A stretch of DNA of 64,000 nucleotides from an uncultured Cohaesibacter sp. (GTDB lineage Bacteria; Pseudomonadota; Alphaproteobacteria; Rhizobiales; Cohaesibacteraceae): positions 1,178,001-1,242,000 of the forward strand of contig NZ_OY781114.1 of the NCBI RefSeq assembly GCF_963676485.1. The letters run 5' to 3'. A program made the translations under genes and the position numbers. Numbering within the stretch: the first letter of the stretch is position 1; each line of letters begins with the position of its first letter. The notes below the pieces were generated by a model that saw only the letters and a program-made list of their open reading frames with translations, had not been told where the DNA came from and did no database searches. Below, piece after piece: positions 1-64,000 of this stretch.

Positions 1-109
1 ACATCGGCGCGGAAGCAGGAATGCGGTCCTCACTCTCAGGAGTGGACGCATCACCTTCAATCTTCAATTCGGTCACATTGTCTGCAACCTTTGAGGTGCG
101 AGCACTCAT
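1..109 (-). CDS. N-terminus of a gene truncated by the window edge (possibly membrane fusion protein of a drug efflux pump)
   Basis: An ATG whose reverse complement lies at 107-109 overlaps the stop of the MarR gene by four bases (ATGA), a translational-coupling arrangement. Only 36 codons are present. They encode a polar, acidic stretch (starts MSARTSKVADN) with no signal peptide or membrane segment yet. MarR genes coupled in this way often precede emrA-like HlyD-family proteins, which start with such a cytoplasmic tail before a single membrane anchor. That assignment is inference from context; the visible residues do not prove any family. Confidence 0.5.
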   Translation of the reverse strand, partial: MSARTSKVADNVTELKIEGDASTPESEDRIPASAPM

Positions 110-570
110 TTATGTGGTTCCTTGTTTTCGTGAGACATCTCTATCAACTGATCACGTATACTTCTCAGGCTGCCCATCAGGATTTCCTCATGGCCTTCTT
201 CCAGATTGCCTAGCACCTGATCAAACAGGGCGCGGCTGACGGAGCGCGCATGCGTAAACAGCTCGTTCCCTTCCGGTGTACTGGTCACGAGTTTGGCACG
301 ACTGTCGGAAGGATCCTGAACGCGTTTCACCAAACTGCGTTTCTCCAACCGGTCCAATATGCCGCTGATGGTCATTGGATCACTGTCGATGGCGTGCGCC
401 AATGTGGCCTGAGACAAACCATCAGGGTGATGGGAAAGATATCCGATCACGCGCGTTTGCTGCAAAGTCAGGCCGAATGATTTCGACTGCTCTTCATACC
501 TTCTGCGAAAAAGCCGGGATACTTCGAAAAGGAGGTAGCCCACATGCTGTTCGGCTTCCTTAATATTCAT
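106..570 (-). CDS. MarR-family transcriptional regulator
   Basis: 154 aa, the normal length for MarR. A winged helix-turn-helix spans roughly residues 35-105: the recognition region contains LSQATLAHAIDSDPMTISG and the wing carries the typical D-x-R pattern (DSR, residues 89-91) followed by TPEG. It should act as a dimeric, ligand-responsive repressor in the cytoplasm. The start is preceded by a GAGGG ribosome site. A long imperfect palindrome sits just upstream (588-626) and is the likely autoregulatory operator. The gene overlaps the next gene by 4 bp, so it probably controls that gene as well; the ligand cannot be deduced. Confidence 0.9.
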   Translation of the reverse strand: MNIKEAEQHVGYLLFEVSRLFRRRYEEQSKSFGLTLQQTRVIGYLSHHPDGLSQATLAHAIDSDPMTISGILDRLEKRSLVKRVQDPSDSRAKLVTSTPEGNELFTHARSVSRALFDQVLGNLEEGHEEILMGSLRSIRDQLIEMSHENKEPHK

Positions 571-1080
571 TCAGCCCTCAAGATATCAGATCATATGTGT
601 ACTTACAATAAGTGCATATATGATCTGGTTTTCCCGCAAGTCAATGCAGAAGAGCTTGCATTTTCTGCATAGCACCTGTGACGTCGGGTTTAAGGCACAC
701 CGTAGGCCAAACGAGATTCTTAAAATCATTCAAAGAAAGCCAGGGGCCCTTTCCCAAACCTTTTACACTGGTTTTCCTTGCAGGAAGGCAAAATCCTGAA
801 ACGTTTCGAGCTGACTGTTTCTGCAAAGTAACGTATACATTTATAAATTAAAATTATATTTGGTATTCATTTTTCTTGATATATCCAATTTATGAAGTCA
901 ATATTATCTAATTAAACCAGTTTGGTATACTTTTTAGAATCCAAATTGCGGCCAGATCTGTTGGAGGACAATGCTGGCCACCCAGCAACATTGCTTCAGT
1001 CAGACGCCTCGTCAGGATGTGCACAGCGCATCCGCAAGTCGGGCCTCTCTGAGCAATTCATGAATTAAGGAGGAGAAAGA
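571..1080. other. Intergenic region between MarR and amidohydrolase
   Basis: 510 bp. It contains the MarR-side palindrome (588-626), then an AT-rich stretch (about 830-940) that includes a TATACT-like -10 element near 925-931, and the strong AAGGAGGAG ribosome site (1067-1075) of the amidohydrolase. A 61-codon minus-strand reading frame here (641-826) has no recognisable protein features and is treated as chance. Confidence 0.6.
588..626. promoter_or_regulatory. 39-bp imperfect palindrome, probable MarR operator
   Basis: The left arm starts AGATCATATG and runs to 605; the right arm runs 609-626 and ends ATATGATCT. Sixteen of eighteen arm positions pair around a 3-nt centre. It begins 18 bp upstream of the MarR start codon. 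MarR proteins usually bind such AT-rich palindromes in their own promoter; the assignment to this MarR is inference from position. Confidence 0.65.
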
Positions 1081-2046
1081 ATGATCAACAGACGTCAATT
1101 TGCCATCGGAGCGGCATCTCTTGGACTCGGCACAGCTCTTGCGTCCAGATTTGCGCTCGCCAAGCCATCACAACCTTCAACCGGGGTCGCCTTCGACATG
1201 CCTAAAGGGGCTTGCGACTGCCATGTGCATATTCATGGCCCACGCGCGGCCTACCCTATGTATGAGAAACGTTCCTATACGCCCGAGGAAGCCACTCCCT
1301 CCGAGCTGGAAGCCATGATGAAAGCCCTTGGCCTTGGCCGTGTGGTCATTGTCACGCCAAGCGTCTATGGTGCCAACAATGCTTCAACCATGTTTGGCAT
1401 GATGCATTTCGGTCCAGCGGCTCGCGGCGTTGCCGTCATCGACGCAGAGACAACGCAGCGCGAACTCAAAGAAATGGCTGCAATGGGCATTCGGGGTGTA
1501 CGGCTCAATCTTTCCGTTGGAGGGGTCAATGATCCGGATCGCGCAAAACGCATGATCGATACGGCGCTCGAGCAGATCAATAATCTGGACTGGCACCTGC
1601 AGCTCAACACAAAACCGGAGATGATTGAGGCCTTGCACGACTTCTTGGGTTCCCTGCCAAAAATGATCGTGTTCGACCATTATGGCGGCGCTCAGCCGGA
1701 TGGCAAGAGCGAACCTGCGGGCTTTGCCTCCATGGTTGACCTTGTTGCCAGCGGCAACGCTTATGCAAAGATCTCCATCAAGGGCGGACACAGAGATGAT
1801 CTCTCCGTTTTTGACCCATTGGCAGACAAACTCATCGCAGCCAATTCAGATCGCATCCTTTGGGGGTCGAACTGGCCACATCCAAATGCCAAACCGCCCG
1901 CAGGGGGCACCGCCATGGACCTGACCCCATTGTTCGCAGTGGATGATGGCCGGGTGATCAATCAGCTGGGCGTTTGGGCTGAAAACCCGGCCATGCGCCA
2001 GAAGATTCTGGTCGACAATCCGGCAAGACTTTACGGCTTTGCCTGA
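1081..2046 (+). CDS. Tat-exported amidohydrolase of the 2-pyrone-4,6-dicarboxylate hydrolase-like family
   Basis: 321 aa. The N-terminus carries a twin-arginine signal (NRRQFAIG followed by a hydrophobic stretch to about residue 28), so the enzyme should be exported folded. The mature part is a metal-dependent TIM-barrel hydrolase of the Amidohydrolase_2 type: CHVHIHGP near residues 47-53, a FDHYGG motif about residue 200 and LWGSNWPHP near 262-270. This pattern matches lactonases and isomerases such as LigI and D-galactarolactone isomerase, which act on sugar-acid or aromatic lactones. Export to the periplasm is unusual for that group. The AAGGAGGAG ribosome site fixes the start. It appears monocistronic; the substrate is unknown. 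Confidence 0.85.
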   Translation: MINRRQFAIGAASLGLGTALASRFALAKPSQPSTGVAFDMPKGACDCHVHIHGPRAAYPMYEKRSYTPEEATPSELEAMMKALGLGRVVIVTPSVYGANNASTMFGMMHFGPAARGVAVIDAETTQRELKEMAAMGIRGVRLNLSVGGVNDPDRAKRMIDTALEQINNLDWHLQLNTKPEMIEALHDFLGSLPKMIVFDHYGGAQPDGKSEPAGFASMVDLVASGNAYAKISIKGGHRDDLSVFDPLADKLIAANSDRILWGSNWPHPNAKPPAGGTAMDLTPLFAVDDGRVINQLGVWAENPAMRQKILVDNPARLYGFA

Positions 2047-2478
2047 TCCATCGGCACCTCCAGACTGACAAATAATGAAAAAAGGCCCTCTGATCCAAAA
2101 TGGACCAGAGGGCACAGTCGACTATCGGGGCGTGACAAGGGAATATCCGACAGCTTCAAGCGCCTGCACTAAGACGCCATATCTGGCAAAGCACCCCTTT
2201 ATGCCAGCAAGTCAGACCCATGCCCCACTTTTGGCAAAACACCTCACCAGCCTTGCGATTAACAGGCCTTCAAGGCGCTCAGGTCTATTCTCGGATGTTG
2301 AAAGAATTCCGACAAAATTGACCAATATTTTCTTGCGCATATCCTCTCACATTTTCGTCCCAAAACTTGCATTTTTCTATATTCAAACCGCAAGCAAGAG
2401 TATATAGGAGCCTCGCTCTCTATCTGGAAATCTCGCGGAAATGGGAGCCTGTCTCAACCGTGACCGTGAGTGCATTCC
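2047..2478. other. Intergenic region upstream of the GNAT/ATP-grasp fusion
   Basis: 432 bp. It holds a stem-loop after the amidohydrolase (2085-2113). The remainder, becoming AT-rich near 2310-2410, should carry the promoter of the next gene. I see no small gene or clear -35/-10 pair. Confidence 0.4.
2085..2113. terminator. Stem-loop downstream of the amidohydrolase
   Basis: GCCCTCTG and CAGAGGGC pair, with an inner TCCA/TGGA extension. The A-tract lies on its left side, so the U-tract would serve minus-strand transcripts; for the plus-strand gene it is a stem without a U-tract. Confidence 0.5.
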
Positions 2479-4425
2479 ATGCCATCTCATTCTCTTTCGC
2501 AAATTCTCATTCGCCCGGCCAATATGGACGATCTCTCCGCTCTTGTCGCGTTGGAAGAGCGCTGTTTTGCAACCGACCAAATCAGTCGCCGCTCCTTTTC
2601 TTCCTTCATGAAGACAGATACGGCCCGCCTTCTTGTGGCTATTGGTGAGCAGGACAACCTGTTTGGCTATGCCTTGATCCTCACCCGACAGGGCACATCT
2701 GTTGCGCGGCTCTATTCAATTGCCGTGGAGCCTGATGCGCGCGGGCTTGGCATCGGCTCGCAGCTTCTGGGAGGCGCTGAGGCAATCGCCAAAGAGTTGG
2801 AATGCGATCGGCTGTCGCTGGAAGTCCGCGCCGACAACAGCAAGGCCATCAGCCTTTATCAGCGCTATGGCTTCGTGCCGGAAGAAGCATTACCGGGTTA
2901 TTATGAAGATGGTGCAGATGGCCTGCGCCTCCTGCGCGTGCTCGAGCATCTGCCACATGGCTCCAAGCCAGCCAACCGGACACGTCTGCCCATCATTCTC
3001 GTGGATCAGCTCAAGGATCTGGACACACCACCAAGCGGCGCTCTGGTCATGACAGTGCGCCAGTATCTGGGACTGGAGCATGGTGTACCGGGGCGCCGTA
3101 TCATCAACCTGTCGCGTTCTTACGAGCCTTTGTCGCTTGGCTATTATTGCAGCCTTCTGGCCGAAGCGCGCAAGGAACGCAGCCTGCCTGAAGCCGATGC
3201 CCTGCTTGACATAAACTGGAAGCGCATCCATCGGCAGGCCCTTCTGCGCCTTGATCAAATGCTTGGCAGCATGCAGGACCAAAGCCTCCCCACTTCCATT
3301 GATATCTATTTCGGCCGCACCTCCGAGCGTCACTTCCGGGACATTGGCAAAACAGCCTTTGACCTGTTCCGGTGCCCTGCACTTCGCATAACTCTACAGA
3401 GAGAGGCGAAATGCAGGATCAAGGAAATTGAGGCCGTCGCCATTCACAAATTGGGTGCAGATGCAAAGCCGCGCTTCCTGTCGGCCCTCAGTGCTTTCCT
3501 CAAAGGCAGCCTGCCCAAACCATCGATCCGCAAGCAACCCTCCGCCGTTGTCGCCATTCTTGCCAATCCGGAAGAGGAGAGCCCACCGAGCGATGCCAAG
3601 GCGCTGGAAGCTTTTGCTGCCGCAGCTGAAACCGTGGATGCTCGGGCTGACTTTATCACTGCGAAGGATTTCGGACGTCTGCTCGAGTTTGATGCCCTGT
3701 TCATTCGCGAGACAACAGCACTCAACCATCATACCTATCGCTTTGCCAAGCGGGCACAGCGCGAGGGAATGCCGGTGATTGATGATCCGCACTCAATCCT
3801 TTGCTGCACCAACAAGATCTATCTGGCTGAACTGCTCAAATCCAACCGGATTCTGACACCCCAAACAACGATCTTTGACCGGCCGCGCCTGAAGCTGCTC
3901 GCCGACCAGTTCGAATTCCCCGGCATCCTGAAGATACCCGATGGCTGCTTTTCGAAGGGCGTACACAAGGTGTCGAGCCGCGATGAGCTGACCGAGCTCA
4001 GCAAATCGCTTTTCCGCAAGACCGATCTGCTGATGATTCAAGAATTCATGCCGACCGATTTCGACTGGCGGATCGGCGTGCTCGACGGAGAAGCCCTTTA
4101 TGCCTGCAAATATTACATGGTGAGCGGCAACTGGAAAATCTACGAATATGAAAGCGATGGCTCGATCCAGTCTGGCGACTCCGAAACCATGCCCATCTCT
4201 GCCGTGCCGCGCGATGTGATTGAAACCGCTATTCGCGGCACACGCCTGATTGGCAACGGCTTTTACGGTGTAGACATCAAGGAGACTCCGAAGGGGCCGT
4301 GCATTATCGAAATCAATGACAATCCATCCGTTGATTACGGCATTGAGGATGATGTGCTTGGGGCCGATCTCTATCAGCGCCTCATGGCGGTTCTGGTCAG
4401 TCGCATCGGACGGACGCGCGCTTAA
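2479..4425 (+). CDS. GNAT acetyltransferase fused to RimK-like N-domain and ATP-grasp ligase
   Basis: About 648 aa in three parts. Residues 1-155 form a GNAT fold similar to RimI, with the acetyl-CoA loop ARGLGIGSQLL and a C-terminal NSKAISLYQRYGF motif. Residues 165-350 resemble the RimK-like ATP-grasp N-terminal domain (conserved YYCSLLAEARKERSLPEAD). Residues 370-648 are an ATP-grasp ligase: FPGILKIPDGCFSKGVHKV for nucleotide binding, the FDWRIGVLDGE strand, and IIEINDNP for metal binding. RimK-type enzymes join amino acids to a carboxylate; GNAT domains acetylate amines. A combined role in making or modifying a peptide is plausible but unproven. An in-frame GTG lies 9 bases upstream (2470); neither start has a strong ribosome site. 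The gene stands alone. Confidence 0.85.
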   Translation: MPSHSLSQILIRPANMDDLSALVALEERCFATDQISRRSFSSFMKTDTARLLVAIGEQDNLFGYALILTRQGTSVARLYSIAVEPDARGLGIGSQLLGGAEAIAKELECDRLSLEVRADNSKAISLYQRYGFVPEEALPGYYEDGADGLRLLRVLEHLPHGSKPANRTRLPIILVDQLKDLDTPPSGALVMTVRQYLGLEHGVPGRRIINLSRSYEPLSLGYYCSLLAEARKERSLPEADALLDINWKRIHRQALLRLDQMLGSMQDQSLPTSIDIYFGRTSERHFRDIGKTAFDLFRCPALRITLQREAKCRIKEIEAVAIHKLGADAKPRFLSALSAFLKGSLPKPSIRKQPSAVVAILANPEEESPPSDAKALEAFAAAAETVDARADFITAKDFGRLLEFDALFIRETTALNHHTYRFAKRAQREGMPVIDDPHSILCCTNKIYLAELLKSNRILTPQTTIFDRPRLKLLADQFEFPGILKIPDGCFSKGVHKVSSRDELTELSKSLFRKTDLLMIQEFMPTDFDWRIGVLDGEALYACKYYMVSGNWKIYEYESDGSIQSGDSETMPISAVPRDVIETAIRGTRLIGNGFYGVDIKETPKGPCIIEINDNPSVDYGIEDDVLGADLYQRLMAVLVSRIGRTRA

Positions 4426-4501
4426 AAAGGCTATATATCACGCAGGAGAAGTGAGGCTGTGCTGTGATGCCAGATCTCCTATCGGGCTTTGCGCTCGTCC
4501 C

Positions 4502-5449
4502 TTAAACAATCTGGTATTTCTCGATAATGGCGCGCAGGGCCTCTTCCTGTGCGCTGCTTGTCCGCGGAAAGGGCTGGCGCCCGAGGCCGACGCTGTTGTC
4601 CAGCAAGTGCAGCAGCTGTTTGACACAAAGGGTCATCGGCCCCAGCGCCAGCAGATCGGATCGCAGCTCTGAAAGAAGGGATTGCCATTTGAGCGCCTCC
4701 TTATTGCTGCCATTGGCAAAGGTGAGGCGCAGATTATTGAGCGTGCGAGGCATAATATTGCCCAAATCAGACATGCATCCCGCAGCCCCGCGGGAAAATG
4801 CCTCAAAGATAAGGGCCTCCGTGCCCGCATAATGCGCGAAATCCTCATTTTCTGCCGCGATATCCAGATAAGCATGCATCCGGGCCACATCAGCACCATT
4901 GTCCTTGATACCCTTGATATTCTCATGGGACGCCAGTTGCTCGACAACCTGAGGCGAGAGCGGACGCATGGTAATGGCTGGTGCATTGTATAGATAGACC
5001 GGCATCTGCAGGCTGTCGGCAACCTTGCTATAGTGAAGAAGGACATCTTCATCCGGGCAATCAACGAAATATGGGGCAAGCACTGTCGCACCATCTACCC
5101 CTAGGCCAGAAATATCCTTGCCCACCAGAATGGACTGATAGGTGGAGGGCATGCCGATATTGGCCAGCACCTTGACACGTCCATCCGCTTCTTCAATGAT
5201 TTCGGCACATAGACGTACTTTTTCGGCGTGGGTGAGGCAGGTGAAATCCCCCTGCGTGTCACACACCAGAATGTTGTTGCCGAAGCCGATCTGTCGCCGG
5301 ACCTGATTTCTCACCGCAGCATAATTGATCGTGTCATCGGCGTTAAAACAGGTGACAATGGCGACATAAGCCTCGACGTTGGCGGCCTCTCGGGGTGTCT
5401 CCGGCACCATATCCGGCGATTCCTGCTTTGCTATGGGGAGATCTTCCAT
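4502..5449 (-). CDS. DHDPS/N-acetylneuraminate lyase-family aldolase
   Basis: 315 aa, a class I Schiff-base lyase of the DapA/NanA superfamily. The catalytic lysine is K182 in IKGIKDN and the proton-relay tyrosine is Y154 in YLYNAPA. The usual GTTGE loop near residue 64 is changed to DTQGDF, so its substrate differs from DapA's. The first ~25 residues are a polar extension. I set the start at ATG (MEDLPIAK), 1 bp after the stop of the kinase gene; a longer open frame continues upstream only inside the kinase. It is the last gene of the eight-gene operon starting at 13712. Members of the family cleave or dehydrate 2-keto acids; here the product of the kinase may be its substrate, which is inference. 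Confidence 0.88.
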   Translation of the reverse strand: MEDLPIAKQESPDMVPETPREAANVEAYVAIVTCFNADDTINYAAVRNQVRRQIGFGNNILVCDTQGDFTCLTHAEKVRLCAEIIEEADGRVKVLANIGMPSTYQSILVGKDISGLGVDGATVLAPYFVDCPDEDVLLHYSKVADSLQMPVYLYNAPAITMRPLSPQVVEQLASHENIKGIKDNGADVARMHAYLDIAAENEDFAHYAGTEALIFEAFSRGAAGCMSDLGNIMPRTLNNLRLTFANGSNKEALKWQSLLSELRSDLLALGPMTLCVKQLLHLLDNSVGLGRQPFPRTSSAQEEALRAIIEKYQIV

Positions 5450-5450
5450 C

Positions 5451-6722
5451 TCATTGCGCTTTTCTGATGGGGATGCATGTTTGGGCCTGAATATCCAGCA
5501 GCACGGCGTCATCGCCAAAACCGCCAGCCTTGGAGATGAACCATTGCACATCGACCTTGTCGGACTGACAGGCACCGAGCACCACGCCGGGCAGAAGCTC
5601 GTCGACAAGATCAATGGCGGTAATGCCCAGTGCTGAGGCAACGGAAATGGCTGTTTCACCGCCCGTACAGAACACGGTTTTGCAATGATGGGTCTGGCAG
5701 AGCTCAAGCGCGACCTGCCCGACCAGAGCTGCGATACGCGCGCCCTCCTCTTTGCTGATCCGCTCAGCGACGCAACTGTTATCCATGCGCAATAGCATGT
5801 CACCAAATCCGCCACAAACTGCCTCACTTTGCGCGCGGCATAGCCCGGCGACATCCTCCGGTTCGACATCTGGCTGCAGCATGATGGATTGATAATCTCC
5901 CAACTTTTCCGCTGCGTCTGCCTGCCGCAAAGAGGGTTTGGCAAGGCTCCCGACGATCGCAAGCAGCGGGCCTTCAAGAGCAACTCTCCGCGGCTCGGTG
6001 GATCTGCTTTCCGTTGCTGCAAGCGAAGCCGCAAGCGCTCTGGCAAATCCCCCCGCGCCCACTGGCAGGCAGTCTGTCAACAATCCTGCTTTTGCCAGCG
6101 CAGCCAGATGACACTCCGTCATCGCATCGGCAATGATCAGGCGGCTTCCCGCATGAATATGTGCCTTGATGGTCGACACAAGCGCCTCCTCTCCGGCGTC
6201 GATATCAGCAATACGCAGCCCTGCAGTGGCAAAGTGCGACTGTTGACCGAGCATGTTGGCGATGTTCGATGTTGCTAGCGGATGGAAAGGATCTTTTCCA
6301 ATATCTGTCTCATGCAGAGGCACGCCGAACAGATAGATCATTCCGTTGCGGCATGTGCGTCCGGTTTCGGGCATGGCGGTACAAATAAGAGCAGCGGCTT
6401 TGCCGGTTGCCTTGAGGGCTGCCTCTATTTCGGCGCCGGGATTGCCCCGCATGGTGGAATCGATCTTCTTGTAAAAGCGGTCATATCCCTGTCTGCGGCA
6501 AATGCCGATCAAATTGGCCACTGTGGCGGCGGCCTCATCAGGAGCCAGAAAACGGGTTTCGGAATTGATGGAAATGTTGCCTTCCAGCAATCTTGCGTCC
6601 CGCGGAGACGGAAACTGCAGGAGCAGTTTGACCTTCTTGCCAACCCGCGAGAAATGAACACCGGAATCTCCTGCGCCGGTGAAGTCATCTGCGATGATCG
6701 CCAGTTTCTGATCCTGTCTCAC
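5451..6722 (-). CDS. DUF1537 four-carbon acid sugar kinase family protein
   Basis: 423 aa, full length for the family. The N-terminal domain begins with the diagnostic LAIIADDFTGAGDSG, and the C-terminal nucleotide-binding domain carries FCTGGETAISVASALG and ends with the ISKAGGFGDDAVL motif. Characterised members are cytoplasmic ATP-dependent kinases for D-threonate, L-erythronate or 2-oxo-tetronates, producing 4-phosphates that a dehydrogenase or aldolase then breaks down. No PdxA2- or OtnC-like partner is encoded nearby; the partner here is a DHDPS-family lyase, an unusual pairing. It lies between the sialidase-like gene and the lyase in one operon. Confidence 0.9.
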   Translation of the reverse strand: MRQDQKLAIIADDFTGAGDSGVHFSRVGKKVKLLLQFPSPRDARLLEGNISINSETRFLAPDEAAATVANLIGICRRQGYDRFYKKIDSTMRGNPGAEIEAALKATGKAAALICTAMPETGRTCRNGMIYLFGVPLHETDIGKDPFHPLATSNIANMLGQQSHFATAGLRIADIDAGEEALVSTIKAHIHAGSRLIIADAMTECHLAALAKAGLLTDCLPVGAGGFARALAASLAATESRSTEPRRVALEGPLLAIVGSLAKPSLRQADAAEKLGDYQSIMLQPDVEPEDVAGLCRAQSEAVCGGFGDMLLRMDNSCVAERISKEEGARIAALVGQVALELCQTHHCKTVFCTGGETAISVASALGITAIDLVDELLPGVVLGACQSDKVDVQWFISKAGGFGDDAVLLDIQAQTCIPIRKAQ

Positions 6723-6809
6723 ATGGTCCCCCTACAAAGTTCCAAGCCCGTTTCTTGTCTCTTCAAGCCTTCTTCAGGAATGCGCCTATTCCCATGGCAT
6801 CTGTCAAAC

Positions 6810-7883
6810 TCACATGCTCAGCGTGACATGCTTGATATAGTCGCGCAGGTAGGAGTAGCTGATCTGCAAACGCCCATCCGATGTCTCAATGATCGAGGGA
6901 TAGGAATAGTCCCCACGGAATGCCCCCTCTTTGTCATGGTCTGACAAGAGATGAGCATCTTCCTCCACGACCAGTTCCTCTTTCCAACTTTTTCCCAGAT
7001 CGGTTGAGCTGGCGATGATGAGCGGATTGCGCGGCACGCCCCAGATGGCGCTGTTTTCGGAGATATCGCAGGCGGCAAGAAAGGCTTCCCTATCCTGTAT
7101 CCAGGGCGGCACAGGGCTTTCGCAGGCGCGACCGGCGGCTCTGATGTGATTATAAATGATGAGCAACCGACCATCGGCAAGCTCTGTAGCCTGAATGGAG
7201 GAATTGTTGTTGGGTAGCGGCGTCGGCTCCGGCGCAGACCATGACAGGCCACCATCATCGGACACAGACCGGAAGATCGTGTCCGCCCTGCGACTGCGAT
7301 AGAAGGCCACTTTGCAGCTGGGCTGGATATTCATATGGACGCAGCCTTCGCTATGGGGCACGCCTTCAAGACGCCAACTGGCTCCGCCGTCATCGGAAAT
7401 CTGAACCAGCGAGCGATCATCACCAAAGGCATTCTTCATGCTGGAAAACCAGATCGGCAGCAACAGCTTGCCATCCGGGTTGACCACTGGCGGTTGCCGG
7501 ATGAAGGTGCCTTCTCGCTCAAACAGGGTTTCCGTCGGGGCCCAGCTCATGCCCAGATCATCAGACCGGCGCAACCGCACGTTGGCGGTTCCCTGATCGG
7601 TTTTCAATTGTGCGGTATAGAGCAGCCAGATTTGTCCTGAAGGGTGGCGAAAAAGCGCAGGATTCTGTTCGGATCGATTAGCATCGTCGCTCATTTTGAC
7701 CGCATCACTCCACGCTCTTGCGGCAGAATCGAAGCGGGAGAGATAAATACTGATGTCAGATGAGCCCTCCATGCTGCCACCGAACCAGGTGCATAGAAGG
7801 TCGCCATTTTCCAGCTCAAGAAGATTGGAAGCATGGTTGCTTGGGCATGGGGTTGGAATGGCTCTGCTCTCAACGATTTTCAT
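6810..7883 (-). CDS. Sialidase-like (BNR/Asp-box) protein, predicted cytoplasmic
   Basis: 357 aa with a six-bladed propeller signature. Four Asp-box motifs (S-x-D-x-G-x-[ST]-W) are visible at residues 107-114, 163-170, 208-215 and 293-300, and an N-terminal strand contains the NGDLLCTWFGGSMEG block typical of the BNR_2 sialidase group. No signal peptide is present, so it should act inside the cell on imported substrate, unlike secreted sialidases. The group also includes glycosidases and lyases of other specificities, so sialic acid as substrate is not established. The gene follows oppF by 151 bp and precedes the kinase by 87 bp in the sigma-54-controlled operon. Confidence 0.82.
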   Translation of the reverse strand: MKIVESRAIPTPCPSNHASNLLELENGDLLCTWFGGSMEGSSDISIYLSRFDSAARAWSDAVKMSDDANRSEQNPALFRHPSGQIWLLYTAQLKTDQGTANVRLRRSDDLGMSWAPTETLFEREGTFIRQPPVVNPDGKLLLPIWFSSMKNAFGDDRSLVQISDDGGASWRLEGVPHSEGCVHMNIQPSCKVAFYRSRRADTIFRSVSDDGGLSWSAPEPTPLPNNNSSIQATELADGRLLIIYNHIRAAGRACESPVPPWIQDREAFLAACDISENSAIWGVPRNPLIIASSTDLGKSWKEELVVEEDAHLLSDHDKEGAFRGDYSYPSIIETSDGRLQISYSYLRDYIKHVTLSM

Positions 7884-8034
7884 GGACGTACCCGGCTTTG
7901 CTAAGTGAACGGCGCCCTATAAGACGCGCGGCTAAAAGGCATAAACAGATCATGTGCACGGACGAAAGTGATTGGGCTACCCGCCCGTGCCTTTGTTCTT
8001 CAATTGGACCATTGAGCCCCCTCAAGGGACGAGG

Positions 8035-9060
8035 TCAGGCGTCTTCAGTTTCCTGTTTCTCTTCCCTGGCAATCTCGTCCAGACGCAGGCAGGCGACCTG
8101 ATGTCCATTCCCATGATCTTCCAGTTCGGGTACGGCTTGAGAACAGGCTTCCGTTGCATAGGCACAGCGCGGATGGAACCGGCAGCCGCTTGGCGGATCA
8201 ATGGCGTTGGAGACATCCCCCTTGAGGATGACCCGCTGGCGCTGGCGTTCAATGTCCGGATCGGCCTCCGGCACGGCCGAGAGCAACGCCTTGGTGTAGG
8301 GGTGCAGCGGCCGCTTGAACAGATCCTTCTTCTCGGCGATCTCCATGATCTTGCCCAGATACATCACCGCAATCCGGTCGCTGATATGGCGCACAACCGC
8401 CAGATCATGCGCGATGAAGAGATAGGTGAGATTGTATTTTTCCTGAATATCCATCAGAAGATTGATGATCTGAGCCTGAATGGACACATCAAGCGCTGAA
8501 ATCGGCTCATCACAGACGATGAATTCAGGATCGCACGCAAGAGCCCGGGCAATGCAGATCCTCTGACGCTGCCCACCGGAGAATTCATGCGGATATCGAT
8601 TGGCCACATTGGGGTTGAGCCCGACATCGCGAATGAGTTGGGCAATCCGCCCCTGGATCTCACTATCAGGGCAGATCTTATGAACCTTCATCGGTTCTGC
8701 CAGCGCTTCGCCAATGGTCATGCGCGGGTTGAGCGTTGAGTAGGGATCCTGAAAGACGATCTGAGCCCGCTTGCGCATGGCGCGCAATTCCTGCTTGGAT
8801 AGGGAAGCCAGATCGACCCCTTCAAATTCGACACTTCCGGACGTGGAGCGATAGATTTGCAGGATCGTGAAGCCAGTTGTCGATTTGCCGCATCCGGACT
8901 CGCCCACGAGCCCCAGGGTCTCGCCCTTGAATATATCGAAACTGACATCATCGATGGCATGCACCACCGCTTTCTCACTTCCGAAAGCGCCGATCTTGAT
9001 GGGGAAATATTTGACGAGATTCTTCACCTTAACCAGTGGCTGCTTGGCTGCGATTGTCAT
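8035..9060 (-). CDS. Oligopeptide/dipeptide-type ABC transporter ATPase (OppF/DppF-like)
   Basis: 341 aa. Walker A GESGCGKST, the signature LSGGQ-type motif (FSGGQRQR), and Walker B FIVCDEPISALD are intact, and the C-terminal oligopeptide/dipeptide extension carries a cysteine cluster (CRFHPRCAYATEAC) typical of OppD/DppF proteins. It powers the importer encoded upstream. Its ATG overlaps the oppD stop by 4 bp (ATGA). Confidence 0.95.
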   Translation of the reverse strand: MTIAAKQPLVKVKNLVKYFPIKIGAFGSEKAVVHAIDDVSFDIFKGETLGLVGESGCGKSTTGFTILQIYRSTSGSVEFEGVDLASLSKQELRAMRKRAQIVFQDPYSTLNPRMTIGEALAEPMKVHKICPDSEIQGRIAQLIRDVGLNPNVANRYPHEFSGGQRQRICIARALACDPEFIVCDEPISALDVSIQAQIINLLMDIQEKYNLTYLFIAHDLAVVRHISDRIAVMYLGKIMEIAEKKDLFKRPLHPYTKALLSAVPEADPDIERQRQRVILKGDVSNAIDPPSGCRFHPRCAYATEACSQAVPELEDHGNGHQVACLRLDEIAREEKQETEDA

Positions 9061-10076
9061 TGCGTCCCCCCCTCTTTGGGCTCAACACTCTCTTTGGTTA
9101 CATCCACCCAGCAGGCGATGCGGTGTTGCGGATTGGCGCCAACTCCGGAAACAGGCTCCAGAGGCGGGATCTCCTTTGTGCAACGCTCAGTGCGATAGGT
9201 GCAGCGGGCAGCGAAAGGACAGCTTTGTGGCTCCACAAACAGGTTTGGTGGTGCTCCGGCGATGGAAGGAAGGCGGCTTCCGGCCTCTGTCTTGGTGCTC
9301 GGGATCGATTTGAGCAAGCCGATGGTGTAGGGATGGCGCGGGTTTTTATAGATCTCATCCAGTGGTGCCTCTTCCACCACGCTGCCGCCATACATGACCA
9401 TGATACGGTCCACCATGCCAGCCAGCAGGCTGAGGTCATGGGTGATCCAGATGATCGACATATTGAGCTTTTCGCGCAGTTCCTTGACCAGTTCCACGAT
9501 CTGGGCCTGAATGGTCACATCAAGAGCCGTGGTCGGCTCGTCGGCAATCACCAGATCCGGCTCCCCCAGCAACGCCATGGCGATCATCACGCGCTGACGC
9601 ATGCCGCCTGAAAGCTGATGCGGATATTCATGCAAGCGATGCTCGCTGTTGGAAATCCCCACCAGATCGAGATATTTGGCCGCCTGCTTCATGGCATCGG
9701 CCCGGCTTATCTTCTTGTGATAGACGATCCCTTCGCAAAGCTGGGCTCCGATCTTCATGAACGGATTGAGCGAGGTCATGGGGTCCTGAAAGATCATGCC
9801 AACCTTGGAGCCGCGCACCATATTGATCTCGCTGGCGCTGGCCTTGGCCAGATCCTTTCCTTCCAGCAGGACCTCTCCATCTGTAATCTGGGCGGCTGGC
9901 GGCAGCAGCTTGATAAGGCTCATCATGGATACGCTCTTGCCGCATCCGGATTCACCAACCACGCCGAGCATTTCCCCCTTGTCGAGGGTGAAAGAAACAC
10001 CATTTACCGCGTAAAGATAGCCATTGCGCACCTTGAAGCGCGTATGCAGATTGTTCACTTCCAAAAGTTTGGTCAA
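9057..10076 (-). CDS. Oligopeptide/dipeptide-type ABC transporter ATPase (OppD/DppD-like)
   Basis: 339 aa. Walker A GESGCGKSVS, the signature LSGGMRQR, Walker B LVIADEPTTALD and the C-terminal Cys-rich motif (CPFAARCTYRTERC) are all present. The start is a TTG at 10074-10076, supported by a GGGAGGG ribosome site at normal spacing. It forms the ATPase heterodimer with the next gene. Confidence 0.95.
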   Translation of the reverse strand: MTKLLEVNNLHTRFKVRNGYLYAVNGVSFTLDKGEMLGVVGESGCGKSVSMMSLIKLLPPAAQITDGEVLLEGKDLAKASASEINMVRGSKVGMIFQDPMTSLNPFMKIGAQLCEGIVYHKKISRADAMKQAAKYLDLVGISNSEHRLHEYPHQLSGGMRQRVMIAMALLGEPDLVIADEPTTALDVTIQAQIVELVKELREKLNMSIIWITHDLSLLAGMVDRIMVMYGGSVVEEAPLDEIYKNPRHPYTIGLLKSIPSTKTEAGSRLPSIAGAPPNLFVEPQSCPFAARCTYRTERCTKEIPPLEPVSGVGANPQHRIACWVDVTKESVEPKEGGTQ

Positions 10077-10107
10077 AGCGCCCTCCCTTTAGCTGTTCGT
10101 TGTGTCT

Positions 10108-11061
10108 CTATTTCCATTGCCGCGGATTGAGCGCATCGTTGAGGCCGTCGCCCAGGAAACTGAAAGCGATGGTGACCAACGCAAGCACTGCGGCAGGCGC
10201 TGCGAGAATGTGCGGATAGAGCTGCCAGACGCGCAATCCATCCGAGATCATGTTGCCCCAACTGGGGATTGGAGGACGCACGCCAACACCGAGGAAGGAG
10301 AAGGACGATTCAAAGACCATGGCTTCCCCAAGGGCGGCACTGATATAGACAATGATCGGCCCGAGAGAGTTGGGAATGACATATTTCCAGACGATCTTGG
10401 TGGTTGGAACACCTATGGCTTCAGCGGCCAGCACATAGTTCTTGTTGCGTACCGACATGATCTGGCCACGAATGATGCGGGCAGCCTTTGGCCACTTGAT
10501 CAGGGCAAGAGAGCCGAACACCAGAACGAAGTCCACCAGAATGGTATTCCGATAAAAGGCGTTCCCCGTAAGCAGGAATTGCTCATCCATCCAGTTGACC
10601 AGCCTCGGCTTCATCGAGACGTTGATGACGATCACCAGCAGCAGGGATGGCACCGACATGGTGATGTCGATGAGCCAGACGATGAAGGCATCGATCTTGC
10701 CACCGAAATAGCCACCCAGAGAGCCCATAAAAATGCCGATGACCAGGCTGAGCAAGGTGGTTGAAAAGGCGACGATTACGGCGGTTCTTGCGCCATAGAT
10801 CACACGGCTCATGATATCGCGCCCCAGATCATCGGTGCCGAACCAATGGACCAGACTTGGCGCCTGATTGCGGGCATGCAAATCCTGCGACAAGAAGTCA
10901 TAAGGAGTGATATAGGGGCCGAAAATGGCGATGAAGAACAGGAACAGCACCAGCAGCATGCCGATCACGGCCAACTTGTTGGCGATCAGTCGGTCAAAGG
11001 CATCCTTGGCCAGACTGAACTGCTTCTCTTCCTGTTGCAGCTCAAGAATATTGTCCGTCAT
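10108..11061 (-). CDS. Oligopeptide-type ABC transporter permease (DppC/OppC-like)
   Basis: 317 aa inner-membrane permease. A cytoplasmic N-terminal tail with DAFDRLIANKLAVIGM is followed by the first helix, a periplasmic loop with HWFGTDDLGRDIMSRVIYG (hallmark of OppC-type subunits) and the cytoplasmic EAA loop (AAEAIGVPTTKIVWKYVIPN). Its start overlaps the preceding permease stop by one base (TAATG). Confidence 0.94.
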   Translation of the reverse strand: MTDNILELQQEEKQFSLAKDAFDRLIANKLAVIGMLLVLFLFFIAIFGPYITPYDFLSQDLHARNQAPSLVHWFGTDDLGRDIMSRVIYGARTAVIVAFSTTLLSLVIGIFMGSLGGYFGGKIDAFIVWLIDITMSVPSLLLVIVINVSMKPRLVNWMDEQFLLTGNAFYRNTILVDFVLVFGSLALIKWPKAARIIRGQIMSVRNKNYVLAAEAIGVPTTKIVWKYVIPNSLGPIIVYISAALGEAMVFESSFSFLGVGVRPPIPSWGNMISDGLRVWQLYPHILAAPAAVLALVTIAFSFLGDGLNDALNPRQWK

Positions 11062-12017
11062 TATTCGTCTCCTGTCTTTTTGGCTGCCGCGCGGGGATCC
11101 AGCAGCGGATAGGAAATATCAACCAGCAGGTTGGAAGCCATGACCACCGTCGAGAAGATCAACACGATCGCCAGAATGACCGGATAGTCCGAGGTCTTGA
11201 TTGCGGTTTCGGTGAGGCGGCCAAGGCCGGGAAGCCCGAAGACCTTTTCAATGAGAATGGAATTGTTGAGCGTGGCAATCACCAGAAGGCCGATCTGGCT
11301 GACAACAGGCGTCAGCACAGGGCGCATGATATGCTTGACCACGACCTGATAATTCGGAATGCCTTTGGCGCGCGCGGTGCGCACATAATCTTCACTGAGC
11401 ACCTCAAGCACACCGGCACGGGCCTGACGGATGATCAGGGCCATGGGGTTCAACCCCAGAACCAGCAGGGGGACAATCACCTTGAAACTGAGCAGGCCGC
11501 TCCAGCCGTAAGGCACGTCCATATCCATGACCAGCACGAGAAACACGATGATCAGCGGACCGGCAACGAAAACCGGAATGCCCCAGACGATGAGGGCAAA
11601 GCCTACAATCAGGTTATCCAGAATCTTGTTCTGGTTGAGGGCGGCAATCACCCCCAGAATGATGCCAATGATGGAGAGCAGGAAAATCGCGGTAAGCCCG
11701 ATCTTTAGGGTCACCGGCAGCGCTGCGCTGATCATCGAATTGACCGAACGCCCGGAAACCAGCGAGTTGCCGAAATTCCCGTGGGCGATATTGCCAAGAT
11801 AATCCATGAACTGGACCAGAAACGGTCGGTTCAGGCCTGCCGCATCCCTGATGGCTTCCACCCTGTCCGGATCATAAGCCACATCGCCCGGAGCCTGCAG
11901 GAAGATAAGCTTGATCGGATCGCCAGCTCCAAAAAACACGAGAGCGTAAATTAACAAAAGAAGAATAAAAACCGAAGGAACCCACTTCAGAAGTCGGAAT
12001 AAGATGTAGCGCCCCAT
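11061..12017 (-). CDS. Oligopeptide-type ABC transporter permease (DppB/OppB-like)
   Basis: 318 aa with the N-terminal hydrophobic helix and RLLKWVPSVFILLLLIYALVF-type start of DppB subunits, a large periplasmic loop, and the EAA motif (TARAKGIPNYQVVVKHIMRP) ahead of the last helices. It pairs with the following permease to form the channel. A stem-loop with a U-tract (12049-12079) separates it from the binding-protein gene and probably lowers its expression relative to that gene. Confidence 0.94.
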   Translation of the reverse strand: MGRYILFRLLKWVPSVFILLLLIYALVFFGAGDPIKLIFLQAPGDVAYDPDRVEAIRDAAGLNRPFLVQFMDYLGNIAHGNFGNSLVSGRSVNSMISAALPVTLKIGLTAIFLLSIIGIILGVIAALNQNKILDNLIVGFALIVWGIPVFVAGPLIIVFLVLVMDMDVPYGWSGLLSFKVIVPLLVLGLNPMALIIRQARAGVLEVLSEDYVRTARAKGIPNYQVVVKHIMRPVLTPVVSQIGLLVIATLNNSILIEKVFGLPGLGRLTETAIKTSDYPVILAIVLIFSTVVMASNLLVDISYPLLDPRAAAKKTGDE

Positions 12018-12048
12018 ATCAAGTCATCCTTGCGTATTCGGGAAAAAT

Positions 12049-12079
12049 GGACGGGAAGTGAGACCACCACGACCCGTCC
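12049..12079 (-). terminator. Stem-loop attenuator between binding protein and permease genes
   Basis: GGACGGG and CCCGTCC (7-bp stem, 17-nt loop), followed on the minus strand by ATTTTT. Such partial terminators are common after solute-binding-protein genes, which are needed in excess over the membrane subunits. Confidence 0.55.
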
Positions 12080-12092
12080 AGGTTCGCCGTCC

Positions 12093-13712
12093 TTACGGAC
12101 GTTTTTCTTCGTCGATGGTGACATTCCAAGGTTCGATGACCTGCCAGTCATCATTCTTGTCGAAATTCATGACCCATGGCATGGCCCATTTCGACATCAC
12201 GTCGTAGTAATAAGGAATGTAGGTCCAGTCTTCGCGGAAGAGACGCTGTGCTTCCTGCGCAAGTTTGATGCGATCGGGATCTTTCACACCCTTGACGGAT
12301 GCTTCTTCGAGCAAGGCATCAATCTTGTCATTTTTGTAGCCACCCAACTTGTTGCGGGCGTTGCCGGACTTCGAATAGATCGAGCCCATCAGGTAGGAAA
12401 CCGCATCGGGGACGCGCGTGCCAACATCATCGCGGAAGATCTGAACGCTCTTCTGGTCAGGCCCGGAATAGGTTTCGATGGCCGGTTTCATTTCAATGCC
12501 CTGAATGCCAAGAATCTTGCGCCATTGTTCAGCGATATATTGGGCAGCGGCTTCATGGGTCGGCGTGGAAATACCAACAAACATGATTTTTGGCAGGCGG
12601 CTGGCATCTTTATATTTGGATGCAGCAAGGGCCGCTTTGGCAGCTTCAGGATCAAATGGGTACTTCTTGAAGTCCGGATCCACACCAGGCACCTTGTTGA
12701 GGATCTGGGATGCAACGGTGAACGGACCATCAGGGAAAGCTGCAAGAGCGAGTTCTTCAGGATTGATGGACATGATCAGTGCCTTGCGCACATTGATGTC
12801 GTCCATTGGAGGCTTCTTGGCGTTGATCCAGAAATGCTGGCCTTTGGCGAGCGCCGGGCCACCAAGGAAGTCTGGCCCCAGATCCTGAATGATCGTTGGC
12901 GTAATCAGCTCGGTATGGGCATCCATCGTGCCGCGCTTGAGCATCAGGGTTGCTGTGCTGGCGTCAGCCACGGTGGTCAAGATGATTTTTTTGAGTTTGG
13001 GTTTCGGGCCGAAGAAATTCGGGTTCGGTACGAGTGTTAGAACACCCTGATCAAGGTCGATGGATTCAGGCATGAAGGGACCGGAAACAACGACGCCATT
13101 CTGCGGCATCCACCAATCGGATTTTTCATTGCCGTTTTCATCTTGCGCCTGCGAAATTTTTACCGGCGCGATCAGTGCTGTTGCGATTTTCTGGTCAAAG
13201 ATCGGATCGGCGCTTGCGAGTTTGACGCTGATTGTTGCGTCGTCCTTGATGGCCAGACCGGTCATGTCCTGCGCTTTGCCGACGACCACGTCGTTAAAGC
13301 CTTCAACGCCCCCCAGAAACAGATTGATGCGAGCGTGCTTGGTTGCCGGACGAGCGGACAGGTTCCATGTCCCCACGACATCTTCGGCGGTGATCTTGGA
13401 GCCATCAGACCAGACGGCATCCGGATTGACGTGCAGGGTCCAGTTGACATAGCTGTCATCGGACTCAACGCTTGAAAGAACGTAAGGGGTCAGCTTACCG
13501 TCCTTATCGAAATACATTGGGGCAGCCCAGCTGAGAGATTGCCAGCGCGCCGCGTGTCCTCCTCCCTGAAGGGGCGACCAGTTCTGCTGCAAAACGGGGT
13601 GGGCAATATTGAGCACCTGGCCATCTTCGGCCGATGCCTGGCCACTTTGCAGCGGCGTCAGCCCGAGCACTGAAAGCCCGAGCAAAAGGACTTTGAAAAG
13701 ATCCTTTTTCAT
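12093..13712 (-). CDS. Periplasmic solute-binding protein, family 5 (peptide/oligosaccharide type)
   Basis: 539 aa, typical for SBP_bac_5. A Sec signal peptide (MKKDLFKVLLLGLSVLGL, cleavage likely after QASA) precedes the mature domain; the WTLHVNPDAVWSDGSKITAEDV segment is diagnostic of the family. It captures substrate in the periplasm for the DppBC/OppDF complex. I chose the ATG at 13710-13712 because a GAGGAG ribosome site sits just upstream and the signal peptide starts there; the longer open frame to 13820 would run across the sigma-54 promoter. First gene of the operon. The ligand could be a peptide, an opine-like compound or an oligosaccharide. Confidence 0.93.
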   Translation of the reverse strand: MKKDLFKVLLLGLSVLGLTPLQSGQASAEDGQVLNIAHPVLQQNWSPLQGGGHAARWQSLSWAAPMYFDKDGKLTPYVLSSVESDDSYVNWTLHVNPDAVWSDGSKITAEDVVGTWNLSARPATKHARINLFLGGVEGFNDVVVGKAQDMTGLAIKDDATISVKLASADPIFDQKIATALIAPVKISQAQDENGNEKSDWWMPQNGVVVSGPFMPESIDLDQGVLTLVPNPNFFGPKPKLKKIILTTVADASTATLMLKRGTMDAHTELITPTIIQDLGPDFLGGPALAKGQHFWINAKKPPMDDINVRKALIMSINPEELALAAFPDGPFTVASQILNKVPGVDPDFKKYPFDPEAAKAALAASKYKDASRLPKIMFVGISTPTHEAAAQYIAEQWRKILGIQGIEMKPAIETYSGPDQKSVQIFRDDVGTRVPDAVSYLMGSIYSKSGNARNKLGGYKNDKIDALLEEASVKGVKDPDRIKLAQEAQRLFREDWTYIPYYYDVMSKWAMPWVMNFDKNDDWQVIEPWNVTIDEEKRP

Positions 13713-13780
13713 GTAGTTGTCTCCTCTCATTTCAACTTCGTATATGCAATGACGTTCTTGGTGCGCCTTAACGAAATTTT

Positions 13781-13796
13781 TGCAATTCGCGTGCCA
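13781..13796 (-). promoter_or_regulatory. Sigma-54 promoter (-24/-12) of the uptake operon
   Basis: Read on the minus strand the site is TGGCACGCGAATTGCA, a perfect match to TGGCAC-N5-TTGCA. Transcription should begin near 13770, about 58 nt before the binding-protein start codon. The neighbouring divergent gene encodes a sigma-54 activator, which fits. Confidence 0.88.
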
Positions 13797-13814
13797 TCCG
13801 ACTAACAAATTGAA

Positions 13815-13827
13815 AATCAAAGCCTTT
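13815..13827 (+). promoter_or_regulatory. Possible IHF site
   Basis: AATCAAAGCCTTT matches the WATCAA-N4-TTR consensus at all but the last position and lies between the palindrome and the sigma-54 promoter, where DNA bending would be expected. It is a weak motif, so the call is tentative. Confidence 0.3.
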
Positions 13828-13882
13828 TTAAATGAGCGGAAAAATAATCTGATAAGCTGCTGTGTTGTTTTGCACTAATTGT

Positions 13883-13899
13883 TGATGCGTATCGCATCA
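13883..13899. promoter_or_regulatory. Perfect palindrome, candidate upstream activating sequence
   Basis: TGATGCG-TAT-CGCATCA is a perfect 7-bp inverted repeat, about 115 bp upstream of the predicted sigma-54 start site and 67 bp before the activator gene. That is the usual place for an enhancer bound by an NtrC-class activator. Assigning it to the adjacent PrpR-like protein is inference. Confidence 0.6.
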
Positions 13900-13965
13900 G
13901 CAGTTCGTTGCAATTTCGCCCCTCCCACCGCATACTCCCCTGCGACCAGAGGGGGAGATCAGGTC

Positions 13966-15879
13966 ATGGTTATTGCGTTTATCGCGCCTTTTGAGCAGAT
14001 CCGCATCAAGGCGCAGAGCATCATCGATACATCCAATTATCCGGCCAAGGCCTATCTGGGCGATTTGCATCAGGGCGTGAAAGCAGCCAAGCGCGCACTC
14101 GACGATGGCGCCAAAATCATCATCAGCCGAGGCGGCACAGCGCGGCTGATCCGCCGTTCGCTCAAGGTGGAGGTGATCGAGGTGGAGGCCTCCATGCAAC
14201 GCACCCTCGCCTTCGTCTACAAGCAGACGACAGAGACAACGCGGATCGGCATTGTCGGTTTTTCACCTCTGATCAATCTTGTTTCCCCAGTCTGCACCAT
14301 TTTGTCGCGGAACTATCGCTCTTTCGAACTGCGCGAGAAGGAGAGCTTTCAGGAGCGGATGGATATGCTGGTGCAATGGAAGCCGGATGTTGTGATCGGA
14401 GACGCCGTGGCCTTCGAATGGGCCAAATCCAAGGGCCTTAACGCCTATCTGATCGAATCCAGCATGGAAACCATCGTTGATGCCTTCGAACGGGCCATGC
14501 TGGTCTACAAGAATCTGAACCGCTATTTTCTGGCCGAAAAGAAGCTCGAAGCCGTTCTCGACTGCACGCGGGATGGGGCCGTCCTTGTCAATAATGAGGG
14601 GCAGATCGAGGAAATCAACAAGCAAGGCTGCACGATATTGGGGCAGGATAGGGATAATCTGCTTGGAGCCAAGATTTCGGGCTTCTTCAATACTCCCGAG
14701 CTCAGCAAGGCCTTGCGCAAGAAAACCCATACCCGCAACATGATCGTCAATTGCCATGACGACAAGCTGGCATTGGACCATATTCCCGTTTCATCTACGA
14801 AGCTATCCGACAATGCCTCGGTCATTCTCTTCCAGCCGGTGCAGAAAATTCAGGATGCGGGCAATCAGATCCGCAAGAAACTGAGCGAAAGCGGCTTTTA
14901 CGCCAAATATACCTTCGAACATATCATCTATCATTGTCAGGAGATGAAGCGTTTGGTGGAGATGGCCCAGCTCTATAGCCGCACGGCCAGCAATATCATG
15001 ATTGTGGGTGAGACGGGGACCGGCAAGGAGTTGTTCGCCCAATCAATCCACAATGCTGGGACACTTTCAAATGGCCCTTTTGTGGCCGTGAACTGCGCCG
15101 CATTGCCCGGGAACCTTCTGGAAAGCGAGCTCTTCGGCTATGCGCCGGGGGCCTTTACCGGCGCCTCCCGTGGAGGCAAGATCGGTCTTTTCGAGCTGGC
15201 TCATGAAGGCACGCTGTTCCTTGATGAATTGACGGAGATGGATGTCTTCCTTCAGGCCAAGATGCTGCGCGCCCTGCAAACGGGCGAAATCATGCGGATT
15301 GGCGATAACAAGGTCATCCCGATCAATGTGCGCATCATTGCCGCGACCAACAAGAACCCGCTCGAAGCCATCAAGGCAGGCCGCTTGCGGGCCGATTTGT
15401 TCTACCGCCTCAATGTGCTGGACCTGAAAATCCCTCCCTTGCGAGACCGGAAAGGCGACCCTGAATTGCTGTTTAGCCGTTTTCTGGAAAAGGCCTGCCA
15501 TTTGCAGACTATTCCGGTGCCGCCCCTGTCTGGCAAATTGCTCAGGGAATTGCACCACCATAGCTGGCCGGGCAATGTGCGCGAACTGGAAAATTGTGCC
15601 GAAAAATTCGCGACGCTACAAAGCTTGCATGAATTCGACATGCCGCTTCTCTCATCAGAGACCCATCATATGGGACGGATATCAAATGAGAATGCCGCAT
15701 CCGAAAGCCTCCTGGAGGGAGCCACCCTTGACGACATGATCGCCGCCAAAGTGAACCAGATCTTCAAGCAGGAAAATTGCAATATCAGCAAAACGGCCCA
15801 GCGCCTTTCGATAGACCGCAACACGGTCAAACGCTGGCTCGGCAAGGACACCAAGCCACAAGGCATTGGGCCCCACTAG
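13966..15879 (+). CDS. PrpR-type sigma-54-dependent transcriptional activator
   Basis: 637 aa. Residues 1-190 resemble the PrpR N-terminal sensor domain ([13 protein letters not shown] and later [17 protein letters not shown]), then a PAS-like segment (about 195-300, [21 protein letters not shown]), then the AAA+ domain: Walker A GETGTGKE at 348-355, GAFTGA (sigma-54 contact) at 395-400, and Walker [10 protein letters not shown] Fis-type helix-turn-helix ends the protein ([19 protein letters not shown]). The start is the ATG at 13966, behind GGGGGAG. It is divergent from the uptake operon and is the likely activator of its sigma-54 promoter, sensing an intermediate through the N-terminal domain. 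Confidence 0.92.
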
Positions 15880-15928
15880 ATCTGGGGCTCCCTTGCTTCA
15901 TAACTTGCTGCACGCTCCGCCTTTGCAC

Positions 15929-17110
15929 CTAATAGGCTTTGCCACGGGCGGATACCGGCCAGAGACATTCGACCACCCCCTTGCGCACACCCACATAATA
16001 GTCATGGATATTGCAGGTCGGATCGCAATGGCCCGGCACGAGACGCAGCTTTTCGTTGATCTTCAGAACCCCGTCCGGATCGGCAATCGTGCCGTGCTCA
16101 TCGGAACATTCCAGATAGGTTACATCATCACGGCCATAGACCTCCGGCAGGCCGCTATCAACGGACTGTACTTTGAGGCCCGCATCCACGATGGCGCGAT
16201 CTGCCTTGACATGACTCATCACTGAGGTCAGCAGGAACAGGGCATTTTCCCATTCGCCCTCATCAAGGCGTTTGCCATCTTCCGTCAGAACACGGCCATA
16301 GTCCGCATCCATGAACGCGTAAGAGCCGCATTGCAGTTCGTTGTAAACGCCCGATGTGGCTTCAAAATAATAGGACCCGGTGCCGCCGCCACCGACTATG
16401 GCGCAAGCAAGTCCTTCCTCTTCGAGCTGGGCCAAGCAGGCCTTGACCAACTGAACGGCGCTATCGATCTTGGCTTTGCGATCTGCGTAAGCGGGCGAAT
16501 GCTGCATGGAGCCCTGATAGGCTTGCAGGCCGGAGAATTTGAGGCCGTAGGCCTTGTTGATGGCCTTGGCCAGCGCCAAGACCTCTTCAGGGGTTGAGAC
16601 ACCACAGCGCCCTGCCCCGCAATCCACTTCGACCAGACATTCGATTTGCGTTTCATGAGTACGGGCCGCTTCCGAAAGCTCGTCCACATTGTCCAGCGCA
16701 TCGACACAAACGATGGTGCGTGCACCCAGCTTGGGCAAACTGGCAAGCCTGTCGATTTTGTGCGGGTCGCGCACCTGATTGGAGACAAGCACGTCGGAAA
16801 TACCGCCGCGGGCGAAGACTTCCGCTTCTGAGACCTTCTGGCAACAAACGCCGCAGGCCCCTCCCATTTCGATCTGTAGCAGCGCTATATCGACCGATTT
16901 ATGCATCTTCCCATGCAAGCGATGGCGTATGCCATGGGCCTTGATATAGGCCCCCATCTTGGCAATGTTCCTTTCCAATGCATCAAGATCCAGAACAAGA
17001 CAAGGGGTCTGAATATCGGCTTCCTTCATCCCCGGGCGGGCGGGGATATCAAATCCGACATCAAGATGCTCGATCTCGAGATGCTCAATATTTTCGACGG
17101 GGGTCACCAC
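15929..17110 (-). CDS. bhcC: 3-hydroxy-D-aspartate aldolase-like PLP enzyme (DSD1/D-threonine aldolase family)
   Basis: 393 aa. Fold-type III PLP enzyme with an alanine-racemase-like barrel: PLP lysine K71 in HGKMHKSVD, GGGGTGSYYFE and ELQCGSYAFMDADYG in the barrel, and the metal site GHCDPTCNIHD near the C-terminus. From memory of the family it is extremely close along its whole length to BhcC of the beta-hydroxyaspartate cycle, which splits 3-hydroxy-D-aspartate to glyoxylate and glycine; I could not run an alignment. The start is GTG with AGGAA upstream. The other cycle genes (bhcA, bhcB, bhcD) are not in the window. It converges on the sigma-54 activator gene with a 49-bp gap. Confidence 0.85.
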   Translation of the reverse strand: MVTPVENIEHLEIEHLDVGFDIPARPGMKEADIQTPCLVLDLDALERNIAKMGAYIKAHGIRHRLHGKMHKSVDIALLQIEMGGACGVCCQKVSEAEVFARGGISDVLVSNQVRDPHKIDRLASLPKLGARTIVCVDALDNVDELSEAARTHETQIECLVEVDCGAGRCGVSTPEEVLALAKAINKAYGLKFSGLQAYQGSMQHSPAYADRKAKIDSAVQLVKACLAQLEEEGLACAIVGGGGTGSYYFEATSGVYNELQCGSYAFMDADYGRVLTEDGKRLDEGEWENALFLLTSVMSHVKADRAIVDAGLKVQSVDSGLPEVYGRDDVTYLECSDEHGTIADPDGVLKINEKLRLVPGHCDPTCNIHDYYVGVRKGVVECLWPVSARGKAY

Positions 17111-17333
17111 TCTATTCCTTCTGACTGACTTGCTGAGGGATTGATTGCCTTACTTATTGTTTTTAAGGGACAACAGACCTCAGGTCGCAAGCCGGTGTCA
17201 ACAGGGCTAGTACGGATATCGAGCTGCCGTTTAACGGCTCCACAGCACAAGTGCACAAAAAGAAGGGCCGGCAGTGAGCCGACCCAGTTTGCTTTCCAAT
17301 TATATATTGTTGATAGGCTTTACTCTTCTGCCA

Positions 17334-18533
17334 TCAGCGAGATGAAAGAGCCGCCAGGATACCGCGCAATTCAGCCAACCCCTTGAGGCGGCCAATGGCA
17401 GGATAGCCCGGTTGCGCCTTGCGCTTCTGATCATCGAGAATATCAAGACCATGATCAGGCCGCATGGGGATAGACCAATCCTCACGACCTTCTTTCTTTC
17501 GCCTTGCCTCTTCATCCAGAGCCGCTTGCATGAGGGCAACCATGTCCACATTGCCACCTAGATGTTCGGCTTCATAGAATGAGCCCTTGATCGCGTCGCT
17601 TTCCAGCGCCACGTTGCGCAAATGCAGAAAATGCACCCGATCGCCAAGGCGTTTCATCATGCCGGGCAGATCGTTGTCCGGGCGCGCACCAAGTGAGCCG
17701 GAGCAGAGCGTGATGCCATTGGCCGGAATGTCGACCGCATCCATCATATATTTGTAGTCTGCCTCGGTGGACATGATCCGCGGTAGGCCCAGAAGTCCGA
17801 ACGGGGGGTCATCTGGGTGGCAGCACAGGCGCAACCCAAGGGTCTGGGCGACAGGTGCCACTTCTTCCAGAAAAGCGACAAAATGGTTGCGCAATTGCTC
17901 TTCAGAAATATTGTCATATTCGGCGAGGTTGGCCCGCACATTTGCCATGGAGGGCGCTTCGGCATCTCCGGGCAGACCATAGATGATTGATCCGGCCAAC
18001 AGCTCGCGACCAGCTTCATCAAGGCGTTCGAAACGGACCTTGGCTTCTTCAATCACATCGGCGGGGAAATCCTCCTTTGCGCCTGCCCTTTCCAGAATGA
18101 AAAGATCAAAGGCCGCAAAGTCGATCAGATCGAATCGCATGCAGGTGGCCCCGGTCTGCAGCCGATAGGTCAGATCGGTCCGCGTCCAGTCCAGCACCGG
18201 CATGAAGTTATAGCAGATGACCTTGATCCCTGCGTCTGCCAGATGGCGCATGCTCTGTTTGTAATTTTCGATATGGGTGTGCCAATTGCCTTTCTGCTGC
18301 TTGATGTCTTCAGAAACGGGCAGGCTTTCCACGACTTCCCAGGCGAGGCCAGAAGGGGATCCGTCCTTTTTGCACGCGATGAGCTGCTGGCGCGCCGCAA
18401 TTTCATCCGGGCTCCAGATGTCTCCGGTTGGAATGTGATGCAGGGCGCTGACCACTCCTTCCACTCCGGCCTGAAGCATGTCCTCAATCCCAACTCGATC
18501 CTGAGGACCGAACCACCGCCACGTCTGACGCAT
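17334..18533 (-). CDS. uxuA: Mannonate dehydratase
   Basis: 399 aa, full length. It dehydrates D-mannonate to 2-keto-3-deoxy-D-gluconate in hexuronate catabolism, using a divalent metal. Diagnostic stretches: MRQTWRWFGPQDRV at the start, WEVVESLPVSEDIK, CCHPDDPPFGLLGLPRI and CSGSLGARPDND, with metal ligands expected in the CHPDDP, HLRN and RPDHG segments. The start is the ATG at 18531-18533 with GGGAG upstream; 14 more codons are open but lack support. It is divergent from the gntR-TRAP-uxuB operon, so both arms probably share one control region. Confidence 0.95.
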   Translation of the reverse strand: MRQTWRWFGPQDRVGIEDMLQAGVEGVVSALHHIPTGDIWSPDEIAARQQLIACKKDGSPSGLAWEVVESLPVSEDIKQQKGNWHTHIENYKQSMRHLADAGIKVICYNFMPVLDWTRTDLTYRLQTGATCMRFDLIDFAAFDLFILERAGAKEDFPADVIEEAKVRFERLDEAGRELLAGSIIYGLPGDAEAPSMANVRANLAEYDNISEEQLRNHFVAFLEEVAPVAQTLGLRLCCHPDDPPFGLLGLPRIMSTEADYKYMMDAVDIPANGITLCSGSLGARPDNDLPGMMKRLGDRVHFLHLRNVALESDAIKGSFYEAEHLGGNVDMVALMQAALDEEARRKKEGREDWSIPMRPDHGLDILDDQKRKAQPGYPAIGRLKGLAELRGILAALSSR

Positions 18534-18702
18534 TTGCCGTCTCCCGTATGTTGTTCTTGGCGCCCAACAGTCCAAGCTCGGGCGGACAAGGGCGCATGAC
18601 CGGTTATCCCGGTGTATTTTGAAACGGCTGCAATAGACATATGGTCCAATGCCTTTGCGCTTGGTTGCCGCGTTATACCATTCTTATCACAGCCATAGCC
18701 GG

Positions 18703-18732
18703 TTGACAAGTATGGTAGTATGCCGGTATGGT
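18703..18732 (+). promoter_or_regulatory. Promoter of the gntR-TRAP-uxuB operon with operator-like repeats
   Basis: TTGACA (18703-18708), 18-bp spacer, TATGGT (18727-18732). Two copies of GTATGGT (18710-18716 and 18726-18732) overlap it and an inverted ATACCAT lies at 18675-18681; these are plausible half-sites for the GntR regulator encoded 24 bp downstream. The promoter elements are seen; their use is inferred. Confidence 0.6.
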
Positions 18733-18755
18733 GGTTTGCAATTGGAGGATAGCTT

Positions 18756-19460
18756 ATGTCGCTGCTTGATGGGTTGGAGCAAAAAGAAATTGATCTGCGT
18801 TTGCCCGTGGCACCGCAGATCCACGGGGTTTTGCGCCAACAGATCATCCGTAACCAACTGACACCGGGATGCCGCATGTCGGAGGCCGAATGGGCCTCTG
18901 CCTTTGCTGTTTCGCGTCAACCGGTACGGGAGGCGTTCATCAAGCTGGCCAATGACGGTCTGCTCGATATCCTGCCCAACCGGGGTAGCTTTGTGAAAAA
19001 GATCTCCCCTGACGCCGTAATGGATGCGCGCTTTGTGCGTGAGGCAATCGAAGCGGACATTGTGCGCCTTGTCGCCGAAACCCATGACGAGGCAGTGGAT
19101 CGCGAACTGGCCAGTCAGATCGAGCATCAGAAACGAGCCGTCGAGACGGACGATCCGGATGCCTTCATCGCGCTGGATGAATTGTTCCATCAGACATTGG
19201 CCGAGGTGGCCCATAAAATGGGTGCCTGGTCCGTTGTGCAAAGCCAGAAGGCTCAGATGGACCGTGTGCGCTATCTCTCCCTTGTTGAACACAACACCGC
19301 GACATTGCTCGAGCAGCATAATGCCATCGTTGCTGCGATTGCTGTCCATGATGCCGCAGCGGCTGAGGCTGCCATGCGGTCCCACTTGCGACGCATCCTG
19401 AAGGATCTGCCGCAAATAGCTCAAGAAAAACCTGAACTGTTTGAACCTGGGGACGGTTGA
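18756..19460 (+). CDS. GntR/FadR-family regulator of hexuronate genes (UxuR-like)
   Basis: 234 aa. An N-terminal winged helix (residues about 20-85, with SEAEWASAFAVSRQPVREAFIKL) is followed by an FCD effector domain (EADIVRLVAE..., with metal-ligand histidines expected in EHQKRAVE, FHQTLAEVAH and EQHNAIVAAI). Members of this FadR group respond to sugar acids; position between uxuA and the TRAP/uxuB genes points to fructuronate or a related uronate. GGAGG upstream supports the start. It is the first gene of its operon, 29 bp before dctP. Confidence 0.9.
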   Translation: MSLLDGLEQKEIDLRLPVAPQIHGVLRQQIIRNQLTPGCRMSEAEWASAFAVSRQPVREAFIKLANDGLLDILPNRGSFVKKISPDAVMDARFVREAIEADIVRLVAETHDEAVDRELASQIEHQKRAVETDDPDAFIALDELFHQTLAEVAHKMGAWSVVQSQKAQMDRVRYLSLVEHNTATLLEQHNAIVAAIAVHDAAAAEAAMRSHLRRILKDLPQIAQEKPELFEPGDG

Positions 19461-19489
19461 TCCCCATCGACAATGACTGGGAGGAATAC

Positions 19490-20470
19490 ATGTCATTCTC
19501 TGCTATCAGCAAAACTATTCTGGCTGGCGCGGTTGCCAGCCTTCTCGGCTCCGCTGCCATGGCTGCCGACTATACCCTGAGCATCAACACCGCTCTGGCC
19601 ACATCCGATCCGCTTTACAAGGGGCTTGAAGCCTTCCAGGCCAATGTACTGGACGCATCCGATGGCCGCATCGAAGTCAAACTGTTTCCAAACTCCCAAC
19701 TTGGCCCGGATGAAGACGTTCTGGAACAGGCCCGTGCTGGTGCTCCTGTGGCCGTGATTGTCGACGGTGGTCGTCTTGCCGTGTTCCAGAAAGAACTGGG
19801 CGTGCTTGGCGCTCCTTTCCTGGCTTCCGGCTATGAAGGCATCCGCAAGGTTGTAACCTCCGATCTGTTTGAGGAATGGGTCAAGAAGCTGCATGACTCA
19901 TCCGGTCACCAGATCCTTTCCTTCAACTGGTGGCAGGGCGAACGCCATCTGCTCACCAACAAGGAAATCAACGTTCCCGCCGACCTCAATGGCATCCGCA
20001 TGCGCACACCGGGTGCTCCTGTATGGACCGGAACCATTGCTGCCATGGGCGCAACGCCAACCCCGATGCCTTGGGGTGAAGTCTACTCGGCCCTCTCGGC
20101 CAACGTGATCGATGCTGCTGAAGCCCAGCTGCCAGCCATTGTTGGCGCCAAGCTCGATGAGGTCATCAAATATGTCACCAAGACCGGCCATATCAATCTG
20201 ATCACCGGTATGGTCACCTCGGCCATGTGGTTTGATAGCCTGCCAGCCGATCTGCAGACCGTTCTGCGTGAAGAAGCCCTCAAGGCTGGTGACATCGCCT
20301 CCTATGGCACGCTCAAATCCTTCGAAGGCATCGAAAAACAATTGAAGGATGAGGGTGTTGAGGTTCGCGAAGTCGATGTCACACCTTTCAAGGAAGCAAC
20401 CGCCAAGGTGTATGACGATCTGGGCTATGGCGATCTGCGCGACACGCTGCGCGCCATGGCTGCCGAATAA
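19490..20470 (+). CDS. TRAP transporter substrate-binding protein (DctP family), uronate type
   Basis: 326 aa. Signal peptide residues 1-24 (cleavage after AAMA) and mature start ADYTLSINTA. The RMRTPGAPVWTGTIAAMGATPTPMPWGEVYSAL block contains the arginine that in DctP proteins binds the ligand carboxylate. GGGAGG directly upstream of the ATG at 19490 fixes the start, although the frame opens at 19457. Position with uxuA and uxuB makes glucuronate or galacturonate the likely ligand. Confidence 0.93.
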   Translation: MSFSAISKTILAGAVASLLGSAAMAADYTLSINTALATSDPLYKGLEAFQANVLDASDGRIEVKLFPNSQLGPDEDVLEQARAGAPVAVIVDGGRLAVFQKELGVLGAPFLASGYEGIRKVVTSDLFEEWVKKLHDSSGHQILSFNWWQGERHLLTNKEINVPADLNGIRMRTPGAPVWTGTIAAMGATPTPMPWGEVYSALSANVIDAAEAQLPAIVGAKLDEVIKYVTKTGHINLITGMVTSAMWFDSLPADLQTVLREEALKAGDIASYGTLKSFEGIEKQLKDEGVEVREVDVTPFKEATAKVYDDLGYGDLRDTLRAMAAE

Positions 20471-20486
20471 TCAATAGCATGGATCT

Positions 20487-20517
20487 GGACTGTCGCAGGG
20501 GGCCCTTGCGACAGTCC
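20487..20517 (+). terminator. Perfect 11-bp inverted repeat after dctP
   Basis: GGACTGTCGCA and TGCGACAGTCC flank a 9-nt loop, 16 bp after the dctP stop. No U-tract follows, so it is more likely an mRNA-stabilising or partial attenuating hairpin that raises binding-protein levels over the membrane subunits. Confidence 0.55.
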
Positions 20518-20648
20518 GCCAGACGCGGCCCAATCTCAAGCGCACTCTTTCACCAACACGGTGGTCACCAAGACTTGCGCAACTCAACGATAAACCGCAT
20601 CATTCTTTCGTCCCCGTCTTGAAAGAATGAACAAAAAGCGAGGCTGTC

Positions 20649-21179
20649 ATGCCGGGGTTTCTTGGAAAAATAGAATTTTTTGTTGGCGCGGTGCTGCTGG
20701 CCGTGATCACGTTTTTGGTCTTTATCGCAGCGGTGATGCGCTTCTTCGGATACCCGCTGATCTGGTCGGTCGATCTGGCACAATTGCTGTTCATCTGGCT
20801 ATGCTTTGTGGGGGCAACCCGTGCCATGCGCGAGCGCGTGCATCTGGGCGTCGACTTTCTGGTCCGCCTGTTTCCCTTTGCGGCGCGCCGTCTGATCGAA
20901 ACGGCACTGGCTTTCCTTTTCATCGCCTTTCTTCTGGTGCTGGCCTATGAGGGCTACAAGTTGACAATCCTCAACTGGCAGCGCGTGTTTGGCGATTCGG
21001 GATTGTCCTATGCATGGGTCACGATTTCGGTGCCGGCAGGTTCGATCCTGCTCTCCATTTCCATTCTTTCAAACACGGTTCTTTCGTGGCGTTCGGGCGA
21101 AAAAACAGAACGGCTTGTCTTCACCCGCACCAAGAGTGTCGATGAAATGGCCAACCAACAAGACGCTGTGGAGGGCTGA
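20649..21179 (+). CDS. TRAP transporter small permease (DctQ family)
   Basis: 176 aa inner-membrane protein with four predicted helices (about residues 8-30, 45-65, 85-107 and 125-147). The motif FIWLCFVGATRAMRERVHLGVDFLV between helices 2 and 3 is the family signature. It works with DctM to couple uronate uptake to the sodium gradient. Three bases separate it from dctM. Confidence 0.92.
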   Translation: MPGFLGKIEFFVGAVLLAVITFLVFIAAVMRFFGYPLIWSVDLAQLLFIWLCFVGATRAMRERVHLGVDFLVRLFPFAARRLIETALAFLFIAFLLVLAYEGYKLTILNWQRVFGDSGLSYAWVTISVPAGSILLSISILSNTVLSWRSGEKTERLVFTRTKSVDEMANQQDAVEG

Positions 21180-21182
21180 CTC

Positions 21183-22463
21183 ATGGGACTGATCGCACTT
21201 ATCTTCGCCGCTCTCATGATCCTGGGGGCTCCGGTGGCCTTTGCTATCGGCATTTCGGGCTTCGTTTTCTTTCTCACCTCGGACATCATGCCGATCTCTA
21301 TCGGCGTGCAAAAGATTGCCACCGTATCGCAGAGCTTTCCACTTCTGGCGGTGCCTTTCTTCGTGCTGGCCGGACACCTGATGAATGAAAGCGACATCAC
21401 AGACCGCCTGTTCCGCTTTTCCAAGGCCACGCTGGGCTGGATGTCCGGTGGTTTGGCGCTGGTGTCTATTTTCCTCTCGACCCTGATGGGCGGGGTTTCC
21501 GGTTCGGCTGTGGCGGACGCTGCCATGGAGGCACGCGTGCTTGGGCCACAGATGCTGGCCAACCGCTATTCGAAGGGCTACACGGCATCAGTCATTGCCC
21601 TTTCCTCTCTTATCACCGCAACCATTCCTCCCTCCATCGGCCTTATTCTCTACGGCTATGTGGGACAGGTTTCCATCGGCAGGTTGTTCCTGGCTGGTGT
21701 AGTACCGGGCCTATTGATGATGCTGTTCCTGATGGTGGCAGCCTTCGTGATCGCCAAGAGACGCAATTATGTGATCGAAGCGGCCCAGAAGCCAACCCTT
21801 GGCGAAGTGGGCCGGGCGGCATGGGATGCCAAATGGGCGCTGCTTTTCCCGGTATTGCTGATCGTCTCCATCCGCGGCGGTATTTTCACGCCGTCTGAAG
21901 TGGGTGCCTTTGCGGTGGTCTATGCCATCCTGATCGGTAGCCTCGCCCATCGGGTGATGACATTTGACTCGATCAAACGCGCCTTCGGCTATGCGCTTTC
22001 GGATATCGGCATGATCATGTTGATCATCCTGATGAGTGGCATGATCGGATTTGCCATCATCTTCATGCAGGTTCCCCAAAGTGTTGCGAGCTTCCTGCTC
22101 AACTCTCTCAGCGAACCGCATCTGGTGGTCGGTGTCATCCTGATCTTCCTTTTGATCTCCGGCCTGTTTTTCGAGAGCACCATTCTGGTGTTGCTGCTCA
22201 CCCCGATCTTCGTCCCGGTGATCAAGAGCGCTGGCGTGGACCCTGTGCATTTCGGCATCCTGATGATGACAATCGTTACCTTCGGCTCCATGACGCCTCC
22301 GGTCGGGGTGGCCATGTTCACCGTCTGCAGTCTTCTGGACACGCCTATTGAGGAATATGTCAAAGAGAGTTTGCCTTTCATGCTGGCCATTCTGTGTCTG
22401 GTTCTGCTGCTCCTGTTTGTACCAGAGATTGTGCTCTTCCTGCCCAACTGGGCATTCGGATAG
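21183..22463 (+). CDS. TRAP transporter large permease (DctM family)
   Basis: 426 aa, about 12 membrane helices. Typical signatures are visible: PFFVLAGHLMNESDIT, GGVSGSAVADAAME and GSMTPPVGVAMFTVCSL. It forms the translocation path and is the last transporter gene before uxuB, separated by a 140-bp gap with a hairpin. Confidence 0.94.
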   Translation: MGLIALIFAALMILGAPVAFAIGISGFVFFLTSDIMPISIGVQKIATVSQSFPLLAVPFFVLAGHLMNESDITDRLFRFSKATLGWMSGGLALVSIFLSTLMGGVSGSAVADAAMEARVLGPQMLANRYSKGYTASVIALSSLITATIPPSIGLILYGYVGQVSIGRLFLAGVVPGLLMMLFLMVAAFVIAKRRNYVIEAAQKPTLGEVGRAAWDAKWALLFPVLLIVSIRGGIFTPSEVGAFAVVYAILIGSLAHRVMTFDSIKRAFGYALSDIGMIMLIILMSGMIGFAIIFMQVPQSVASFLLNSLSEPHLVVGVILIFLLISGLFFESTILVLLLTPIFVPVIKSAGVDPVHFGILMMTIVTFGSMTPPVGVAMFTVCSLLDTPIEEYVKESLPFMLAILCLVLLLLFVPEIVLFLPNWAFG

Positions 22464-22500
22464 CGGATATTGCTTTTCCGCTTTTTGCAAAGAGAAGCCA

Positions 22501-22531
22501 GAGAGCCGCCGCATCACTGCCAGCGGCTCTC
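22501..22531 (+). terminator. Stem-loop between dctM and uxuB
   Basis: GAGAGCCGC pairs with GCGGCTCTC around a 13-nt loop. The following bases (GCCTCTTTG) are only weakly T-rich, so read-through into uxuB is likely; it may tune uxuB expression. Confidence 0.5.
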
Positions 22532-22603
22532 GCCTCTTTGACCCTGTAATTCCCATTATGCTGACCCGCATCCTTTTATTCCGGGCCACTCAACGCAAGA
22601 GTT

Positions 22604-24070
22604 ATGGATATGACTTCTGACATTTTCGACACAGCAAAAGAAACCGTAAGACGCCCCGCCTATGATCGTGCGGCCCTCAAGGTGCGCATGTGCCACATTG
22701 GCTTTGGAGCGTTCCACCGGGCTCATCAGGCCGTTTATACCGATCAATTGATCACTGAAGGCAAAACGGACTGGGCCTATCGTGAAATCGAGCTTATGGG
22801 ACCAACGGATCTGTTGGATGGTCTGGCTGAGCGCGGCTATCTTTATACCGTGGTCGAGAATGGCGCCGAGGAACAGGACGCCCGCATCGTAGGCTCCGTG
22901 ATTGATCATCGCCACATGGCCCAAGTGGGTCCGGAAGGCATTGTGGATGCAATCTCCGAGGATGGCATCGAGCTGGTCTCCATCACGGTGACGGAAAAAG
23001 GCTACACGCTGGCGGCCAATGGCGGATTGGATTTTGACAATCCGATGGTGAAGGCCGATCTGGAAACCCCTCATGCCCCCAAGACTGTGGTCGGCACGCT
23101 GGTTGCCGGTCTTGCCAAGCGCAAGGATGCGGGGAAACCACCTTTCACCATTCTATCATGCGACAACCTGCCCTCGAACGGCCATATGGCCAAGCGGGCC
23201 GTGCTGGACTTTGCCCGCGCCGTGGATGCGGATCTGGCCGCATGGATCGAAGCCGAAGCGCGCTTCCCCTCCACCATGGTCGACCGCATTGTTCCGGCCA
23301 TGACTGAGGAAAGCCATCAGCTTCTGGCCGATTGCATTGGCTATACCGATCCGGCTGGCATCCTTTGCGAGCCTTTCCGCCAGTGGGTAATCGAAGATGA
23401 TTTCGTTTCTGGCCGACCGGACTGGGATCTGGCCGGAGCCACCTTCACGGACAATGTGCTACCCTATGAAAATATGAAGCTGCGGATGCTGAACGGCTCC
23501 CACTCCTTCCTTGCCTATCTGGGCTATCTGGCCGGGTATGAGACCATCGCCGATACCATGGGTGATGCTGCTTACAAAGCCGCGGCCCATGCCCTGATGA
23601 TCGAAGAGCAGGCCCCGACACTGGAAGCCCCTCAAGGGGTTGATCTTGATGCCTATGCCGATGCCCTGATCGGACGCTATTGCAATCCGAAAATTCGCCA
23701 CCGCACCTGGCAGATCGCCATGGATGGCAGCCAGAAGCTGCCGCAACGGGCACTGGAATCCATTGCCCATCATCTCAAGGCCGGCACGCCTTATCCGCGC
23801 CTTGCCCTGCTGGTTGCCGGATGGATGATCTATGTGAGTGGCGTCGATCTGCAGGGGCAGCCGATTGATGTGCGCGATCCGCTTGCCGACAAGCTCAAAG
23901 GCCTGGCAACCGGAGACAGCATCGAGGTCATCGTTTCCAACCTCATGCAGCAGTCTGGCGTCTTCCCCGCTGAGCTGGCGCTGAACGCCACACTCAAGAG
24001 CGCACTGGAAGAGGCCTACAAGTCCATTAAGGAAAAGGGCGTCAAGGAAGCTGTTTCCGCCCTCTCCTGA
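22604..24070 (+). CDS. uxuB: Fructuronate reductase (mannitol dehydrogenase family)
   Basis: 488 aa (an alternative ATG two codons later, at 22610, has better ribosome-site spacing). Long-chain polyol dehydrogenase: the Rossmann region begins CHIGFGAFHRAHQ, and the C-terminal domain carries the KLRMLNGSHSFLAYLGYLAG helix with the catalytic lysine and the N-x-x-H motif. It reduces D-fructuronate to D-mannonate with NADH, the step before UxuA. No uronate isomerase (UxuC) is encoded in the window. Confidence 0.93.
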   Translation: MDMTSDIFDTAKETVRRPAYDRAALKVRMCHIGFGAFHRAHQAVYTDQLITEGKTDWAYREIELMGPTDLLDGLAERGYLYTVVENGAEEQDARIVGSVIDHRHMAQVGPEGIVDAISEDGIELVSITVTEKGYTLAANGGLDFDNPMVKADLETPHAPKTVVGTLVAGLAKRKDAGKPPFTILSCDNLPSNGHMAKRAVLDFARAVDADLAAWIEAEARFPSTMVDRIVPAMTEESHQLLADCIGYTDPAGILCEPFRQWVIEDDFVSGRPDWDLAGATFTDNVLPYENMKLRMLNGSHSFLAYLGYLAGYETIADTMGDAAYKAAAHALMIEEQAPTLEAPQGVDLDAYADALIGRYCNPKIRHRTWQIAMDGSQKLPQRALESIAHHLKAGTPYPRLALLVAGWMIYVSGVDLQGQPIDVRDPLADKLKGLATGDSIEVIVSNLMQQSGVFPAELALNATLKSALEEAYKSIKEKGVKEAVSALS

Positions 24071-24106
24071 TCGACCGGAAAGAAGAAGACCATCAAAGAG
24101 AATTAC

Positions 24107-24139
24107 AATGGCCCGTTGCTCTAACGGGCCATTTCTTTT
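24107..24139 (+). terminator. Intrinsic terminator of the uxuB operon
   Basis: AATGGCCCGTT and AACGGGCCATT form an 11-bp stem with a 5-nt loop, followed by TCTTTTTG. Confidence 0.88.
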
Positions 24140-24172
24140 TGTTTCTAGCCTATAGTATCCGCACCTTGCGGA

Positions 24173-24742
24173 TCAGGCCATAAGGCTGTCTGTGAGCTGA
24201 TCTGTCATTTCATGGCTTGTACCGGCCCAGAGGAAAAAGAGCGGCTTTGCGTTTGGCGCCGAGGGCGCGTCATTGCCAACGCCAGCCAGCACCATCGCAG
24301 CGCGGATCACACCGGCATGGCAGACAAACACCGGTAGGGTGTCGTCTTCCGCCTTGGCGCAGCATTCTGAAATGGCCTTATGCACGCGCGCAAGCAGTTC
24401 ATCCCATGTGTCACCATCCTTTGGCTCCGCATGGCGCGAGGGGAGCTCACTCACCAGCTTGCCTTCAAATTCCCCCCAGTTTCTCTCGCGAAGATCATCA
24501 TGGATCTCAAAGCCGCGCCCGGGAAAAGCCAGCTGGCAGGTATCCTTGGCCCGCATCTTGGGGCTGACAAACAGGCTGGTTTTCTGCTTCCAGCTGAGGC
24601 TGGAAAGCTTGCTGGCCTGTTCCCTACCAAGATCGGAAAGGGGCACATCGGTCGCACCGGCTACGATGGAATCCCGGTTGGCCGTCGTCTGGCCATGGCG
24701 GATCATGCAGAAGGTGCGTTGGGGCAAAGAGGGCAATGTCAT
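24173..24742 (-). CDS. Histidine phosphatase family protein (phosphoglycerate mutase-like)
   Basis: 189 aa. The catalytic phosphohistidine motif is MIRHGQTTANRD (residues about 13-24), with the downstream ERNWGEFEG acid/base region and the second histidine in VCHAGVIRA. Such small enzymes are cytoplasmic phosphomonoesterases, for example cobalamin or sugar phosphatases, and are only rarely true mutases. I used the ATG at 24742; the open frame extends 47 codons upstream without protein-like sequence or ribosome site. It is convergent with uxuB and otherwise isolated. Confidence 0.85.
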   Translation of the reverse strand: MTLPSLPQRTFCMIRHGQTTANRDSIVAGATDVPLSDLGREQASKLSSLSWKQKTSLFVSPKMRAKDTCQLAFPGRGFEIHDDLRERNWGEFEGKLVSELPSRHAEPKDGDTWDELLARVHKAISECCAKAEDDTLPVFVCHAGVIRAAMVLAGVGNDAPSAPNAKPLFFLWAGTSHEMTDQLTDSLMA

Positions 24743-24935
24743 GGAAGTTGCTTTCGGTTGGCTCTTGGGTGCCGGGTGATAAGAGCAGATATCAGACCCG
24801 ATAACCCTTATTGTATTTTGCTGTGATTTTGCGTTGTTGGGCCCCGATGTAGGCCCCAATCGGAGACTTGTCCAGCAGCACATATGCGAAGAAAATCACT
24901 TCCAAACGGGCATATTACCGCAGCTTTCGGACAAA

Positions 24936-25538
24936 TCAGCTGCACGCTCGCATCTGTTTGCAGGCATTATTGACCAGATCAATCTGAAAGCGGATGACGT
25001 CTTGCACCTCGAAGGAAGTAAATCTGATATCTGTCATAAAGCCAAAGCCGAAGCCCAATGCTTGAAGGAAAAGGGCAAGTTTTTCAACGTCGGCATCCTC
25101 GTGCAGCTCTCCTTCTTCTTGCGCAGCTCTAAGTAACTCGCAGTATTTTTCCTTGCTGTTATTCATGATTTGCATAAGCACAGCGTGCATGGTTTCACTC
25201 ATTTGAGACGCTTCGAGTAGATCCTTGTAGAGTTGGGAATATGTCTCTTTCTGTTCTTTGTGAACACATCCACCCATATTGGCAATCAAGGTTTCGAGCG
25301 GTGAGGTCGTTTTGATTTGACTAAGCAACTCGATCTTCATACGTTGCCACAAGCAGAGAAGTGCTTCTGCACGCAATGTATCAGCAGACTCAAAATGATG
25401 GTGTATCTGCCCTGGCGATGACGCTGTGGCTTTCGCGACATTCCTGACTGTTGCAGCAGCCAGCCCCTGATGTTGAATGACATCAATGGCAGCTTCGATA
25501 ATCTCGGAACGCCGTTGCTCTTTAGGTAGATATGACAT
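24936..25538 (-). CDS. TetR-family regulator of the adjacent RND efflux genes (BetI-like)
   Basis: 200 aa. The helix-turn-helix spans residues 10-55 (IEAAIDVIQHQGLAAATVRNVAKATASSPGQIHHHF), and the C-terminal ligand domain is helical, with LALFLQALGFGFGF near the end resembling BetI-group proteins. The start at 25538 (ATG) is preferred over an in-frame GTG 21 bases upstream. It is divergent from the efflux pair, with a candidate operator at 25645-25660, so it probably represses that pump. The inducer is unknown. Confidence 0.88.
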   Translation of the reverse strand: MSYLPKEQRRSEIIEAAIDVIQHQGLAAATVRNVAKATASSPGQIHHHFESADTLRAEALLCLWQRMKIELLSQIKTTSPLETLIANMGGCVHKEQKETYSQLYKDLLEASQMSETMHAVLMQIMNNSKEKYCELLRAAQEEGELHEDADVEKLALFLQALGFGFGFMTDIRFTSFEVQDVIRFQIDLVNNACKQMRACS

Positions 25539-25644
25539 TTTTATTTTCCAAAGCGACACGTGCCCGATCCAATCCCATTGAGAATCAAGGCATTTGTTAA
25601 ATAAATCGCTTTAAAGATAGAATCAATCTGGACACTGGTGCAAT

Positions 25645-25660
25645 TTGGACATATGTACAA
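25645..25660. promoter_or_regulatory. 16-bp near-palindrome, candidate TetR operator
   Basis: TTGGACATATGTACAA pairs at seven of eight positions around an ACATATGT core. It lies in the 236-bp divergent gap between the TetR and RND genes, 115 bp before the adaptor start. Confidence 0.45.
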
Positions 25661-25774
25661 GTGCTGAACTGTCCACCTCTTATGGCCACTTTTATGTGTC
25701 CCCAACAGTCTTTGTCTTGCATGAGAATATCATGCAAGAAGATGATCTCTTTTTTGAAAGTAGTGGAAGGCAAT

Positions 25775-26911
25775 ATGACCCATTCTTCCAGAAAACATAT
25801 TTTAACCGCTGCGATGGGCCTTGCGATTGGTCTCGCCTTCGCACCAGCCTCCAGCTCTGCTCAGGGCGCGGGGCGTCCCCCAGCCATGGTCACCACCATG
25901 CAAGTCAAGCCGGAGACCGTTACCATCAGCGCCGAGCTACCCGGACGCGTCTCAGCCTATCGCACGGCGGCCATTCGCCCGCAGGTTGGTGGCATCCTCG
26001 AAAAACGCCTCTTTGAACAAGGGGCCGATGTCCAGGAAAACCAGCCTCTTTTCCAGATCGCTTCAGAAACCTACGAAGCGCAGGTCGAGAATGCACGCGC
26101 TGCATTGACCAGCGCCGAAGCTTCACTCGATCTTGCCAATATCAAGCTTGATCGTGCCAGACAGCTGTTCGAGAAGAAATCGGCCAGCCAGCAGACCTAT
26201 GATAGCGCTCAGGCCGAAGCCAAGAGCGCTGAGGCGAGCGTCGCCGCAGCAAGGGCCACCTTGAAAGCCCAGCAGATCAATCTGGATCACACCACGGTTC
26301 GCTCGCCCATCAATGGCCGCATTGGCGCGTCTCTGGTCAGCGAAGGGTCGCTCGTGTCTGCCAACCAGCCGCAAGCACTGGCAACGGTCCAACAGGTTGA
26401 CAAGGTTTATGTTGACCTGCGCAGGTCTGCGCTTGATCTGCTCAAGATGCAGAAAATGGCCAATCTGGCCCCGGACACTTCGTCCATCGAGATTCTTGGC
26501 GTTGATGGCACGACCTACAAGCAAAAGGGCCAGCCAGTCTTTACCGACGTCACGGTGGATGAATCCACCGGCGATGTGACCATGCGTGTTCTGGTTGACA
26601 ACCCGGATCAGGATCTGCTCCCGGGCATGTTCGTGCGCGCACTGGTGCCGCGCCAGATCGTTGAGAATGCCTTGTTGGTTCCCCAGCAGGCCATTATCCG
26701 CGGCTTGTCGGGCGATGCGCGTATTGTTGTGGTTGACGACGAGGGCAAGGCACATTTCAAAAATGTGGTTCTGGGCGAGTTGGTCAAACGAAGCTACATC
26801 GTCACGGAAGGTCTCGAACCGAACGAGACTGTCATCATTCGTGGCCAGACACGCGTTGCTCAGGACGGTGCACAAGTGAATGCGACCCCTGCAGAACAGC
26901 CCAAACAGTAA
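25775..26911 (+). CDS. RND efflux periplasmic adaptor (AcrA/MexA family)
   Basis: 378 aa. A hydrophobic signal sequence (AAMGLAIGLAFAPASSSA) without an obvious lipobox precedes the lipoyl half-motif PGRVSAYRTAAIRPQVGGIL, a coiled-coil hairpin (residues about 90-160, LFEKKSASQQTYDSAQAEAKSAEASVAAARATL), the second lipoyl half (LDHTTVRSPINGRIG) and beta-barrel/membrane-proximal domains. It bridges the inner-membrane pump to an outer-membrane channel, which is not encoded here. I set the start at ATG 25775, with GGAAGG upstream. Twelve bases separate it from the pump gene. Confidence 0.93.
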   Translation: MTHSSRKHILTAAMGLAIGLAFAPASSSAQGAGRPPAMVTTMQVKPETVTISAELPGRVSAYRTAAIRPQVGGILEKRLFEQGADVQENQPLFQIASETYEAQVENARAALTSAEASLDLANIKLDRARQLFEKKSASQQTYDSAQAEAKSAEASVAAARATLKAQQINLDHTTVRSPINGRIGASLVSEGSLVSANQPQALATVQQVDKVYVDLRRSALDLLKMQKMANLAPDTSSIEILGVDGTTYKQKGQPVFTDVTVDESTGDVTMRVLVDNPDQDLLPGMFVRALVPRQIVENALLVPQQAIIRGLSGDARIVVVDDEGKAHFKNVVLGELVKRSYIVTEGLEPNETVIIRGQTRVAQDGAQVNATPAEQPKQ

Positions 26912-26923
26912 CGGGAATTTCTG

Positions 26924-29900
26924 ATGCCTAGTTTTTTCATCGATAGACCCGTCTTTGCATGGGTCATAGCGATATTTATCGTGCTCGGCGGGCTTTTGAC
27001 CCTGTCATTGCTGCCGGTCACGCGATATCCGGATATTGCGCCTCCCAGCGTATCCATTCGTGCAACCTATCCTGGCGCTTCTCCCGAAGTGGTCAATGAC
27101 AGTGTTATCAGCATCATCGAGCCCGAGTTGTCCGGCGTAAAGCATCTGCTTTACTTTGAATCCACCGCCAACTCCTCTGGCATGGCAACCGTCACCGCAA
27201 CATTCGAATCCGGTACGGATCCCGAATTGGCGCAGGTGGATGTGCAGAACAAGATCAAGTCGATCGAGCCTCGGCTGCCCGAAGCGGTGCAGCGAACGGG
27301 TCTGGAAATCGAATCCTCCTCCTCGGGCTTCCTGATGGTTGTTGCCTTGACATCACCGGATGGCAAGCAAACGGCGCTGGATTTGGGCGACTATATGGAA
27401 CGCAATCTGGTCCAGCCGCTCAACCGGGTGGATGGCGTTGGGCGCGTTCAGTCCTTTGTGTCCAAAAAGGCGATGCGTGTCTGGGTCGACCCGCACAAGC
27501 TGCTTTCCTATTCGCTATCGGTCTCTGATGTGACCGGAGCTATTGCTGCACAGAATGTTCAGATCTCGCCGGGCCGCGTTGGGGCAGAACCAACCGTGGA
27601 AGGGCAGAGGATTGGTGTGCCGCTGACCGTTGAAGGCCAGCTCAGTACACCAGAAGAATTTGAAAAGATTGTTCTGCGCTCCAATCAGGACGGCTCGAAA
27701 CTGACGCTGGGCGATGTGGCCCGTGTTGAAGTCGGGGCAGAGACCTATGCCTTTGTCTCGCGCATCAATGGCGCCGCCTCCGCAGCCATGGCAATTCAGC
27801 TGGCTCCGGGAGCCAACGCCATGCGCGTGTCCCAGGCCGTTCAGGATCGTATGACCGATCTGGCAACTGCCATGCCCGACGGCATGGAATGGTCCGTGCC
27901 TTACGACACCTCGCCATTCGTTGCAATTTCCATCGAGAAGGTGGTGCATACCCTGATCGAGGCCATGATCCTCGTGTTCCTGGTGATGCTGCTATTCCTG
28001 CAGAAGATCCGCTACACGCTCATTCCGGCAATCGTGGCCCCCATTGCATTGGCTGGTACGCTTGTCGTCATGTATGCCTCGGGCTTTTCGATCAACGTGC
28101 TGACCATGTTCGGCATGGTGCTCGCCATCGGTATCATCGTGGATGATGCCATCGTGGTGGTGGAAAATGTGGAGCGTATCATGGCAACCGAAGGGCTCCC
28201 TCCCAAAGAGGCGACCCGCAAGGCCATGAAGCAGATCACCAGCGCCGTTATCGGCATCACGCTGGTGCTGACGGCGGTGTTCATTCCCATGGGCATGCAG
28301 TCTGGTGCCGTGGGTGAGATCTATCGACAATTCACCATGTCCATGGCTGTGTCGATCCTGTTCTCGGCCTTCCTTGCCCTTTCGATGACCCCGGCGCTCT
28401 GTGCGACCCTGCTCAAACCGATCGACCCGGATCATCATGCATCCAAGGGCGGTTTCTTTGGCTGGTTCAACAGCGGGCTGGATGGCATCACCAATGTCTA
28501 TGCACGCATGGTTGCCGTGTTTGCCCGCAAGGTCGCGATCATGGCTGTTCTCTATCTGGCCATTGTGTCCGGGCTTGGCTATAGCTTCATCAAGCTGCCA
28601 ACCTCGTTCCTGCCGGTGGAAGATCAGGGGGCTTTCATCACCCTTTACAGCCTGCCTTCGGAAGCAACCCAGGAGCGGACCAAGGAAATCGTCTCCATGT
28701 ATGAGCGTCACGCCCATACACGCGAAGCGACCAAGGATGTATTCGCCGTCGTGGGCTTCAGCTTCAGTGGCATGGGCTCCAATACGGCTCTGTCCTTTAC
28801 GACATTGAAAGATTGGGCGGAACGCGAGTCAAGCGCAGGCAATGAGGCCAATATCGCCAACAGAACCATGTTTGCGGCGCCGGAGGGGCAGGTCTATAGT
28901 ATCCTGCCACCATCCATTCCGTCTCTGGGCACGTCTTCGGGCTTTGCCATGCGTCTTCAGGACCGTGCCGGTCTTGGCAATGAAGCATTGGTCAATGCGC
29001 GAAACCAGTTGCTCGGCATGGCCGCACAAAGCCCGTTGCTGACAGGCGTCCGTCCAGACGGCTTGCCGCAAGGGGCCAGCATCCGGCTTGAAATCGACCG
29101 GCAGAAAGCGGAATTCCTTGGAGTTCCCTTTACCTCCATCGCCTCGACGCTGTCTTCGGCCATGGGCTCCAACTATGTCAACGACTATAGTTATCAGGGT
29201 CAGTTGCGTCGGGTGACAGTGCAGGCCGATGCCCCATACCGCATGCAGATCGAAGATGTGCTGAAGCTCAACCTGCCAAGCTCCACCGGGGCCATGGTCG
29301 AACTTTCAGAGGTCGTGAAGCCGGTTTGGGAACAGAGCCCGTTGCAGCTTGTTCGCTATAATGGTCTGCCAGCAGAACGTATCAGCGGCAGCGCTGCACC
29401 TGGCGTCTCTGCCGGTGAGGCAATGGCTGAAATGGAACGCCTTGCGAGCCAGCTGCCTGAAGGCTTTGGCATCGAGTGGACAGGACAGTCCCTGCAGGAG
29501 AAGAACACCAACGCGCAGACGCCAATGCTGCTGGCATTGTCCATGCTCGTTGTCTTCCTCGTGCTGGCGGCTCTTTACGAGAGCTGGTCCATTCCCTTCT
29601 CGGTGCTGCTCGTCATTCCTCTGGGTGTCATCGGTGCTGTTGTGTTGGTGCATTTGCGCGGTCTGGAAAATGACGTGTTCTTCAAGGTTGGCCTGATTAC
29701 GATCATCGGTCTGTCTGCCAAGAACGCCATTCTGATCGTCGAGTTCGCTCGGGCGCTCTATGATGAAGGCAACAGTCTGTTGGATGCCGTGACGGAGGCT
29801 GCGCGGCTGCGTATGCGTCCTATCCTGATGACCTCACTGGCCTTCACGCTGGGCGTTGTACCGCTGATGCTCTCACGTGGCGCCAGTGCTGAAACCCAGC

Positions 29901-30046
29901 ATGCGATCGGCACTGGTGTGTTCGGGGGCATGATCACGGCCACGTTCCTTGGGCTGTTGTTCGTGCCTGCCTTCTTCGTCTTTGTGGTTGGCATTGCGAA
30001 CCTGTTCAAAGGCAAAAAGAAGAATGATGCCACACCGGCATCGTAG
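26924..30046 (+). CDS. RND multidrug efflux pump, inner-membrane subunit (AcrB/MexB family, HAE1)
   Basis: 1040 aa, the usual size. Features: N-terminal FFIDRPVFAWVIAIFIVLGG, docking and pore subdomains, transmembrane helix 4 with the proton-relay aspartate pair (GMVLAIGIIVDDAIVVVENVER), the internal repeat around residues 520-560, and LITIIGLSAKNAILIVEFA for helix 10 with its lysine. It exports drugs or other hydrophobic compounds with proton antiport as a trimer. The genes before and after suggest a local TetR-controlled two-gene operon ending at the terminator at 30082. Confidence 0.95.
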   Translation: MPSFFIDRPVFAWVIAIFIVLGGLLTLSLLPVTRYPDIAPPSVSIRATYPGASPEVVNDSVISIIEPELSGVKHLLYFESTANSSGMATVTATFESGTDPELAQVDVQNKIKSIEPRLPEAVQRTGLEIESSSSGFLMVVALTSPDGKQTALDLGDYMERNLVQPLNRVDGVGRVQSFVSKKAMRVWVDPHKLLSYSLSVSDVTGAIAAQNVQISPGRVGAEPTVEGQRIGVPLTVEGQLSTPEEFEKIVLRSNQDGSKLTLGDVARVEVGAETYAFVSRINGAASAAMAIQLAPGANAMRVSQAVQDRMTDLATAMPDGMEWSVPYDTSPFVAISIEKVVHTLIEAMILVFLVMLLFLQKIRYTLIPAIVAPIALAGTLVVMYASGFSINVLTMFGMVLAIGIIVDDAIVVVENVERIMATEGLPPKEATRKAMKQITSAVIGITLVLTAVFIPMGMQSGAVGEIYRQFTMSMAVSILFSAFLALSMTPALCATLLKPIDPDHHASKGGFFGWFNSGLDGITNVYARMVAVFARKVAIMAVLYLAIVSGLGYSFIKLPTSFLPVEDQGAFITLYSLPSEATQERTKEIVSMYERHAHTREATKDVFAVVGFSFSGMGSNTALSFTTLKDWAERESSAGNEANIANRTMFAAPEGQVYSILPPSIPSLGTSSGFAMRLQDRAGLGNEALVNARNQLLGMAAQSPLLTGVRPDGLPQGASIRLEIDRQKAEFLGVPFTSIASTLSSAMGSNYVNDYSYQGQLRRVTVQADAPYRMQIEDVLKLNLPSSTGAMVELSEVVKPVWEQSPLQLVRYNGLPAERISGSAAPGVSAGEAMAEMERLASQLPEGFGIEWTGQSLQEKNTNAQTPMLLALSMLVVFLVLAALYESWSIPFSVLLVIPLGVIGAVVLVHLRGLENDVFFKVGLITIIGLSAKNAILIVEFARALYDEGNSLLDAVTEAARLRMRPILMTSLAFTLGVVPLMLSRGASAETQHAIGTGVFGGMITATFLGLLFVPAFFVFVVGIANLFKGKKKNDATPAS

Positions 30047-30081
30047 GACATATAAAAGCCAATTTGATTGGAACAAAGAGG

Positions 30082-30115
30082 GGGCGTCACTCATTAATCG
30101 AGTGATGCCCTTTTT
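30082..30115 (+). terminator. Intrinsic terminator of the RND operon
   Basis: GGGCGTCACTC and GAGTGATGCCC pair (one mismatch) around ATTAATC, followed by TTTTTCTTG. Confidence 0.9.
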
Positions 30116-30246
30116 CTTGTCACAGAGGAAGGGACATTTCGCCACGTCTGGACGCCCCATCATCATTGTTATGTTGATTGCAGGATACAGCTGTGGTTTT
30201 CTTTTATAAGTTTGAGTAACTAGTTCTTTTTTAAAAAGGATTTTCT

Positions 30247-31584
30247 GTGTCCCGCAGCCTTTTCTCCATCGCTTCGCTTCTGCTCGGCTCTGCCTTCCTG
30301 TTTTTTGCTGGCGGATTAACCGGAATGCTCTTGCCCGTTCGCGGCGGAATCGAGGGCTTTTCAAGCTTCAATCTCGGTCTTCTGGGTACGGGCTGGGCCG
30401 TGGGCTATGTTTCCGGCTGTCTGTTGGTGCCACAGTTGGTCAGCCGCGTGGGGCATATTCGTGCTTTCAGCGTGATGGCGGCCATGGCGTGCATTTCGGT
30501 GATGATGTCGTCATTGTTCATCCTGCCCTACGCCTGGATCATTCTGAGGGCGCTGGCTGGTTTTGCCTTTGCCGGAGCAGCGATGATCGTGGAAGGCTGG
30601 CTGGTTGAACGTTCGGAAGCAAAAAGCCGGGGCATGATTTTCGGCACCTACACAATGGTCAACCTGTTTGCCAGCACGGCAGGGCAGATGGTCATTGCCA
30701 TCGGCACCCCGGAAACCTTCCAGCTCTTTACTGTAGCGGCGATCTTCTATGTTGTTGCCCTGTTGCCAACCGCGCTGACCAAGACACAGGCCCCTGCCCC
30801 TTTGGCCCGCGCCGAGCTCAACATCACCCGCCTTTGGAAAAACTCTCCTGTTGCGGTGGTTGCCGTTTTGCTGACTGGCATCTCCAACGGCAGTTTCGGC
30901 ACCCTCGTGGCTGTGTATGGCCATGATATCGGCCTGTCGGTCTCCGGTGTAGCCTTCTTCGTGAGTGCCTCGATTTTGGCCGGTGCAGCAGCGCAGATTC
31001 CGATCGGCTTTCTTTCCGATCTCATCGACCGCCGTATGGTGGTTATCCTGATTGCCCTGGTCGCCATCGGGTCGGACAGCATGTTCGTTACCCACGCTCC
31101 AACCACAACCTCAATTGCCGTGATCTATTCGGCCATTTTCGGCGCGGCGATTTATTCCTTCTATCCCGTGCTTGTTGCCCACGCCAACGACCATGCAGAC
31201 CCGTCCGAAGGTCTGCAGACCAGCAGTGGCCTGTTGCTGCTGATGGGCTGTGGCACCATGATCGGCCCGCTTCTGGGTGGTGTCCTGATGTCTACGCAAG
31301 GGCCGACAGGGCTGTTCGTCTCCACGACGATTGCCCATATCGGCATTCTGCTCTTCACTATCTGGCGTATCACCCAGCGGGTCGCGGTGGAAACCGACGA
31401 CAAGGGTCAGTTCGTTCCCATTGCGCCCATGCGCACGCGCACGCCCCAGACCATTCTCCTGTCTGATGGTGAAATCGCAGAAGAAGAATCGTCAGATGAC
31501 TATGAGGGCGAAAGCCTGAATGGCGAGAATTTGGCGAGCGACACCGCCTCTAGCGACAAGGAAAGCGAAGCGGAAAAGCAATAG
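30247..31584 (+). CDS. MFS transporter with acidic C-terminal tail
   Basis: 445 aa with 12 predicted membrane helices between residues 5 and 385. Its style (no large central loop, GLLGTGWAVGYVSGCLLVPQLVSRVGHIRAF near helix 2, AFAGAAMIVEGWL in helix 4) fits the YcaD-like group. The last ~50 residues are strongly acidic and serine-rich (EEESSDDYEGES), an unusual cytoplasmic tail. The start is GTG with AAGGA upstream. The substrate is unknown; it may export a small metabolite. It is convergent with the phosphoesterase gene. Confidence 0.9.
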   Translation: MSRSLFSIASLLLGSAFLFFAGGLTGMLLPVRGGIEGFSSFNLGLLGTGWAVGYVSGCLLVPQLVSRVGHIRAFSVMAAMACISVMMSSLFILPYAWIILRALAGFAFAGAAMIVEGWLVERSEAKSRGMIFGTYTMVNLFASTAGQMVIAIGTPETFQLFTVAAIFYVVALLPTALTKTQAPAPLARAELNITRLWKNSPVAVVAVLLTGISNGSFGTLVAVYGHDIGLSVSGVAFFVSASILAGAAAQIPIGFLSDLIDRRMVVILIALVAIGSDSMFVTHAPTTTSIAVIYSAIFGAAIYSFYPVLVAHANDHADPSEGLQTSSGLLLLMGCGTMIGPLLGGVLMSTQGPTGLFVSTTIAHIGILLFTIWRITQRVAVETDDKGQFVPIAPMRTRTPQTILLSDGEIAEEESSDDYEGESLNGENLASDTASSDKESEAEKQ

Positions 31585-31641
31585 CCCGCTTTGCTCTTCC
31601 CTTCATCCCTTTCTTAGGCCTCTTCCGGCCTTGCCTGCTCG

Positions 31642-32427
31642 TCAGGCAGGCACACTCAGGAAACGGTAGCTTTCGCCTTGCAGATGCACGGCCGTTAGGG
31701 CGTTGCCATAAACTGCGCCCGTGTCGATACCAATGCGCCCAAGGCCGATTTCAGGCACTTCGAAAGGCGTGTGACCATGGATGATCCGGCGATCCGAGGC
31801 GGGTTCCTCCACCAGAAACGGCTCCCTTATCCATAGCAGATCCCGCATGGTCTGCTCTTGCATGGGCACATGATGGCGCATGCCCGCATGCACGATATGG
31901 GCATCAGGCATTGAGAGCGCTGCGGGCAATTGAGCGAGAAACGCGCGATGTGCAGCGGGGATCCGCTCAGACAACCAACTTGCAAGGGCTCCCTCGGACT
32001 GGCCCGTCTTCACGAAATCATCCAGATCGATGCCATAGGAGGCCAGTGTCGCCACGCCACCCCAACCGATCCACGGGCTGGAGAGTGTGGGCTGCATGAG
32101 AAAGTCGCAGAATGTCAGATCATGATTGCCGCAAAGCACCAGCCGCTCCACATTGTCCGGCAATGGTGAGGAGAGGCAATGCTCGATCACTCCTTCTGAA
32201 TCCGGCCCCCGATCCACCAGATCACCAACCGAAACAATAAGGCTCGGCGTTGCCCTGCTCCTGGCCTCTTCAAGGATCATGCCCTCCAGCAGCTTGAGAA
32301 GATCAAGCCGACCATGAATATCACCGATTGCATACACATCTTTCGGTTGCTCATCCAGCACCAACCGCGACCGTTCCAGCGGATCTGACATGATGTTGCG
32401 TGCCTTGGAGAGTATCGATGCAGCCAT
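31642..32427 (-). CDS. Metallophosphoesterase (calcineurin-like, PP1/ApaH-type)
   Basis: 261 aa. The four metal-binding signatures are present: GDIHGR (near residue 35), GDLVDRG, LCGNHD and the HAGM/HGHTPF histidines. Related enzymes are serine/threonine phosphatases or symmetrical Ap4A hydrolases, both cytoplasmic. Start choice is open: ATG 32427, or a TTG two codons upstream with better-spaced GGA. It is divergent from the Afu/Fbp-type ABC genes with a 271-bp gap; a functional link to phosphate-ester uptake is only a guess. Confidence 0.88.
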   Translation of the reverse strand: MAASILSKARNIMSDPLERSRLVLDEQPKDVYAIGDIHGRLDLLKLLEGMILEEARSRATPSLIVSVGDLVDRGPDSEGVIEHCLSSPLPDNVERLVLCGNHDLTFCDFLMQPTLSSPWIGWGGVATLASYGIDLDDFVKTGQSEGALASWLSERIPAAHRAFLAQLPAALSMPDAHIVHAGMRHHVPMQEQTMRDLLWIREPFLVEEPASDRRIIHGHTPFEVPEIGLGRIGIDTGAVYGNALTAVHLQGESYRFLSVPA

Positions 32428-32698
32428 GGGCAAATCGGTGTCCTTTCCTTTCGAATCTGTCCGGGCGACGCCGAAGCTTCAAGAGAGCATCCATCCGGCG
32501 TACAAGGCTGACTATGCCTTCTGAGGCTGTCAGCGTAAAGGCTGTTGTCATTGATGGACAAAAGCCGGGTTTGCCAGAAGGCCAATGTGACGACTGACAT
32601 CAAAGCTTCACATGACTGTCATATACAGCTCCTATAGACCGGCCTTACAAACCAAGCTCTTTTATTCCCGCACACGCCTATTTCAAAAAGCTCTTTCC

Positions 32699-33760
32699 AT
32701 GACCTCACCTTCCGCAACCGCTCTTTCTATTCATTCAATATCAATGAGTTACGGGGCGGATACAGTGCTCGACGGGATTGATATTTCCCTTGAGGCGGGC
32801 AAGGTTCTGGGGCTTTTGGGGCCTTCTGGTTGTGGCAAGACAACCCTTCTGCGTCTTGTTTCCGGGCTGCTTTTGCCCGATGAAGGCGCCATTGAGATCG
32901 CGGGGCGCGTGGTCGCCGCTCCGGCAAAGGGCATCGCCCTCCCTCCTGAACAAAGGGGCCTTGGCATGGTGTTTCAAGATTATGCCCTATGGCCTCATAT
33001 GTCGGTTGCCAAGAATGTCGCCTTTCCGCTGGAGATGCAGCGTTGCTCCGGCGCTGAATGCAAGGAACGCGTCACAAAGGCCCTCGACCGGGTCGGGCTT
33101 GGCGCCATGGCAGAGAGGCGCCCATCCGAACTCTCCGGCGGTCAGCAGCAGCGGGTGGCCATTGCCCGGGCCATCGTCGCCGAACCGCCGCTCGTTCTGT
33201 TTGATGAACCACTGTCCAACCTTGATCGCGAATTGCGCGAAAGCATGGTGGAAGAGCTCAGCGATCTCGTTGCCGACCTCAATCTCAGCGCCGTCTATGT
33301 AACCCATGACCATGGCGAGGCCCTGACGCTCGCCCATCAGGTTGCCGTGATGCGCGGCGGCAAAATCGAGCAACTGGCTTCGCCAGATGAACTGGTTACC
33401 AATCCCGCCACGGTGGCTGTTGCCGATTTCCTCAGGCTTGGCTGCCTCTTGCCCACGAAGCGCAACGCTGATGGATGGCATATTGAAGGGTCATCAATGC
33501 GCCTGCCCGATAGTCCCCTTTCTGCCGATCTGGGCACGCTGCTGGTGCCCGAATGGGCCGTGCAGCTTGGTGGCGAAGGGCCGGAGAAATTCAAGGCGCG
33601 TGTCCTTCGTGCCCAGACCAGAAGCACCGGACATGCCCTTACCTTGGGTATCGAAGGAACTGAGCATCTCATCCGCCTTGTCAGCGCACGCCGCGCAAGG
33701 ATCGGAGATTTAATCGATATTTCCTATTCACCTGAAGAGCTGCGCTGGTTTCCTGCGTAG
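32699..33760 (+). CDS. ABC transporter ATPase (Fe3+/Afu/Fbp-type, FbpC-like)
   Basis: 353 aa. Walker A GPSGCGKTT, Q-loop FQDYALWPHM, signature LSGGQQQR and Walker B VLFDEPLSNLD are complete. A C-terminal regulatory TOBE-type domain follows (residues about 240-350). It energises the importer encoded by the next two genes. The frame opens at 32612 but only the ATG at 32699 gives the family's N-terminus. Confidence 0.93.
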   Translation: MTSPSATALSIHSISMSYGADTVLDGIDISLEAGKVLGLLGPSGCGKTTLLRLVSGLLLPDEGAIEIAGRVVAAPAKGIALPPEQRGLGMVFQDYALWPHMSVAKNVAFPLEMQRCSGAECKERVTKALDRVGLGAMAERRPSELSGGQQQRVAIARAIVAEPPLVLFDEPLSNLDRELRESMVEELSDLVADLNLSAVYVTHDHGEALTLAHQVAVMRGGKIEQLASPDELVTNPATVAVADFLRLGCLLPTKRNADGWHIEGSSMRLPDSPLSADLGTLLVPEWAVQLGGEGPEKFKARVLRAQTRSTGHALTLGIEGTEHLIRLVSARRARIGDLIDISYSPEELRWFPA

Positions 33761-33789
33761 GTAATGACCAAAAAAACTGGAGCATTTTC

Positions 33790-34722
33790 ATGCGTCGTCT
33801 TACTCTTGCCTTGGCCCTCGGCCTCATGGCTTCCACTGCTGCCCATGCAGACGTGACCGTTTATTCTGCCGGTCCGGGTGCCCTGATCAAAAATCTCGTC
33901 AAGGGCTTTACCGCCAAAACCGGCATCAAGGCCAATGTCTTTCAGGCAACCACCGGCAAGGTGATGGCCCGCCTTGAAGCGGAAAGCGCCAACCCTGTTG
34001 CAGATGTCGTGGTATCCGCAAGCTGGGGCACGGCTACCAGCTTTGCCGAGAAAGGTCTGCTGCTCTCCTATGACAGCCCTAACGCAGCCAATGTTCCAGA
34101 TTTTCTCAAGATCGACGGAGCCGTCGCTCAAGGTGTTGCCGGTCTGGTCATTGGCTGGAATACCAAGTCCGGCACTCCCAAGCCAACCGATTGGGCTGAC
34201 CTCACCAAGCCTGACTATAAAGATCTGGTGACCCTGCCTGACCCGGCAGCATCCGGAGGCACCTACACGCTGGTTGAAGCTTTTACAGCCAATGGCATGA
34301 CCGACATTCTGCAGGGCCTCAAGGATAATGGTGCAATCGTTGCCGGCGCCAACAAGGCAGCCCTCAACCCGGTTCTGCAGGGCGCAAAAGCCGCCGTATT
34401 CGCTGGTGTTGATTATATCACCATGGGCGCTGCGGCCAAGGGCGAAAGCGTTGAAGCCATCTTCCCGAAAAGCGGCACTGTGGTTGCCCCGCGCCCGATC
34501 ATGATCCTCAAATCCTCTAAAAATCAGGATGATGCGAAGAAATTCGTCGACTATGTGCTTTCTGCTGAAGGCCAGAATGAAGTGGCCAAGGTTCACCTGA
34601 TGCCATCCCGCACCGACATCAAGGTCGACCGTCCGTTGATCGGTGATCTGAAATTGCTGTCCACGGAAGGTGCTCCTTCCCGCGAGGACGTTCTGGCTGG
34701 CTTCAAGAAGATCTTCAACTGA
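33790..34722 (+). CDS. Periplasmic substrate-binding protein of an Fbp/Afu-type ABC importer
   Basis: 310 aa. Signal peptide residues 1-21 (cleavage after AHA), then the mature start DVTVYSAGPGALIKNLVKGFTAKTG characteristic of the iron/2-aminoethylphosphonate-type binding proteins. The twin-tyrosine iron site of FbpA proteins is not visible; the corresponding region reads FAGVDYITMGAAAKG. This makes a non-iron ligand such as a phosphonate or phosphate ester plausible. The stop overlaps the permease start. Confidence 0.88.
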   Translation: MRRLTLALALGLMASTAAHADVTVYSAGPGALIKNLVKGFTAKTGIKANVFQATTGKVMARLEAESANPVADVVVSASWGTATSFAEKGLLLSYDSPNAANVPDFLKIDGAVAQGVAGLVIGWNTKSGTPKPTDWADLTKPDYKDLVTLPDPAASGGTYTLVEAFTANGMTDILQGLKDNGAIVAGANKAALNPVLQGAKAAVFAGVDYITMGAAAKGESVEAIFPKSGTVVAPRPIMILKSSKNQDDAKKFVDYVLSAEGQNEVAKVHLMPSRTDIKVDRPLIGDLKLLSTEGAPSREDVLAGFKKIFN

Positions 34723-36422
34723 TGGCAAAGGCAACGACGACAGGCGCAGAAGGCAGCGCACTTCTAAGATGGATTGCCACTTCCGGGTTGCTGCTCGTCG
34801 TTGCCGTTCCCTGCCTGTTCATTGTATTTCAGGCAATTTTTCCCGATATCGGCAGCGGCTCTCTGGCCGCTCCCTTTTCGCTCTTTTTCAAAACCCTTTA
34901 TGATCCGGCCCTGTTCGGCCTTGCAGGCAACACGCTGATACTGGGTATCGGCACTGTCTTTTTTGCGTTTCTCTTCGCCGTTCCCCTTGCGGCCTTGCGT
35001 GCACTCTTCAAGGTGCCCGGCGCGATCATCTGGGACGCGTTGTTGCTGATCCCTTTCATGATCCCGCCTTATATCGCAGCACTTGGCTGGATCATGACGC
35101 TGCAGCCCCATGGCTATATGGAGCAGATAACGGGCATCAATCTGGCTGGCCTGATCTTTTCTGTGCCCGGTATCATGATCATCATGGGGCTCAACACCTT
35201 CTCGGTGGTCTATTTCGTTCTCTCGCGCACCTTTGAGACCATCGGCGCGCGCTATAGCGAAGTGGGCCGTGTGTTCGGCGCCGGGCAATGGCGCTCTTTC
35301 GGGCGTATCACCTTCCCTCTGGCCATGCCCGGGCTTGCCGCCAGCCTCTTGCTGGTTTTTGCCATGTCCATCGAGGAATATGGCACGCCTGCCGCGCTGG
35401 GGCACAGGATCGGCTTTGACGTACTGGTGACCGGTATCGAGAACCGGATTTCAGAATGGCCCATTGACCTTCCCGGCTCGGCGACCTTGTCACTGGTGCT
35501 GGTCGCAATGGCTCTGGTGGCCTTCATGATCCAACGTTGGCTGCTGACGCGGCGCGATTATCGCATTGTCAGCGGCAAACCGCAGGCATCAGCCAAGAGG
35601 GCGCTCGGCCTTTGGGCTGTGCCGGTTTCACTCTATTTCGGTTTCATCACCTTTCTCGCCACGGGCCTGCCCATTCTGGCCATTCTAGCAACGGCCTTGT
35701 CGCGCACCATATCCGGCGGTCTGACAGCTAAGAATATGGGCATGGATAATTTCTATGAACTGCTTGGCAAGGGCAGCGAGGGGCTGGTTGCCTTGGGCAA
35801 CTCTCTCGCGTTGGGCGTTTCCACGGCGCTGCTGGCTGGTCTTTTGGGGGCGATTACAGCCTATTCCGTGGTCAAGGGGCGCGGGCGCTTCCGTCTCGTA
35901 TTGGATGCCTTGTCGATCACGCCAAACTCCCTGCCCGGTGTCGTGGTCGCTGTCGGCATCATTCTGGCATGGAACCAGCCATGGCTACCCGTTACCCCCT
36001 ATAACACCCCCTTCATTCTGCTGTTGGCCTATATCTGCATCCTGCTGCCGCAGCCGGTGCGCTATGCCACGGCCTCCTTGCACCAGCTGGGCGACAATCT
36101 GGAATCGGCGGCCCGTGTCTGCGGGTCCGGCCCGCTCAAGGCATTCATCCGGATCATCTTGCCTCTTATCCTGCCCAGTATGGTCACCTCCATGATCCTC
36201 GTTTTTGCCGTAGCCTCGCGCGAGTTGGTCGCCTCGCTTCTCGTTGCGCCCATCGGCTTCCAGACCATCGCCGTTTATATCTGGACCCAGTTTGATCAGG
36301 GCTCCGCTGGGCTTGGTATGGCGATGGCCTTTTGCGCCATCATGATCACCACCCTCATACCGCTGGGGCTGATCGGCCTGCTCCGCTGGCTCTCCAAGGG
36401 GCAGGTGGCGGGCCTCAACTAG
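34722..36422 (+). CDS. Fused two-domain ABC permease (FbpB-like)
   Basis: 566 aa, with two permease domains each carrying an EAA loop (YSEVGRVFGAGQWRSFGRITFPLAMPG near residue 190; NLESAARVCGSGPLKAFIRIILPLILP near residue 470) and about 12 membrane helices in total. The start codon shares its A with the preceding TGA stop (TGATG), so it is translationally coupled. Inner-membrane channel of the importer. Confidence 0.93.
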   Translation: MAKATTTGAEGSALLRWIATSGLLLVVAVPCLFIVFQAIFPDIGSGSLAAPFSLFFKTLYDPALFGLAGNTLILGIGTVFFAFLFAVPLAALRALFKVPGAIIWDALLLIPFMIPPYIAALGWIMTLQPHGYMEQITGINLAGLIFSVPGIMIIMGLNTFSVVYFVLSRTFETIGARYSEVGRVFGAGQWRSFGRITFPLAMPGLAASLLLVFAMSIEEYGTPAALGHRIGFDVLVTGIENRISEWPIDLPGSATLSLVLVAMALVAFMIQRWLLTRRDYRIVSGKPQASAKRALGLWAVPVSLYFGFITFLATGLPILAILATALSRTISGGLTAKNMGMDNFYELLGKGSEGLVALGNSLALGVSTALLAGLLGAITAYSVVKGRGRFRLVLDALSITPNSLPGVVVAVGIILAWNQPWLPVTPYNTPFILLLAYICILLPQPVRYATASLHQLGDNLESAARVCGSGPLKAFIRIILPLILPSMVTSMILVFAVASRELVASLLVAPIGFQTIAVYIWTQFDQGSAGLGMAMAFCAIMITTLIPLGLIGLLRWLSKGQVAGLN

Positions 36423-36448
36423 CCTTTTCCTTTGACGCCCAATAAAAA

Positions 36449-36471
36449 CCCCGCAAGCGACGCTTACGGGG
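36449..36471 (-). terminator. Intrinsic terminator between convergent transporter genes
   Basis: CCCCGCAAGCG pairs with CGCTTACGGGG (one mismatch). The A-tract on its left gives a U-tract for minus-strand transcripts; the plus side has only CTTTAT. Confidence 0.85.
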
Positions 36472-36505
36472 CTTTATCCTCATTTTCAAGCTGAAAGGTC
36501 CCCCA

Positions 36506-37783
36506 CTAGCCCATCAGAAGGGATGGCAGCCACGTGCTCAATATCGGGAAAAGGCAGAGCAACAACACCACAAGGAAATTTGCCAACAAGAAGGGCAATG
36601 CGCCGCGAAAAACGGACAGGATTCCCTCGCCCGAAACGCTGGCGCAGACATTGAGACACATGCCGACCGGTGGCGTCACCAACCCGACAGCGAGGCCAGA
36701 GATCAAGACGGCCCCAAACTGGATCGGCGACACGCCCAGCATCTTGAGCGCAGGCAGGAAGACCGGCGTCAGCAACAATATGGCCGGGCTGACATCGACA
36801 AAGAATCCGATCAACAGAATGACTACGGCCACCGCCAGCATCGCCAAGGTCGGGCCGAGCTGCAACTGCACAAACAGCATGCCGATCATTTGCGTGACAT
36901 GTTCAAGCGCCAATATCCAGGTAAAGACACCAGAAAAGGCAATGATGATCATCACGTTGGCCGAGCTAAGAATGGCCTCGCCAAACAATTTGGGCAAGTC
37001 TTTCAACGTGAGGCCACGATAGACAAACAGCCCGACAAGCAACGCATAAAGTGCGCCGACAGCAGCGGATTCCGTTGCCGTGGCGATGCCTGTAACCACG
37101 GAACCGACCACAATGAGCGGCATCAGCAGTGCGGGCAAACCTTCCATCGTGCCGCGCAAAATCTTGGCGGGAGCCAGATCCACCTCTTCGCAAGGGAACT
37201 GGTTCTTGTGTGCAATGATCAGCACGATACCCAGCATGAAGACACCAACCATGACCCCTGCGATCAGGCTGCCAAGGAAAAGCCGACCGACCGATTCAGA
37301 GGCGGCAAAAGCATAGATGACCATCGGGATGGAGGGTGGAATGATCATGCCCATAGTGGAAGAAGCAGCGATCAGGCCGGTTGCCGTCCGCGCCGGATAG
37401 CCTTTTTTCTTCATGGCCGGAATCATCACCTGACCGATTGAAGCGGCATCAGAAACCGACGACCCCGAAATGCCGCCAAACACCATCGCCGTCAGGACGG
37501 AGACGAGCCCGAGCCCTCCTCGCAGACGACCAACGAACAGCATGCAAAAATCAATCAGCCGACCGGTGAGCCCGCCATGGTTCATCAAATGACCCATGAC
37601 GATGAAGAGCGGCAGCGACAACATCACCGAGCTGTTCATCCCCGCATAGACACGAGCGGGCAGAACGGCAATGAGATCCGGTTGATAAACAAGGAAATAG
37701 AGGAGCCCCGACAGGCCCATCGAGTAAGCGATGGGGACACCGATGAGCATGAACAGGACAAGACTGCCAATGAGCAAGAGCAT
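36506..37783 (-). CDS. TRAP transporter large permease (DctM family), second system
   Basis: 425 aa with about 12 membrane helices and the family signatures PLFIVMGHLMNHGGLTGRL, GGISGSSVSDAASIG and GLVTPPVGMCLNVCAS. It follows dctQ by 14 bp. The substrate is unknown; no catabolic enzyme is coupled to it. Confidence 0.94.
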   Translation of the reverse strand: MLLLIGSLVLFMLIGVPIAYSMGLSGLLYFLVYQPDLIAVLPARVYAGMNSSVMLSLPLFIVMGHLMNHGGLTGRLIDFCMLFVGRLRGGLGLVSVLTAMVFGGISGSSVSDAASIGQVMIPAMKKKGYPARTATGLIAASSTMGMIIPPSIPMVIYAFAASESVGRLFLGSLIAGVMVGVFMLGIVLIIAHKNQFPCEEVDLAPAKILRGTMEGLPALLMPLIVVGSVVTGIATATESAAVGALYALLVGLFVYRGLTLKDLPKLFGEAILSSANVMIIIAFSGVFTWILALEHVTQMIGMLFVQLQLGPTLAMLAVAVVILLIGFFVDVSPAILLLTPVFLPALKMLGVSPIQFGAVLISGLAVGLVTPPVGMCLNVCASVSGEGILSVFRGALPFLLANFLVVLLLCLFPILSTWLPSLLMG

Positions 37784-37797
37784 GGTTTGTCACACCG

Positions 37798-38316
37798 CTA
37801 GTTTGTGGGTTTTGGAAGGGGTGTCACGATCAGAGAGATCAGACGCGTGATACAGAACAGAATGGCAAAAGCACATCCGATGGGGATGGCAACCTCGATA
37901 AACCCTTCGGCAATATGCAAAATGGGGTCTTCGCTGTTGCCCACCACCGAGATCCATTGTGTGCTGTAATAAAGCAGCATGGCATGCAGGATACCGATCA
38001 GAATCAGATTGATCCCCTCCAGCCAGCATTTTACCCGCACGGGCAGGCTGTCGATAAGCGCGTCGATGCGGATATGCTTGCCCCGCGCAATATCAACGGC
38101 GGCACCAAGCGCTGTGGTGTAGATAAACAGCATCACGGTTGCTTCGCTGCCGCCGATAATCGTTGTGTTAAAGCCATAACGCATGATCACCAGAATGACG
38201 ACCAGAAGAAAGATGAGGCCAAAGAGAGCTGTCAAAAGCCACGTCAATAATTGCATCAGCAGTTTTTCGATACGAAGCACTGGATGCACCTGATAGGCAG
38301 GAGCCGGACCGGACAT
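37798..38316 (-). CDS. TRAP transporter small permease (DctQ family), second system
   Basis: 172 aa with four predicted helices and the signature ALGAAVDIARGKHIRIDALIDSLP between helices 2 and 3. The first ~20 residues are a soluble extension; an internal Met at residue 21 could be the real start. The gap to dctP is 84 bp. Confidence 0.9.
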   Translation of the reverse strand: MSGPAPAYQVHPVLRIEKLLMQLLTWLLTALFGLIFLLVVILVIMRYGFNTTIIGGSEATVMLFIYTTALGAAVDIARGKHIRIDALIDSLPVRVKCWLEGINLILIGILHAMLLYYSTQWISVVGNSEDPILHIAEGFIEVAIPIGCAFAILFCITRLISLIVTPLPKPTN

Positions 38317-38400
38317 GTCAAAGCTTTCAAATGGTTTGTGTGGTCTCTGGCAGGTGCCGGAGCGGGCTTCCTCTCCGGCACTTGCTGCATTAAGGGGTGG

Positions 38401-39387
38401 CTATTTGCCAGCCTCAATCGCTTGCTCGACTTCCTCTTCAGAGAAAGTGCCATTTTGGATATAGAAATCCCATACAGGGCGAACCTTTTCGACAAATTTG
38501 GCGCGATTTTCAGCCGAAACCTCATTCACTTCCAGCTTATCGCTGAGGAATTTCATATAGTCCGCTTCAGAAGCCAGCCAATGCTCGTCGCTCCATGCCA
38601 TGGCTTCCCTGGAGACCTTGTCAAAGACGGTTTTGAGATCATCTGGCAAGCCTTCATACCATTTCAGATTCACGAAGAGCGGATCTGGATGGATCTGGTA
38701 GTTGAGCAGGGATAGATATTTCTGGGCTTCGTAGAATTTCATCACCGAGATGTTGCTCGGCGGGTTCTCCTGGCCATCAGCGACGCCCATTTTCAGAGCC
38801 ATATAGACCTCGCCATAAGGAATGGATGTCGGGCTGGCGCCCAAAGCTTCAAAGGTCTTGATGATGGTTTCAATGCCGGGCGTGCGGATCTTGAGGCCTT
38901 CCACATCAGCCGGCGCGTTGATGGGATGCTTGTTGTTGGTCACAACGCGGAAACCACCGGCGACGCCGGTTGCCGGAATATAATAGCCATTGGCCTTGGC
39001 CGCATCGGCAATATGGGTGCCGAAATCGCTGCGCATGGCTTTGAGCACGGCGTCTGTGCTGTCATAGATAAATGGCAGGGTATAAATCAGGAATTTCTTG
39101 TTGGCCTTGGTGAAAGCACCGCCACGGGTCCCCTGTACGGTGCCCATCTTGACCATATCCATCACTTCGGGTTCGCTGCCCAACTGGCTGCCCGAGAAGA
39201 TTTCGACGGAAATGCGCCCCTTGCTCTCTTTCTCCAGCGCTTCCTTGAAGAAAAGCATGGACTTATGCCGGACAGAACTGTCTGGCTGAGAATGCGCGAA
39301 TTTGAAATTGAAGTCTGCTGCCATGACCGGGAATGCGAGCCCGATCCCCACGGCCATGATCGCCAGTTTCGCAAATGCCTTATTCAT
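38401..39387 (-). CDS. TRAP transporter substrate-binding protein (DctP family), second system
   Basis: 328 aa. Signal peptide residues 1-23 (cleavage after PVMA) and mature start ADFNFKFAHSQ. Family signature GLKIRTPGIETIIKTFEALGASPTSIPYGEVYMALKMGVADGQENP includes the conserved carboxylate-binding arginine. It faces the TetR gene at 39996 across a 608-bp gap, and that regulator is the likely controller. Confidence 0.92.
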   Translation of the reverse strand: MNKAFAKLAIMAVGIGLAFPVMAADFNFKFAHSQPDSSVRHKSMLFFKEALEKESKGRISVEIFSGSQLGSEPEVMDMVKMGTVQGTRGGAFTKANKKFLIYTLPFIYDSTDAVLKAMRSDFGTHIADAAKANGYYIPATGVAGGFRVVTNNKHPINAPADVEGLKIRTPGIETIIKTFEALGASPTSIPYGEVYMALKMGVADGQENPPSNISVMKFYEAQKYLSLLNYQIHPDPLFVNLKWYEGLPDDLKTVFDKVSREAMAWSDEHWLASEADYMKFLSDKLEVNEVSAENRAKFVEKVRPVWDFYIQNGTFSEEEVEQAIEAGK

Positions 39388-39995
39388 TGAATGCCTCCCT
39401 TTTGATAACCGCTTTCATGAGCGGCGAAGCGGTGCATTCCTCACCGCCTCCTTCACCTTGCTAGAGCCTGTTCGAGCGCATCGCCTGATTGAGCATTCGG
39501 ATTTGATCGATCAGACCACACGCCAGCAAGTCCTCCCCGACCGCTTGGGCCGGGCTCCCGTGCTGGTGTTTGCTCCTCCCCCTCCCAAGGGTTCCGTTGC
39601 GTTTCGCACGCAGCCGGTTTACCCCGGCCAAAACGAGCGTGAGGCATGGATGGTCTCCCAATCATCCATACCGCGACAGCAGCACATACCTAACAACACT
39701 ACTTACTGGTAGATTTTGTCAACAAACAAGTATTGCATTTGCCAGTATCGCGACAACGCGTCGCATGATGCTGTGAACGATCTTGCATGGGCAAGCAGTC
39801 ATTTTGCCGGAAAGTTTCGATATATTAGATAGTTAACCTTGCATATATACCTAATAAGGAAGGCACATACCTAAAATTCCCGATCCAGACCATAGATATT
39901 GACAAGCGCCCTGAAGTGCATATCATCCATACCCACAAAGCAAAAAATCCATACTTATGAAGGTATTCCATACTTTTCAAAGGCCTGAGGCGAAG
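39388..39995. other. 608-bp divergent control region with repeated motifs and a GC-rich segment
   Basis: Between the TRAP operon and the TetR gene. It holds two exact copies of GCACATACCTAA (39682-39693, 39863-39874), a related copy near 39842-39854, and a TTGTCAACAAACAAG block near 39716. The left part (39440-39660) is GC-rich and has open minus-strand frames (66-70 codons) whose products I do not recognise; they may be a gene remnant. The right part is AT-rich. Confidence 0.45.
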
Positions 39996-40955
39996 ATGAC
40001 AAAGCTCCCCAAGAATGTACGTATCGGCCGAAATGGTCGTGTTGGTATTCTCAAGAAAGTGCCTCGGGACCTGTGGGAGCACCCGCAATATAAAGATCGC
40101 TCCAAGGTGATCGAGCGCTCCACTGGTGCCATCAATGTTACGGAAGGGGTAAAGATTGCTCGTGCCATGCTGGAGGATCTGGAGCAGGAATTTGCCTCGG
40201 CCCGCTCAGAGCTTCCGGTCATTGCCCATGCTTCAGACCAACAAGGAATTGGGCCCCAAGCGGAGAAGAGCCCACCGCAGGAGCCTGAAGCCAAGACCGT
40301 TGAAGACAACGCTTGCAAAGAAGAGCCCCGCCCTGCTCCCCGACGTAGGGAAGCGGATATAACCCGGCGAGACATCCTTGATGCTGCCATGGAAGAATTT
40401 GCTGCCAAAGGGCTCAGCGGCGCCCGCGTGGATGCCATAGCCGCCAAAACCCGCACCACCAAACCGATGATCTATTATCATTTCGGCAGCAAGGAAAAGC
40501 TCTATGCCGCCGTGATGGAAGAGGCTTATGGCGGCGTGCGCAGCAAAGAACAGGGGTTACATCTGGATGCTTTGCCCCCTGACGAAGCCATGCGGCGTCT
40601 TGTGGAAGTGACCTTTGATCACCATGCGGAGCATCCCGAATATGTACGGCTGGTGTCTGTCGAGAATATCGAGATGGGACGCCATATCACCGGTCGCCAG
40701 AGCCTGATAGAACGCAATGCCATTGCCATCCAAACCGTCAGCGATCTTTTAAAGCGCGGCGCCGAGGCGGGCATTTTTCGAGCGGATATCAATCCATGGC
40801 ACCTGCATTTCCTGATCTCCTCTTTCTGCTTCATGCGTGTTTCCAACCGCTATTCATGGCGGGCCGTGTTTGACATGGACCTGTGGGACGAAGCCGATAT
40901 TCCTGCCCAACGCGAGATGATCGTTGAAACGATCCTGCGCTATGTAAAGCCCTAG
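39996..40955 (+). CDS. TetR-family regulator with an integrase-like N-terminal extension
   Basis: 319 aa, far longer than a usual TetR (about 200). The TetR helix-turn-helix lies at residues 125-171 (AMEEFAAKGLSGARVDAIAA, then KPMIYYHFGSKEKLY), followed by a normal ligand domain. Residues 1-70 instead resemble the arm-binding N-terminal segment of phage-type integrases: VPRDLWEHPQYKDRSKVIERS with a helix VKIARAMLEDLEQEF. A Pro/Glu-rich linker (71-120) joins them. The start is ATG 39996 behind GAGG; an upstream ATG at 39957 is possible. The likely target is the divergent TRAP operon. Confidence 0.82.
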   Translation: MTKLPKNVRIGRNGRVGILKKVPRDLWEHPQYKDRSKVIERSTGAINVTEGVKIARAMLEDLEQEFASARSELPVIAHASDQQGIGPQAEKSPPQEPEAKTVEDNACKEEPRPAPRRREADITRRDILDAAMEEFAAKGLSGARVDAIAAKTRTTKPMIYYHFGSKEKLYAAVMEEAYGGVRSKEQGLHLDALPPDEAMRRLVEVTFDHHAEHPEYVRLVSVENIEMGRHITGRQSLIERNAIAIQTVSDLLKRGAEAGIFRADINPWHLHFLISSFCFMRVSNRYSWRAVFDMDLWDEADIPAQREMIVETILRYVKP

Positions 40956-41351
40956 AGTACTGGCCGTTCGCCTTCCATCCATTGCCATAGAGATAAGGTT
41001 GTCCGGGCTGAAACGCCTGCAGTAACCTCGCAGCTGCCTTTGTTGATGCGCGGTACAAAGGTAAGCACGCCCCAATTAAGAATGATTTATGGATAGTTAT
41101 TCAACACAATCTCCATTTTATTGATTAAAAATCTGGTCCATATATGCCTCACCAGCAAATGCAAGACCAAAGCAAATTGCCATAAACAACAACAAGAAAA
41201 ACAGAAACAACGCCATAACGGCGCTTCTGCGCGACTGCGACGGTCGCCAAAACAGTACCGCAGGCTTTCAGTGGGGCAACCCTCCCATAAAAGCGAACGA
41301 AACAATGACATCCGTGCAAAGACTGCACGAAACCACAGTTGGAACACGACC
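40956..41351. other. Intergenic region upstream of DoxX
   Basis: 396 bp. It is mixed-composition near the TetR end and AT-rich around 41080-41200, where a promoter for the DoxX gene would be expected. Open frames here have no protein character. A GGAAC-type ribosome site lies just before the DoxX ATG. Confidence 0.4.
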
Positions 41352-41774
41352 ATGATCGACAATCAAACCGCTCCCTATGCAGCCTTCCTTCTCCGCGTCA
41401 GCTCTGGCGCCCTGCTTCTGGCCCATGGCCTGATGAAGATCTTTATCTTTACCATTCCGGGTACAGTTGGTTTCTTTGAGAGCCTCGGGTTTCCCGGCCT
41501 CTTTGCCTATCTGACCATTTTCGCCGAAGTGGTTGGCGGCGCAGCCCTGATCTTTGGCGTTGCCACCCGCGCGGTTGCCATCCTGACCCTGCCGCCGCTG
41601 ATCGGTGCGCTGTATGTTCACGCAGGCAATGGCTGGGTCTTTTCCAGCGAGGGTGGCGGCTGGGAATTCCCGCTTTTCTGGGCCATTGCAAACCTCTCCA
41701 TCGCTCTTCTGGGCAGCGGTGCCTTTGCCCTGCGCCTTCCGGTTTTCAATCAGAAACTGGCTTGGGCTCAATAA
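41352..41774 (+). CDS. DoxX-family membrane protein
   Basis: 140 aa with four predicted membrane helices, usual for DoxX. Conserved features: LLRVSSGALLLAHGLMKIF in helix 1 and TIFAEVVGGAALIFGVATR in helix 2. The family is linked to quinone- or thiol-redox functions but most members are uncharacterised. I used ATG 41352; the frame opens 77 codons earlier with no protein character. It ends at a terminator and is probably monocistronic. Confidence 0.85.
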   Translation: MIDNQTAPYAAFLLRVSSGALLLAHGLMKIFIFTIPGTVGFFESLGFPGLFAYLTIFAEVVGGAALIFGVATRAVAILTLPPLIGALYVHAGNGWVFSSEGGGWEFPLFWAIANLSIALLGSGAFALRLPVFNQKLAWAQ

Positions 41775-41845
41775 GGCCCGCTCCCGTTTGGCCAAATGAC
41801 TGAATAATTCGCAGAGCATAAAAGCAAGAATAAAGCTCTCACTTG

Positions 41846-41881
41846 AAACGGTGCTCTCCCAATCGGAGGGCTCCGTTTTTT
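41846..41881 (+). terminator. Intrinsic terminator after doxX
   Basis: AAACGGTGCTCTC pairs with GAGGGCTCCGTTT (a few wobble or mismatch positions) and is followed by a run of T. Confidence 0.8.
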
Positions 41882-41932
41882 CAGTCCCGCGCCCCGCCCC
41901 AGCCTTCAAGGCAATCTAGAGGCCGCGCCTTG

Positions 41933-41971
41933 TATGACTGACCTCTATGACTGGCCTCCATTACTGGCCTT
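41933..41971. repeat. Three tandem 13-bp units
   Basis: TATGACTGACCTC, TATGACTGGCCTC and CATTACTGGCCTT lie head to tail. Unit 1 and 2 differ by one base, unit 3 by three from unit 2. No function is evident. Confidence 0.7.
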
Positions 41972-42075
41972 GCCTCTGACTCTAAAGGACAATTTGCCAC
42001 AGGCAGTTATGCTCTATCCATCAAATCAGGCCCCTTTGGACGCTTGACGGAGTGTTCTGGGCGTTGATATTTGCC

Positions 42076-42087
42076 ATGTTATAACAT
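42076..42087. promoter_or_regulatory. Zur-like box upstream of the COG0523 GTPase
   Basis: ATGTTATAACAT is a perfect 12-bp palindrome that matches the core of alphaproteobacterial Zur (zinc uptake regulator) sites. It lies 17 bp before the ATG of a family often induced by zinc shortage. Confidence 0.72.
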
Positions 42088-42103
42088 TTCCTGTGGTGAA
42101 TTG

Positions 42104-43333
42104 ATGTTCAGACGACGTAAAATCGACAAGCGGCTACCTGTGACCGTGCTGTCAGGGTTCCTTGGCGCTGGCAAAACAACCCTCCTTAATCATGTGCTCA
42201 ACAATCGGAATGGCCGCCGGGTGGCCGTCATCGTCAATGATATGAGCGAAGTGAATATCGACGCCGATCTGGTGCGCGAAGCATCCACGCTCAGCCAGTC
42301 CGAAGAAAAACTGGTCGAGATGAGCAATGGCTGTATCTGCTGCACCTTGCGCGATGATCTTCTGATCAAGGTGCGGCAATTGGCCGAAGAAGGCCGCTTT
42401 GATTATCTGCTGGTGGAAAGCACCGGCGTATCCGAGCCGCTACCTGTGGCCACGACTTTTGAATATCGCGATGAAGAAGGGCGCAGCCTGAATGAGATTG
42501 CCCGGCTGGACACCATGGCGACGGTAATCGATGCGGTTCACCTGCTCAAGGACTTCAGCTCAAAAGACTTTCTTTGCGACAGGGACACGCTCAAGGCGGA
42601 TCTTTCCGATCATGACGAACGGACACTGGCTGATCTGCTTGTGGATCAGATCGAGTTCGCCAATATCATCATTCTCAACAAGGTGTCCGATGCCACCAGC
42701 GAGCAGTTGGATACGGCCCGGGCCATCATTCATGGCCTCAACCCCGGTGCCCGTTTGATCGAAACGGACTTTGGCGAAGTCGAGCCAGATGCGATTTTCA
42801 ACACCGGCCTGTTTGACTTCGAACGCGCACGCGAGCACCCGCAATGGTACAAGGAGCTTTATGGCTTCGCCGATCACATGCCTGAGGATTCAGAGTTCGG
42901 CATCACCAGTTTTGTCTGGAAAGCCCGGCGCCCCTTGTTACCCGAGCAATTCCATGACTTCACCCAGACGCCCCTGCCCGGCGTGATCCGCGCCAAGGGA
43001 CATTTCTGGTTGGCCACACGTCATCATATTGTGGGAGACTATAGCCTTGCAGGCAATATGGCCCGCACAGGCCCTCTGGGCTATTGGTGGGCATCTGTGC
43101 CCAAGGAGCGCTGGCCGAAGGATCGTGCCACGCGCAAGCAGCTGAAGGCGGTGCTGGACCCTCATTATGGCGACCGGCGCCAGCAGATCGTCTTCATCGG
43201 CATGCTGGGAGAGATGAACAAGGACCGCATCTGCGCAATGCTCGATAGAGCCCTGGCCCCGAAGCTGGAAGAAGGGCCATTCGAGCCCTCCCGCTACGAG
43301 CATCTAGCCGACCCCTTCCCGGCTTGGGAGTAG
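42104..43333 (+). CDS. COG0523/CobW-family GTPase, probable zinc metallochaperone (ZigA/YjiA-like)
   Basis: 409 aa. Residues 18-26 are the Walker [10 protein letters not shown]; the metal-binding CxCC motif ([11 protein letters not shown]) has cysteines 77, 79 and 80; the guanine site is about ILNKVS, near residue 195. A CobW C-terminal domain with His/Arg-rich strands follows ([17 protein letters not shown]). This subgroup delivers zinc to client proteins at the expense of GTP when zinc is scarce. The Zur-like palindrome directly upstream supports zinc-responsive repression. The start is ATG 42104 with GGTGA upstream; the frame opens at a TTG inside the palindrome, which is not credible. Confidence 0.9.
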
Positions 43334-43364
43334 GCACAAAACCAACCGGGCACTTAAGGCATGA

Positions 43365-43382
43365 AGAGCCCAGCTTGGCTCT
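43365..43382. terminator. Short stem-loop between convergent genes
   Basis: AGAGCC-CAGCTT-GGCTCT, with no clear U-tract. It could stop transcripts from either side weakly. Confidence 0.35.
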
Positions 43383-43384
43383 CT

Positions 43385-44101
43385 CTAGAGCGCAAGAGAG
43401 CCGTTTACGCGTGTATCGGCTGCGATATAGGACTGGATCTGGCGCACGATCTGGTCGGCATGCTCGGCCGCCAGCTTGTCTGCCAGTGCCAGATCCCGAT
43501 CGATGATCGCCTTGATCATCTTCTCATGTTCATCGACATAAAGATGCGGGATATCATCATTGTAGGACTGGTAATAGAGACGCAGGATACGACGCCCCTC
43601 ATCGAGAAGACGTGTAAAGAGTTCGACATAATAGCGGTTGCGTCCCGCCCTGGCGATGGCCAGATGGAACTCGCGGTTGGTGGAAATCATCTCGAAGACA
43701 TCACGCGTTTCCACCGCCTTGGCGTAGAGGTCTTTCCAGTGACGGATCTCGGCGAGATCACTCTCTTCACAATTGGCGGCCGCCTGGCGCGTCGTCACCC
43801 GATACATCAAAGTAAGGGCATCGAAAAACTGGGAGAGATTGAGAAAATCGATATTGGAAACGATGGTAGCCCTGTTTGGCAGCGTCGTTATCAAGCCTTC
43901 CGCGGCCAAGCGAACCAGCGCTTCGCGAATGGGGGTGCGCGACATGGAAAAGCGCGCCGCCAGTTGCAGCTCGTCGATCGGACTGCCGGGAGCGATTTTC
44001 AACTCTATGATTTCTCGATGCAAGGTCTGATAGACATGGCCAACGCCGGCGCCTCTCTTATGGGGTCCCTTGGTCGCTTTTTTCTCTTTTGTTTCGGTCA
44101 T
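43385..44101 (-). CDS. GntR-family (FCD) regulator of the hydroxyproline genes
   Basis: 238 aa. Winged helix at residues 22-88 (LHREIIELKIAPGSPIDELQLAARFSMSRTPIREALVRL) and an FCD domain after it, with ligand-pocket histidines in FHLAIARAGRNRYYVELF and DEHEKMIKAII. The start at 44101 is chosen because the region upstream (44171-44191) carries a motif repeated elsewhere in the cluster and is better read as an operator than as protein. It is divergent from the hydroxyproline epimerase gene and most likely represses the whole cluster until hydroxyproline or an intermediate is present. Confidence 0.85.
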   Translation of the reverse strand: MTETKEKKATKGPHKRGAGVGHVYQTLHREIIELKIAPGSPIDELQLAARFSMSRTPIREALVRLAAEGLITTLPNRATIVSNIDFLNLSQFFDALTLMYRVTTRQAAANCEESDLAEIRHWKDLYAKAVETRDVFEMISTNREFHLAIARAGRNRYYVELFTRLLDEGRRILRLYYQSYNDDIPHLYVDEHEKMIKAIIDRDLALADKLAAEHADQIVRQIQSYIAADTRVNGSLAL

Positions 44102-44170
44102 GCCCTTGCTGCCCAACGATGTTGCGATGAATATTTCTAGCGAATATCTTTCAGGTCCTGAAGCAAATGT

Positions 44171-44191
44171 TTGTATTTTAATTGTCGACAT
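44171..44191 (-). promoter_or_regulatory. 21-bp motif shared with 47831-47851 (probable GntR operator)
   Basis: TTGTATTTTAATTGTCGACA plus a final T, identical in reverse complement to a site in the 47.8-kb divergent promoter. It lies between the GntR and epimerase start codons. Confidence 0.7.
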
Positions 44192-44257
44192 ATTATCGTG
44201 CCGGTGGGATAAAGCAAAGTAAAAAGCACAAAGCATATCATCTGATCGGGGCATTCG

Positions 44258-45259
44258 ATGAAAAACCATACATTTCAATGCATTGATGGCCATACATGTG
44301 GCAATCCGGTGCGTCTTGTTGCAGGCGGTGCGCCGCAGCTGGAAGGCAGCACCATGATCGAAAAACGAGCGCATTTTCTGGCCGAGTTTGACTGGATTCG
44401 CACGGGCCTGATGTTTGAACCACGCGGGCATGACATGATGTCAGGATCGATTCTCTATCCGCCCACGCGGGATGATTGCGACATTGCCGTTCTGTTCATC
44501 GAGACCTCGGGCTGTCTGCCCATGTGCGGCCACGGCACGATTGGCACAGTGACCATGGCCATCGAGAACGGTCTGGTCAGCCCCAGGGAACCCGGCAAGC
44601 TGCGGCTGGATACGCCCGCGGGTGTCGTCACTGTCAACTATCGGCAGGAAGGACGTTATGTGGAAGAGGTCCGGCTGACCAACGTGCCAGCCTTTCTTTA
44701 TGCCGAAAACATGACTGCCGAGGTGGACGGCCTTGGTGAGGTGCATGTGGATGTGGCCTATGGCGGCAATTTCTACGCCATTGTCGAAACACAGGATTGC
44801 TACAAGGATATGGCTGACTTCTCGGCGAGTGAGCTGGTGGGCTTTTCGCCCAAGCTACGCGCTGCACTCAATGAAAAATACGCCTTCGTGCATCCGGAAA
44901 ATCCTGCCATCAACGGACTGAGCCATATTCTCTGGACCGGAAAGCCTCTGGCACCAGAAGCCACGGCGCGCAACGCGGTCTTTTATGGAGAGAAGGCCAT
45001 CGATCGCTCCCCTTGCGGGACGGGTACCTCTGCCCGCATGGCCCATTGGGTTGCCAAGGGACGGCTTGATATCGGCGACGCCTTCATTCACGAAAGTATC
45101 ATCGGAAGCCTGTTCAAGGGGCGCGTGGAAGCCGCTGCCAGAGTTGGCGATAAGGATGCCATCATTCCATCCATTGGCGGCTGGGCACGCCAGACCGGTT
45201 TCAACACCATCTTCATTGATGATCGAGACCCTTACGCCCATGGCTTTACGGTGCTGTAA
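44258..45259 (+). CDS. 4-hydroxyproline 2-epimerase (proline racemase family)
   Basis: 333 aa. Both catalytic cysteines are present: C90 in MCGHGTIG and C253 in DRSPCGTGTSARMA. Two Cys indicate an epimerase/racemase rather than the dehydratases of this family, which replace the first with Ser or Thr. It converts trans-4-hydroxy-L-proline to cis-4-hydroxy-D-proline, the first step of the bacterial Hyp pathway. The downstream enzymes in the window match the same pathway. A bidirectional terminator follows. Confidence 0.93.
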   Translation: MKNHTFQCIDGHTCGNPVRLVAGGAPQLEGSTMIEKRAHFLAEFDWIRTGLMFEPRGHDMMSGSILYPPTRDDCDIAVLFIETSGCLPMCGHGTIGTVTMAIENGLVSPREPGKLRLDTPAGVVTVNYRQEGRYVEEVRLTNVPAFLYAENMTAEVDGLGEVHVDVAYGGNFYAIVETQDCYKDMADFSASELVGFSPKLRAALNEKYAFVHPENPAINGLSHILWTGKPLAPEATARNAVFYGEKAIDRSPCGTGTSARMAHWVAKGRLDIGDAFIHESIIGSLFKGRVEAAARVGDKDAIIPSIGGWARQTGFNTIFIDDRDPYAHGFTVL

Positions 45260-45277
45260 AGCTGCGGGATCCGCTTG

Positions 45278-45320
45278 AAAACAAACTGGCGCGGGCATAT
45301 TCCCCGCGCCGGTTTGTTTT
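45278..45320. terminator. Bidirectional terminator between epimerase and iminopeptidase genes
   Basis: AAAACAAACTGGCGCGGG pairs with CCCGCGCCGGTTTGTTTT over 18 bp (one G-U). Flanking A and T runs allow it to act on both converging transcripts. Confidence 0.88.
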
Positions 45321-45338
45321 GATAGCCTGAAATACCGG

Positions 45339-46613
45339 CTATTCCTTGCCTATGGCCATATCCATCAAGCGCTCCAGAACGCGGGGATCCTGCCGCAATC
45401 CGTCATGCTCATATTCGTTGGTCACCCATGCCTTGAGATTGCCAACCCGACCAGCGGTTTCCAGCGACAAGCCTGCATCCACATACATGTCATCGAAATA
45501 GACGGCCGCTGTCACGGGCACGTCATTGGCGGCCAAACGGGCCTTGTCATAAAGCGGCTCTTCAAACGGCATGGCATGCAGCGCTTGTGTCGCTGCCCGG
45601 AAAGGTTTGAGTGCTCTGATTTCCTCAAACATCCACGGGAACATCATCTCGCCGGTAAAGAGCAATGGCCGATGGCTCTCGGCAAAAGCCATGTGCTTAT
45701 CCCGCTCCCGCTGCGCTGCCCAGTTGGTGGCATTGCCATGCTGGCCGTAGATGGCCTCTTGCAACACGCAGAAAAGCGGATTGGTGGCAAAGCCTGTTTC
45801 CGCCATGACGGAGAAAAGGAAGCTCTCGGTGAGGGTGCCATCTCCGTCCATTGCTCCATCGATCAACCAGTGCACTTCCTCATAGCCCGGCTTCATGCCG
45901 AAGGCGAGACCGAGGGTCTGCAATCGGCGCACTGTCAGCCGGTCGCCATCTGGCAGACGGATGTCCTGATTTGCCAGGCTGTCGGCAATGCGGGCAACCG
46001 CCGCCTTGTCAGCCTCATAGCGCGCATAATAGTGCCGGTTTTTTTCGGCCACCCGCAGGAAAGTCCGCTCGTAGACATCCTCCGCACGAGCATCAAGCCC
46101 GGCCAATCCCCCTGTTACATAGCAGGCTTCCAGTGCTTCGGGAGCCATGGAGAGATAACAAAGGGTCAGAAAGCCGCCATAGCTCTGGCCAAGGCTTGAC
46201 CATTTACGCCCTTCATAGACCTTCTTGCGCAAATGCTCACAATCGCGAATGATGCTATCGGCCCTGAAACAGGCGAGGAAGCGGGCCCCTTCTTCAGCCG
46301 AGGCAAAGCGCTTCATATGGCGCCCTTCCACCGGTGACGATCGCCCGGTGCCCCGCTGATCGAGCAAAACAACACGGTATTTCTTGAGCGCGATTTTGAG
46401 CCATGCTGGGCTGCCACCTTGTGGCCGCGGCCCCTTGCCGCCGGGTCCGCCCTGCAGGAAGACGAGCAGAGGCAGATCTTCCTCCTTGCGCGCAGGATCC
46501 ACCACTTCGCGAGCAAACAGCGTCAGGCTTTCCCCCTCGGGGCTCGCCCAATCGAGGGGAACCGGCAGCGTGATGTCGCGATAGGCGACGCCGGGAAATG
46601 TCACATAAGTCAT
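45339..46613 (-). CDS. Prolyl aminopeptidase-like alpha/beta hydrolase (S33 family)
   Basis: 424 aa. Oxyanion loop LQGGPGGKGP, the RGTGRSSPVE motif after the first strand, nucleophile elbow GQSYGG (Ser), and a C-terminal histidine in NEYEHDGLR are all visible. S33 prolyl aminopeptidases remove N-terminal Pro or Hyp from peptides. I used ATG 46613 with AAGGAG at 7-8 nt; the open frame extends to a TTG. It follows the M24 peptidase gene by 35 bp in the same operon, consistent with releasing hydroxyproline for this cluster. Confidence 0.88.
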   Translation of the reverse strand: MTYVTFPGVAYRDITLPVPLDWASPEGESLTLFAREVVDPARKEEDLPLLVFLQGGPGGKGPRPQGGSPAWLKIALKKYRVVLLDQRGTGRSSPVEGRHMKRFASAEEGARFLACFRADSIIRDCEHLRKKVYEGRKWSSLGQSYGGFLTLCYLSMAPEALEACYVTGGLAGLDARAEDVYERTFLRVAEKNRHYYARYEADKAAVARIADSLANQDIRLPDGDRLTVRRLQTLGLAFGMKPGYEEVHWLIDGAMDGDGTLTESFLFSVMAETGFATNPLFCVLQEAIYGQHGNATNWAAQRERDKHMAFAESHRPLLFTGEMMFPWMFEEIRALKPFRAATQALHAMPFEEPLYDKARLAANDVPVTAAVYFDDMYVDAGLSLETAGRVGNLKAWVTNEYEHDGLRQDPRVLERLMDMAIGKE

Positions 46614-46648
46614 TGCACACTCCTTCAAGCGTGGTGTTCGAGCAGGCC

Positions 46649-47776
46649 TTACCGAGCTGCGATCAAGGCGCGGGATTTGTCGGACAGGATTTCCGGTCCA
46701 TCTTCGCGCATAATGACAATGTCTTCCAGACGCACGCCAAACTGTCCGGCCAGATAGATGCCCGGCTCAATGGAGAAGACCATGCCTTCTTCAAGAATTG
46801 TCTCGGAACTGGCCGACATGTAAGGATGCTCATGCACATCGATGCCCAGACCATGGCCTGTGCGATGCAGGAATTTGTCGCCATAACCAGCCTTGGCAAT
46901 GGTCGAGCGGGCCGCGTCATCAATGGTGCTGGCCTTCACGCCCGGTTTTGCCGCAGCAAGAGCCGCCTGAACAGCCTCTTCCACGATGGCGGCAATGGCC
47001 TCACAGCCTTCCGGCTTGGCTCCGAAATAGCCAGAGCGGGTCATATCGCTTGGATATCCACCCTTGCGGCACCCCAGATCAATCATCAGTGGCATGCCCT
47101 CTTGCAGCTTTGTCGCACCGCTATCGTGATGGGGGAAAGCTCCATTGCCACCAAAGCAGACGCTGGCAAATTCCGTTGTTGCACCATGGTTTGCAAAAAA
47201 ATCGTCGATGAAGTTGATGACATCCAGCTCCGTCATGCCCACCTTGAGGCTATCAAAGGCTGCTGTGATGCAGGCATCGGTCAGAATGGCATTCTCTTTC
47301 AGCTGGGCATATTCCGTTTCATCCTTGCGACAACGCAAATAGCCAAGCGTATCGCCAAGGAACTGGCGTTTATTCCCCGGCAGCGCATCCAGCAGCAGCA
47401 AAGCGAAATCTGCGCGCATCGCTTCATCAACGGCCACTGATACGCCTTCTCTCCCAAGGGAAAAATCGGCCAACATCTGGTTGAGCGCTCCGTTTGCTCC
47501 ATCGGCATCGGCCCAGCAGTAGAAGGGCAGGTCCGTATGCTGGCGCACGCTATCCTGATTGAGCGCCGGCATCAGGAAGGCGGCATCCTTCTGCGTGACC
47601 AACACCATGACAGGCCGTTCGTCCCCATGTGCCGATACGCCCGCCAGCCAAGCCATGTTTGAGGTCGGACCAACAGCGACCAGATCCGTCCCGACTTCCG
47701 TCATGCGGGCTCTGAGCCGCGACAGACGCGTCTCAAACAGAATTTTCTTGGAGTTATTCATAAGGATCTGTTCCAT
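46649..47776 (-). CDS. Xaa-Pro dipeptidase/aminopeptidase (M24 family)
   Basis: 375 aa. N-terminal creatinase-like domain (1-125), then the pita-bread catalytic domain. Metal ligands are recognisable in LMIDLGCRKGGYPSDMTR (two Asp), HRTGHGLGIDVHEHP (His), EEGMVFSIEPGIY (Glu) and VRLEDIVIM (Glu). It cuts the bond before proline or hydroxyproline in short peptides. The ATG at 47776 has AGGAC upstream. It is divergent from the DHDPS-family deaminase and shares its control region, including the motif at 47831-47851. Confidence 0.9.
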   Translation of the reverse strand: MEQILMNNSKKILFETRLSRLRARMTEVGTDLVAVGPTSNMAWLAGVSAHGDERPVMVLVTQKDAAFLMPALNQDSVRQHTDLPFYCWADADGANGALNQMLADFSLGREGVSVAVDEAMRADFALLLLDALPGNKRQFLGDTLGYLRCRKDETEYAQLKENAILTDACITAAFDSLKVGMTELDVINFIDDFFANHGATTEFASVCFGGNGAFPHHDSGATKLQEGMPLMIDLGCRKGGYPSDMTRSGYFGAKPEGCEAIAAIVEEAVQAALAAAKPGVKASTIDDAARSTIAKAGYGDKFLHRTGHGLGIDVHEHPYMSASSETILEEGMVFSIEPGIYLAGQFGVRLEDIVIMREDGPEILSDKSRALIAAR

Positions 47777-47830
47777 TTCATACGTCCTATCAACAAAAAG
47801 CAAAAAAAGCTGCGCCTTTTGCAATATTTC

Positions 47831-47851
47831 ATGTCGACAATTAAAATACAA
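47831..47851 (+). promoter_or_regulatory. 21-bp motif shared with 44171-44191 (probable GntR operator)
   Basis: The reverse complement of the 44171-44191 element, 55 bp before the M24 start on one side and 91 bp before the deaminase start on the other. It merges on its right into ATACAATTGGTATTGT (47846-47861), similar to the palindrome at 50138. Confidence 0.7.
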
Positions 47852-47942
47852 TTGGTATTGTCACTGCATAAACATAGATCTTTCTATCCACCCCGAAAAG
47901 GCGGGACCGGTCGGGTTTTTGGATATTTCTTGGGACAATCAC

Positions 47943-48905
47943 ATGGACTCCACTATTTTCACATGCTGTATGCCTGCGCTGATGACACCATGCAAAACAG
48001 ACCGAACCCCCGACTATGACGCTTTGGTCAAACAGGGCAAGGAAATGGTCGAAGCAGGAATGGGTGCCGTTGTTTATTGCGGTTCCATGGGCGACTGGCC
48101 TTTGCTGACCGATGCTGAACGCATGAAAGGCGTTGAGCTTTTGGTGGAAGCGGGCCTTCCTGTCGTTGCCGGGCTTGGCGCCATGAACACCAAGATGGCA
48201 GCTGCCCACGCAGCCCATGCTCAGAAAGTCGGCGCCAAAGGGCTGATGATTATCCCGCGCCAGCTCTCCCGCACCTCTGTGCCTGCCGCCCAGAAAGCCC
48301 ATTTTGAAGCTGTTCTCTCCGCAGCGCCAGATCTGCCCGGCGTGATCTACAATAGCCCTTACTATGGCTTTGAAACGCGCGCAGACCTGTTCTTTGCGTT
48401 GCGCAAGACCCATCCGAATCTGGTCGGCTTCAAGGAATTTGGCGGCGCTGCGGCCCTCTCCTATGCCGCCGAGCATATGACCAGCAGCGACGGCGACGAT
48501 GCCCTCTTGATGGTTGGCGTGGATACGGCTGTTTATCATGGCTATGTCAATTGCGGTGCGCAGGGTGCCATCACAGGCATCGGCAACGTCTTGCCCAAGG
48601 AAGTCCTGTTGATGATCGCCCTCTGCCAGACCGCTGCCAAAGGCGACACCGAAGCCCGCCGTCTGGCCCTTGAGCTGGAAGCTGCACTGGCTGTCCTCTC
48701 CAAGTTCGACGAGATGCCTGATCTGGTTCTCAGCTTCAAATATATGATGGTTCTGCGCGGCAAGACCGAATATACGCTCAACTTCAATGAAACTGACATT
48801 CTGAGCGAGAGCCAGAAGGGCTATATCGCCAAGCAGCTCAAGCTGTTTGATGACTGGTATGCAAATTGGAGCAAGCAGCCCGCACTCGCTCCATATCTTG
48901 GGTAA
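47943..48905 (+). CDS. Pyrroline-4-hydroxy-2-carboxylate deaminase (DHDPS/NAL family)
   Basis: 320 aa. Class I lyase fold with catalytic K164 in LVGFKEFGG, tyrosine relay in IYNSPYYGFETR, and the loop CGSMGDWPLL in place of the DapA GTTGE motif. In hydroxyproline clusters this group converts pyrroline-4-hydroxy-2-carboxylate to 2-oxoglutarate semialdehyde with loss of water and ammonia (EC 3.5.4.22). The neighbours (epimerase, D-amino-acid dehydrogenase, semialdehyde dehydrogenase) complete that route. Start ATG 47943 with GGGA upstream; the frame opens 128 codons earlier without protein character. Confidence 0.9.
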   Translation: MDSTIFTCCMPALMTPCKTDRTPDYDALVKQGKEMVEAGMGAVVYCGSMGDWPLLTDAERMKGVELLVEAGLPVVAGLGAMNTKMAAAHAAHAQKVGAKGLMIIPRQLSRTSVPAAQKAHFEAVLSAAPDLPGVIYNSPYYGFETRADLFFALRKTHPNLVGFKEFGGAAALSYAAEHMTSSDGDDALLMVGVDTAVYHGYVNCGAQGAITGIGNVLPKEVLLMIALCQTAAKGDTEARRLALELEAALAVLSKFDEMPDLVLSFKYMMVLRGKTEYTLNFNETDILSESQKGYIAKQLKLFDDWYANWSKQPALAPYLG

Positions 48906-48935
48906 GACACTTTCTCTTTACCCAGTCCCCCCGGT

Positions 48936-48972
48936 GGGGCCCTTCGGCATATGCCAAAGGGCCCCTTTTTTT
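48936..48972 (+). terminator. Intrinsic terminator after the deaminase gene
   Basis: GGGGCCCTT and AAGGGCCCC with an inner GGCATATGCC stem, followed by seven T. Confidence 0.9.
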
Positions 48973-48990
48973 GTCAGAGCAAGGCTCGGA

Positions 48991-50028
48991 TCAGAGACTC
49001 ACTCCGTCCAGTCCTTCTTTTTCAAATCGCGCCAGCAGAGCCAGTTGCTTTTCATCCAGCGAGATGCCTTCGGCCATCGTTTCCTTTCGAGCGGCAAAGC
49101 GACGCTGGGACGGCAAACGCGCGCCCTGCCCGGCAATTGCCTCAAGCATCATTTCGGCCCGCTCGAAGGGGTTATCGGTGCGGCCTGCAGAAAATTTCAC
49201 CGGATCAAGCGCCAATATCAATTCGCCATGACGAGGGGCCAACGTCGTGGTGCCCAGAGCTTCCAATGCTTCAGGGCTGGTCAGATCGCCGATCATGGCA
49301 CCCGCAAGCAATTCGATCATGGTTGAAATCGCCGATCCCTTGTGCGCGCCAAATGGCAGCATGGACCCTTCCAGAACCGCAGCCGGATCTGTGGTCTCTT
49401 TGCCGTCCTTATCGATGCCCCACCCTTGCGGCAATGATTTTCCAGCTCGATTGTAGAGCTCGATTTCGCCTCGCGCTGCCATGCTGGTGGCAAAGTCAAA
49501 GACATAGGGGTCTTTTTCCGGGCGTGGCCAACCGAAGGACAGCGGGTTTGTTCCCAGCAGGGGAGCATTGCCCCCGAAGGGTGCCACCGTGGCATAACTC
49601 GGACACATGGCAAGGCCGGCAAGACCGTGGGCGGCGATGGCTTCGGTTTCGTGCCAGAGCGCTGAATAATGCGTGCAATCCTGAATCACCAAAGCGGCAA
49701 GGCCGAATTCTTTTGCCTTTTCTACCAGCAATGGCAGCCCAAAAGCGAAAGCGGGATTGGAAAAGCCCATTTTCGCATCCACCTTGACGATTGCTCCATC
49801 ACTTGACATCAGGGCGGGCTTGACATCCGGCTTGACCTGTCCAGCCTTGATGGTGCGCAGACAGCCCTCGATACGATAAAGCCCATGGGCTGCACAATGG
49901 TCGCGCTCGCCCGCCACAATCACATGGGCAAGGCAGTCCGCCACATCCCGGAGAGCGCCGGCTTTTTCAAGGATCTTGGAAACACGCTCTTCTAGCGCTT
50001 CGATGGTGACTATTTCTTTTTGAGACAT
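48991..50028 (-). CDS. Delta1-pyrroline-2-carboxylate reductase-like enzyme (Ldh_2 family)
   Basis: 345 aa, normal for the malate/lactate/ureidoglycolate dehydrogenase-2 family, which use NAD(P)H with an unusual fold. Visible motifs: HCAAHGLYRIEG near the N-terminus, CTHYSALWHETEAIAAHGL for the catalytic His region, and PFGGNAPLLGTNPLSFGWP for cofactor binding. In hydroxyproline clusters the homologues reduce pyrroline-2-carboxylate (from 3-hydroxyproline) to L-proline. It is divergent from the semialdehyde dehydrogenase gene, with palindromes between. Confidence 0.85.
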   Translation of the reverse strand: MSQKEIVTIEALEERVSKILEKAGALRDVADCLAHVIVAGERDHCAAHGLYRIEGCLRTIKAGQVKPDVKPALMSSDGAIVKVDAKMGFSNPAFAFGLPLLVEKAKEFGLAALVIQDCTHYSALWHETEAIAAHGLAGLAMCPSYATVAPFGGNAPLLGTNPLSFGWPRPEKDPYVFDFATSMAARGEIELYNRAGKSLPQGWGIDKDGKETTDPAAVLEGSMLPFGAHKGSAISTMIELLAGAMIGDLTSPEALEALGTTTLAPRHGELILALDPVKFSAGRTDNPFERAEMMLEAIAGQGARLPSQRRFAARKETMAEGISLDEKQLALLARFEKEGLDGVSL

Positions 50029-50085
50029 CTTGTCCTCTTATCGTTCAACAAGCCTAATGCGTACTCTAGAGCGTAGCCAAATTGG

Positions 50086-50098
50086 CCACAAATTGTGG
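50086..50098. promoter_or_regulatory. 13-bp palindrome CCACAAATTGTGG
   Basis: A perfect 6-1-6 palindrome in the divergent gap at 50 kb, overlapping a second palindrome (GCCAAATTGGC, 50076-50086). Its core ACAAATTGT is shared with the site at 50138-50150. Confidence 0.55.
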
Positions 50099-50137
50099 TT
50101 CCCGTCCGCAACGGGAGATCCTTTGGTTGCCAAATGC

Positions 50138-50150
50138 ATACAAATTGTAT
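50138..50150. promoter_or_regulatory. 13-bp palindrome ATACAAATTGTAT, candidate GntR operator
   Basis: A perfect 6-1-6 palindrome of the form typical of VanR/FCD-type GntR operators. It lies 52 bp (about five helical turns) from CCACAAATTGTGG and 52 bp before the semialdehyde dehydrogenase start. Confidence 0.65.
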
Positions 50151-50201
50151 TATCTGTGTCGTCAGAACATCAAGTCTTTCTTGCAGCAAAAGGATATATC
50201 C

Positions 50202-51719
50202 ATGAGCTATACCCCCCACGGCAGCCATCTGATCGCGGGTGAGAAGGTCAAAAGCGAAGAGATTTTCTCCTCAGCGCCCGTCTCCGGACCAGCACATGAT
50301 TTTTCAAAAGGCACACCTGACCTTGTAGCAAAGGCATGTGCGGCTGCGGAAGAGGCTTTCTGGTCATATGGCTATTCCTCCCGCGAAGAACGCGCAAGCT
50401 TCCTTGAATGCATCGCCGATGAAATCGAGGCGCGTGCTGCAGACATCACCGAGACGGGCCATCTGGAAACAGGACTGCCAACGGGGCGCCTTGAAGGTGA
50501 ACGGGGCCGCACAACCGGCCAGCTGCGCATGTTTGCAAGCCATATTCGTGCCGGAAACTATCTGGATCGCCGCCTGACGGAAGCCCTGCCAGATCGCAAG
50601 CCTGCACCACGCCCGGATTTACGCCTCATGCAGCGCCCGATCGGACCGGTCGCGGTGTTCGGGGCCTCCAATTTCCCGCTGGCCTTCTCTGTTGCCGGTG
50701 GCGATACAGCAGCCGCTCTGGCTGCCGGTTGCCCCGTGGTTGTCAAGGGCCATAGCGCCCATCCGGGCACCGGCGAGATTGTCGGCGACGCGATTGTTGC
50801 AGCGGTCAAGAAATGCGGCATGCATCCGGGCGTCTTCAGCCTTGTGCAGGGAGGCGGGCGCGATGTTGGCACCGCTCTTGTGCAGCATCCACTGATCAAG
50901 GCCGTCGGCTTCACCGGCTCCTACTGGGGTGGCAAGGCGCTCTATGATCTCTGCGTTTCGCGCCCTGAGCCCATTCCTTTCTTTGGCGAGTTGGGCTCGG
51001 TCAATCCGATGTTCGTTTTGCCAGAAGCCGTCAAGGCCCGAGGCGAAGAGCTGGGCAAGGGTTGGGCCGGATCTCTTTCCATCGGAGCGGGGCAGTTCTG
51101 CACCAACCCGGGCCTTGCCATCATTCTGGAAGAACAGGCCGAGGCCTTCGGTAAAGCAACCGTTGCAGGCCTCAAAGAGGTTGGCGAGCAGGTCATGCTG
51201 ACCTCGAACATGGCAGACACCTACCGCAAGGGCGTTTCCGCTGTTTCCTCCGAGAGAGGTGTCCGCGAGCTGCTCACCTCCATGTGCGACATGCGCAATG
51301 CGACCCCGAACCTGTTCATGGTTTCCGGCGCAGACTGGCTTTCCAATCAAACCCTCAAGGAAGAGGTGTTCGGCCCGATGGGCATTATCGTCACGGCAAA
51401 GGACGAAGCGGAAATGCTCACCATCGCCAAAAGCTTTGAAGGACAGCTGACCGCCACCATGTTGATGGACGAGGGCGACAAGCCGCTTGCAGGCAAGTTG
51501 TTGCCAATCCTTGAGCGCAAGGCTGGCCGCATTCTGGCCAATGCCTTCCCCACAGGGGTTGAGGTGTGCGACTCCATGGTTCATGGTGGCCCCTTCCCGG
51601 CCTCCACCAATTTCGGAGCCACTTCGGTTGGCACCATGTCCATCCGCCGCTTCCTGCGGCCGGTTTGCTATCAGGATATTCCGCTTGACGTTCTGCCCCA
51701 GGACGCCAAGGATATGTAA
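50202..51719 (+). CDS. 2-oxoglutarate semialdehyde (2,5-dioxovalerate) dehydrogenase
   Basis: 505 aa aldehyde dehydrogenase. The catalytic Cys300 lies in GAGQFCTNPG and the general-base glutamate in FFGELGSVNP. The EVFGPMGIIV segment matches the C-terminal region. It oxidises 2-oxoglutarate semialdehyde to 2-oxoglutarate, the last Hyp-pathway step. AAAGGA supports ATG 50202. A stem-loop (51726-51752) precedes the next gene on the same strand. Confidence 0.93.
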   Translation: MSYTPHGSHLIAGEKVKSEEIFSSAPVSGPAHDFSKGTPDLVAKACAAAEEAFWSYGYSSREERASFLECIADEIEARAADITETGHLETGLPTGRLEGERGRTTGQLRMFASHIRAGNYLDRRLTEALPDRKPAPRPDLRLMQRPIGPVAVFGASNFPLAFSVAGGDTAAALAAGCPVVVKGHSAHPGTGEIVGDAIVAAVKKCGMHPGVFSLVQGGGRDVGTALVQHPLIKAVGFTGSYWGGKALYDLCVSRPEPIPFFGELGSVNPMFVLPEAVKARGEELGKGWAGSLSIGAGQFCTNPGLAIILEEQAEAFGKATVAGLKEVGEQVMLTSNMADTYRKGVSAVSSERGVRELLTSMCDMRNATPNLFMVSGADWLSNQTLKEEVFGPMGIIVTAKDEAEMLTIAKSFEGQLTATMLMDEGDKPLAGKLLPILERKAGRILANAFPTGVEVCDSMVHGGPFPASTNFGATSVGTMSIRRFLRPVCYQDIPLDVLPQDAKDM

Positions 51720-51725
51720 GATCAG

Positions 51726-51752
51726 GGGGCTGGGTTTGGACAACCCGGCCCC
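51726..51752 (+). terminator. Stem-loop between semialdehyde dehydrogenase and D-amino-acid dehydrogenase genes
   Basis: GGGGCTGGGTT pairs with AACCCGGCCCC (one G-U), followed by TTCTTTATTTTG. It may be a partial terminator within the operon. Confidence 0.7.
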
Positions 51753-51826
51753 TTCTTTATTTTGTTCATTTCTTGTTTGCTCCCGAGAGGCGGCTTTCTC
51801 TTGGGAAAGGCTTTAGGAGTATTGCT

Positions 51827-53071
51827 GTGTCATATGATGTTATCGTCCTGGGTGCCGGCATTGTTGGCGTAAGTACAGCTTTGCATCTGCAGGAACGCGG
51901 CCTGAAAGTTGCCATTCTGGATCGTCAGGAGCCGGGCCTTGAAGCCTCCTATGGCAATGCCGGGATCATCGAGAAAGACGGCCACGTGCCACTGGTCATT
52001 CCCAGCGAGATTGGGCCGCTGATAAAATATGGCAGCAATACCCAGGTTTCGATGCATTATCACCCCACGATGATGCCACGCCTTGCGCCTTGGCTCTTTG
52101 CCATGTGGCGCTTGTCCACGCCCTTTGGCATTGCCTCCTATGCCCGGCGCGTCACGCCCCTGCGTCAGGTATCGGCAAAGGAGCATTTCAATTTCGCGCA
52201 AGATGCCGGCATCATGGACAAATTCCGCGAAACCGGCTGGATCAATCTTTATCACAGCCCGAAAAGCTTTGAATCCACCGCCCGTACGCTCGGCTATGCC
52301 GATGAATTTGGCGTCGACTATGACATTGTTGGCAAAAAGGAACTGGAGGTGCTGGAGCCTTCCTTCCATTTCACCGAGCAGGACAGAGCCATTCACTGGA
52401 AAGGATGCGTTTCGGTTTCCTCCCCCGGCGGCGTTACGCAAGCCTATGCGAAACTGTTCAAGGGCCGCGGCGGAGCCTTGCTACTTGGCGACGCGCGGAG
52501 CCTGAAGCAGGAAAATGGCGGTTGGACTGTTTCGTCTCAGGATGGGCCGGTTACCGCCCCAAAGGTGGTCATCGCCCTTGGCGCCTGGAGCATGGATCTG
52601 CTCAAGCCCTTCGGCTATAGGTTCCCGCTTGAGGTCAAGCGCGGATATCATCAGCATTTTGCCAGTGATCAAGGCGCCTGCATGAACCGCCCAGTCGTGG
52701 ATGAAGATATCGGCTTCCTGCTGACCCCGATGGAGGATGGTATCCGGCTGACCAGCGGCATTGAATTTGCCGCTCGCGACGCGCGTAAAACGCCAGTTCA
52801 GATCAGGAAGGCCACCAAATGGGCCAAGAAACTGTATCCACTGGGCAGGCCCGTTGAAGATGAGCCATGGATGGGTTTCCGCCCCTGCTTCCCGGACAAT
52901 CTGCCTCTGATCGAAGAATCACGCCAGCATGAAGGGCTGTATTTCAACTTTGGCCACGGGCATATGGGCTTTGCGGTTGGGCCCATCACAGGCAAGATGA
53001 CCGCCGATCTGGTCACCGGTCAGGACCCATGTCTGAGCGTCAGCGGTTTTTCTTCCCGCCGCTTCTTCTAG
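51827..53071 (+). CDS. FAD-dependent D-amino-acid (D-hydroxyproline) dehydrogenase, DadA-type
   Basis: 414 aa. The N-terminus carries the FAD dinucleotide motif VIVLGAGIVGVSTALHLQERG, and the C-terminus the flavin-site strand YFNFGHGHMGFAVGPITGKM. It oxidises cis-4-hydroxy-D-proline to pyrroline-4-hydroxy-2-carboxylate, the step between the epimerase and the deaminase; electrons enter the respiratory chain. The start is the GTG at 51827, with AGGAG 8 nt upstream; 18 further upstream codons are open but lack support. Confidence 0.9.
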   Translation: MSYDVIVLGAGIVGVSTALHLQERGLKVAILDRQEPGLEASYGNAGIIEKDGHVPLVIPSEIGPLIKYGSNTQVSMHYHPTMMPRLAPWLFAMWRLSTPFGIASYARRVTPLRQVSAKEHFNFAQDAGIMDKFRETGWINLYHSPKSFESTARTLGYADEFGVDYDIVGKKELEVLEPSFHFTEQDRAIHWKGCVSVSSPGGVTQAYAKLFKGRGGALLLGDARSLKQENGGWTVSSQDGPVTAPKVVIALGAWSMDLLKPFGYRFPLEVKRGYHQHFASDQGACMNRPVVDEDIGFLLTPMEDGIRLTSGIEFAARDARKTPVQIRKATKWAKKLYPLGRPVEDEPWMGFRPCFPDNLPLIEESRQHEGLYFNFGHGHMGFAVGPITGKMTADLVTGQDPCLSVSGFSSRRFF

Positions 53072-53089
53072 ACGGAGCTTTGCCCGTCT

Positions 53090-53142
53090 CTCAAAAGCAA
53101 AAGCCCCGCCAGCATTGCTGCTGCGGGGCTTTTGCTTTTGAG
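53090..53142. terminator. Very strong bidirectional terminator
   Basis: A perfect 20-bp stem (left arm begins CTCAAAAGCAAAAGCCCCGC) with a 13-nt loop, lying between the D-amino-acid dehydrogenase and the inositol-monophosphatase family gene, which converge. Confidence 0.9.
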
Positions 53143-53160
53143 AGTGGTCAGTCCTGATAT

Positions 53161-54000
53161 TTACTGGACATCAAGCCATGCCAGCTCTTTCCTAAGCGCC
53201 TCAAGGCTCTGCTTGTTGTGCGCGATCAGGAAGACGCCCTGATGATCGGTTGGCGCATAGGGGCGCCCATCCAGACAGACAGCATCGCCACCCGCTTCTT
53301 GCGTGATCAAAACACCGGCAGCATGATCCCAAGGATTTTTCTTGGGGCTTAGAATGAAATCCGAGCGCCCTTGTGCCAGCATGCGATATTCATGGCAGGA
53401 GCATTTGAGGCAATCAAGACGTCCGAACTGGGCAGCCATTTGGGCGGCAAGGCGTTCGCGCTGCGCCTGCGGAAAAATGAATAGCGGCAGCATCCCTTCC
53501 AGCTCTCCATAAGGCTTTGGCGCGGAGGTTTTGAGCCGGATGGGCTCAGCATCGGGGCGACAGAACCATGCCCCCTCGCCGCGGCTGGCCATGATCCAGT
53601 CGTCCATCACGGGATCATAAAGCAGGCCGAAGCAAGTCTCGCCCTTGTAGGTTACGGCGAGAATGACGCCAAACTGCGTCAGGCCATTGGCGAAATTCCA
53701 GGTGCCATCCACCGGGTCTATGATCACAGCCCAATCGGCATCGCTCATTTTATCCAGAATGGAAGGATCTGCAGCAACGGCTTCTTCGCCAATGATCAAA
53801 GCATCGGGCAAAATCTCCAGCGCGCCCTTGCTGATCATGGCTTCAGACGCCACATCGGCATCGGTCACCAGATCATCATGCCGTGTCTTGACCCGCACGG
53901 ATTCGGGCGAGAGATGACGAAAGCGCGGCATGATTTCGCTTTTCGCAGCTTGACGCACAAGAGCAATCAATGCCTGTTGCCGGGATTGGTCGAGTTTCAC
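53161..54000 (-). CDS. Inositol monophosphatase family protein
   Basis: 279 aa. Metal and phosphate motifs: IIGEEAV (Glu), IIDPVDGTWNFANG (the D-P-x-D-G-T signature) and the C-terminal WDHAAGVLITQEAGG. Members dephosphorylate inositol phosphates, histidinol phosphate, PAP or sugar phosphates in the cytoplasm; specificity cannot be told from sequence. It is likely monocistronic and converges with the hydroxyproline operon. Confidence 0.9.
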   Translation of the reverse strand: MKLDQSRQQALIALVRQAAKSEIMPRFRHLSPESVRVKTRHDDLVTDADVASEAMISKGALEILPDALIIGEEAVAADPSILDKMSDADWAVIIDPVDGTWNFANGLTQFGVILAVTYKGETCFGLLYDPVMDDWIMASRGEGAWFCRPDAEPIRLKTSAPKPYGELEGMLPLFIFPQAQRERLAAQMAAQFGRLDCLKCSCHEYRMLAQGRSDFILSPKKNPWDHAAGVLITQEAGGDAVCLDGRPYAPTDHQGVFLIAHNKQSLEALRKELAWLDVQ

Positions 54001-54147
54001 AAGCGCACTCCTTTTCTTTTAATTGGCCTATTCCGTGCGCCTGCTCGCCAACAGATGCGCCACCACGTTTGTCGCCTTTCTAGACGCTCGATCATGACAA
54101 GGAGATGACCATAGCAGGCCTGCGAATAGCCATGTTGGAAAAGTGCG

Positions 54148-54282
54148 CTACCACCGTCTACGCGCCAGAATAGCCAAGAGAGTAGAAGCATAGGCCCATT
54201 CTACCGCCGCGCCAAGACCGAACAGGGCGAGGAAGTTGGATGGCGGATCAAAAGGAACCCACCCAACGCATGCCAGCCCAAT
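54148..54282 (-). other. 44-codon open frame directly following the flgL stop codon
   Basis: In frame with flgL and starting right after its TAA, the sequence reads IGLACVGWVPFDPPSNFLAL and continues to FGLGAAVEWAYASTLLAILA-RRRW before a TAG. It looks like a short membrane protein (one or two hydrophobic segments, basic end). There is no ATG, GTG or TTG start in this frame, so it is either a degraded gene, a start at a rare codon or a chance frame. Confidence 0.25.
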
Positions 54283-55179
54283 TTAGCGCAAATAGTCAGC
54301 CAGATTGAGACTGAGTAACTTACTCAGGGCCGAGTAGCTGGCCTGCAGCTGTGTTTCATAGGAGGTTGCCAATACAGTGGCCTTTGCTACATCGATGGAG
54401 GTTTCCCCGATTGCCAGATTTTGGGCCTCCGTGATGAAATTCTTTTCATTCTCCATATATTCTCCCAAGCGGCTCGAGATATTCCCCGCCTTGGAGGTGG
54501 CAGCAATGACGCTGTCCTGAGCGCTGACCAACAGCGCATCAACATCCTTCAACTCACTGGTGTCAGACAGATTTCCATCAGCCACATAGGAGAGCGCCCG
54601 AATGGCTTCTTCAAGACCACTCACTGTCGCGGTCATGCCATAGTCCATTTGCTGGCCATTGTGTAACCGGATGGTCTGGGTGTAGCCATCGCCTTGATAA
54701 TAATCGGTATTGACCGTTGTCAGATCCGCAGCGGTATAGGCTGTCAAATCAACCGGCGCAGTATCGGTCATGCTACCGGAAAAGAGATAGCGCCCTTGAT
54801 ATTGCGTGTTGAGCTTCGTTTTCAGGTCTTCAAGATACTCGGCCGCATTGTTTTTCAGACTTTCCAGCTCATCGTTCGATCGGGTGCCCGAAACCGCGCT
54901 GCGGGCATGTGTCAAAATATCGGTGACGCCCCGAAGAACGGAAGCGGCCATATCATTGCGGGAGACGACCGTTTTTGCTGCCGAAATATTCGCTTCGGCG
55001 CGGGTGACTGAAATACTGAGATCAATCACCTTGCCAGCGCTGGACCCCAGACCGCCATAGTCCGAGCTTTTCAGACCACTGGCCTGCTGCGCTTGCAGTT
55101 CAGCCAATCGGGCCTGCGTGGTCATTGTCCTGTCCACCAAGGCAGATCTTGTATGGAATGTAGCTACGCGCATCGCCAT
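54283..55179 (-). CDS. flgL: Flagellar hook-filament junction protein FlgL (HAP3)
   Basis: 298 aa. N- and C-terminal flagellin-like coiled-coil regions are visible (QARLAELQAQQASGLKSSDYGGLGSSA... and VLATSYETQLQASYSALSKLLSLNLADYL). It joins the hook to the filament. AGGTGA supports the start at 55179. It follows flgK by 8 bp and is the last flagellar gene on this side. Confidence 0.92.
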   Translation of the reverse strand: MAMRVATFHTRSALVDRTMTTQARLAELQAQQASGLKSSDYGGLGSSAGKVIDLSISVTRAEANISAAKTVVSRNDMAASVLRGVTDILTHARSAVSGTRSNDELESLKNNAAEYLEDLKTKLNTQYQGRYLFSGSMTDTAPVDLTAYTAADLTTVNTDYYQGDGYTQTIRLHNGQQMDYGMTATVSGLEEAIRALSYVADGNLSDTSELKDVDALLVSAQDSVIAATSKAGNISSRLGEYMENEKNFITEAQNLAIGETSIDVAKATVLATSYETQLQASYSALSKLLSLNLADYLR

Positions 55180-55187
55180 ATCGTCAC

Positions 55188-56546
55188 CTATGAAACTGCA
55201 GCCCGCAGGTCATCGAACATATCCTGCAAGGTACTCAAAATGGTAGAAGCAATGGAATAAAGCTGCTTCAGATCAGACAATCGCGCAGTTTCCTCATCCA
55301 CATTCACTCCGTAAGCCGATGAAATCGCATCTGATGCAGACGTCAAATCCGCATCTGCGATCGTGAGCGATGAAGAGGCGCTTTGAGCATCAGACACAGC
55401 GGTTGAGAGGATTTCGGTTGCATATTCGGCAAATGTCCTGTTGCCTGCAGACATGTTGCCAGCAGCAGCAAAAGCCGTATCCCCTTGCAGGGCATCAAGC
55501 AGATTATTTGCCGTTACGGCGCCATTGCCTGTTCCCAGAAGCGTCGTTGGATCGTCTTTCACCGAGGTTTCAACCGCGATATTGCTGGCGCTCGTTCCTG
55601 TCAGAATATCACCACTCAGCCCTGCCACCCCATTCAGGGTGCTGATCATCGTTGTCGACAATTCATCCAGGGCAGCCTGATAGTCCGGCAGAGTTTCGTC
55701 CCTGAGTTCCAGCAACGCTCCGATCCGGCTATTGCCGCCATTGAGACGACTTGTGATGTCCGATCCGTTGACGATAATGGTTGCCCTCCCATCTCCATCC
55801 ACGCCGGTTGACAAAAGATGCGCCGTTGAGCCTACGAGCATTTGTCCGGTCGTCGTATAAACCTTTGTGGTGCCATCTGCCGAGGGGAAGGTCTTGATAT
55901 CCAATGTGCCTGATAATTCCATCAGGGCCGTATTGAGCTGATCTTCCAGATTGGCGGTGCTGTTGCCTGCGGCCTTTTCAGAGCGGATCAAGTCATTGAG
56001 TTTATCGATGGTCTTGAGCGTATCATTGACCCCATCGACACTATCAACGATCTCCCGATCCGCCTTGTCCACCATGCCTTGAAGCTTGGAAGAGGTATCC
56101 TTGATCTGGTTGGTTAGATCTTCCAGAGCCGTTACAACATTGTTGGCCAGCGTGGTGCTTTCCGGCGTGGTGGCCAATGCCGTCAAGGCATCTTCTAAAT
56201 CAGCGATTGTCGAGCCAAGGGACGTCCCATCGCCCGTTTTATCTTCAAGGGTGCCCAAGGATGCCTGCAAATTGCTCGTATATTCCGCAGTCGTGGAGGC
56301 TGAGGACGCCTTTGAGGTGGCGTCGAGCAGATCGGTCAGCAGATATTTGCTGACAGCAGAGGAAACGCCATCGACAGAAACGCCCGCACCAACGCCGCTC
56401 ATGGAGCGGGAACTGGTTGAGGCAGATTTCGTCGTATAGCCGTCGGTGTCAGAATTGGCAATATTGTTTGCCGTCACGGACACCTGAACCTGTGTCGCTC
56501 TCAGAGAACTGGATGCGATATATCGGGCAACATTCAGCGATGTCAT
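55188..56546 (-). CDS. flgK: Flagellar hook-associated protein FlgK (HAP1)
   Basis: 452 aa. The N-terminal VTANNIANSDTDGYTTKSAS block is the flagellar-rod/hook motif and the C-terminal LKQLYSIASTILSTLQDMFDDL is the HAP1 end. It is exported by the flagellar apparatus and seats the filament on the hook. An inverted repeat at 56564-56600 precedes the ribosome site. Confidence 0.92.
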   Translation of the reverse strand: MTSLNVARYIASSSLRATQVQVSVTANNIANSDTDGYTTKSASTSSRSMSGVGAGVSVDGVSSAVSKYLLTDLLDATSKASSASTTAEYTSNLQASLGTLEDKTGDGTSLGSTIADLEDALTALATTPESTTLANNVVTALEDLTNQIKDTSSKLQGMVDKADREIVDSVDGVNDTLKTIDKLNDLIRSEKAAGNSTANLEDQLNTALMELSGTLDIKTFPSADGTTKVYTTTGQMLVGSTAHLLSTGVDGDGRATIIVNGSDITSRLNGGNSRIGALLELRDETLPDYQAALDELSTTMISTLNGVAGLSGDILTGTSASNIAVETSVKDDPTTLLGTGNGAVTANNLLDALQGDTAFAAAGNMSAGNRTFAEYATEILSTAVSDAQSASSSLTIADADLTSASDAISSAYGVNVDEETARLSDLKQLYSIASTILSTLQDMFDDLRAAVS

Positions 56547-56563
56547 TGGCTATTCCCTCTATT

Positions 56564-56600
56564 GGCTTTTGTCCCTCCTGTGCCGGACGCGACAAAAGCC
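56564..56600 (-). promoter_or_regulatory. 10-bp perfect inverted repeat before flgK
   Basis: GGCTTTTGTC and GACAAAAGCC flank a 17-nt loop, about 20 bp upstream of the flgK ATG on the transcript. In RNA it would form a hairpin just before the ribosome site, so it may influence flgK translation or act as an attenuator. Confidence 0.4.
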
Positions 56601-56659
56601 ATATTGGTGTCTATGCCGCTATTGCGTCATTGAGCGGCAACGCAGGAGAGGCGAGATCC

Positions 56660-57145
56660 TCAAACCTTGCGCCCTCCCTTGAGGGAAGCTGCCTGTGGTA
56701 TGCTGGACGCGCTCTGTCCTGCGGCCCCATAGGATGGCAGCGCGCTGGCATCCTGATTGTCGCGGATAGCCCGCATGATCGCATTGATGCGCCGTTCATT
56801 GGCAGACATTGCCCGGTTCAGCTGGCTCGCATTTTCCATAAAGGACTGGGCGAGGATCTGGATGCGGTCCTGCAGGTTGTTGAACTTGTCTTCCGAAGCA
56901 TAAAGGAAGACTTCGCGTTCAGCCTTGAACCGTTTGAAAAAGGCATCAAACTCGCTGGCCAGTTTCTGCTTTCTGACGAGCAGATCATCCAGGGATGTGG
57001 GCCGTCCGCTCTCAAGGCGCTGATTTTCTTCACCCGCGATACGGATCAGTTCATCAGCCACTACGATCGCTTCATCAATGGCGCTTTCGATGCGTTCGAT
57101 ATCACGCTCGGAATGGACCATTTTGGTATTCAGTTCTGTGTGCAT
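56660..57145 (-). CDS. flgN: FlgN-like flagellar export chaperone
   Basis: 161 aa, mostly helical: residues 9-60 (ERDIERIESAIDEAIVVADELI), LVRKQKLASEFDAFFKRFKAERE, and NNLQDRIQILAQSFMENAS. Size, helical style and place directly before flgK match FlgN, the chaperone for FlgK/FlgL. The assignment rests mainly on context. Confidence 0.7.
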   Translation of the reverse strand: MHTELNTKMVHSERDIERIESAIDEAIVVADELIRIAGEENQRLESGRPTSLDDLLVRKQKLASEFDAFFKRFKAEREVFLYASEDKFNNLQDRIQILAQSFMENASQLNRAMSANERRINAIMRAIRDNQDASALPSYGAAGQSASSIPQAASLKGGRKV

Positions 57146-57154
57146 GGTTCACCC

Positions 57155-57412
57155 TTAGCCTTTGTTCGTTTTTCGAAACTGGTTCAACTGTGAATAGGCG
57201 CTTGCAACCTGATTGGCTTTTGTCGAACGGGAGCGCTTGTTCTTGATGCTCGCTTGCTGACCCCGCATATGCTTGAGCAAGTCTTGCAGTGCGCTTTGGG
57301 CAACCAGCAGCAGGAGCTGGCCGGACGCACGGTCCGGCTCTTTCTCATACCGGCGGATTTCCGCATTGATGCGCTTGAGCTCTGCCTTGCAATGGGCCAG
57401 ATCATCCGACAT
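57155..57412 (-). CDS. Hypothetical 85-aa coiled-coil protein in the flagellar operon
   Basis: Reads MSDDLAHCKAELKRINAEIR then a helical body (LLLLVAQSALQDLLKHMRGQ) and a basic tail. The family is not recognised. It lies between flgE (5 bp away; a GTG overlapping the flgE stop is an alternative start) and the FlgN-like gene (9 bp), so it is probably co-translated with flagellar assembly genes; a small chaperone or export factor would fit, but this is a guess. Confidence 0.75.
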   Translation of the reverse strand: MSDDLAHCKAELKRINAEIRRYEKEPDRASGQLLLLVAQSALQDLLKHMRGQQASIKNKRSRSTKANQVASAYSQLNQFRKTNKG

Positions 57413-57417
57413 GAAAA

Positions 57418-58668
57418 TCACCGTACCGCTTGCAGAAGACTGTCAAACATATTGCCGGCAGTTGAAATGATCTGGGACGCAGAAGAATAGGCCTGCTGGG
57501 CTGACAGCATGCTGGCAAACTCTGTGCTGGTGTCCACGGTACTGGATTCCAGGGAACTGCTTTTCATGGTACCTGCCGAGCCAGTACCAGCCGTGTGCAG
57601 GGTTGCATTGCCCGAGTAGTTCGAGATCGAGTAAATCCCGTTGCTATCTTCCAACAGTCCGTCAGCGTTGATGAAGGTCGCGATCGGAATCTTGTAGATG
57701 TTGCGCGTTTCGCCGTTGGAGAAGGTGGCAACCACCGAGCCATCGGACTGGATTTCGACATTATCCACGGTGCCATAAGCGCGGCCATCAATGGTGATGG
57801 ATTTGACATCGATCCCGGCATTCTCGACATCGTTAGACGCATATTGGGTCAGACCATCAAAACCGCCGATCGTGCCCAGATCAAGCTTGATCGAAGACGC
57901 AGCCGCGCCGGTCTTCCAGTCGATGTCAAGGCCAGTACCAGAAACAGTTTCCAGAGCCCCATGCTCATCGAATGTAACCGTAATATCTCCACTGGTCACG
58001 GTACCCGTCTCCGAGGATGTATCCGCAGAAACCGGGTTGGAATAGGAAATCTCCCACGTATTGTCTGCCGTTTTTTTGTAAGTTGCCGTAATCGTGCTGG
58101 CTGTTCCCAGCGAGTCATAAACCTCAAAGCTTGATTCAAAGGTGGAGCCGACCTTGGCATCGCCGGGTAACGTCGCCTGAATGGAGGCCTTGGAGGTGGC
58201 CTGCGCCGAACTCTGAATGGAGCTCAAGTCAATCTTGCCTAGATTAACGCTGCTGGCACCGCCGGGAACTTTGCCATCTGCATCGGTTGCCCAACCAAGC
58301 AGATAATAGTCGCCATTCATCAGATGGCCTTCTTTATCGGCCTTGAACTGACCATTACGGGTATAATAGCGAGAGGATGTATCCCCTTCTTCCGAAACAA
58401 CAAAATAGCCGTTGCCCTGAATGGCAAGGTGCGTGGAGATGGCGGAGTCGACAACAAGACCCCGGGCAGTGTTGTTTGAGGTATTGCTGGCGTGCACACC
58501 ACCACTCTTGTTGTTCCCGGATCCGGCCACGAGGCTCGAAAAGCTCGTTTTTGATGCCTTGTATGCGGTCGTATCCGAGTTTGCCAAGTTGTTAGACACA
58601 TTCGACAGCGCCTGCGACTGTGCGGCCAAGCCAGAAATCGCGGCGTTTGTTGCACCCATCAAACTCAT
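57418..58668 (-). CDS. flgE: Flagellar hook protein FlgE
   Basis: 416 aa. N-terminal ATNAAISGLAAQSQALSNVSNNLANSDTTAYKASKTSF is the hook/rod signature; the central FlgE domain contains GDAKVGSTFESSFEVYDSLG; the C-terminus (FASMLSAQQAYSSASQIISTAGNMFDSLL) is the conserved helix. It builds the universal joint. Located 96 bp downstream of flgD, whose product caps it during assembly. Confidence 0.95.
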   Translation of the reverse strand: MSLMGATNAAISGLAAQSQALSNVSNNLANSDTTAYKASKTSFSSLVAGSGNNKSGGVHASNTSNNTARGLVVDSAISTHLAIQGNGYFVVSEEGDTSSRYYTRNGQFKADKEGHLMNGDYYLLGWATDADGKVPGGASSVNLGKIDLSSIQSSAQATSKASIQATLPGDAKVGSTFESSFEVYDSLGTASTITATYKKTADNTWEISYSNPVSADTSSETGTVTSGDITVTFDEHGALETVSGTGLDIDWKTGAAASSIKLDLGTIGGFDGLTQYASNDVENAGIDVKSITIDGRAYGTVDNVEIQSDGSVVATFSNGETRNIYKIPIATFINADGLLEDSNGIYSISNYSGNATLHTAGTGSAGTMKSSSLESSTVDTSTEFASMLSAQQAYSSASQIISTAGNMFDSLLQAVR

Positions 58669-58764
58669 GTTACTCTCCTACAAATGCGCCACGTTCGATG
58701 TCTGTTGCTTGAGTGGCAGGATTGTTTGTACGTTCAGGAAAGCCTTGCTAACCTGCTGAATATT

Positions 58765-59433
58765 CTAATCTTTAGTGCTAACAGAGATGATCTGGTCGAG
58801 CGTGAAGAAGACATCGCCCATTGTCAGGTAAGTCTGGCCTGAAGAGGCATCGACACCAGTCACTGTTCCCGTTACCGAAGTGCTGGTTTCAATGTCATTG
58901 CCTTCTTTATCGGTTGCGGTGATTTTCAGCCTGTAGCTGCCACCGTCATCCAGCTGCTTCCCTTTGTCATCCACGCCATCCCAGTGAAACTCATGAGAAG
59001 TATTGCCTTCGGTCTCACCATCAGCTTTGAAGACCGTGTTGCCGTCTTCATCAACGACCTCGATTTTCACTTTTGTGGCATCACTTCCCAGCGCGTAGTT
59101 CCACTGAGCTTTCCCATCCTGAAGTGTTGTGGTGTCGCCAAGGACAGAAACAGTTTTCCCGATATAGCCAAGACCGTTGGCAGCGATCATCGTGTCCAGA
59201 GACGCAACAACGGTTTTCAGATTCTGCGCATTCTCCACCTGCTGGTCGTAGGTCGACAGCTGAACCATCTGATTGAGAAATTCGGTCGTATCGGTTGGAT
59301 CCGTCGGGTTCTGGTTCTGCAACTGCTCGACCATGAGCTGCAAGAACTGCGATGTATCCAACCCAAGCCCTTTGCCGGCAGGCGCCGCAGTTTTAGGACT
59401 TGCTGAAGAAGAGGCCAGTTCAGATACATTCAT
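58765..59433 (-). CDS. flgD: Flagellar hook assembly/capping protein FlgD
   Basis: 222 aa. The N-terminus carries the FlgD motif LDTSQFLQLMVEQLQNQNPTDPTDTTEFLNQMVQLSTYDQQ, followed by Tudor-like and FLN domains (IEVVDEDGNTVF, HEFHWDGVDDKGKQLDDGGSY). It caps the growing hook. The start is the ATG at 59433, although no strong ribosome site is seen; the frame opens 10 codons earlier. Confidence 0.92.
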   Translation of the reverse strand: MNVSELASSSASPKTAAPAGKGLGLDTSQFLQLMVEQLQNQNPTDPTDTTEFLNQMVQLSTYDQQVENAQNLKTVVASLDTMIAANGLGYIGKTVSVLGDTTTLQDGKAQWNYALGSDATKVKIEVVDEDGNTVFKADGETEGNTSHEFHWDGVDDKGKQLDDGGSYRLKITATDKEGNDIETSTSVTGTVTGVDASSGQTYLTMGDVFFTLDQIISVSTKD

Positions 59434-59849
59434 GGCTTTAGCTCGCGCGTTTCGAGAAAACACGAGATCAAGACACGGATTTCACCTAATGCCTTCATCC
59501 CTCATATTTCTAAAACGGCGTAGAAAACCAAATCAGGCGGTATTTTTTCATTTTTTATTTAGGAAAATATTGCCCAATACTTATTTCCGGTAGGAATTAA
59601 TTGCCTACTAAGTATAAATTTCATAATCACGCATTTTATTAATGTATAAATCCTCTGAAAATTCTAATTATATTGCAGATGAACGCCTTCACTGGTCATT
59701 CAAAATCATAATCAACAACACCTAATACAATAAAGGACCAGTCAACCAAGCCGCAGCGCATAGAAAATGACCGTGTATGCACCTGCTCCATACGGCTTTC
59801 AGGATCCATCCAGCAGCCAAGGCACTCAATGCATTCACAAATTCCGAGG
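59434..59849. other. AT-rich region upstream of flgD
   Basis: 416 bp, strongly AT-rich between about 59480 and 59740. It should contain the promoter of the flgD-flgE-flgN-flgK-flgL operon; I see no consensus sigma-28, sigma-54 or CtrA site. A plus-strand frame here is not protein-like. Confidence 0.4.
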
Positions 59850-60095
59850 TTATTTTTTGACTTTGGTCATGATGCGATTGACAAGAGAGGCCGGAGCCTT
59901 CGGGGCTGGCGACGCTTTGGCCAGCTTGGGAATGCTTGCTGCGAGGCGCAAGCTATCTTGTGCATCTTGGGAAATACTCAAAAGAGCAAGGGCGGCTGCC
60001 ACTTGCTCTTCTGGCCAATTCTTCAAATCCGGTCCGAGTTGATCCAACAGTTCCTCGAACCGTTCAATCGACATATCACCTTCGGACTGGGCCAT
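59850..60095 (-). CDS. Hypothetical 81-aa protein
   Basis: Reads MAQSEGDMSIERFEELLDQLGPDLKNWPEEQVAAALALL... and ends ASLVNRIMTKVKK. The pattern RFEELLDxxGxDxxxWPxExxxAAxALL recurs in small alphaproteobacterial proteins of unknown role. Here it lies between fliS and flgD, on the same strand, separated by 54 bp from fliS. It may be a flagellum-linked regulator but nothing in the sequence shows it. Confidence 0.7.
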   Translation of the reverse strand: MAQSEGDMSIERFEELLDQLGPDLKNWPEEQVAAALALLSISQDAQDSLRLAASIPKLAKASPAPKAPASLVNRIMTKVKK

Positions 60096-60149
60096 AATTG
60101 TCCTATCATTGGCTGGACAATGAGGCCTTGGGGCGAAATCATCCAGACG

Positions 60150-60608
60150 TTATACCGCTTCGGCGGCAACTGCTTCGTCTTTCTGATCTAAAATCCCGCC
60201 TATAACAGTGTCAATGCTTCGTTGCTGCATTCTTGCGATTTCTGCCCATGCATTGCGGAATTCAAGGATGCCGCTGGCCAACGTAGCATATCTTTCGATA
60301 GCATCGTCGCGTCCATAAGCATTGTGCAGGGCATAAATATTGCTGGTATACATGTCAATGAACTGCTGCCCCATTTGCGCATCAGCATCGAGATTCACAT
60401 TCTGCCGCAGTCCGCTCAAAATCTTGGATGCATGAACAACGCGCCCAAAAGCATTTTCGAATTCATTGCGCTTTATATAATAGGCGGTCAACACGATGGC
60501 ATTGACAGCCTCATCGAGTAGCATCGCGACAGCTTTGACAGGCGGTACCGCCGTGTTCGCTGCCCGATAGGCGTTTACCGCGCGGTTTTGCGGATAACTC
60601 ATAATCAT
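60150..60608 (-). CDS. fliS: Flagellar secretion chaperone FliS
   Basis: 152 aa, four-helix bundle style: NAYRAANTAVPPVKAVAMLLDEAVNAIVLTAYYIKR then NAYGRDDAIERYATLASGILEFRNAW. FliS binds flagellin and stops premature polymerisation. Its ATG overlaps the fliD stop (ATGA). FliS partnered with FliD is the usual arrangement outside typical Rhizobiales Fla systems, which use FlaF/FlbT. Confidence 0.88.
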   Translation of the reverse strand: MIMSYPQNRAVNAYRAANTAVPPVKAVAMLLDEAVNAIVLTAYYIKRNEFENAFGRVVHASKILSGLRQNVNLDADAQMGQQFIDMYTSNIYALHNAYGRDDAIERYATLASGILEFRNAWAEIARMQQRSIDTVIGGILDQKDEAVAAEAV

Positions 60609-62377
60609 TTGTCTCCCGTGCCGAGAATTGCTTTCAGGTAGTCCAGCGAGCTTTGAGCCGCTTCGATCGCTGCCTGATATGATGAGTAAAGGTTCGTCAG
60701 ACGCGCTTCATAAGCCTTAATTTTGCTCATAGAGTCGTCATAATCGGCTTGATAATCTTCGTTTTGTTTTTGAAGGGATGCGATCTTCTCTGTCAGAAGA
60801 CCATTATCTTCGTCTGTATATTTGTTCAGCGACTGAAAAAGCTTCTCCGCCAGACCAGCGGAACTGCTGAAGGTGATCGTGCTATCCTTATCGCCGGAAT
60901 AGACAAAGACGATGCCTTCATAGTCCGTCCCTTCAGCCCCAACGATACGCCTGCCATCAACTTCGAACTGTCCCGCGTCCCCGTTGGCCAGCACGCCGGT
61001 CAGTTCGCCGCTTTCATCAACGCTAACGTCCAGCACCAGTTCCGAGGGCATATCGGCGTTGCGTCGCAACACTGCCAGGTTGGAATCAGTGGATTTATAT
61101 TGGAAGATGAGCACGTCCGCGATCTGATCGATGTTGTTCAACAGCGCATCATTCAGGTCGTCCTCTTCCAGTTCCAGATAGTTATTCTCGTCATAAGAAA
61201 GGCCCAGCAGAGACAAGCCTTCGCTATCGACCACCTGCGCCAAGCCACGTGCAACCTCGGAGTTGACACTGCGCAGCATATTGTCGCCAAACAGGGTGGC
61301 GTCGCTGGAAACGGAGCCGCTTGCGTCAATCGCCTGTTGGGTGATCGCCCATTCGCGATAGGCGTTGTAGCTATCAGCCAGAGAAACAATGGCGTCCTTG
61401 ATGGAAGACAGAGACTGGCCAATTTCAACAGAGATGGATTCGCCAGGCTTGGTTTCCTGATAAAGGGAGAATGTGACGCCCTCGATCACATCATCAACGG
61501 TGTTGCTTTCTCGCGTAACTTCAACGCCATCGACAGAGAGTTTGGCAACTTGCGAAGATTGTAGCTGATTGACATATGCGCCACTGCCATCCGTGATGCC
61601 GAGCGATTGCGCGAGATCATCACCTTCCACCGTATCCATGACAATGTCCGCACCGGTTTTACCCGTCATGACGAGACGATAGTCATTTTCACCAACGGCC
61701 ACCACAGTGGCTGTCACGCCCGTATATTCGGTTTTCGTATTGATCTCAGTGGCAATGTCATACAGGGTCATTGTGTCGTCAAACTCGACCTGCAACAGAC
61801 TCGGGTCTTCATCCCCGTCTTTATTGACAGGAATATCCGCCCCTTCCATGGACAGTGAGATTGTGCCGTTATAGCCAAGCGGATCATAGGCGCTGCTTTG
61901 CGACGCGCTAACCACTTTCTGGGAGGTTGCAACCTGATGGATCTTGACGTCGTAGGTCTGGATGGGAGCGCCCGCAGTAGCGGTCACCACCAGCGAGTTT
62001 GCAGCGTCAACACCGCCAAGGCCTGTCAGATAGGCTTCACGCTTGGAAAGGACATCATCCTTGTCAGATATAGATTTGGAGGTGCCGGTGATGGTCTCGA
62101 CAGAATCCAGCAGATTACCAAGCAGCTCCTGCATCTTCGTGTAGGATTCAATCTTGGTTTCGTTTTGCGAGATCTTGTTGCTGATGCGATCGGCTGGCAG
62201 CCTTTTTTGCAACACCGCTGCTTCGATCAGGGCATCCCAGTCGATGTCCGACTTGGAAGATACATTCGACGTATGTGTCTTGCTTGGGCTGGGAGAAGAC
62301 GGAGTGGTCGTGCCTTTATTTGTGTCCGTGGGCGGGGGCATCGCCACGCCTTTATCGGTAGAACCAACACTCGTCAT
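60605..62377 (-). CDS. fliD: Flagellar filament capping protein FliD
   Basis: 590 aa. A Thr/Ser/Pro-rich N-terminal extension (1-45) precedes the FliD N domain (ALIEAAVLQKRLPADRISNKISQNETKIESYTKMQELL); a middle domain and the C-terminal coiled coil (LTEKIASLQKQNEDYQADYDDSMSKIKAYEARLTNLYSSYQAAIEAAQ) follow. It caps the filament so that flagellin subunits can add. AGGAG precedes the ATG. Confidence 0.92.
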   Translation of the reverse strand: MTSVGSTDKGVAMPPPTDTNKGTTTPSSPSPSKTHTSNVSSKSDIDWDALIEAAVLQKRLPADRISNKISQNETKIESYTKMQELLGNLLDSVETITGTSKSISDKDDVLSKREAYLTGLGGVDAANSLVVTATAGAPIQTYDVKIHQVATSQKVVSASQSSAYDPLGYNGTISLSMEGADIPVNKDGDEDPSLLQVEFDDTMTLYDIATEINTKTEYTGVTATVVAVGENDYRLVMTGKTGADIVMDTVEGDDLAQSLGITDGSGAYVNQLQSSQVAKLSVDGVEVTRESNTVDDVIEGVTFSLYQETKPGESISVEIGQSLSSIKDAIVSLADSYNAYREWAITQQAIDASGSVSSDATLFGDNMLRSVNSEVARGLAQVVDSEGLSLLGLSYDENNYLELEEDDLNDALLNNIDQIADVLIFQYKSTDSNLAVLRRNADMPSELVLDVSVDESGELTGVLANGDAGQFEVDGRRIVGAEGTDYEGIVFVYSGDKDSTITFSSSAGLAEKLFQSLNKYTDEDNGLLTEKIASLQKQNEDYQADYDDSMSKIKAYEARLTNLYSSYQAAIEAAQSSLDYLKAILGTGDK

Positions 62378-62403
62378 TCGCCAAACTCCTGTATTAATTA
62401 TAC

Positions 62404-62435
62404 GGATGAGCGCACCAGATCAGGCGCGCCCATCC
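62404..62435 (-). terminator. Stem-loop downstream of flagellin
   Basis: GGATGAGCGCACC pairs with GGCGCGCCCATCC apart from wobble positions; a weak AT-rich tail follows on the minus strand. It separates the highly expressed flagellin transcript from fliD. Confidence 0.6.
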
Positions 62436-62443
62436 ATATTTGT

Positions 62444-63985
62444 TTAGCGGATAAGGCTGAGCAGGTTCTGTGGCATCTGGTTGGCCTGAGAGGCTGCTGC
62501 AACAGCGGCCTGAACCTTCACCGTAGAGGAAGACAGAGAAGCCTGTTCCTTGGCGATATCCACGTCGGCGATGGCAGACTTGGCAGCTTCCAGGTTTTCA
62601 ACACTGGTATCAATCTGAGCCGAGCGGAACTCGAACCGGGACATGGTGGCACCCATTTCCGCACGGGCATTGGAAATGGTGTCAATCGCGGTATCCAGAA
62701 TAGACAGCGCCTCGTTGGCCCCTTCCTTCGTGGACACGTCCAGATCAGCGATCCCGAGATCCTTCGCCGTCAGAGACTCGATGGACAGGTTGATGGTATC
62801 AGCCGAGGTGGACCCGACAACAATGTCTGCCCCCGTGCTTTTCGCCTCAGCCGTGGTGCCATGGGCGGTACCGGCGGTCAATCCGAGGTTGATCAGGCTC
62901 AAACCACCCGAGGTATCGAAATCGTCAAGCGTAACCGTTGCGTTTTTGCCTTTGGTCGTGCTGGTCAATTCGATTTGGTTGGTCGTGCTGTTAAAACTTG
63001 CTTCGACGGTATAGTTGCCAGCTTCCTTAAGACCATCGTTGATCTGGGCTACCATGTCATCGGTTGTCAGCGTGCCACCGGCGGCGACGTTAACCTCAAC
63101 CTTGGTGCCATCAATGGTGATGGTGCCGGACTTGGCTTCCGTACTGCCGGAGTTGTCATACTGAGTTGTTGTTACTGTGGTAGGATCAATGCCAGTAGTA
63201 TTGTCTGTAAGACCGGAGACGGCATCACCGGTTACCTTAATAGTCAACTTCCCACCAGAAGTATCGACAATCTGAAGTTTTCCAGAGTTGTCTACGCTGG
63301 CCTTGACATCTGCAACGGCGTCATTGCCACTTGCAGAAAGCGCGGCATTGATCTGATCTGCCATATCTTGCGCACTCAAGGAAGCTGTGGTGGAACCCGA
63401 ATCGAATGCCGTTGTAATTTTAGCATCAACACCATTGATCGTTATGGTTTCGGTCTCAGCTGCGGTAGCGCTGGTGTTAGAGTAATCACCAGTGCCAGTG
63501 GAAATAGCAGCTTTACCTCCCTTTGCAACAGCGGCTTCTTTAATGTCATCCACGGAGAAGTCACTGGAACCATCCAGCAGGCTCTGGCCGTTGTAGCGGG
63601 TGGATTCGGTGATACCGCCGATTTCGTCTTTCAGCTGGGAAAACTCAGCCTGGATGTAGGTCCGCTCTTTGTTAGTCACCGTACCGGACGCAGACTGTGA
63701 GGCCAGCGTTTTCATACGCTCGACGATGTCGGCAATGTTGGATGCGCCACCGTCAGCGGTCTGCAAAACGGAAATACCATGGGAAGCGTTGGTGGAGGCC
63801 TGTTCCAAAGCGGCAACGTCGGTACCGATTTTGGTGGAGATAGCCAGGCCCGCAGCATCATCAGAGGCTTTGTTGATGTTGGACCCACTGGCCAACTTGG
63901 CCAAAGAACTGGATTGTTCCGTTGAGTTTCTGTTCAAAAAACGCACTGCAGTGTTTGCAGCCGTGTTGGTAGAAATTACTGGCAT
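62444..63985 (-). CDS. fliC: Flagellin
   Basis: 513 aa. The conserved N-domain (ASGSNINKASDDAAGLAISTKIG, then ERTYIQAEFSQLKDEIGGITE) and C-domain (ISNARAEMGATMSRFEFR, ending in QANQMPQNLLSLIR) bracket a variable middle (about 150-410) with Ala/Thr/Gly-rich sequence. It is the filament subunit, exported by the flagellar apparatus. AGGAG precedes the start; the upstream promoter lies beyond the window. Confidence 0.96.
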   Translation of the reverse strand: MPVISTNTAANTAVRFLNRNSTEQSSSLAKLASGSNINKASDDAAGLAISTKIGTDVAALEQASTNASHGISVLQTADGGASNIADIVERMKTLASQSASGTVTNKERTYIQAEFSQLKDEIGGITESTRYNGQSLLDGSSDFSVDDIKEAAVAKGGKAAISTGTGDYSNTSATAAETETITINGVDAKITTAFDSGSTTASLSAQDMADQINAALSASGNDAVADVKASVDNSGKLQIVDTSGGKLTIKVTGDAVSGLTDNTTGIDPTTVTTTQYDNSGSTEAKSGTITIDGTKVEVNVAAGGTLTTDDMVAQINDGLKEAGNYTVEASFNSTTNQIELTSTTKGKNATVTLDDFDTSGGLSLINLGLTAGTAHGTTAEAKSTGADIVVGSTSADTINLSIESLTAKDLGIADLDVSTKEGANEALSILDTAIDTISNARAEMGATMSRFEFRSAQIDTSVENLEAAKSAIADVDIAKEQASLSSSTVKVQAAVAAASQANQMPQNLLSLIR

Positions 63986-64000
63986 AGTCGAACTCCTAAA

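Follow-up and report, generated by a model that had tools for sequence, protein, structure and literature searches.

D-threonate is catabolized by DtnK, a DUF1537 kinase, together with PdxA2; the kinase forms the 4-phosphate, which is then converted to DHAP by oxidative decarboxylation. The catabolism of sialic acids by the nan genes combines a sialidase, the lyase NanA, the anomerase NanQ/YhcH and a sugar kinase. The window (the whole 64-kb stretch of DNA analysed here) contains an operon related to both systems. With the nan system it shares a similar logic of sialidase fold, NAL-superfamily lyase and kinase, and the clusters of relatives also feature a YhcH-family gene (27 of 80 loci, the best 80 of 580 confirmed relatives); in contrast, the sialidase-fold enzyme is predicted to be cytoplasmic and has altered residues, the kinase is of the four-carbon-acid type, and PdxA and Fe-ADH are the usual partners. 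With D-threonate catabolism it shares a DUF1537 kinase, for which D-threonate kinase is the best model, and a PdxA-family partner, with DHAP as the expected end; here, however, an aldolase, an Fe-ADH and a sialidase-fold enzyme are added, the genes of the set lie at two separate loci, and the cut-offs of the DtnK and D-threonate 4-phosphate dehydrogenase models are not reached. The operon appears to be half of a pathway, widely scattered among bacteria, in which a sialic-acid-like sugar acid would be imported, freed inside the cell by the sialidase-fold enzyme and split into ordinary metabolites; the rest is encoded elsewhere in the genome. This pathway is apparently undescribed in the open PubMed Central literature searched, and the imported sugar acid is probably of plant origin.

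Organization of the operon

The preliminary description of this DNA had placed eight minus-strand genes behind a sigma-54 promoter, with a divergent activator of the PrpR type. Gene calls, Pfam and a site scan agree with this layout and with the family assignments:

4502-5449, minus strand: class I lyase of the DHDPS/NAL superfamily (PF00701, 164 bits; Schiff-base Lys182, Tyr154)
5451-6722, minus strand: DUF1537 (four-carbon acid sugar) kinase (PF07005, 176.8 bits; PF17042, 60.9 bits)
6810-7883, minus strand: BNR_2/Asp-box sialidase-fold protein, predicted cytoplasmic (PF13088, 220 bits)
8035-9060, minus strand: OppF-type ABC ATPase (family models)
9057-10076, minus strand: OppD-type ABC ATPase (family models)
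10108-11061, minus strand: DppC/OppC-type permease (family models)
11061-12017, minus strand: DppB/OppB-type permease (family models)
12093-13712, minus strand: SBP_bac_5 periplasmic binding protein with a signal-peptide-like N-terminus
13782-13796, minus strand: sigma-54 site TGGCACGCGAATTGC, 70 bp upstream of the binding-protein start
13883-13899, no strand assigned: palindrome TGATGCGTATCGCATCA (7+7), 103 bp upstream of the sigma-54 site
13966-15879, plus strand: divergent activator with PrpR_N, PAS and sigma-54 domains

The distances between neighbouring genes of the operon range from slight overlaps to 151 bp, which makes a single operon plausible. The top PDB sequence matches of the binding protein are mostly peptide-binding OppA proteins, and the NCBIfam models matched by the permeases and ATPases are Opp and nickel ones; both observations favour an operon for plain uptake of oligopeptides or dipeptides to which unrelated enzyme genes have been added. 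Such an origin is nevertheless highly improbable, since the gene neighbourhoods of the relatives do not fit it: there the same enzymes accompany unrelated transporters, and of the best 80 of 580 loci 48 have SSS proteins, 11 tripartite tricarboxylate transporters and 11 a family-5 binding protein. Moreover, the Pfam matches of the operon include no peptidase, and none of the transporter proteins reaches a curated cut-off among the matches listed, the nearest being OppF with 405.1 against 408 bits for one subfamily model.

The Asp-box protein

The Asp-box protein had been described as lacking a signal peptide, and its N-terminus is indeed not hydrophobic: the best 12-residue Kyte-Doolittle mean is 0.64, compared with 2.41 for the binding protein. 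It has the six-bladed sialidase propeller fold of GH33, and its best PDB sequence match is the pneumococcal sialidase NanC. The fold, the Asp-box (Pfam BNR) and one arginine of the triad (Arg196, aligned with NanC Arg600 by HMM) are shared with NanC and other GH33 sialidases; the tyrosine and another arginine (Tyr328 and Arg285) are placed by motif spacing only. The departures concern the glutamate partner of the catalytic tyrosine, where NanC Glu584 aligns with His183 (HMM alignment), and the first triad position, where motif spacing points to Asn16/His17 and no arginine is seen. The residue at the His183 position is a histidine in all 80 of the best 80 of 580 relatives. The protein is predicted to be a glycosidase or a glycal hydratase acting on an ulosonic or ulosaric acid. 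Among the PDB matches of the Asp-box profile is also 5mqr (E 0.005), which is BT1020, a protein named as a GH142 arabinofuranosidase in the literature; no connection from it to Dha could be made.

Daucic acid is taken here as the 2,3-dehydro form (glycal) of 3-deoxy-2-heptulosaric acid. The substrate might be this plant dicarboxylic acid in its free form, hydrated by the sialidase-fold enzyme with no glycoside cleavage and with the remaining route unchanged. The best-matching structure offers a precedent, as NanC is described in PMC4646021 as hydrating Neu5Ac2en to Neu5Ac, and the invariant histidine in place of the GH33 catalytic glutamate (80 of the best 80 of 580) points the same way, as do the SSS and tripartite tricarboxylate transporters of these relatives, which would be expected for a small acid. 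The Opp transporter of the window, however, is suited to larger ligands, and free daucic acid seems an unlikely substrate.

The kinase, PdxA and a second locus

Both DUF1537 domains of the window kinase score above cut-off. Its best NCBIfam model is D-threonate kinase at 235 bits, under the equivalog cut-off of 450 bits. The kinase is about 33% identical to the rhizobial cluster kinases over 39% of the length and 30% identical to the Comamonadaceae cluster kinase.

A second locus, at about 4.418 Mb, encodes a PdxA, an Fe-ADH, a further DUF1537 kinase, a further DHDPS and TctA/TctC transporter genes. The genome therefore has a PdxA-family protein beyond the housekeeping copy, outside the operon. 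It is 61% identical to the PdxA of the Rhizobium johnstonii cluster and passes the general PdxA model (351 bits, cut-off 290), while staying below the equivalog cut-off for D-threonate 4-phosphate dehydrogenase (293 against 583 bits); the label PdxA2 for this enzyme comes from context. The Fe-ADH passes no model, the best being choline dehydrogenase GbsB (225 against 550 bits). The earlier statement that the kinase has no PdxA2 partner consequently holds for the operon and fails for the genome, where absence of any PdxA partner is ruled out by the second locus. It fails also for most of the relatives, as 61 of the best 80 of 580 loci have a PdxA. The idea that the kinase works without a PdxA-type partner is accordingly unsupported.

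The DHDPS-family lyase

The window lyase belongs to the DHDPS superfamily by its PF00701 score, Schiff-base lysine and active-site tyrosine, and scores under the NCBIfam cut-offs for NanA (83 against 382 bits), PRK04147 (111 against 281) and DapA (157 against 206). These values bear on the possibility of ordinary catabolism of Neu5Ac-type sialic acids with the DUF1537 kinase replacing NanK, a reading that would account for the sialidase fold, the NAL-superfamily lyase, the Opp-type transporter and the YhcH-family gene of the relatives. We consider it very unlikely: the lyase lies far under both N-acetylneuraminate lyase cut-offs (111/281 and 83/382 bits), the GH33 active-site residues are altered, the usual partners are PdxA and Fe-ADH, and a six-carbon amino sugar is a poor fit for a four-carbon-acid kinase plus PdxA.

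Human HOGA (4-hydroxy-2-oxoglutarate aldolase) shares with the cluster enzymes the DHDPS fold and, with most of them, a pocket Asn and Ser; the substrate proposed here has two more carbons than that of HOGA. The asparagine is present in 54 and the serine in 64 of 65 cluster DHDPS members. The equivalents of HOGA Asn78 and Ser198 are not found in the window copy, which has Gln66 and Asn184 instead, and in HOGA the Asn78-to-Gln exchange is reported to raise KM 25-fold. The window copy likewise departs from the cluster norm in its loop, DTQGD against the GTNGE of most cluster relatives, and in having KDN for KDS. The DHDPS of the second locus has the HOGA-type Asn and Ser and may be the working aldolase. 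DHDPS proteins of more than one subgroup occur in the clusters: the R. johnstonii DHDPS is only 25% identical to that of the window. The identity comparison covered eight of ten DHDPS matches in the genome, including the window's own; two were without a locus.

Conservation of the gene set

The alignment used as query comprised 12 Asp-box proteins; one is that of the window, and the other 11 come from plasmid records, 10 of them with DHDPS and Fe-ADH nearby. A family was scored as present when phmmer found similarity to one of a few reference proteins at E 1e-10, a measure of similarity rather than orthology that is loose for SDR and ABC proteins. The co-occurrence of the three enzyme families in other genomes had been named beforehand as the check on the initial reading, which stands on this point: they do occur together, and all five families (Asp-box, DHDPS, DUF1537, PdxA and Fe-ADH) are present in 55 of the best 80 of 580 loci. 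In 11 of these 80 the Asp-box gene is without any of the other four families. Among the 65 loci longer than 21 kb, DHDPS is found in 56, DUF1537 in 54, and PdxA and Fe-ADH in 52 each. The criterion missed one divergent DUF1537 protein, which Pfam found (L041). In 11 annotated plasmid regions, whose gene tables are incomplete, DHDPS and Fe-ADH occur in 10, and the kinase and PdxA in 8 each. Of five distantly related BNR_2 genes, all five have none of the four partners in the roughly 10 kb to each side.

The gene set is found in rhizobia, Pantoea, Pectobacterium, Klebsiella, Bacillus and others; Halomonas, Oceanobacillus and Marinobacterium are also among the holders, and for these plant association is not obvious. 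In the symbiont R. johnstonii 3841 the set lies at one locus, on plasmid pRL9 (RL_RS26360-26405). Within the class the Asp-box gene is sparse, occurring in 7 of 289 sampled genomes at E 1e-10, just 2 with more than 40% identity. In the family profile, the negative genomes include one that is 64% and one that is 87% complete, and one genome carries 8% contamination.

Asp-box propellers have diverse functions, and the Asp-box protein might instead be a lyase or isomerase in another route for a 2-keto-3-deoxy or C4 acid, such as another heptulosonic acid or a tetronic acid in glycosylated or esterified form. Hints of different chemistry come from the SDR-family matches in 60 of the best 80 of 580 loci, which have no role in the scheme proposed below, and from the presence in L042 and L043 of a gene of the FAA-hydrolase family; both the lyase and the kinase of the window also deviate from the cluster norm. 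The SDR reference has only a weak match (28%) among the fetched loci of this genome. Such a route would not account for the YhcH-family gene, for the HOGA-type residues seen in most of the cluster aldolases or for the stereochemistry of D-threonate, and we regard it as doubtful.

Promoter and regulation

The sequence TGGCACGCGAATTGC is the sole exact sigma-54 match in 64 kb, where 0.19 are expected. A related pattern has one match genome-wide (5.08 Mb), as has a backward control, so that rarity alone is weak proof and conservation weighs more: the site is retained in five of five relatives examined, with differing spacer bases. A scan allowing one mismatch was uninformative (12 found, 8.06 expected). 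RpoN is encoded in the genome, and the components of a sigma-54 system (a -24/-12 site, an activator with a sigma-54 domain, and RpoN) are thus present. Scans for sigma-70 promoters gave nothing above chance (4 against a mean of 6.4), and terminator-like sites numbered 12 against 9.5.

The exact palindrome TGATGCGTATCGCATCA occurs at one place in the genome and nowhere in the backward control. A version of it lies 104 bp upstream of the sigma-54 site in three of five relatives and was not found in the loci of the other two (L043 and L155). With up to two mismatches the palindrome is at chance level in the window (1 found, 0.81 expected), and weight is given to nothing but the exact sequence and its location. 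Judged from these, it is a likely candidate for the activator site; the activator itself has no HTH match in Pfam at 0.001. The second locus has an FCD-type regulator, and its fragment L024 contains neither the palindrome nor a sigma-54 site, which leaves joint control of the two loci unsupported.

Proposed pathway

The earlier suggestion that an imported compound resembling a sugar acid is broken down in the cytoplasm fits these findings. We propose that the substrate is a 2-keto-3-deoxy sugar acid and that the operon serves one half of its pathway, uptake and entry. The Opp-type transporter, which from its sequence context would be controlled by the sigma-54 promoter and the PrpR_N activator, would import a compound holding the acid in a bound or dehydrated form, from which the cytoplasmic sialidase-fold enzyme would free it. 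A DHDPS-family aldolase would then cleave the freed acid to pyruvate and a C4 semialdehyde, and the Fe-ADH of the second locus, working in the reductive direction, would convert the semialdehyde to a tetronic acid. By analogy with DtnK and PdxA2, the DUF1537 kinase would form the 4-phosphate of this acid, from which the PdxA-family enzyme encoded at the second locus would yield DHAP by oxidative decarboxylation.

The general scheme, namely uptake of a 2-keto-3-deoxy sugar acid and its breakdown to ordinary metabolites, seems to us evenly balanced between right and wrong, in view of the weak model matches of the kinase and the Fe-ADH. Further points against it are the divergent lyase and kinase of the window, the several DHDPS subgroups, the low score of the second-locus PdxA with the D-threonate 4-phosphate dehydrogenase model, the varied transporters, the loci in which the Asp-box gene has none of the other four families, the SDR matches, the holders for which plant association is not obvious and the sparse occurrence within the class. 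That the parent acid is Dha or its 2,3-dehydro form is a more tentative proposal; in plants, Dha is reported only from rhamnogalacturonan II.

Relatives of the Asp-box gene carry the annotation 'exo-alpha-sialidase' or 'glycosyl hydrolase', and if the proposal is correct these names would be misleading. It would also explain the DUF1537 kinases that adjoin lyases, and what becomes of Dha in bacteria of soil and plants could be tested directly.

Operon structure and regulation

The Asp-box (BNR_2, sialidase-like) gene belongs to a conserved gene set which, in this genome of 5.08 Mb, is divided between two loci. One of these is the operon in the window, for which gene calls and family matches agree with the genes and coordinates of the preliminary description; the genes are closely spaced downstream of an exact sigma-54 site.

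4502–13712, minus strand: SBP_bac_5, DppB, DppC, OppD, OppF, Asp-box protein, DUF1537 kinase, DHDPS
13782–13796: sigma-54 site before the operon
start 13966, divergent from the operon: PrpR_N activator
15929–24070, adjoining the activator: D-serine-dehydratase-like, UxuA mannonate dehydratase, unassigned 269-aa ORF, TRAP DctP, DctM, mannitol-dehydrogenase-family (UxuB-like); looks like a hexuronate catabolic cluster
2470–4425, convergent to the operon: 651-aa fusion of a GNAT acetyltransferase and a RimK-like ATP-grasp (RLAN) module

The nearest named relative among the matches listed is Cohaesibacter haloalkalitolerans, whose Asp-box protein is 87% identical and whose operon is identical in make-up. 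The sigma-54 site is kept 5′ of the binding-protein gene in all five relatives checked (C. haloalkalitolerans, L040; genus members L154, L155 and L156; Pleomorphomonas, L043), with different spacer bases. The palindrome TGATGCGTATCGCATCA lies 103 bp 5′ of the site, at a single place in the genome (backward control, 0), and has the form that an activator site should have; it is a putative one. The version TGATGC-N5-GCATCA is found 104 bp 5′ of the site in L040, L154 and L156, and was not found at L043 or L155.

Neighbourhoods of Asp-box homologues

The Asp-box protein has homologues in 311 plasmid records; on pRL9 of Rhizobium johnstonii 3841 the neighbouring genes encode DHDPS, Fe-ADH and PdxA together with a DUF1537 kinase and an Opp-type transporter. 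When a single genome was scanned for each species, at least 580 relatives were identified, and the best 80 were retained. The suggested co-occurrence of the enzyme families is seen in these 80 loci: the Asp-box gene and all four partners are together in 55, and counted singly DHDPS is present in 65, DUF1537 in 64, PdxA in 61 and Fe-ADH in 61, while 11 loci have none of them. Five remote BNR_2 genes from the class (27–32% identical), taken as a control, lack all four partners in about 20 kb of surrounding sequence, in contrast to a 41% homologue, which has all four. The gene is rare in the class: at E 1e-10, 7 of the 289 genomes sampled have it.

The same best 80 loci contain SDR-like genes (60), an SSS transporter (48), a YhcH-family gene (27) and a GH28-containing gene group (6); the YhcH-family gene, the GH28 group and the hexuronate-type genes beside the operon in the window are context, and none proves the substrate. 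A regulator-like ORF group, DeoR-like by eye, recurs in 42 of the 80, lying a median distance of about 6 kb ahead of the Asp-box gene. Seven loci (L055, L061, L063, L064, L068, L096, L103) have the Asp-box gene in a small module with an SSS transporter and an SDR (a weak match in L064), sometimes also with YhcH; aldolase, kinase, PdxA and Fe-ADH were not detected near these modules.

Aldolase residues and proposed substrate

In the 65 cluster DHDPS proteins, the Lys and Tyr are conserved throughout; the GTNGE loop keeps its Asn in 54 and has Thr there in 10, and a Ser at Lys+2 is present in 64. PMC3188589 describes Asn78 and Ser198 of human HOGA, docked and mutated, as the distal-carboxylate and 4-hydroxyl residues; the match to these roles favours a dicarboxylic 4-hydroxy-2-keto acid as substrate of the cluster aldolase. 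The window DHDPS deviates at both sites (Gln for Asn, Asn for Ser), which counts against this copy having exactly the same job. Its loop (gene at 4502–5449) reads DTQGD, as against GTNGE or GTTGE in nearly all cluster relatives, despite the conserved operon partners.

Tetronic acids are substrates of DUF1537 kinases and PdxA2. Aldolase products of pyruvate and a C4 fragment would require a C7 substrate and, since the partner is an alcohol dehydrogenase and not an aldehyde oxidase, the C4 aldehyde would already be carboxylated, which suggests a heptaric acid as the parent compound. Model matches of the Fe-ADH (lactaldehyde reductase, ErcA, GbsB, 4-hydroxybutyrate dehydrogenase), every one below cut-off, do not fix direction or substrate. 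In Fischer projection, D-lyxo C4, C5 and C6 lie left, left and right, and retro-aldol cleavage would release C4–C7; with C4 reduced and the carboxylate turned to the top, C2 would be left and C3 right, that is, D-threonate. The top model for the window kinase is D-threonate kinase, below cut-off. An FAA-hydrolase-family gene after the DUF1537 kinase and a GntR regulator in two loci (L042:3741–4562, L043:13299–14069) hints at an alternative 2,4-diketo route. We regard the general scheme, a pathway that would break down a 2-keto-3-deoxy sugar acid, as evenly poised between right and wrong; that the parent is Dha, a sugar acid, or daucic acid, the proposed 2,3-dehydro (glycal) counterpart of 3-deoxy-2-heptulosaric acid, is a tentative and rather unlikely assignment.

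The second locus

Searching the genome itself for PdxA and Fe-ADH homologues located the second gene group.

4.409–4.419 Mb: DUF1537 kinase, FCD-type regulator, PdxA, 2-hydroxyacid dehydrogenase, DHDPS, TctA, TctC, Fe-ADH

The preliminary description had suspected an unfamiliar route, on the premise of a kinase without PdxA; the suspicion is fair, but the premise is wrong for the genome, given this PdxA. The second-locus PdxA shares 61% identity with its R. johnstonii counterpart, and the Fe-ADH 54% (next own paralogues, 39% and 32%). The DHDPS of this locus shares 72% identity with the DHDPS of the S. meliloti Asp-box cluster, and the kinase 34–36% with rhizobial cluster kinases. The window kinase is distant from the latter, and is the top-matching reference for kinases in many enterobacterial clusters. 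Among the own paralogues compared, the second-locus DHDPS is closest to the window DHDPS (43%).

Operon and second locus are both kept, in the same layout, in three genus members. In three genus members (L144, L145, L146) the PdxA match spans one in-frame TGA. The Asp-box gene occurs in 11 of 20 genomes of the family, all of which have close orthologues of the second-locus Fe-ADH (81–100%) and PdxA (85–100%); of the nine others, three have both (74–77% and 65–81%, respectively) and six neither. The association, uncorrected for kinship, has a one-sided P of 0.002 in the family as a whole and of 0.011 when limited to the genus. Because second-locus genes are found without the Asp-box gene, and never the converse, in this 20-genome sample, the operon looks like a feeder to the second locus.
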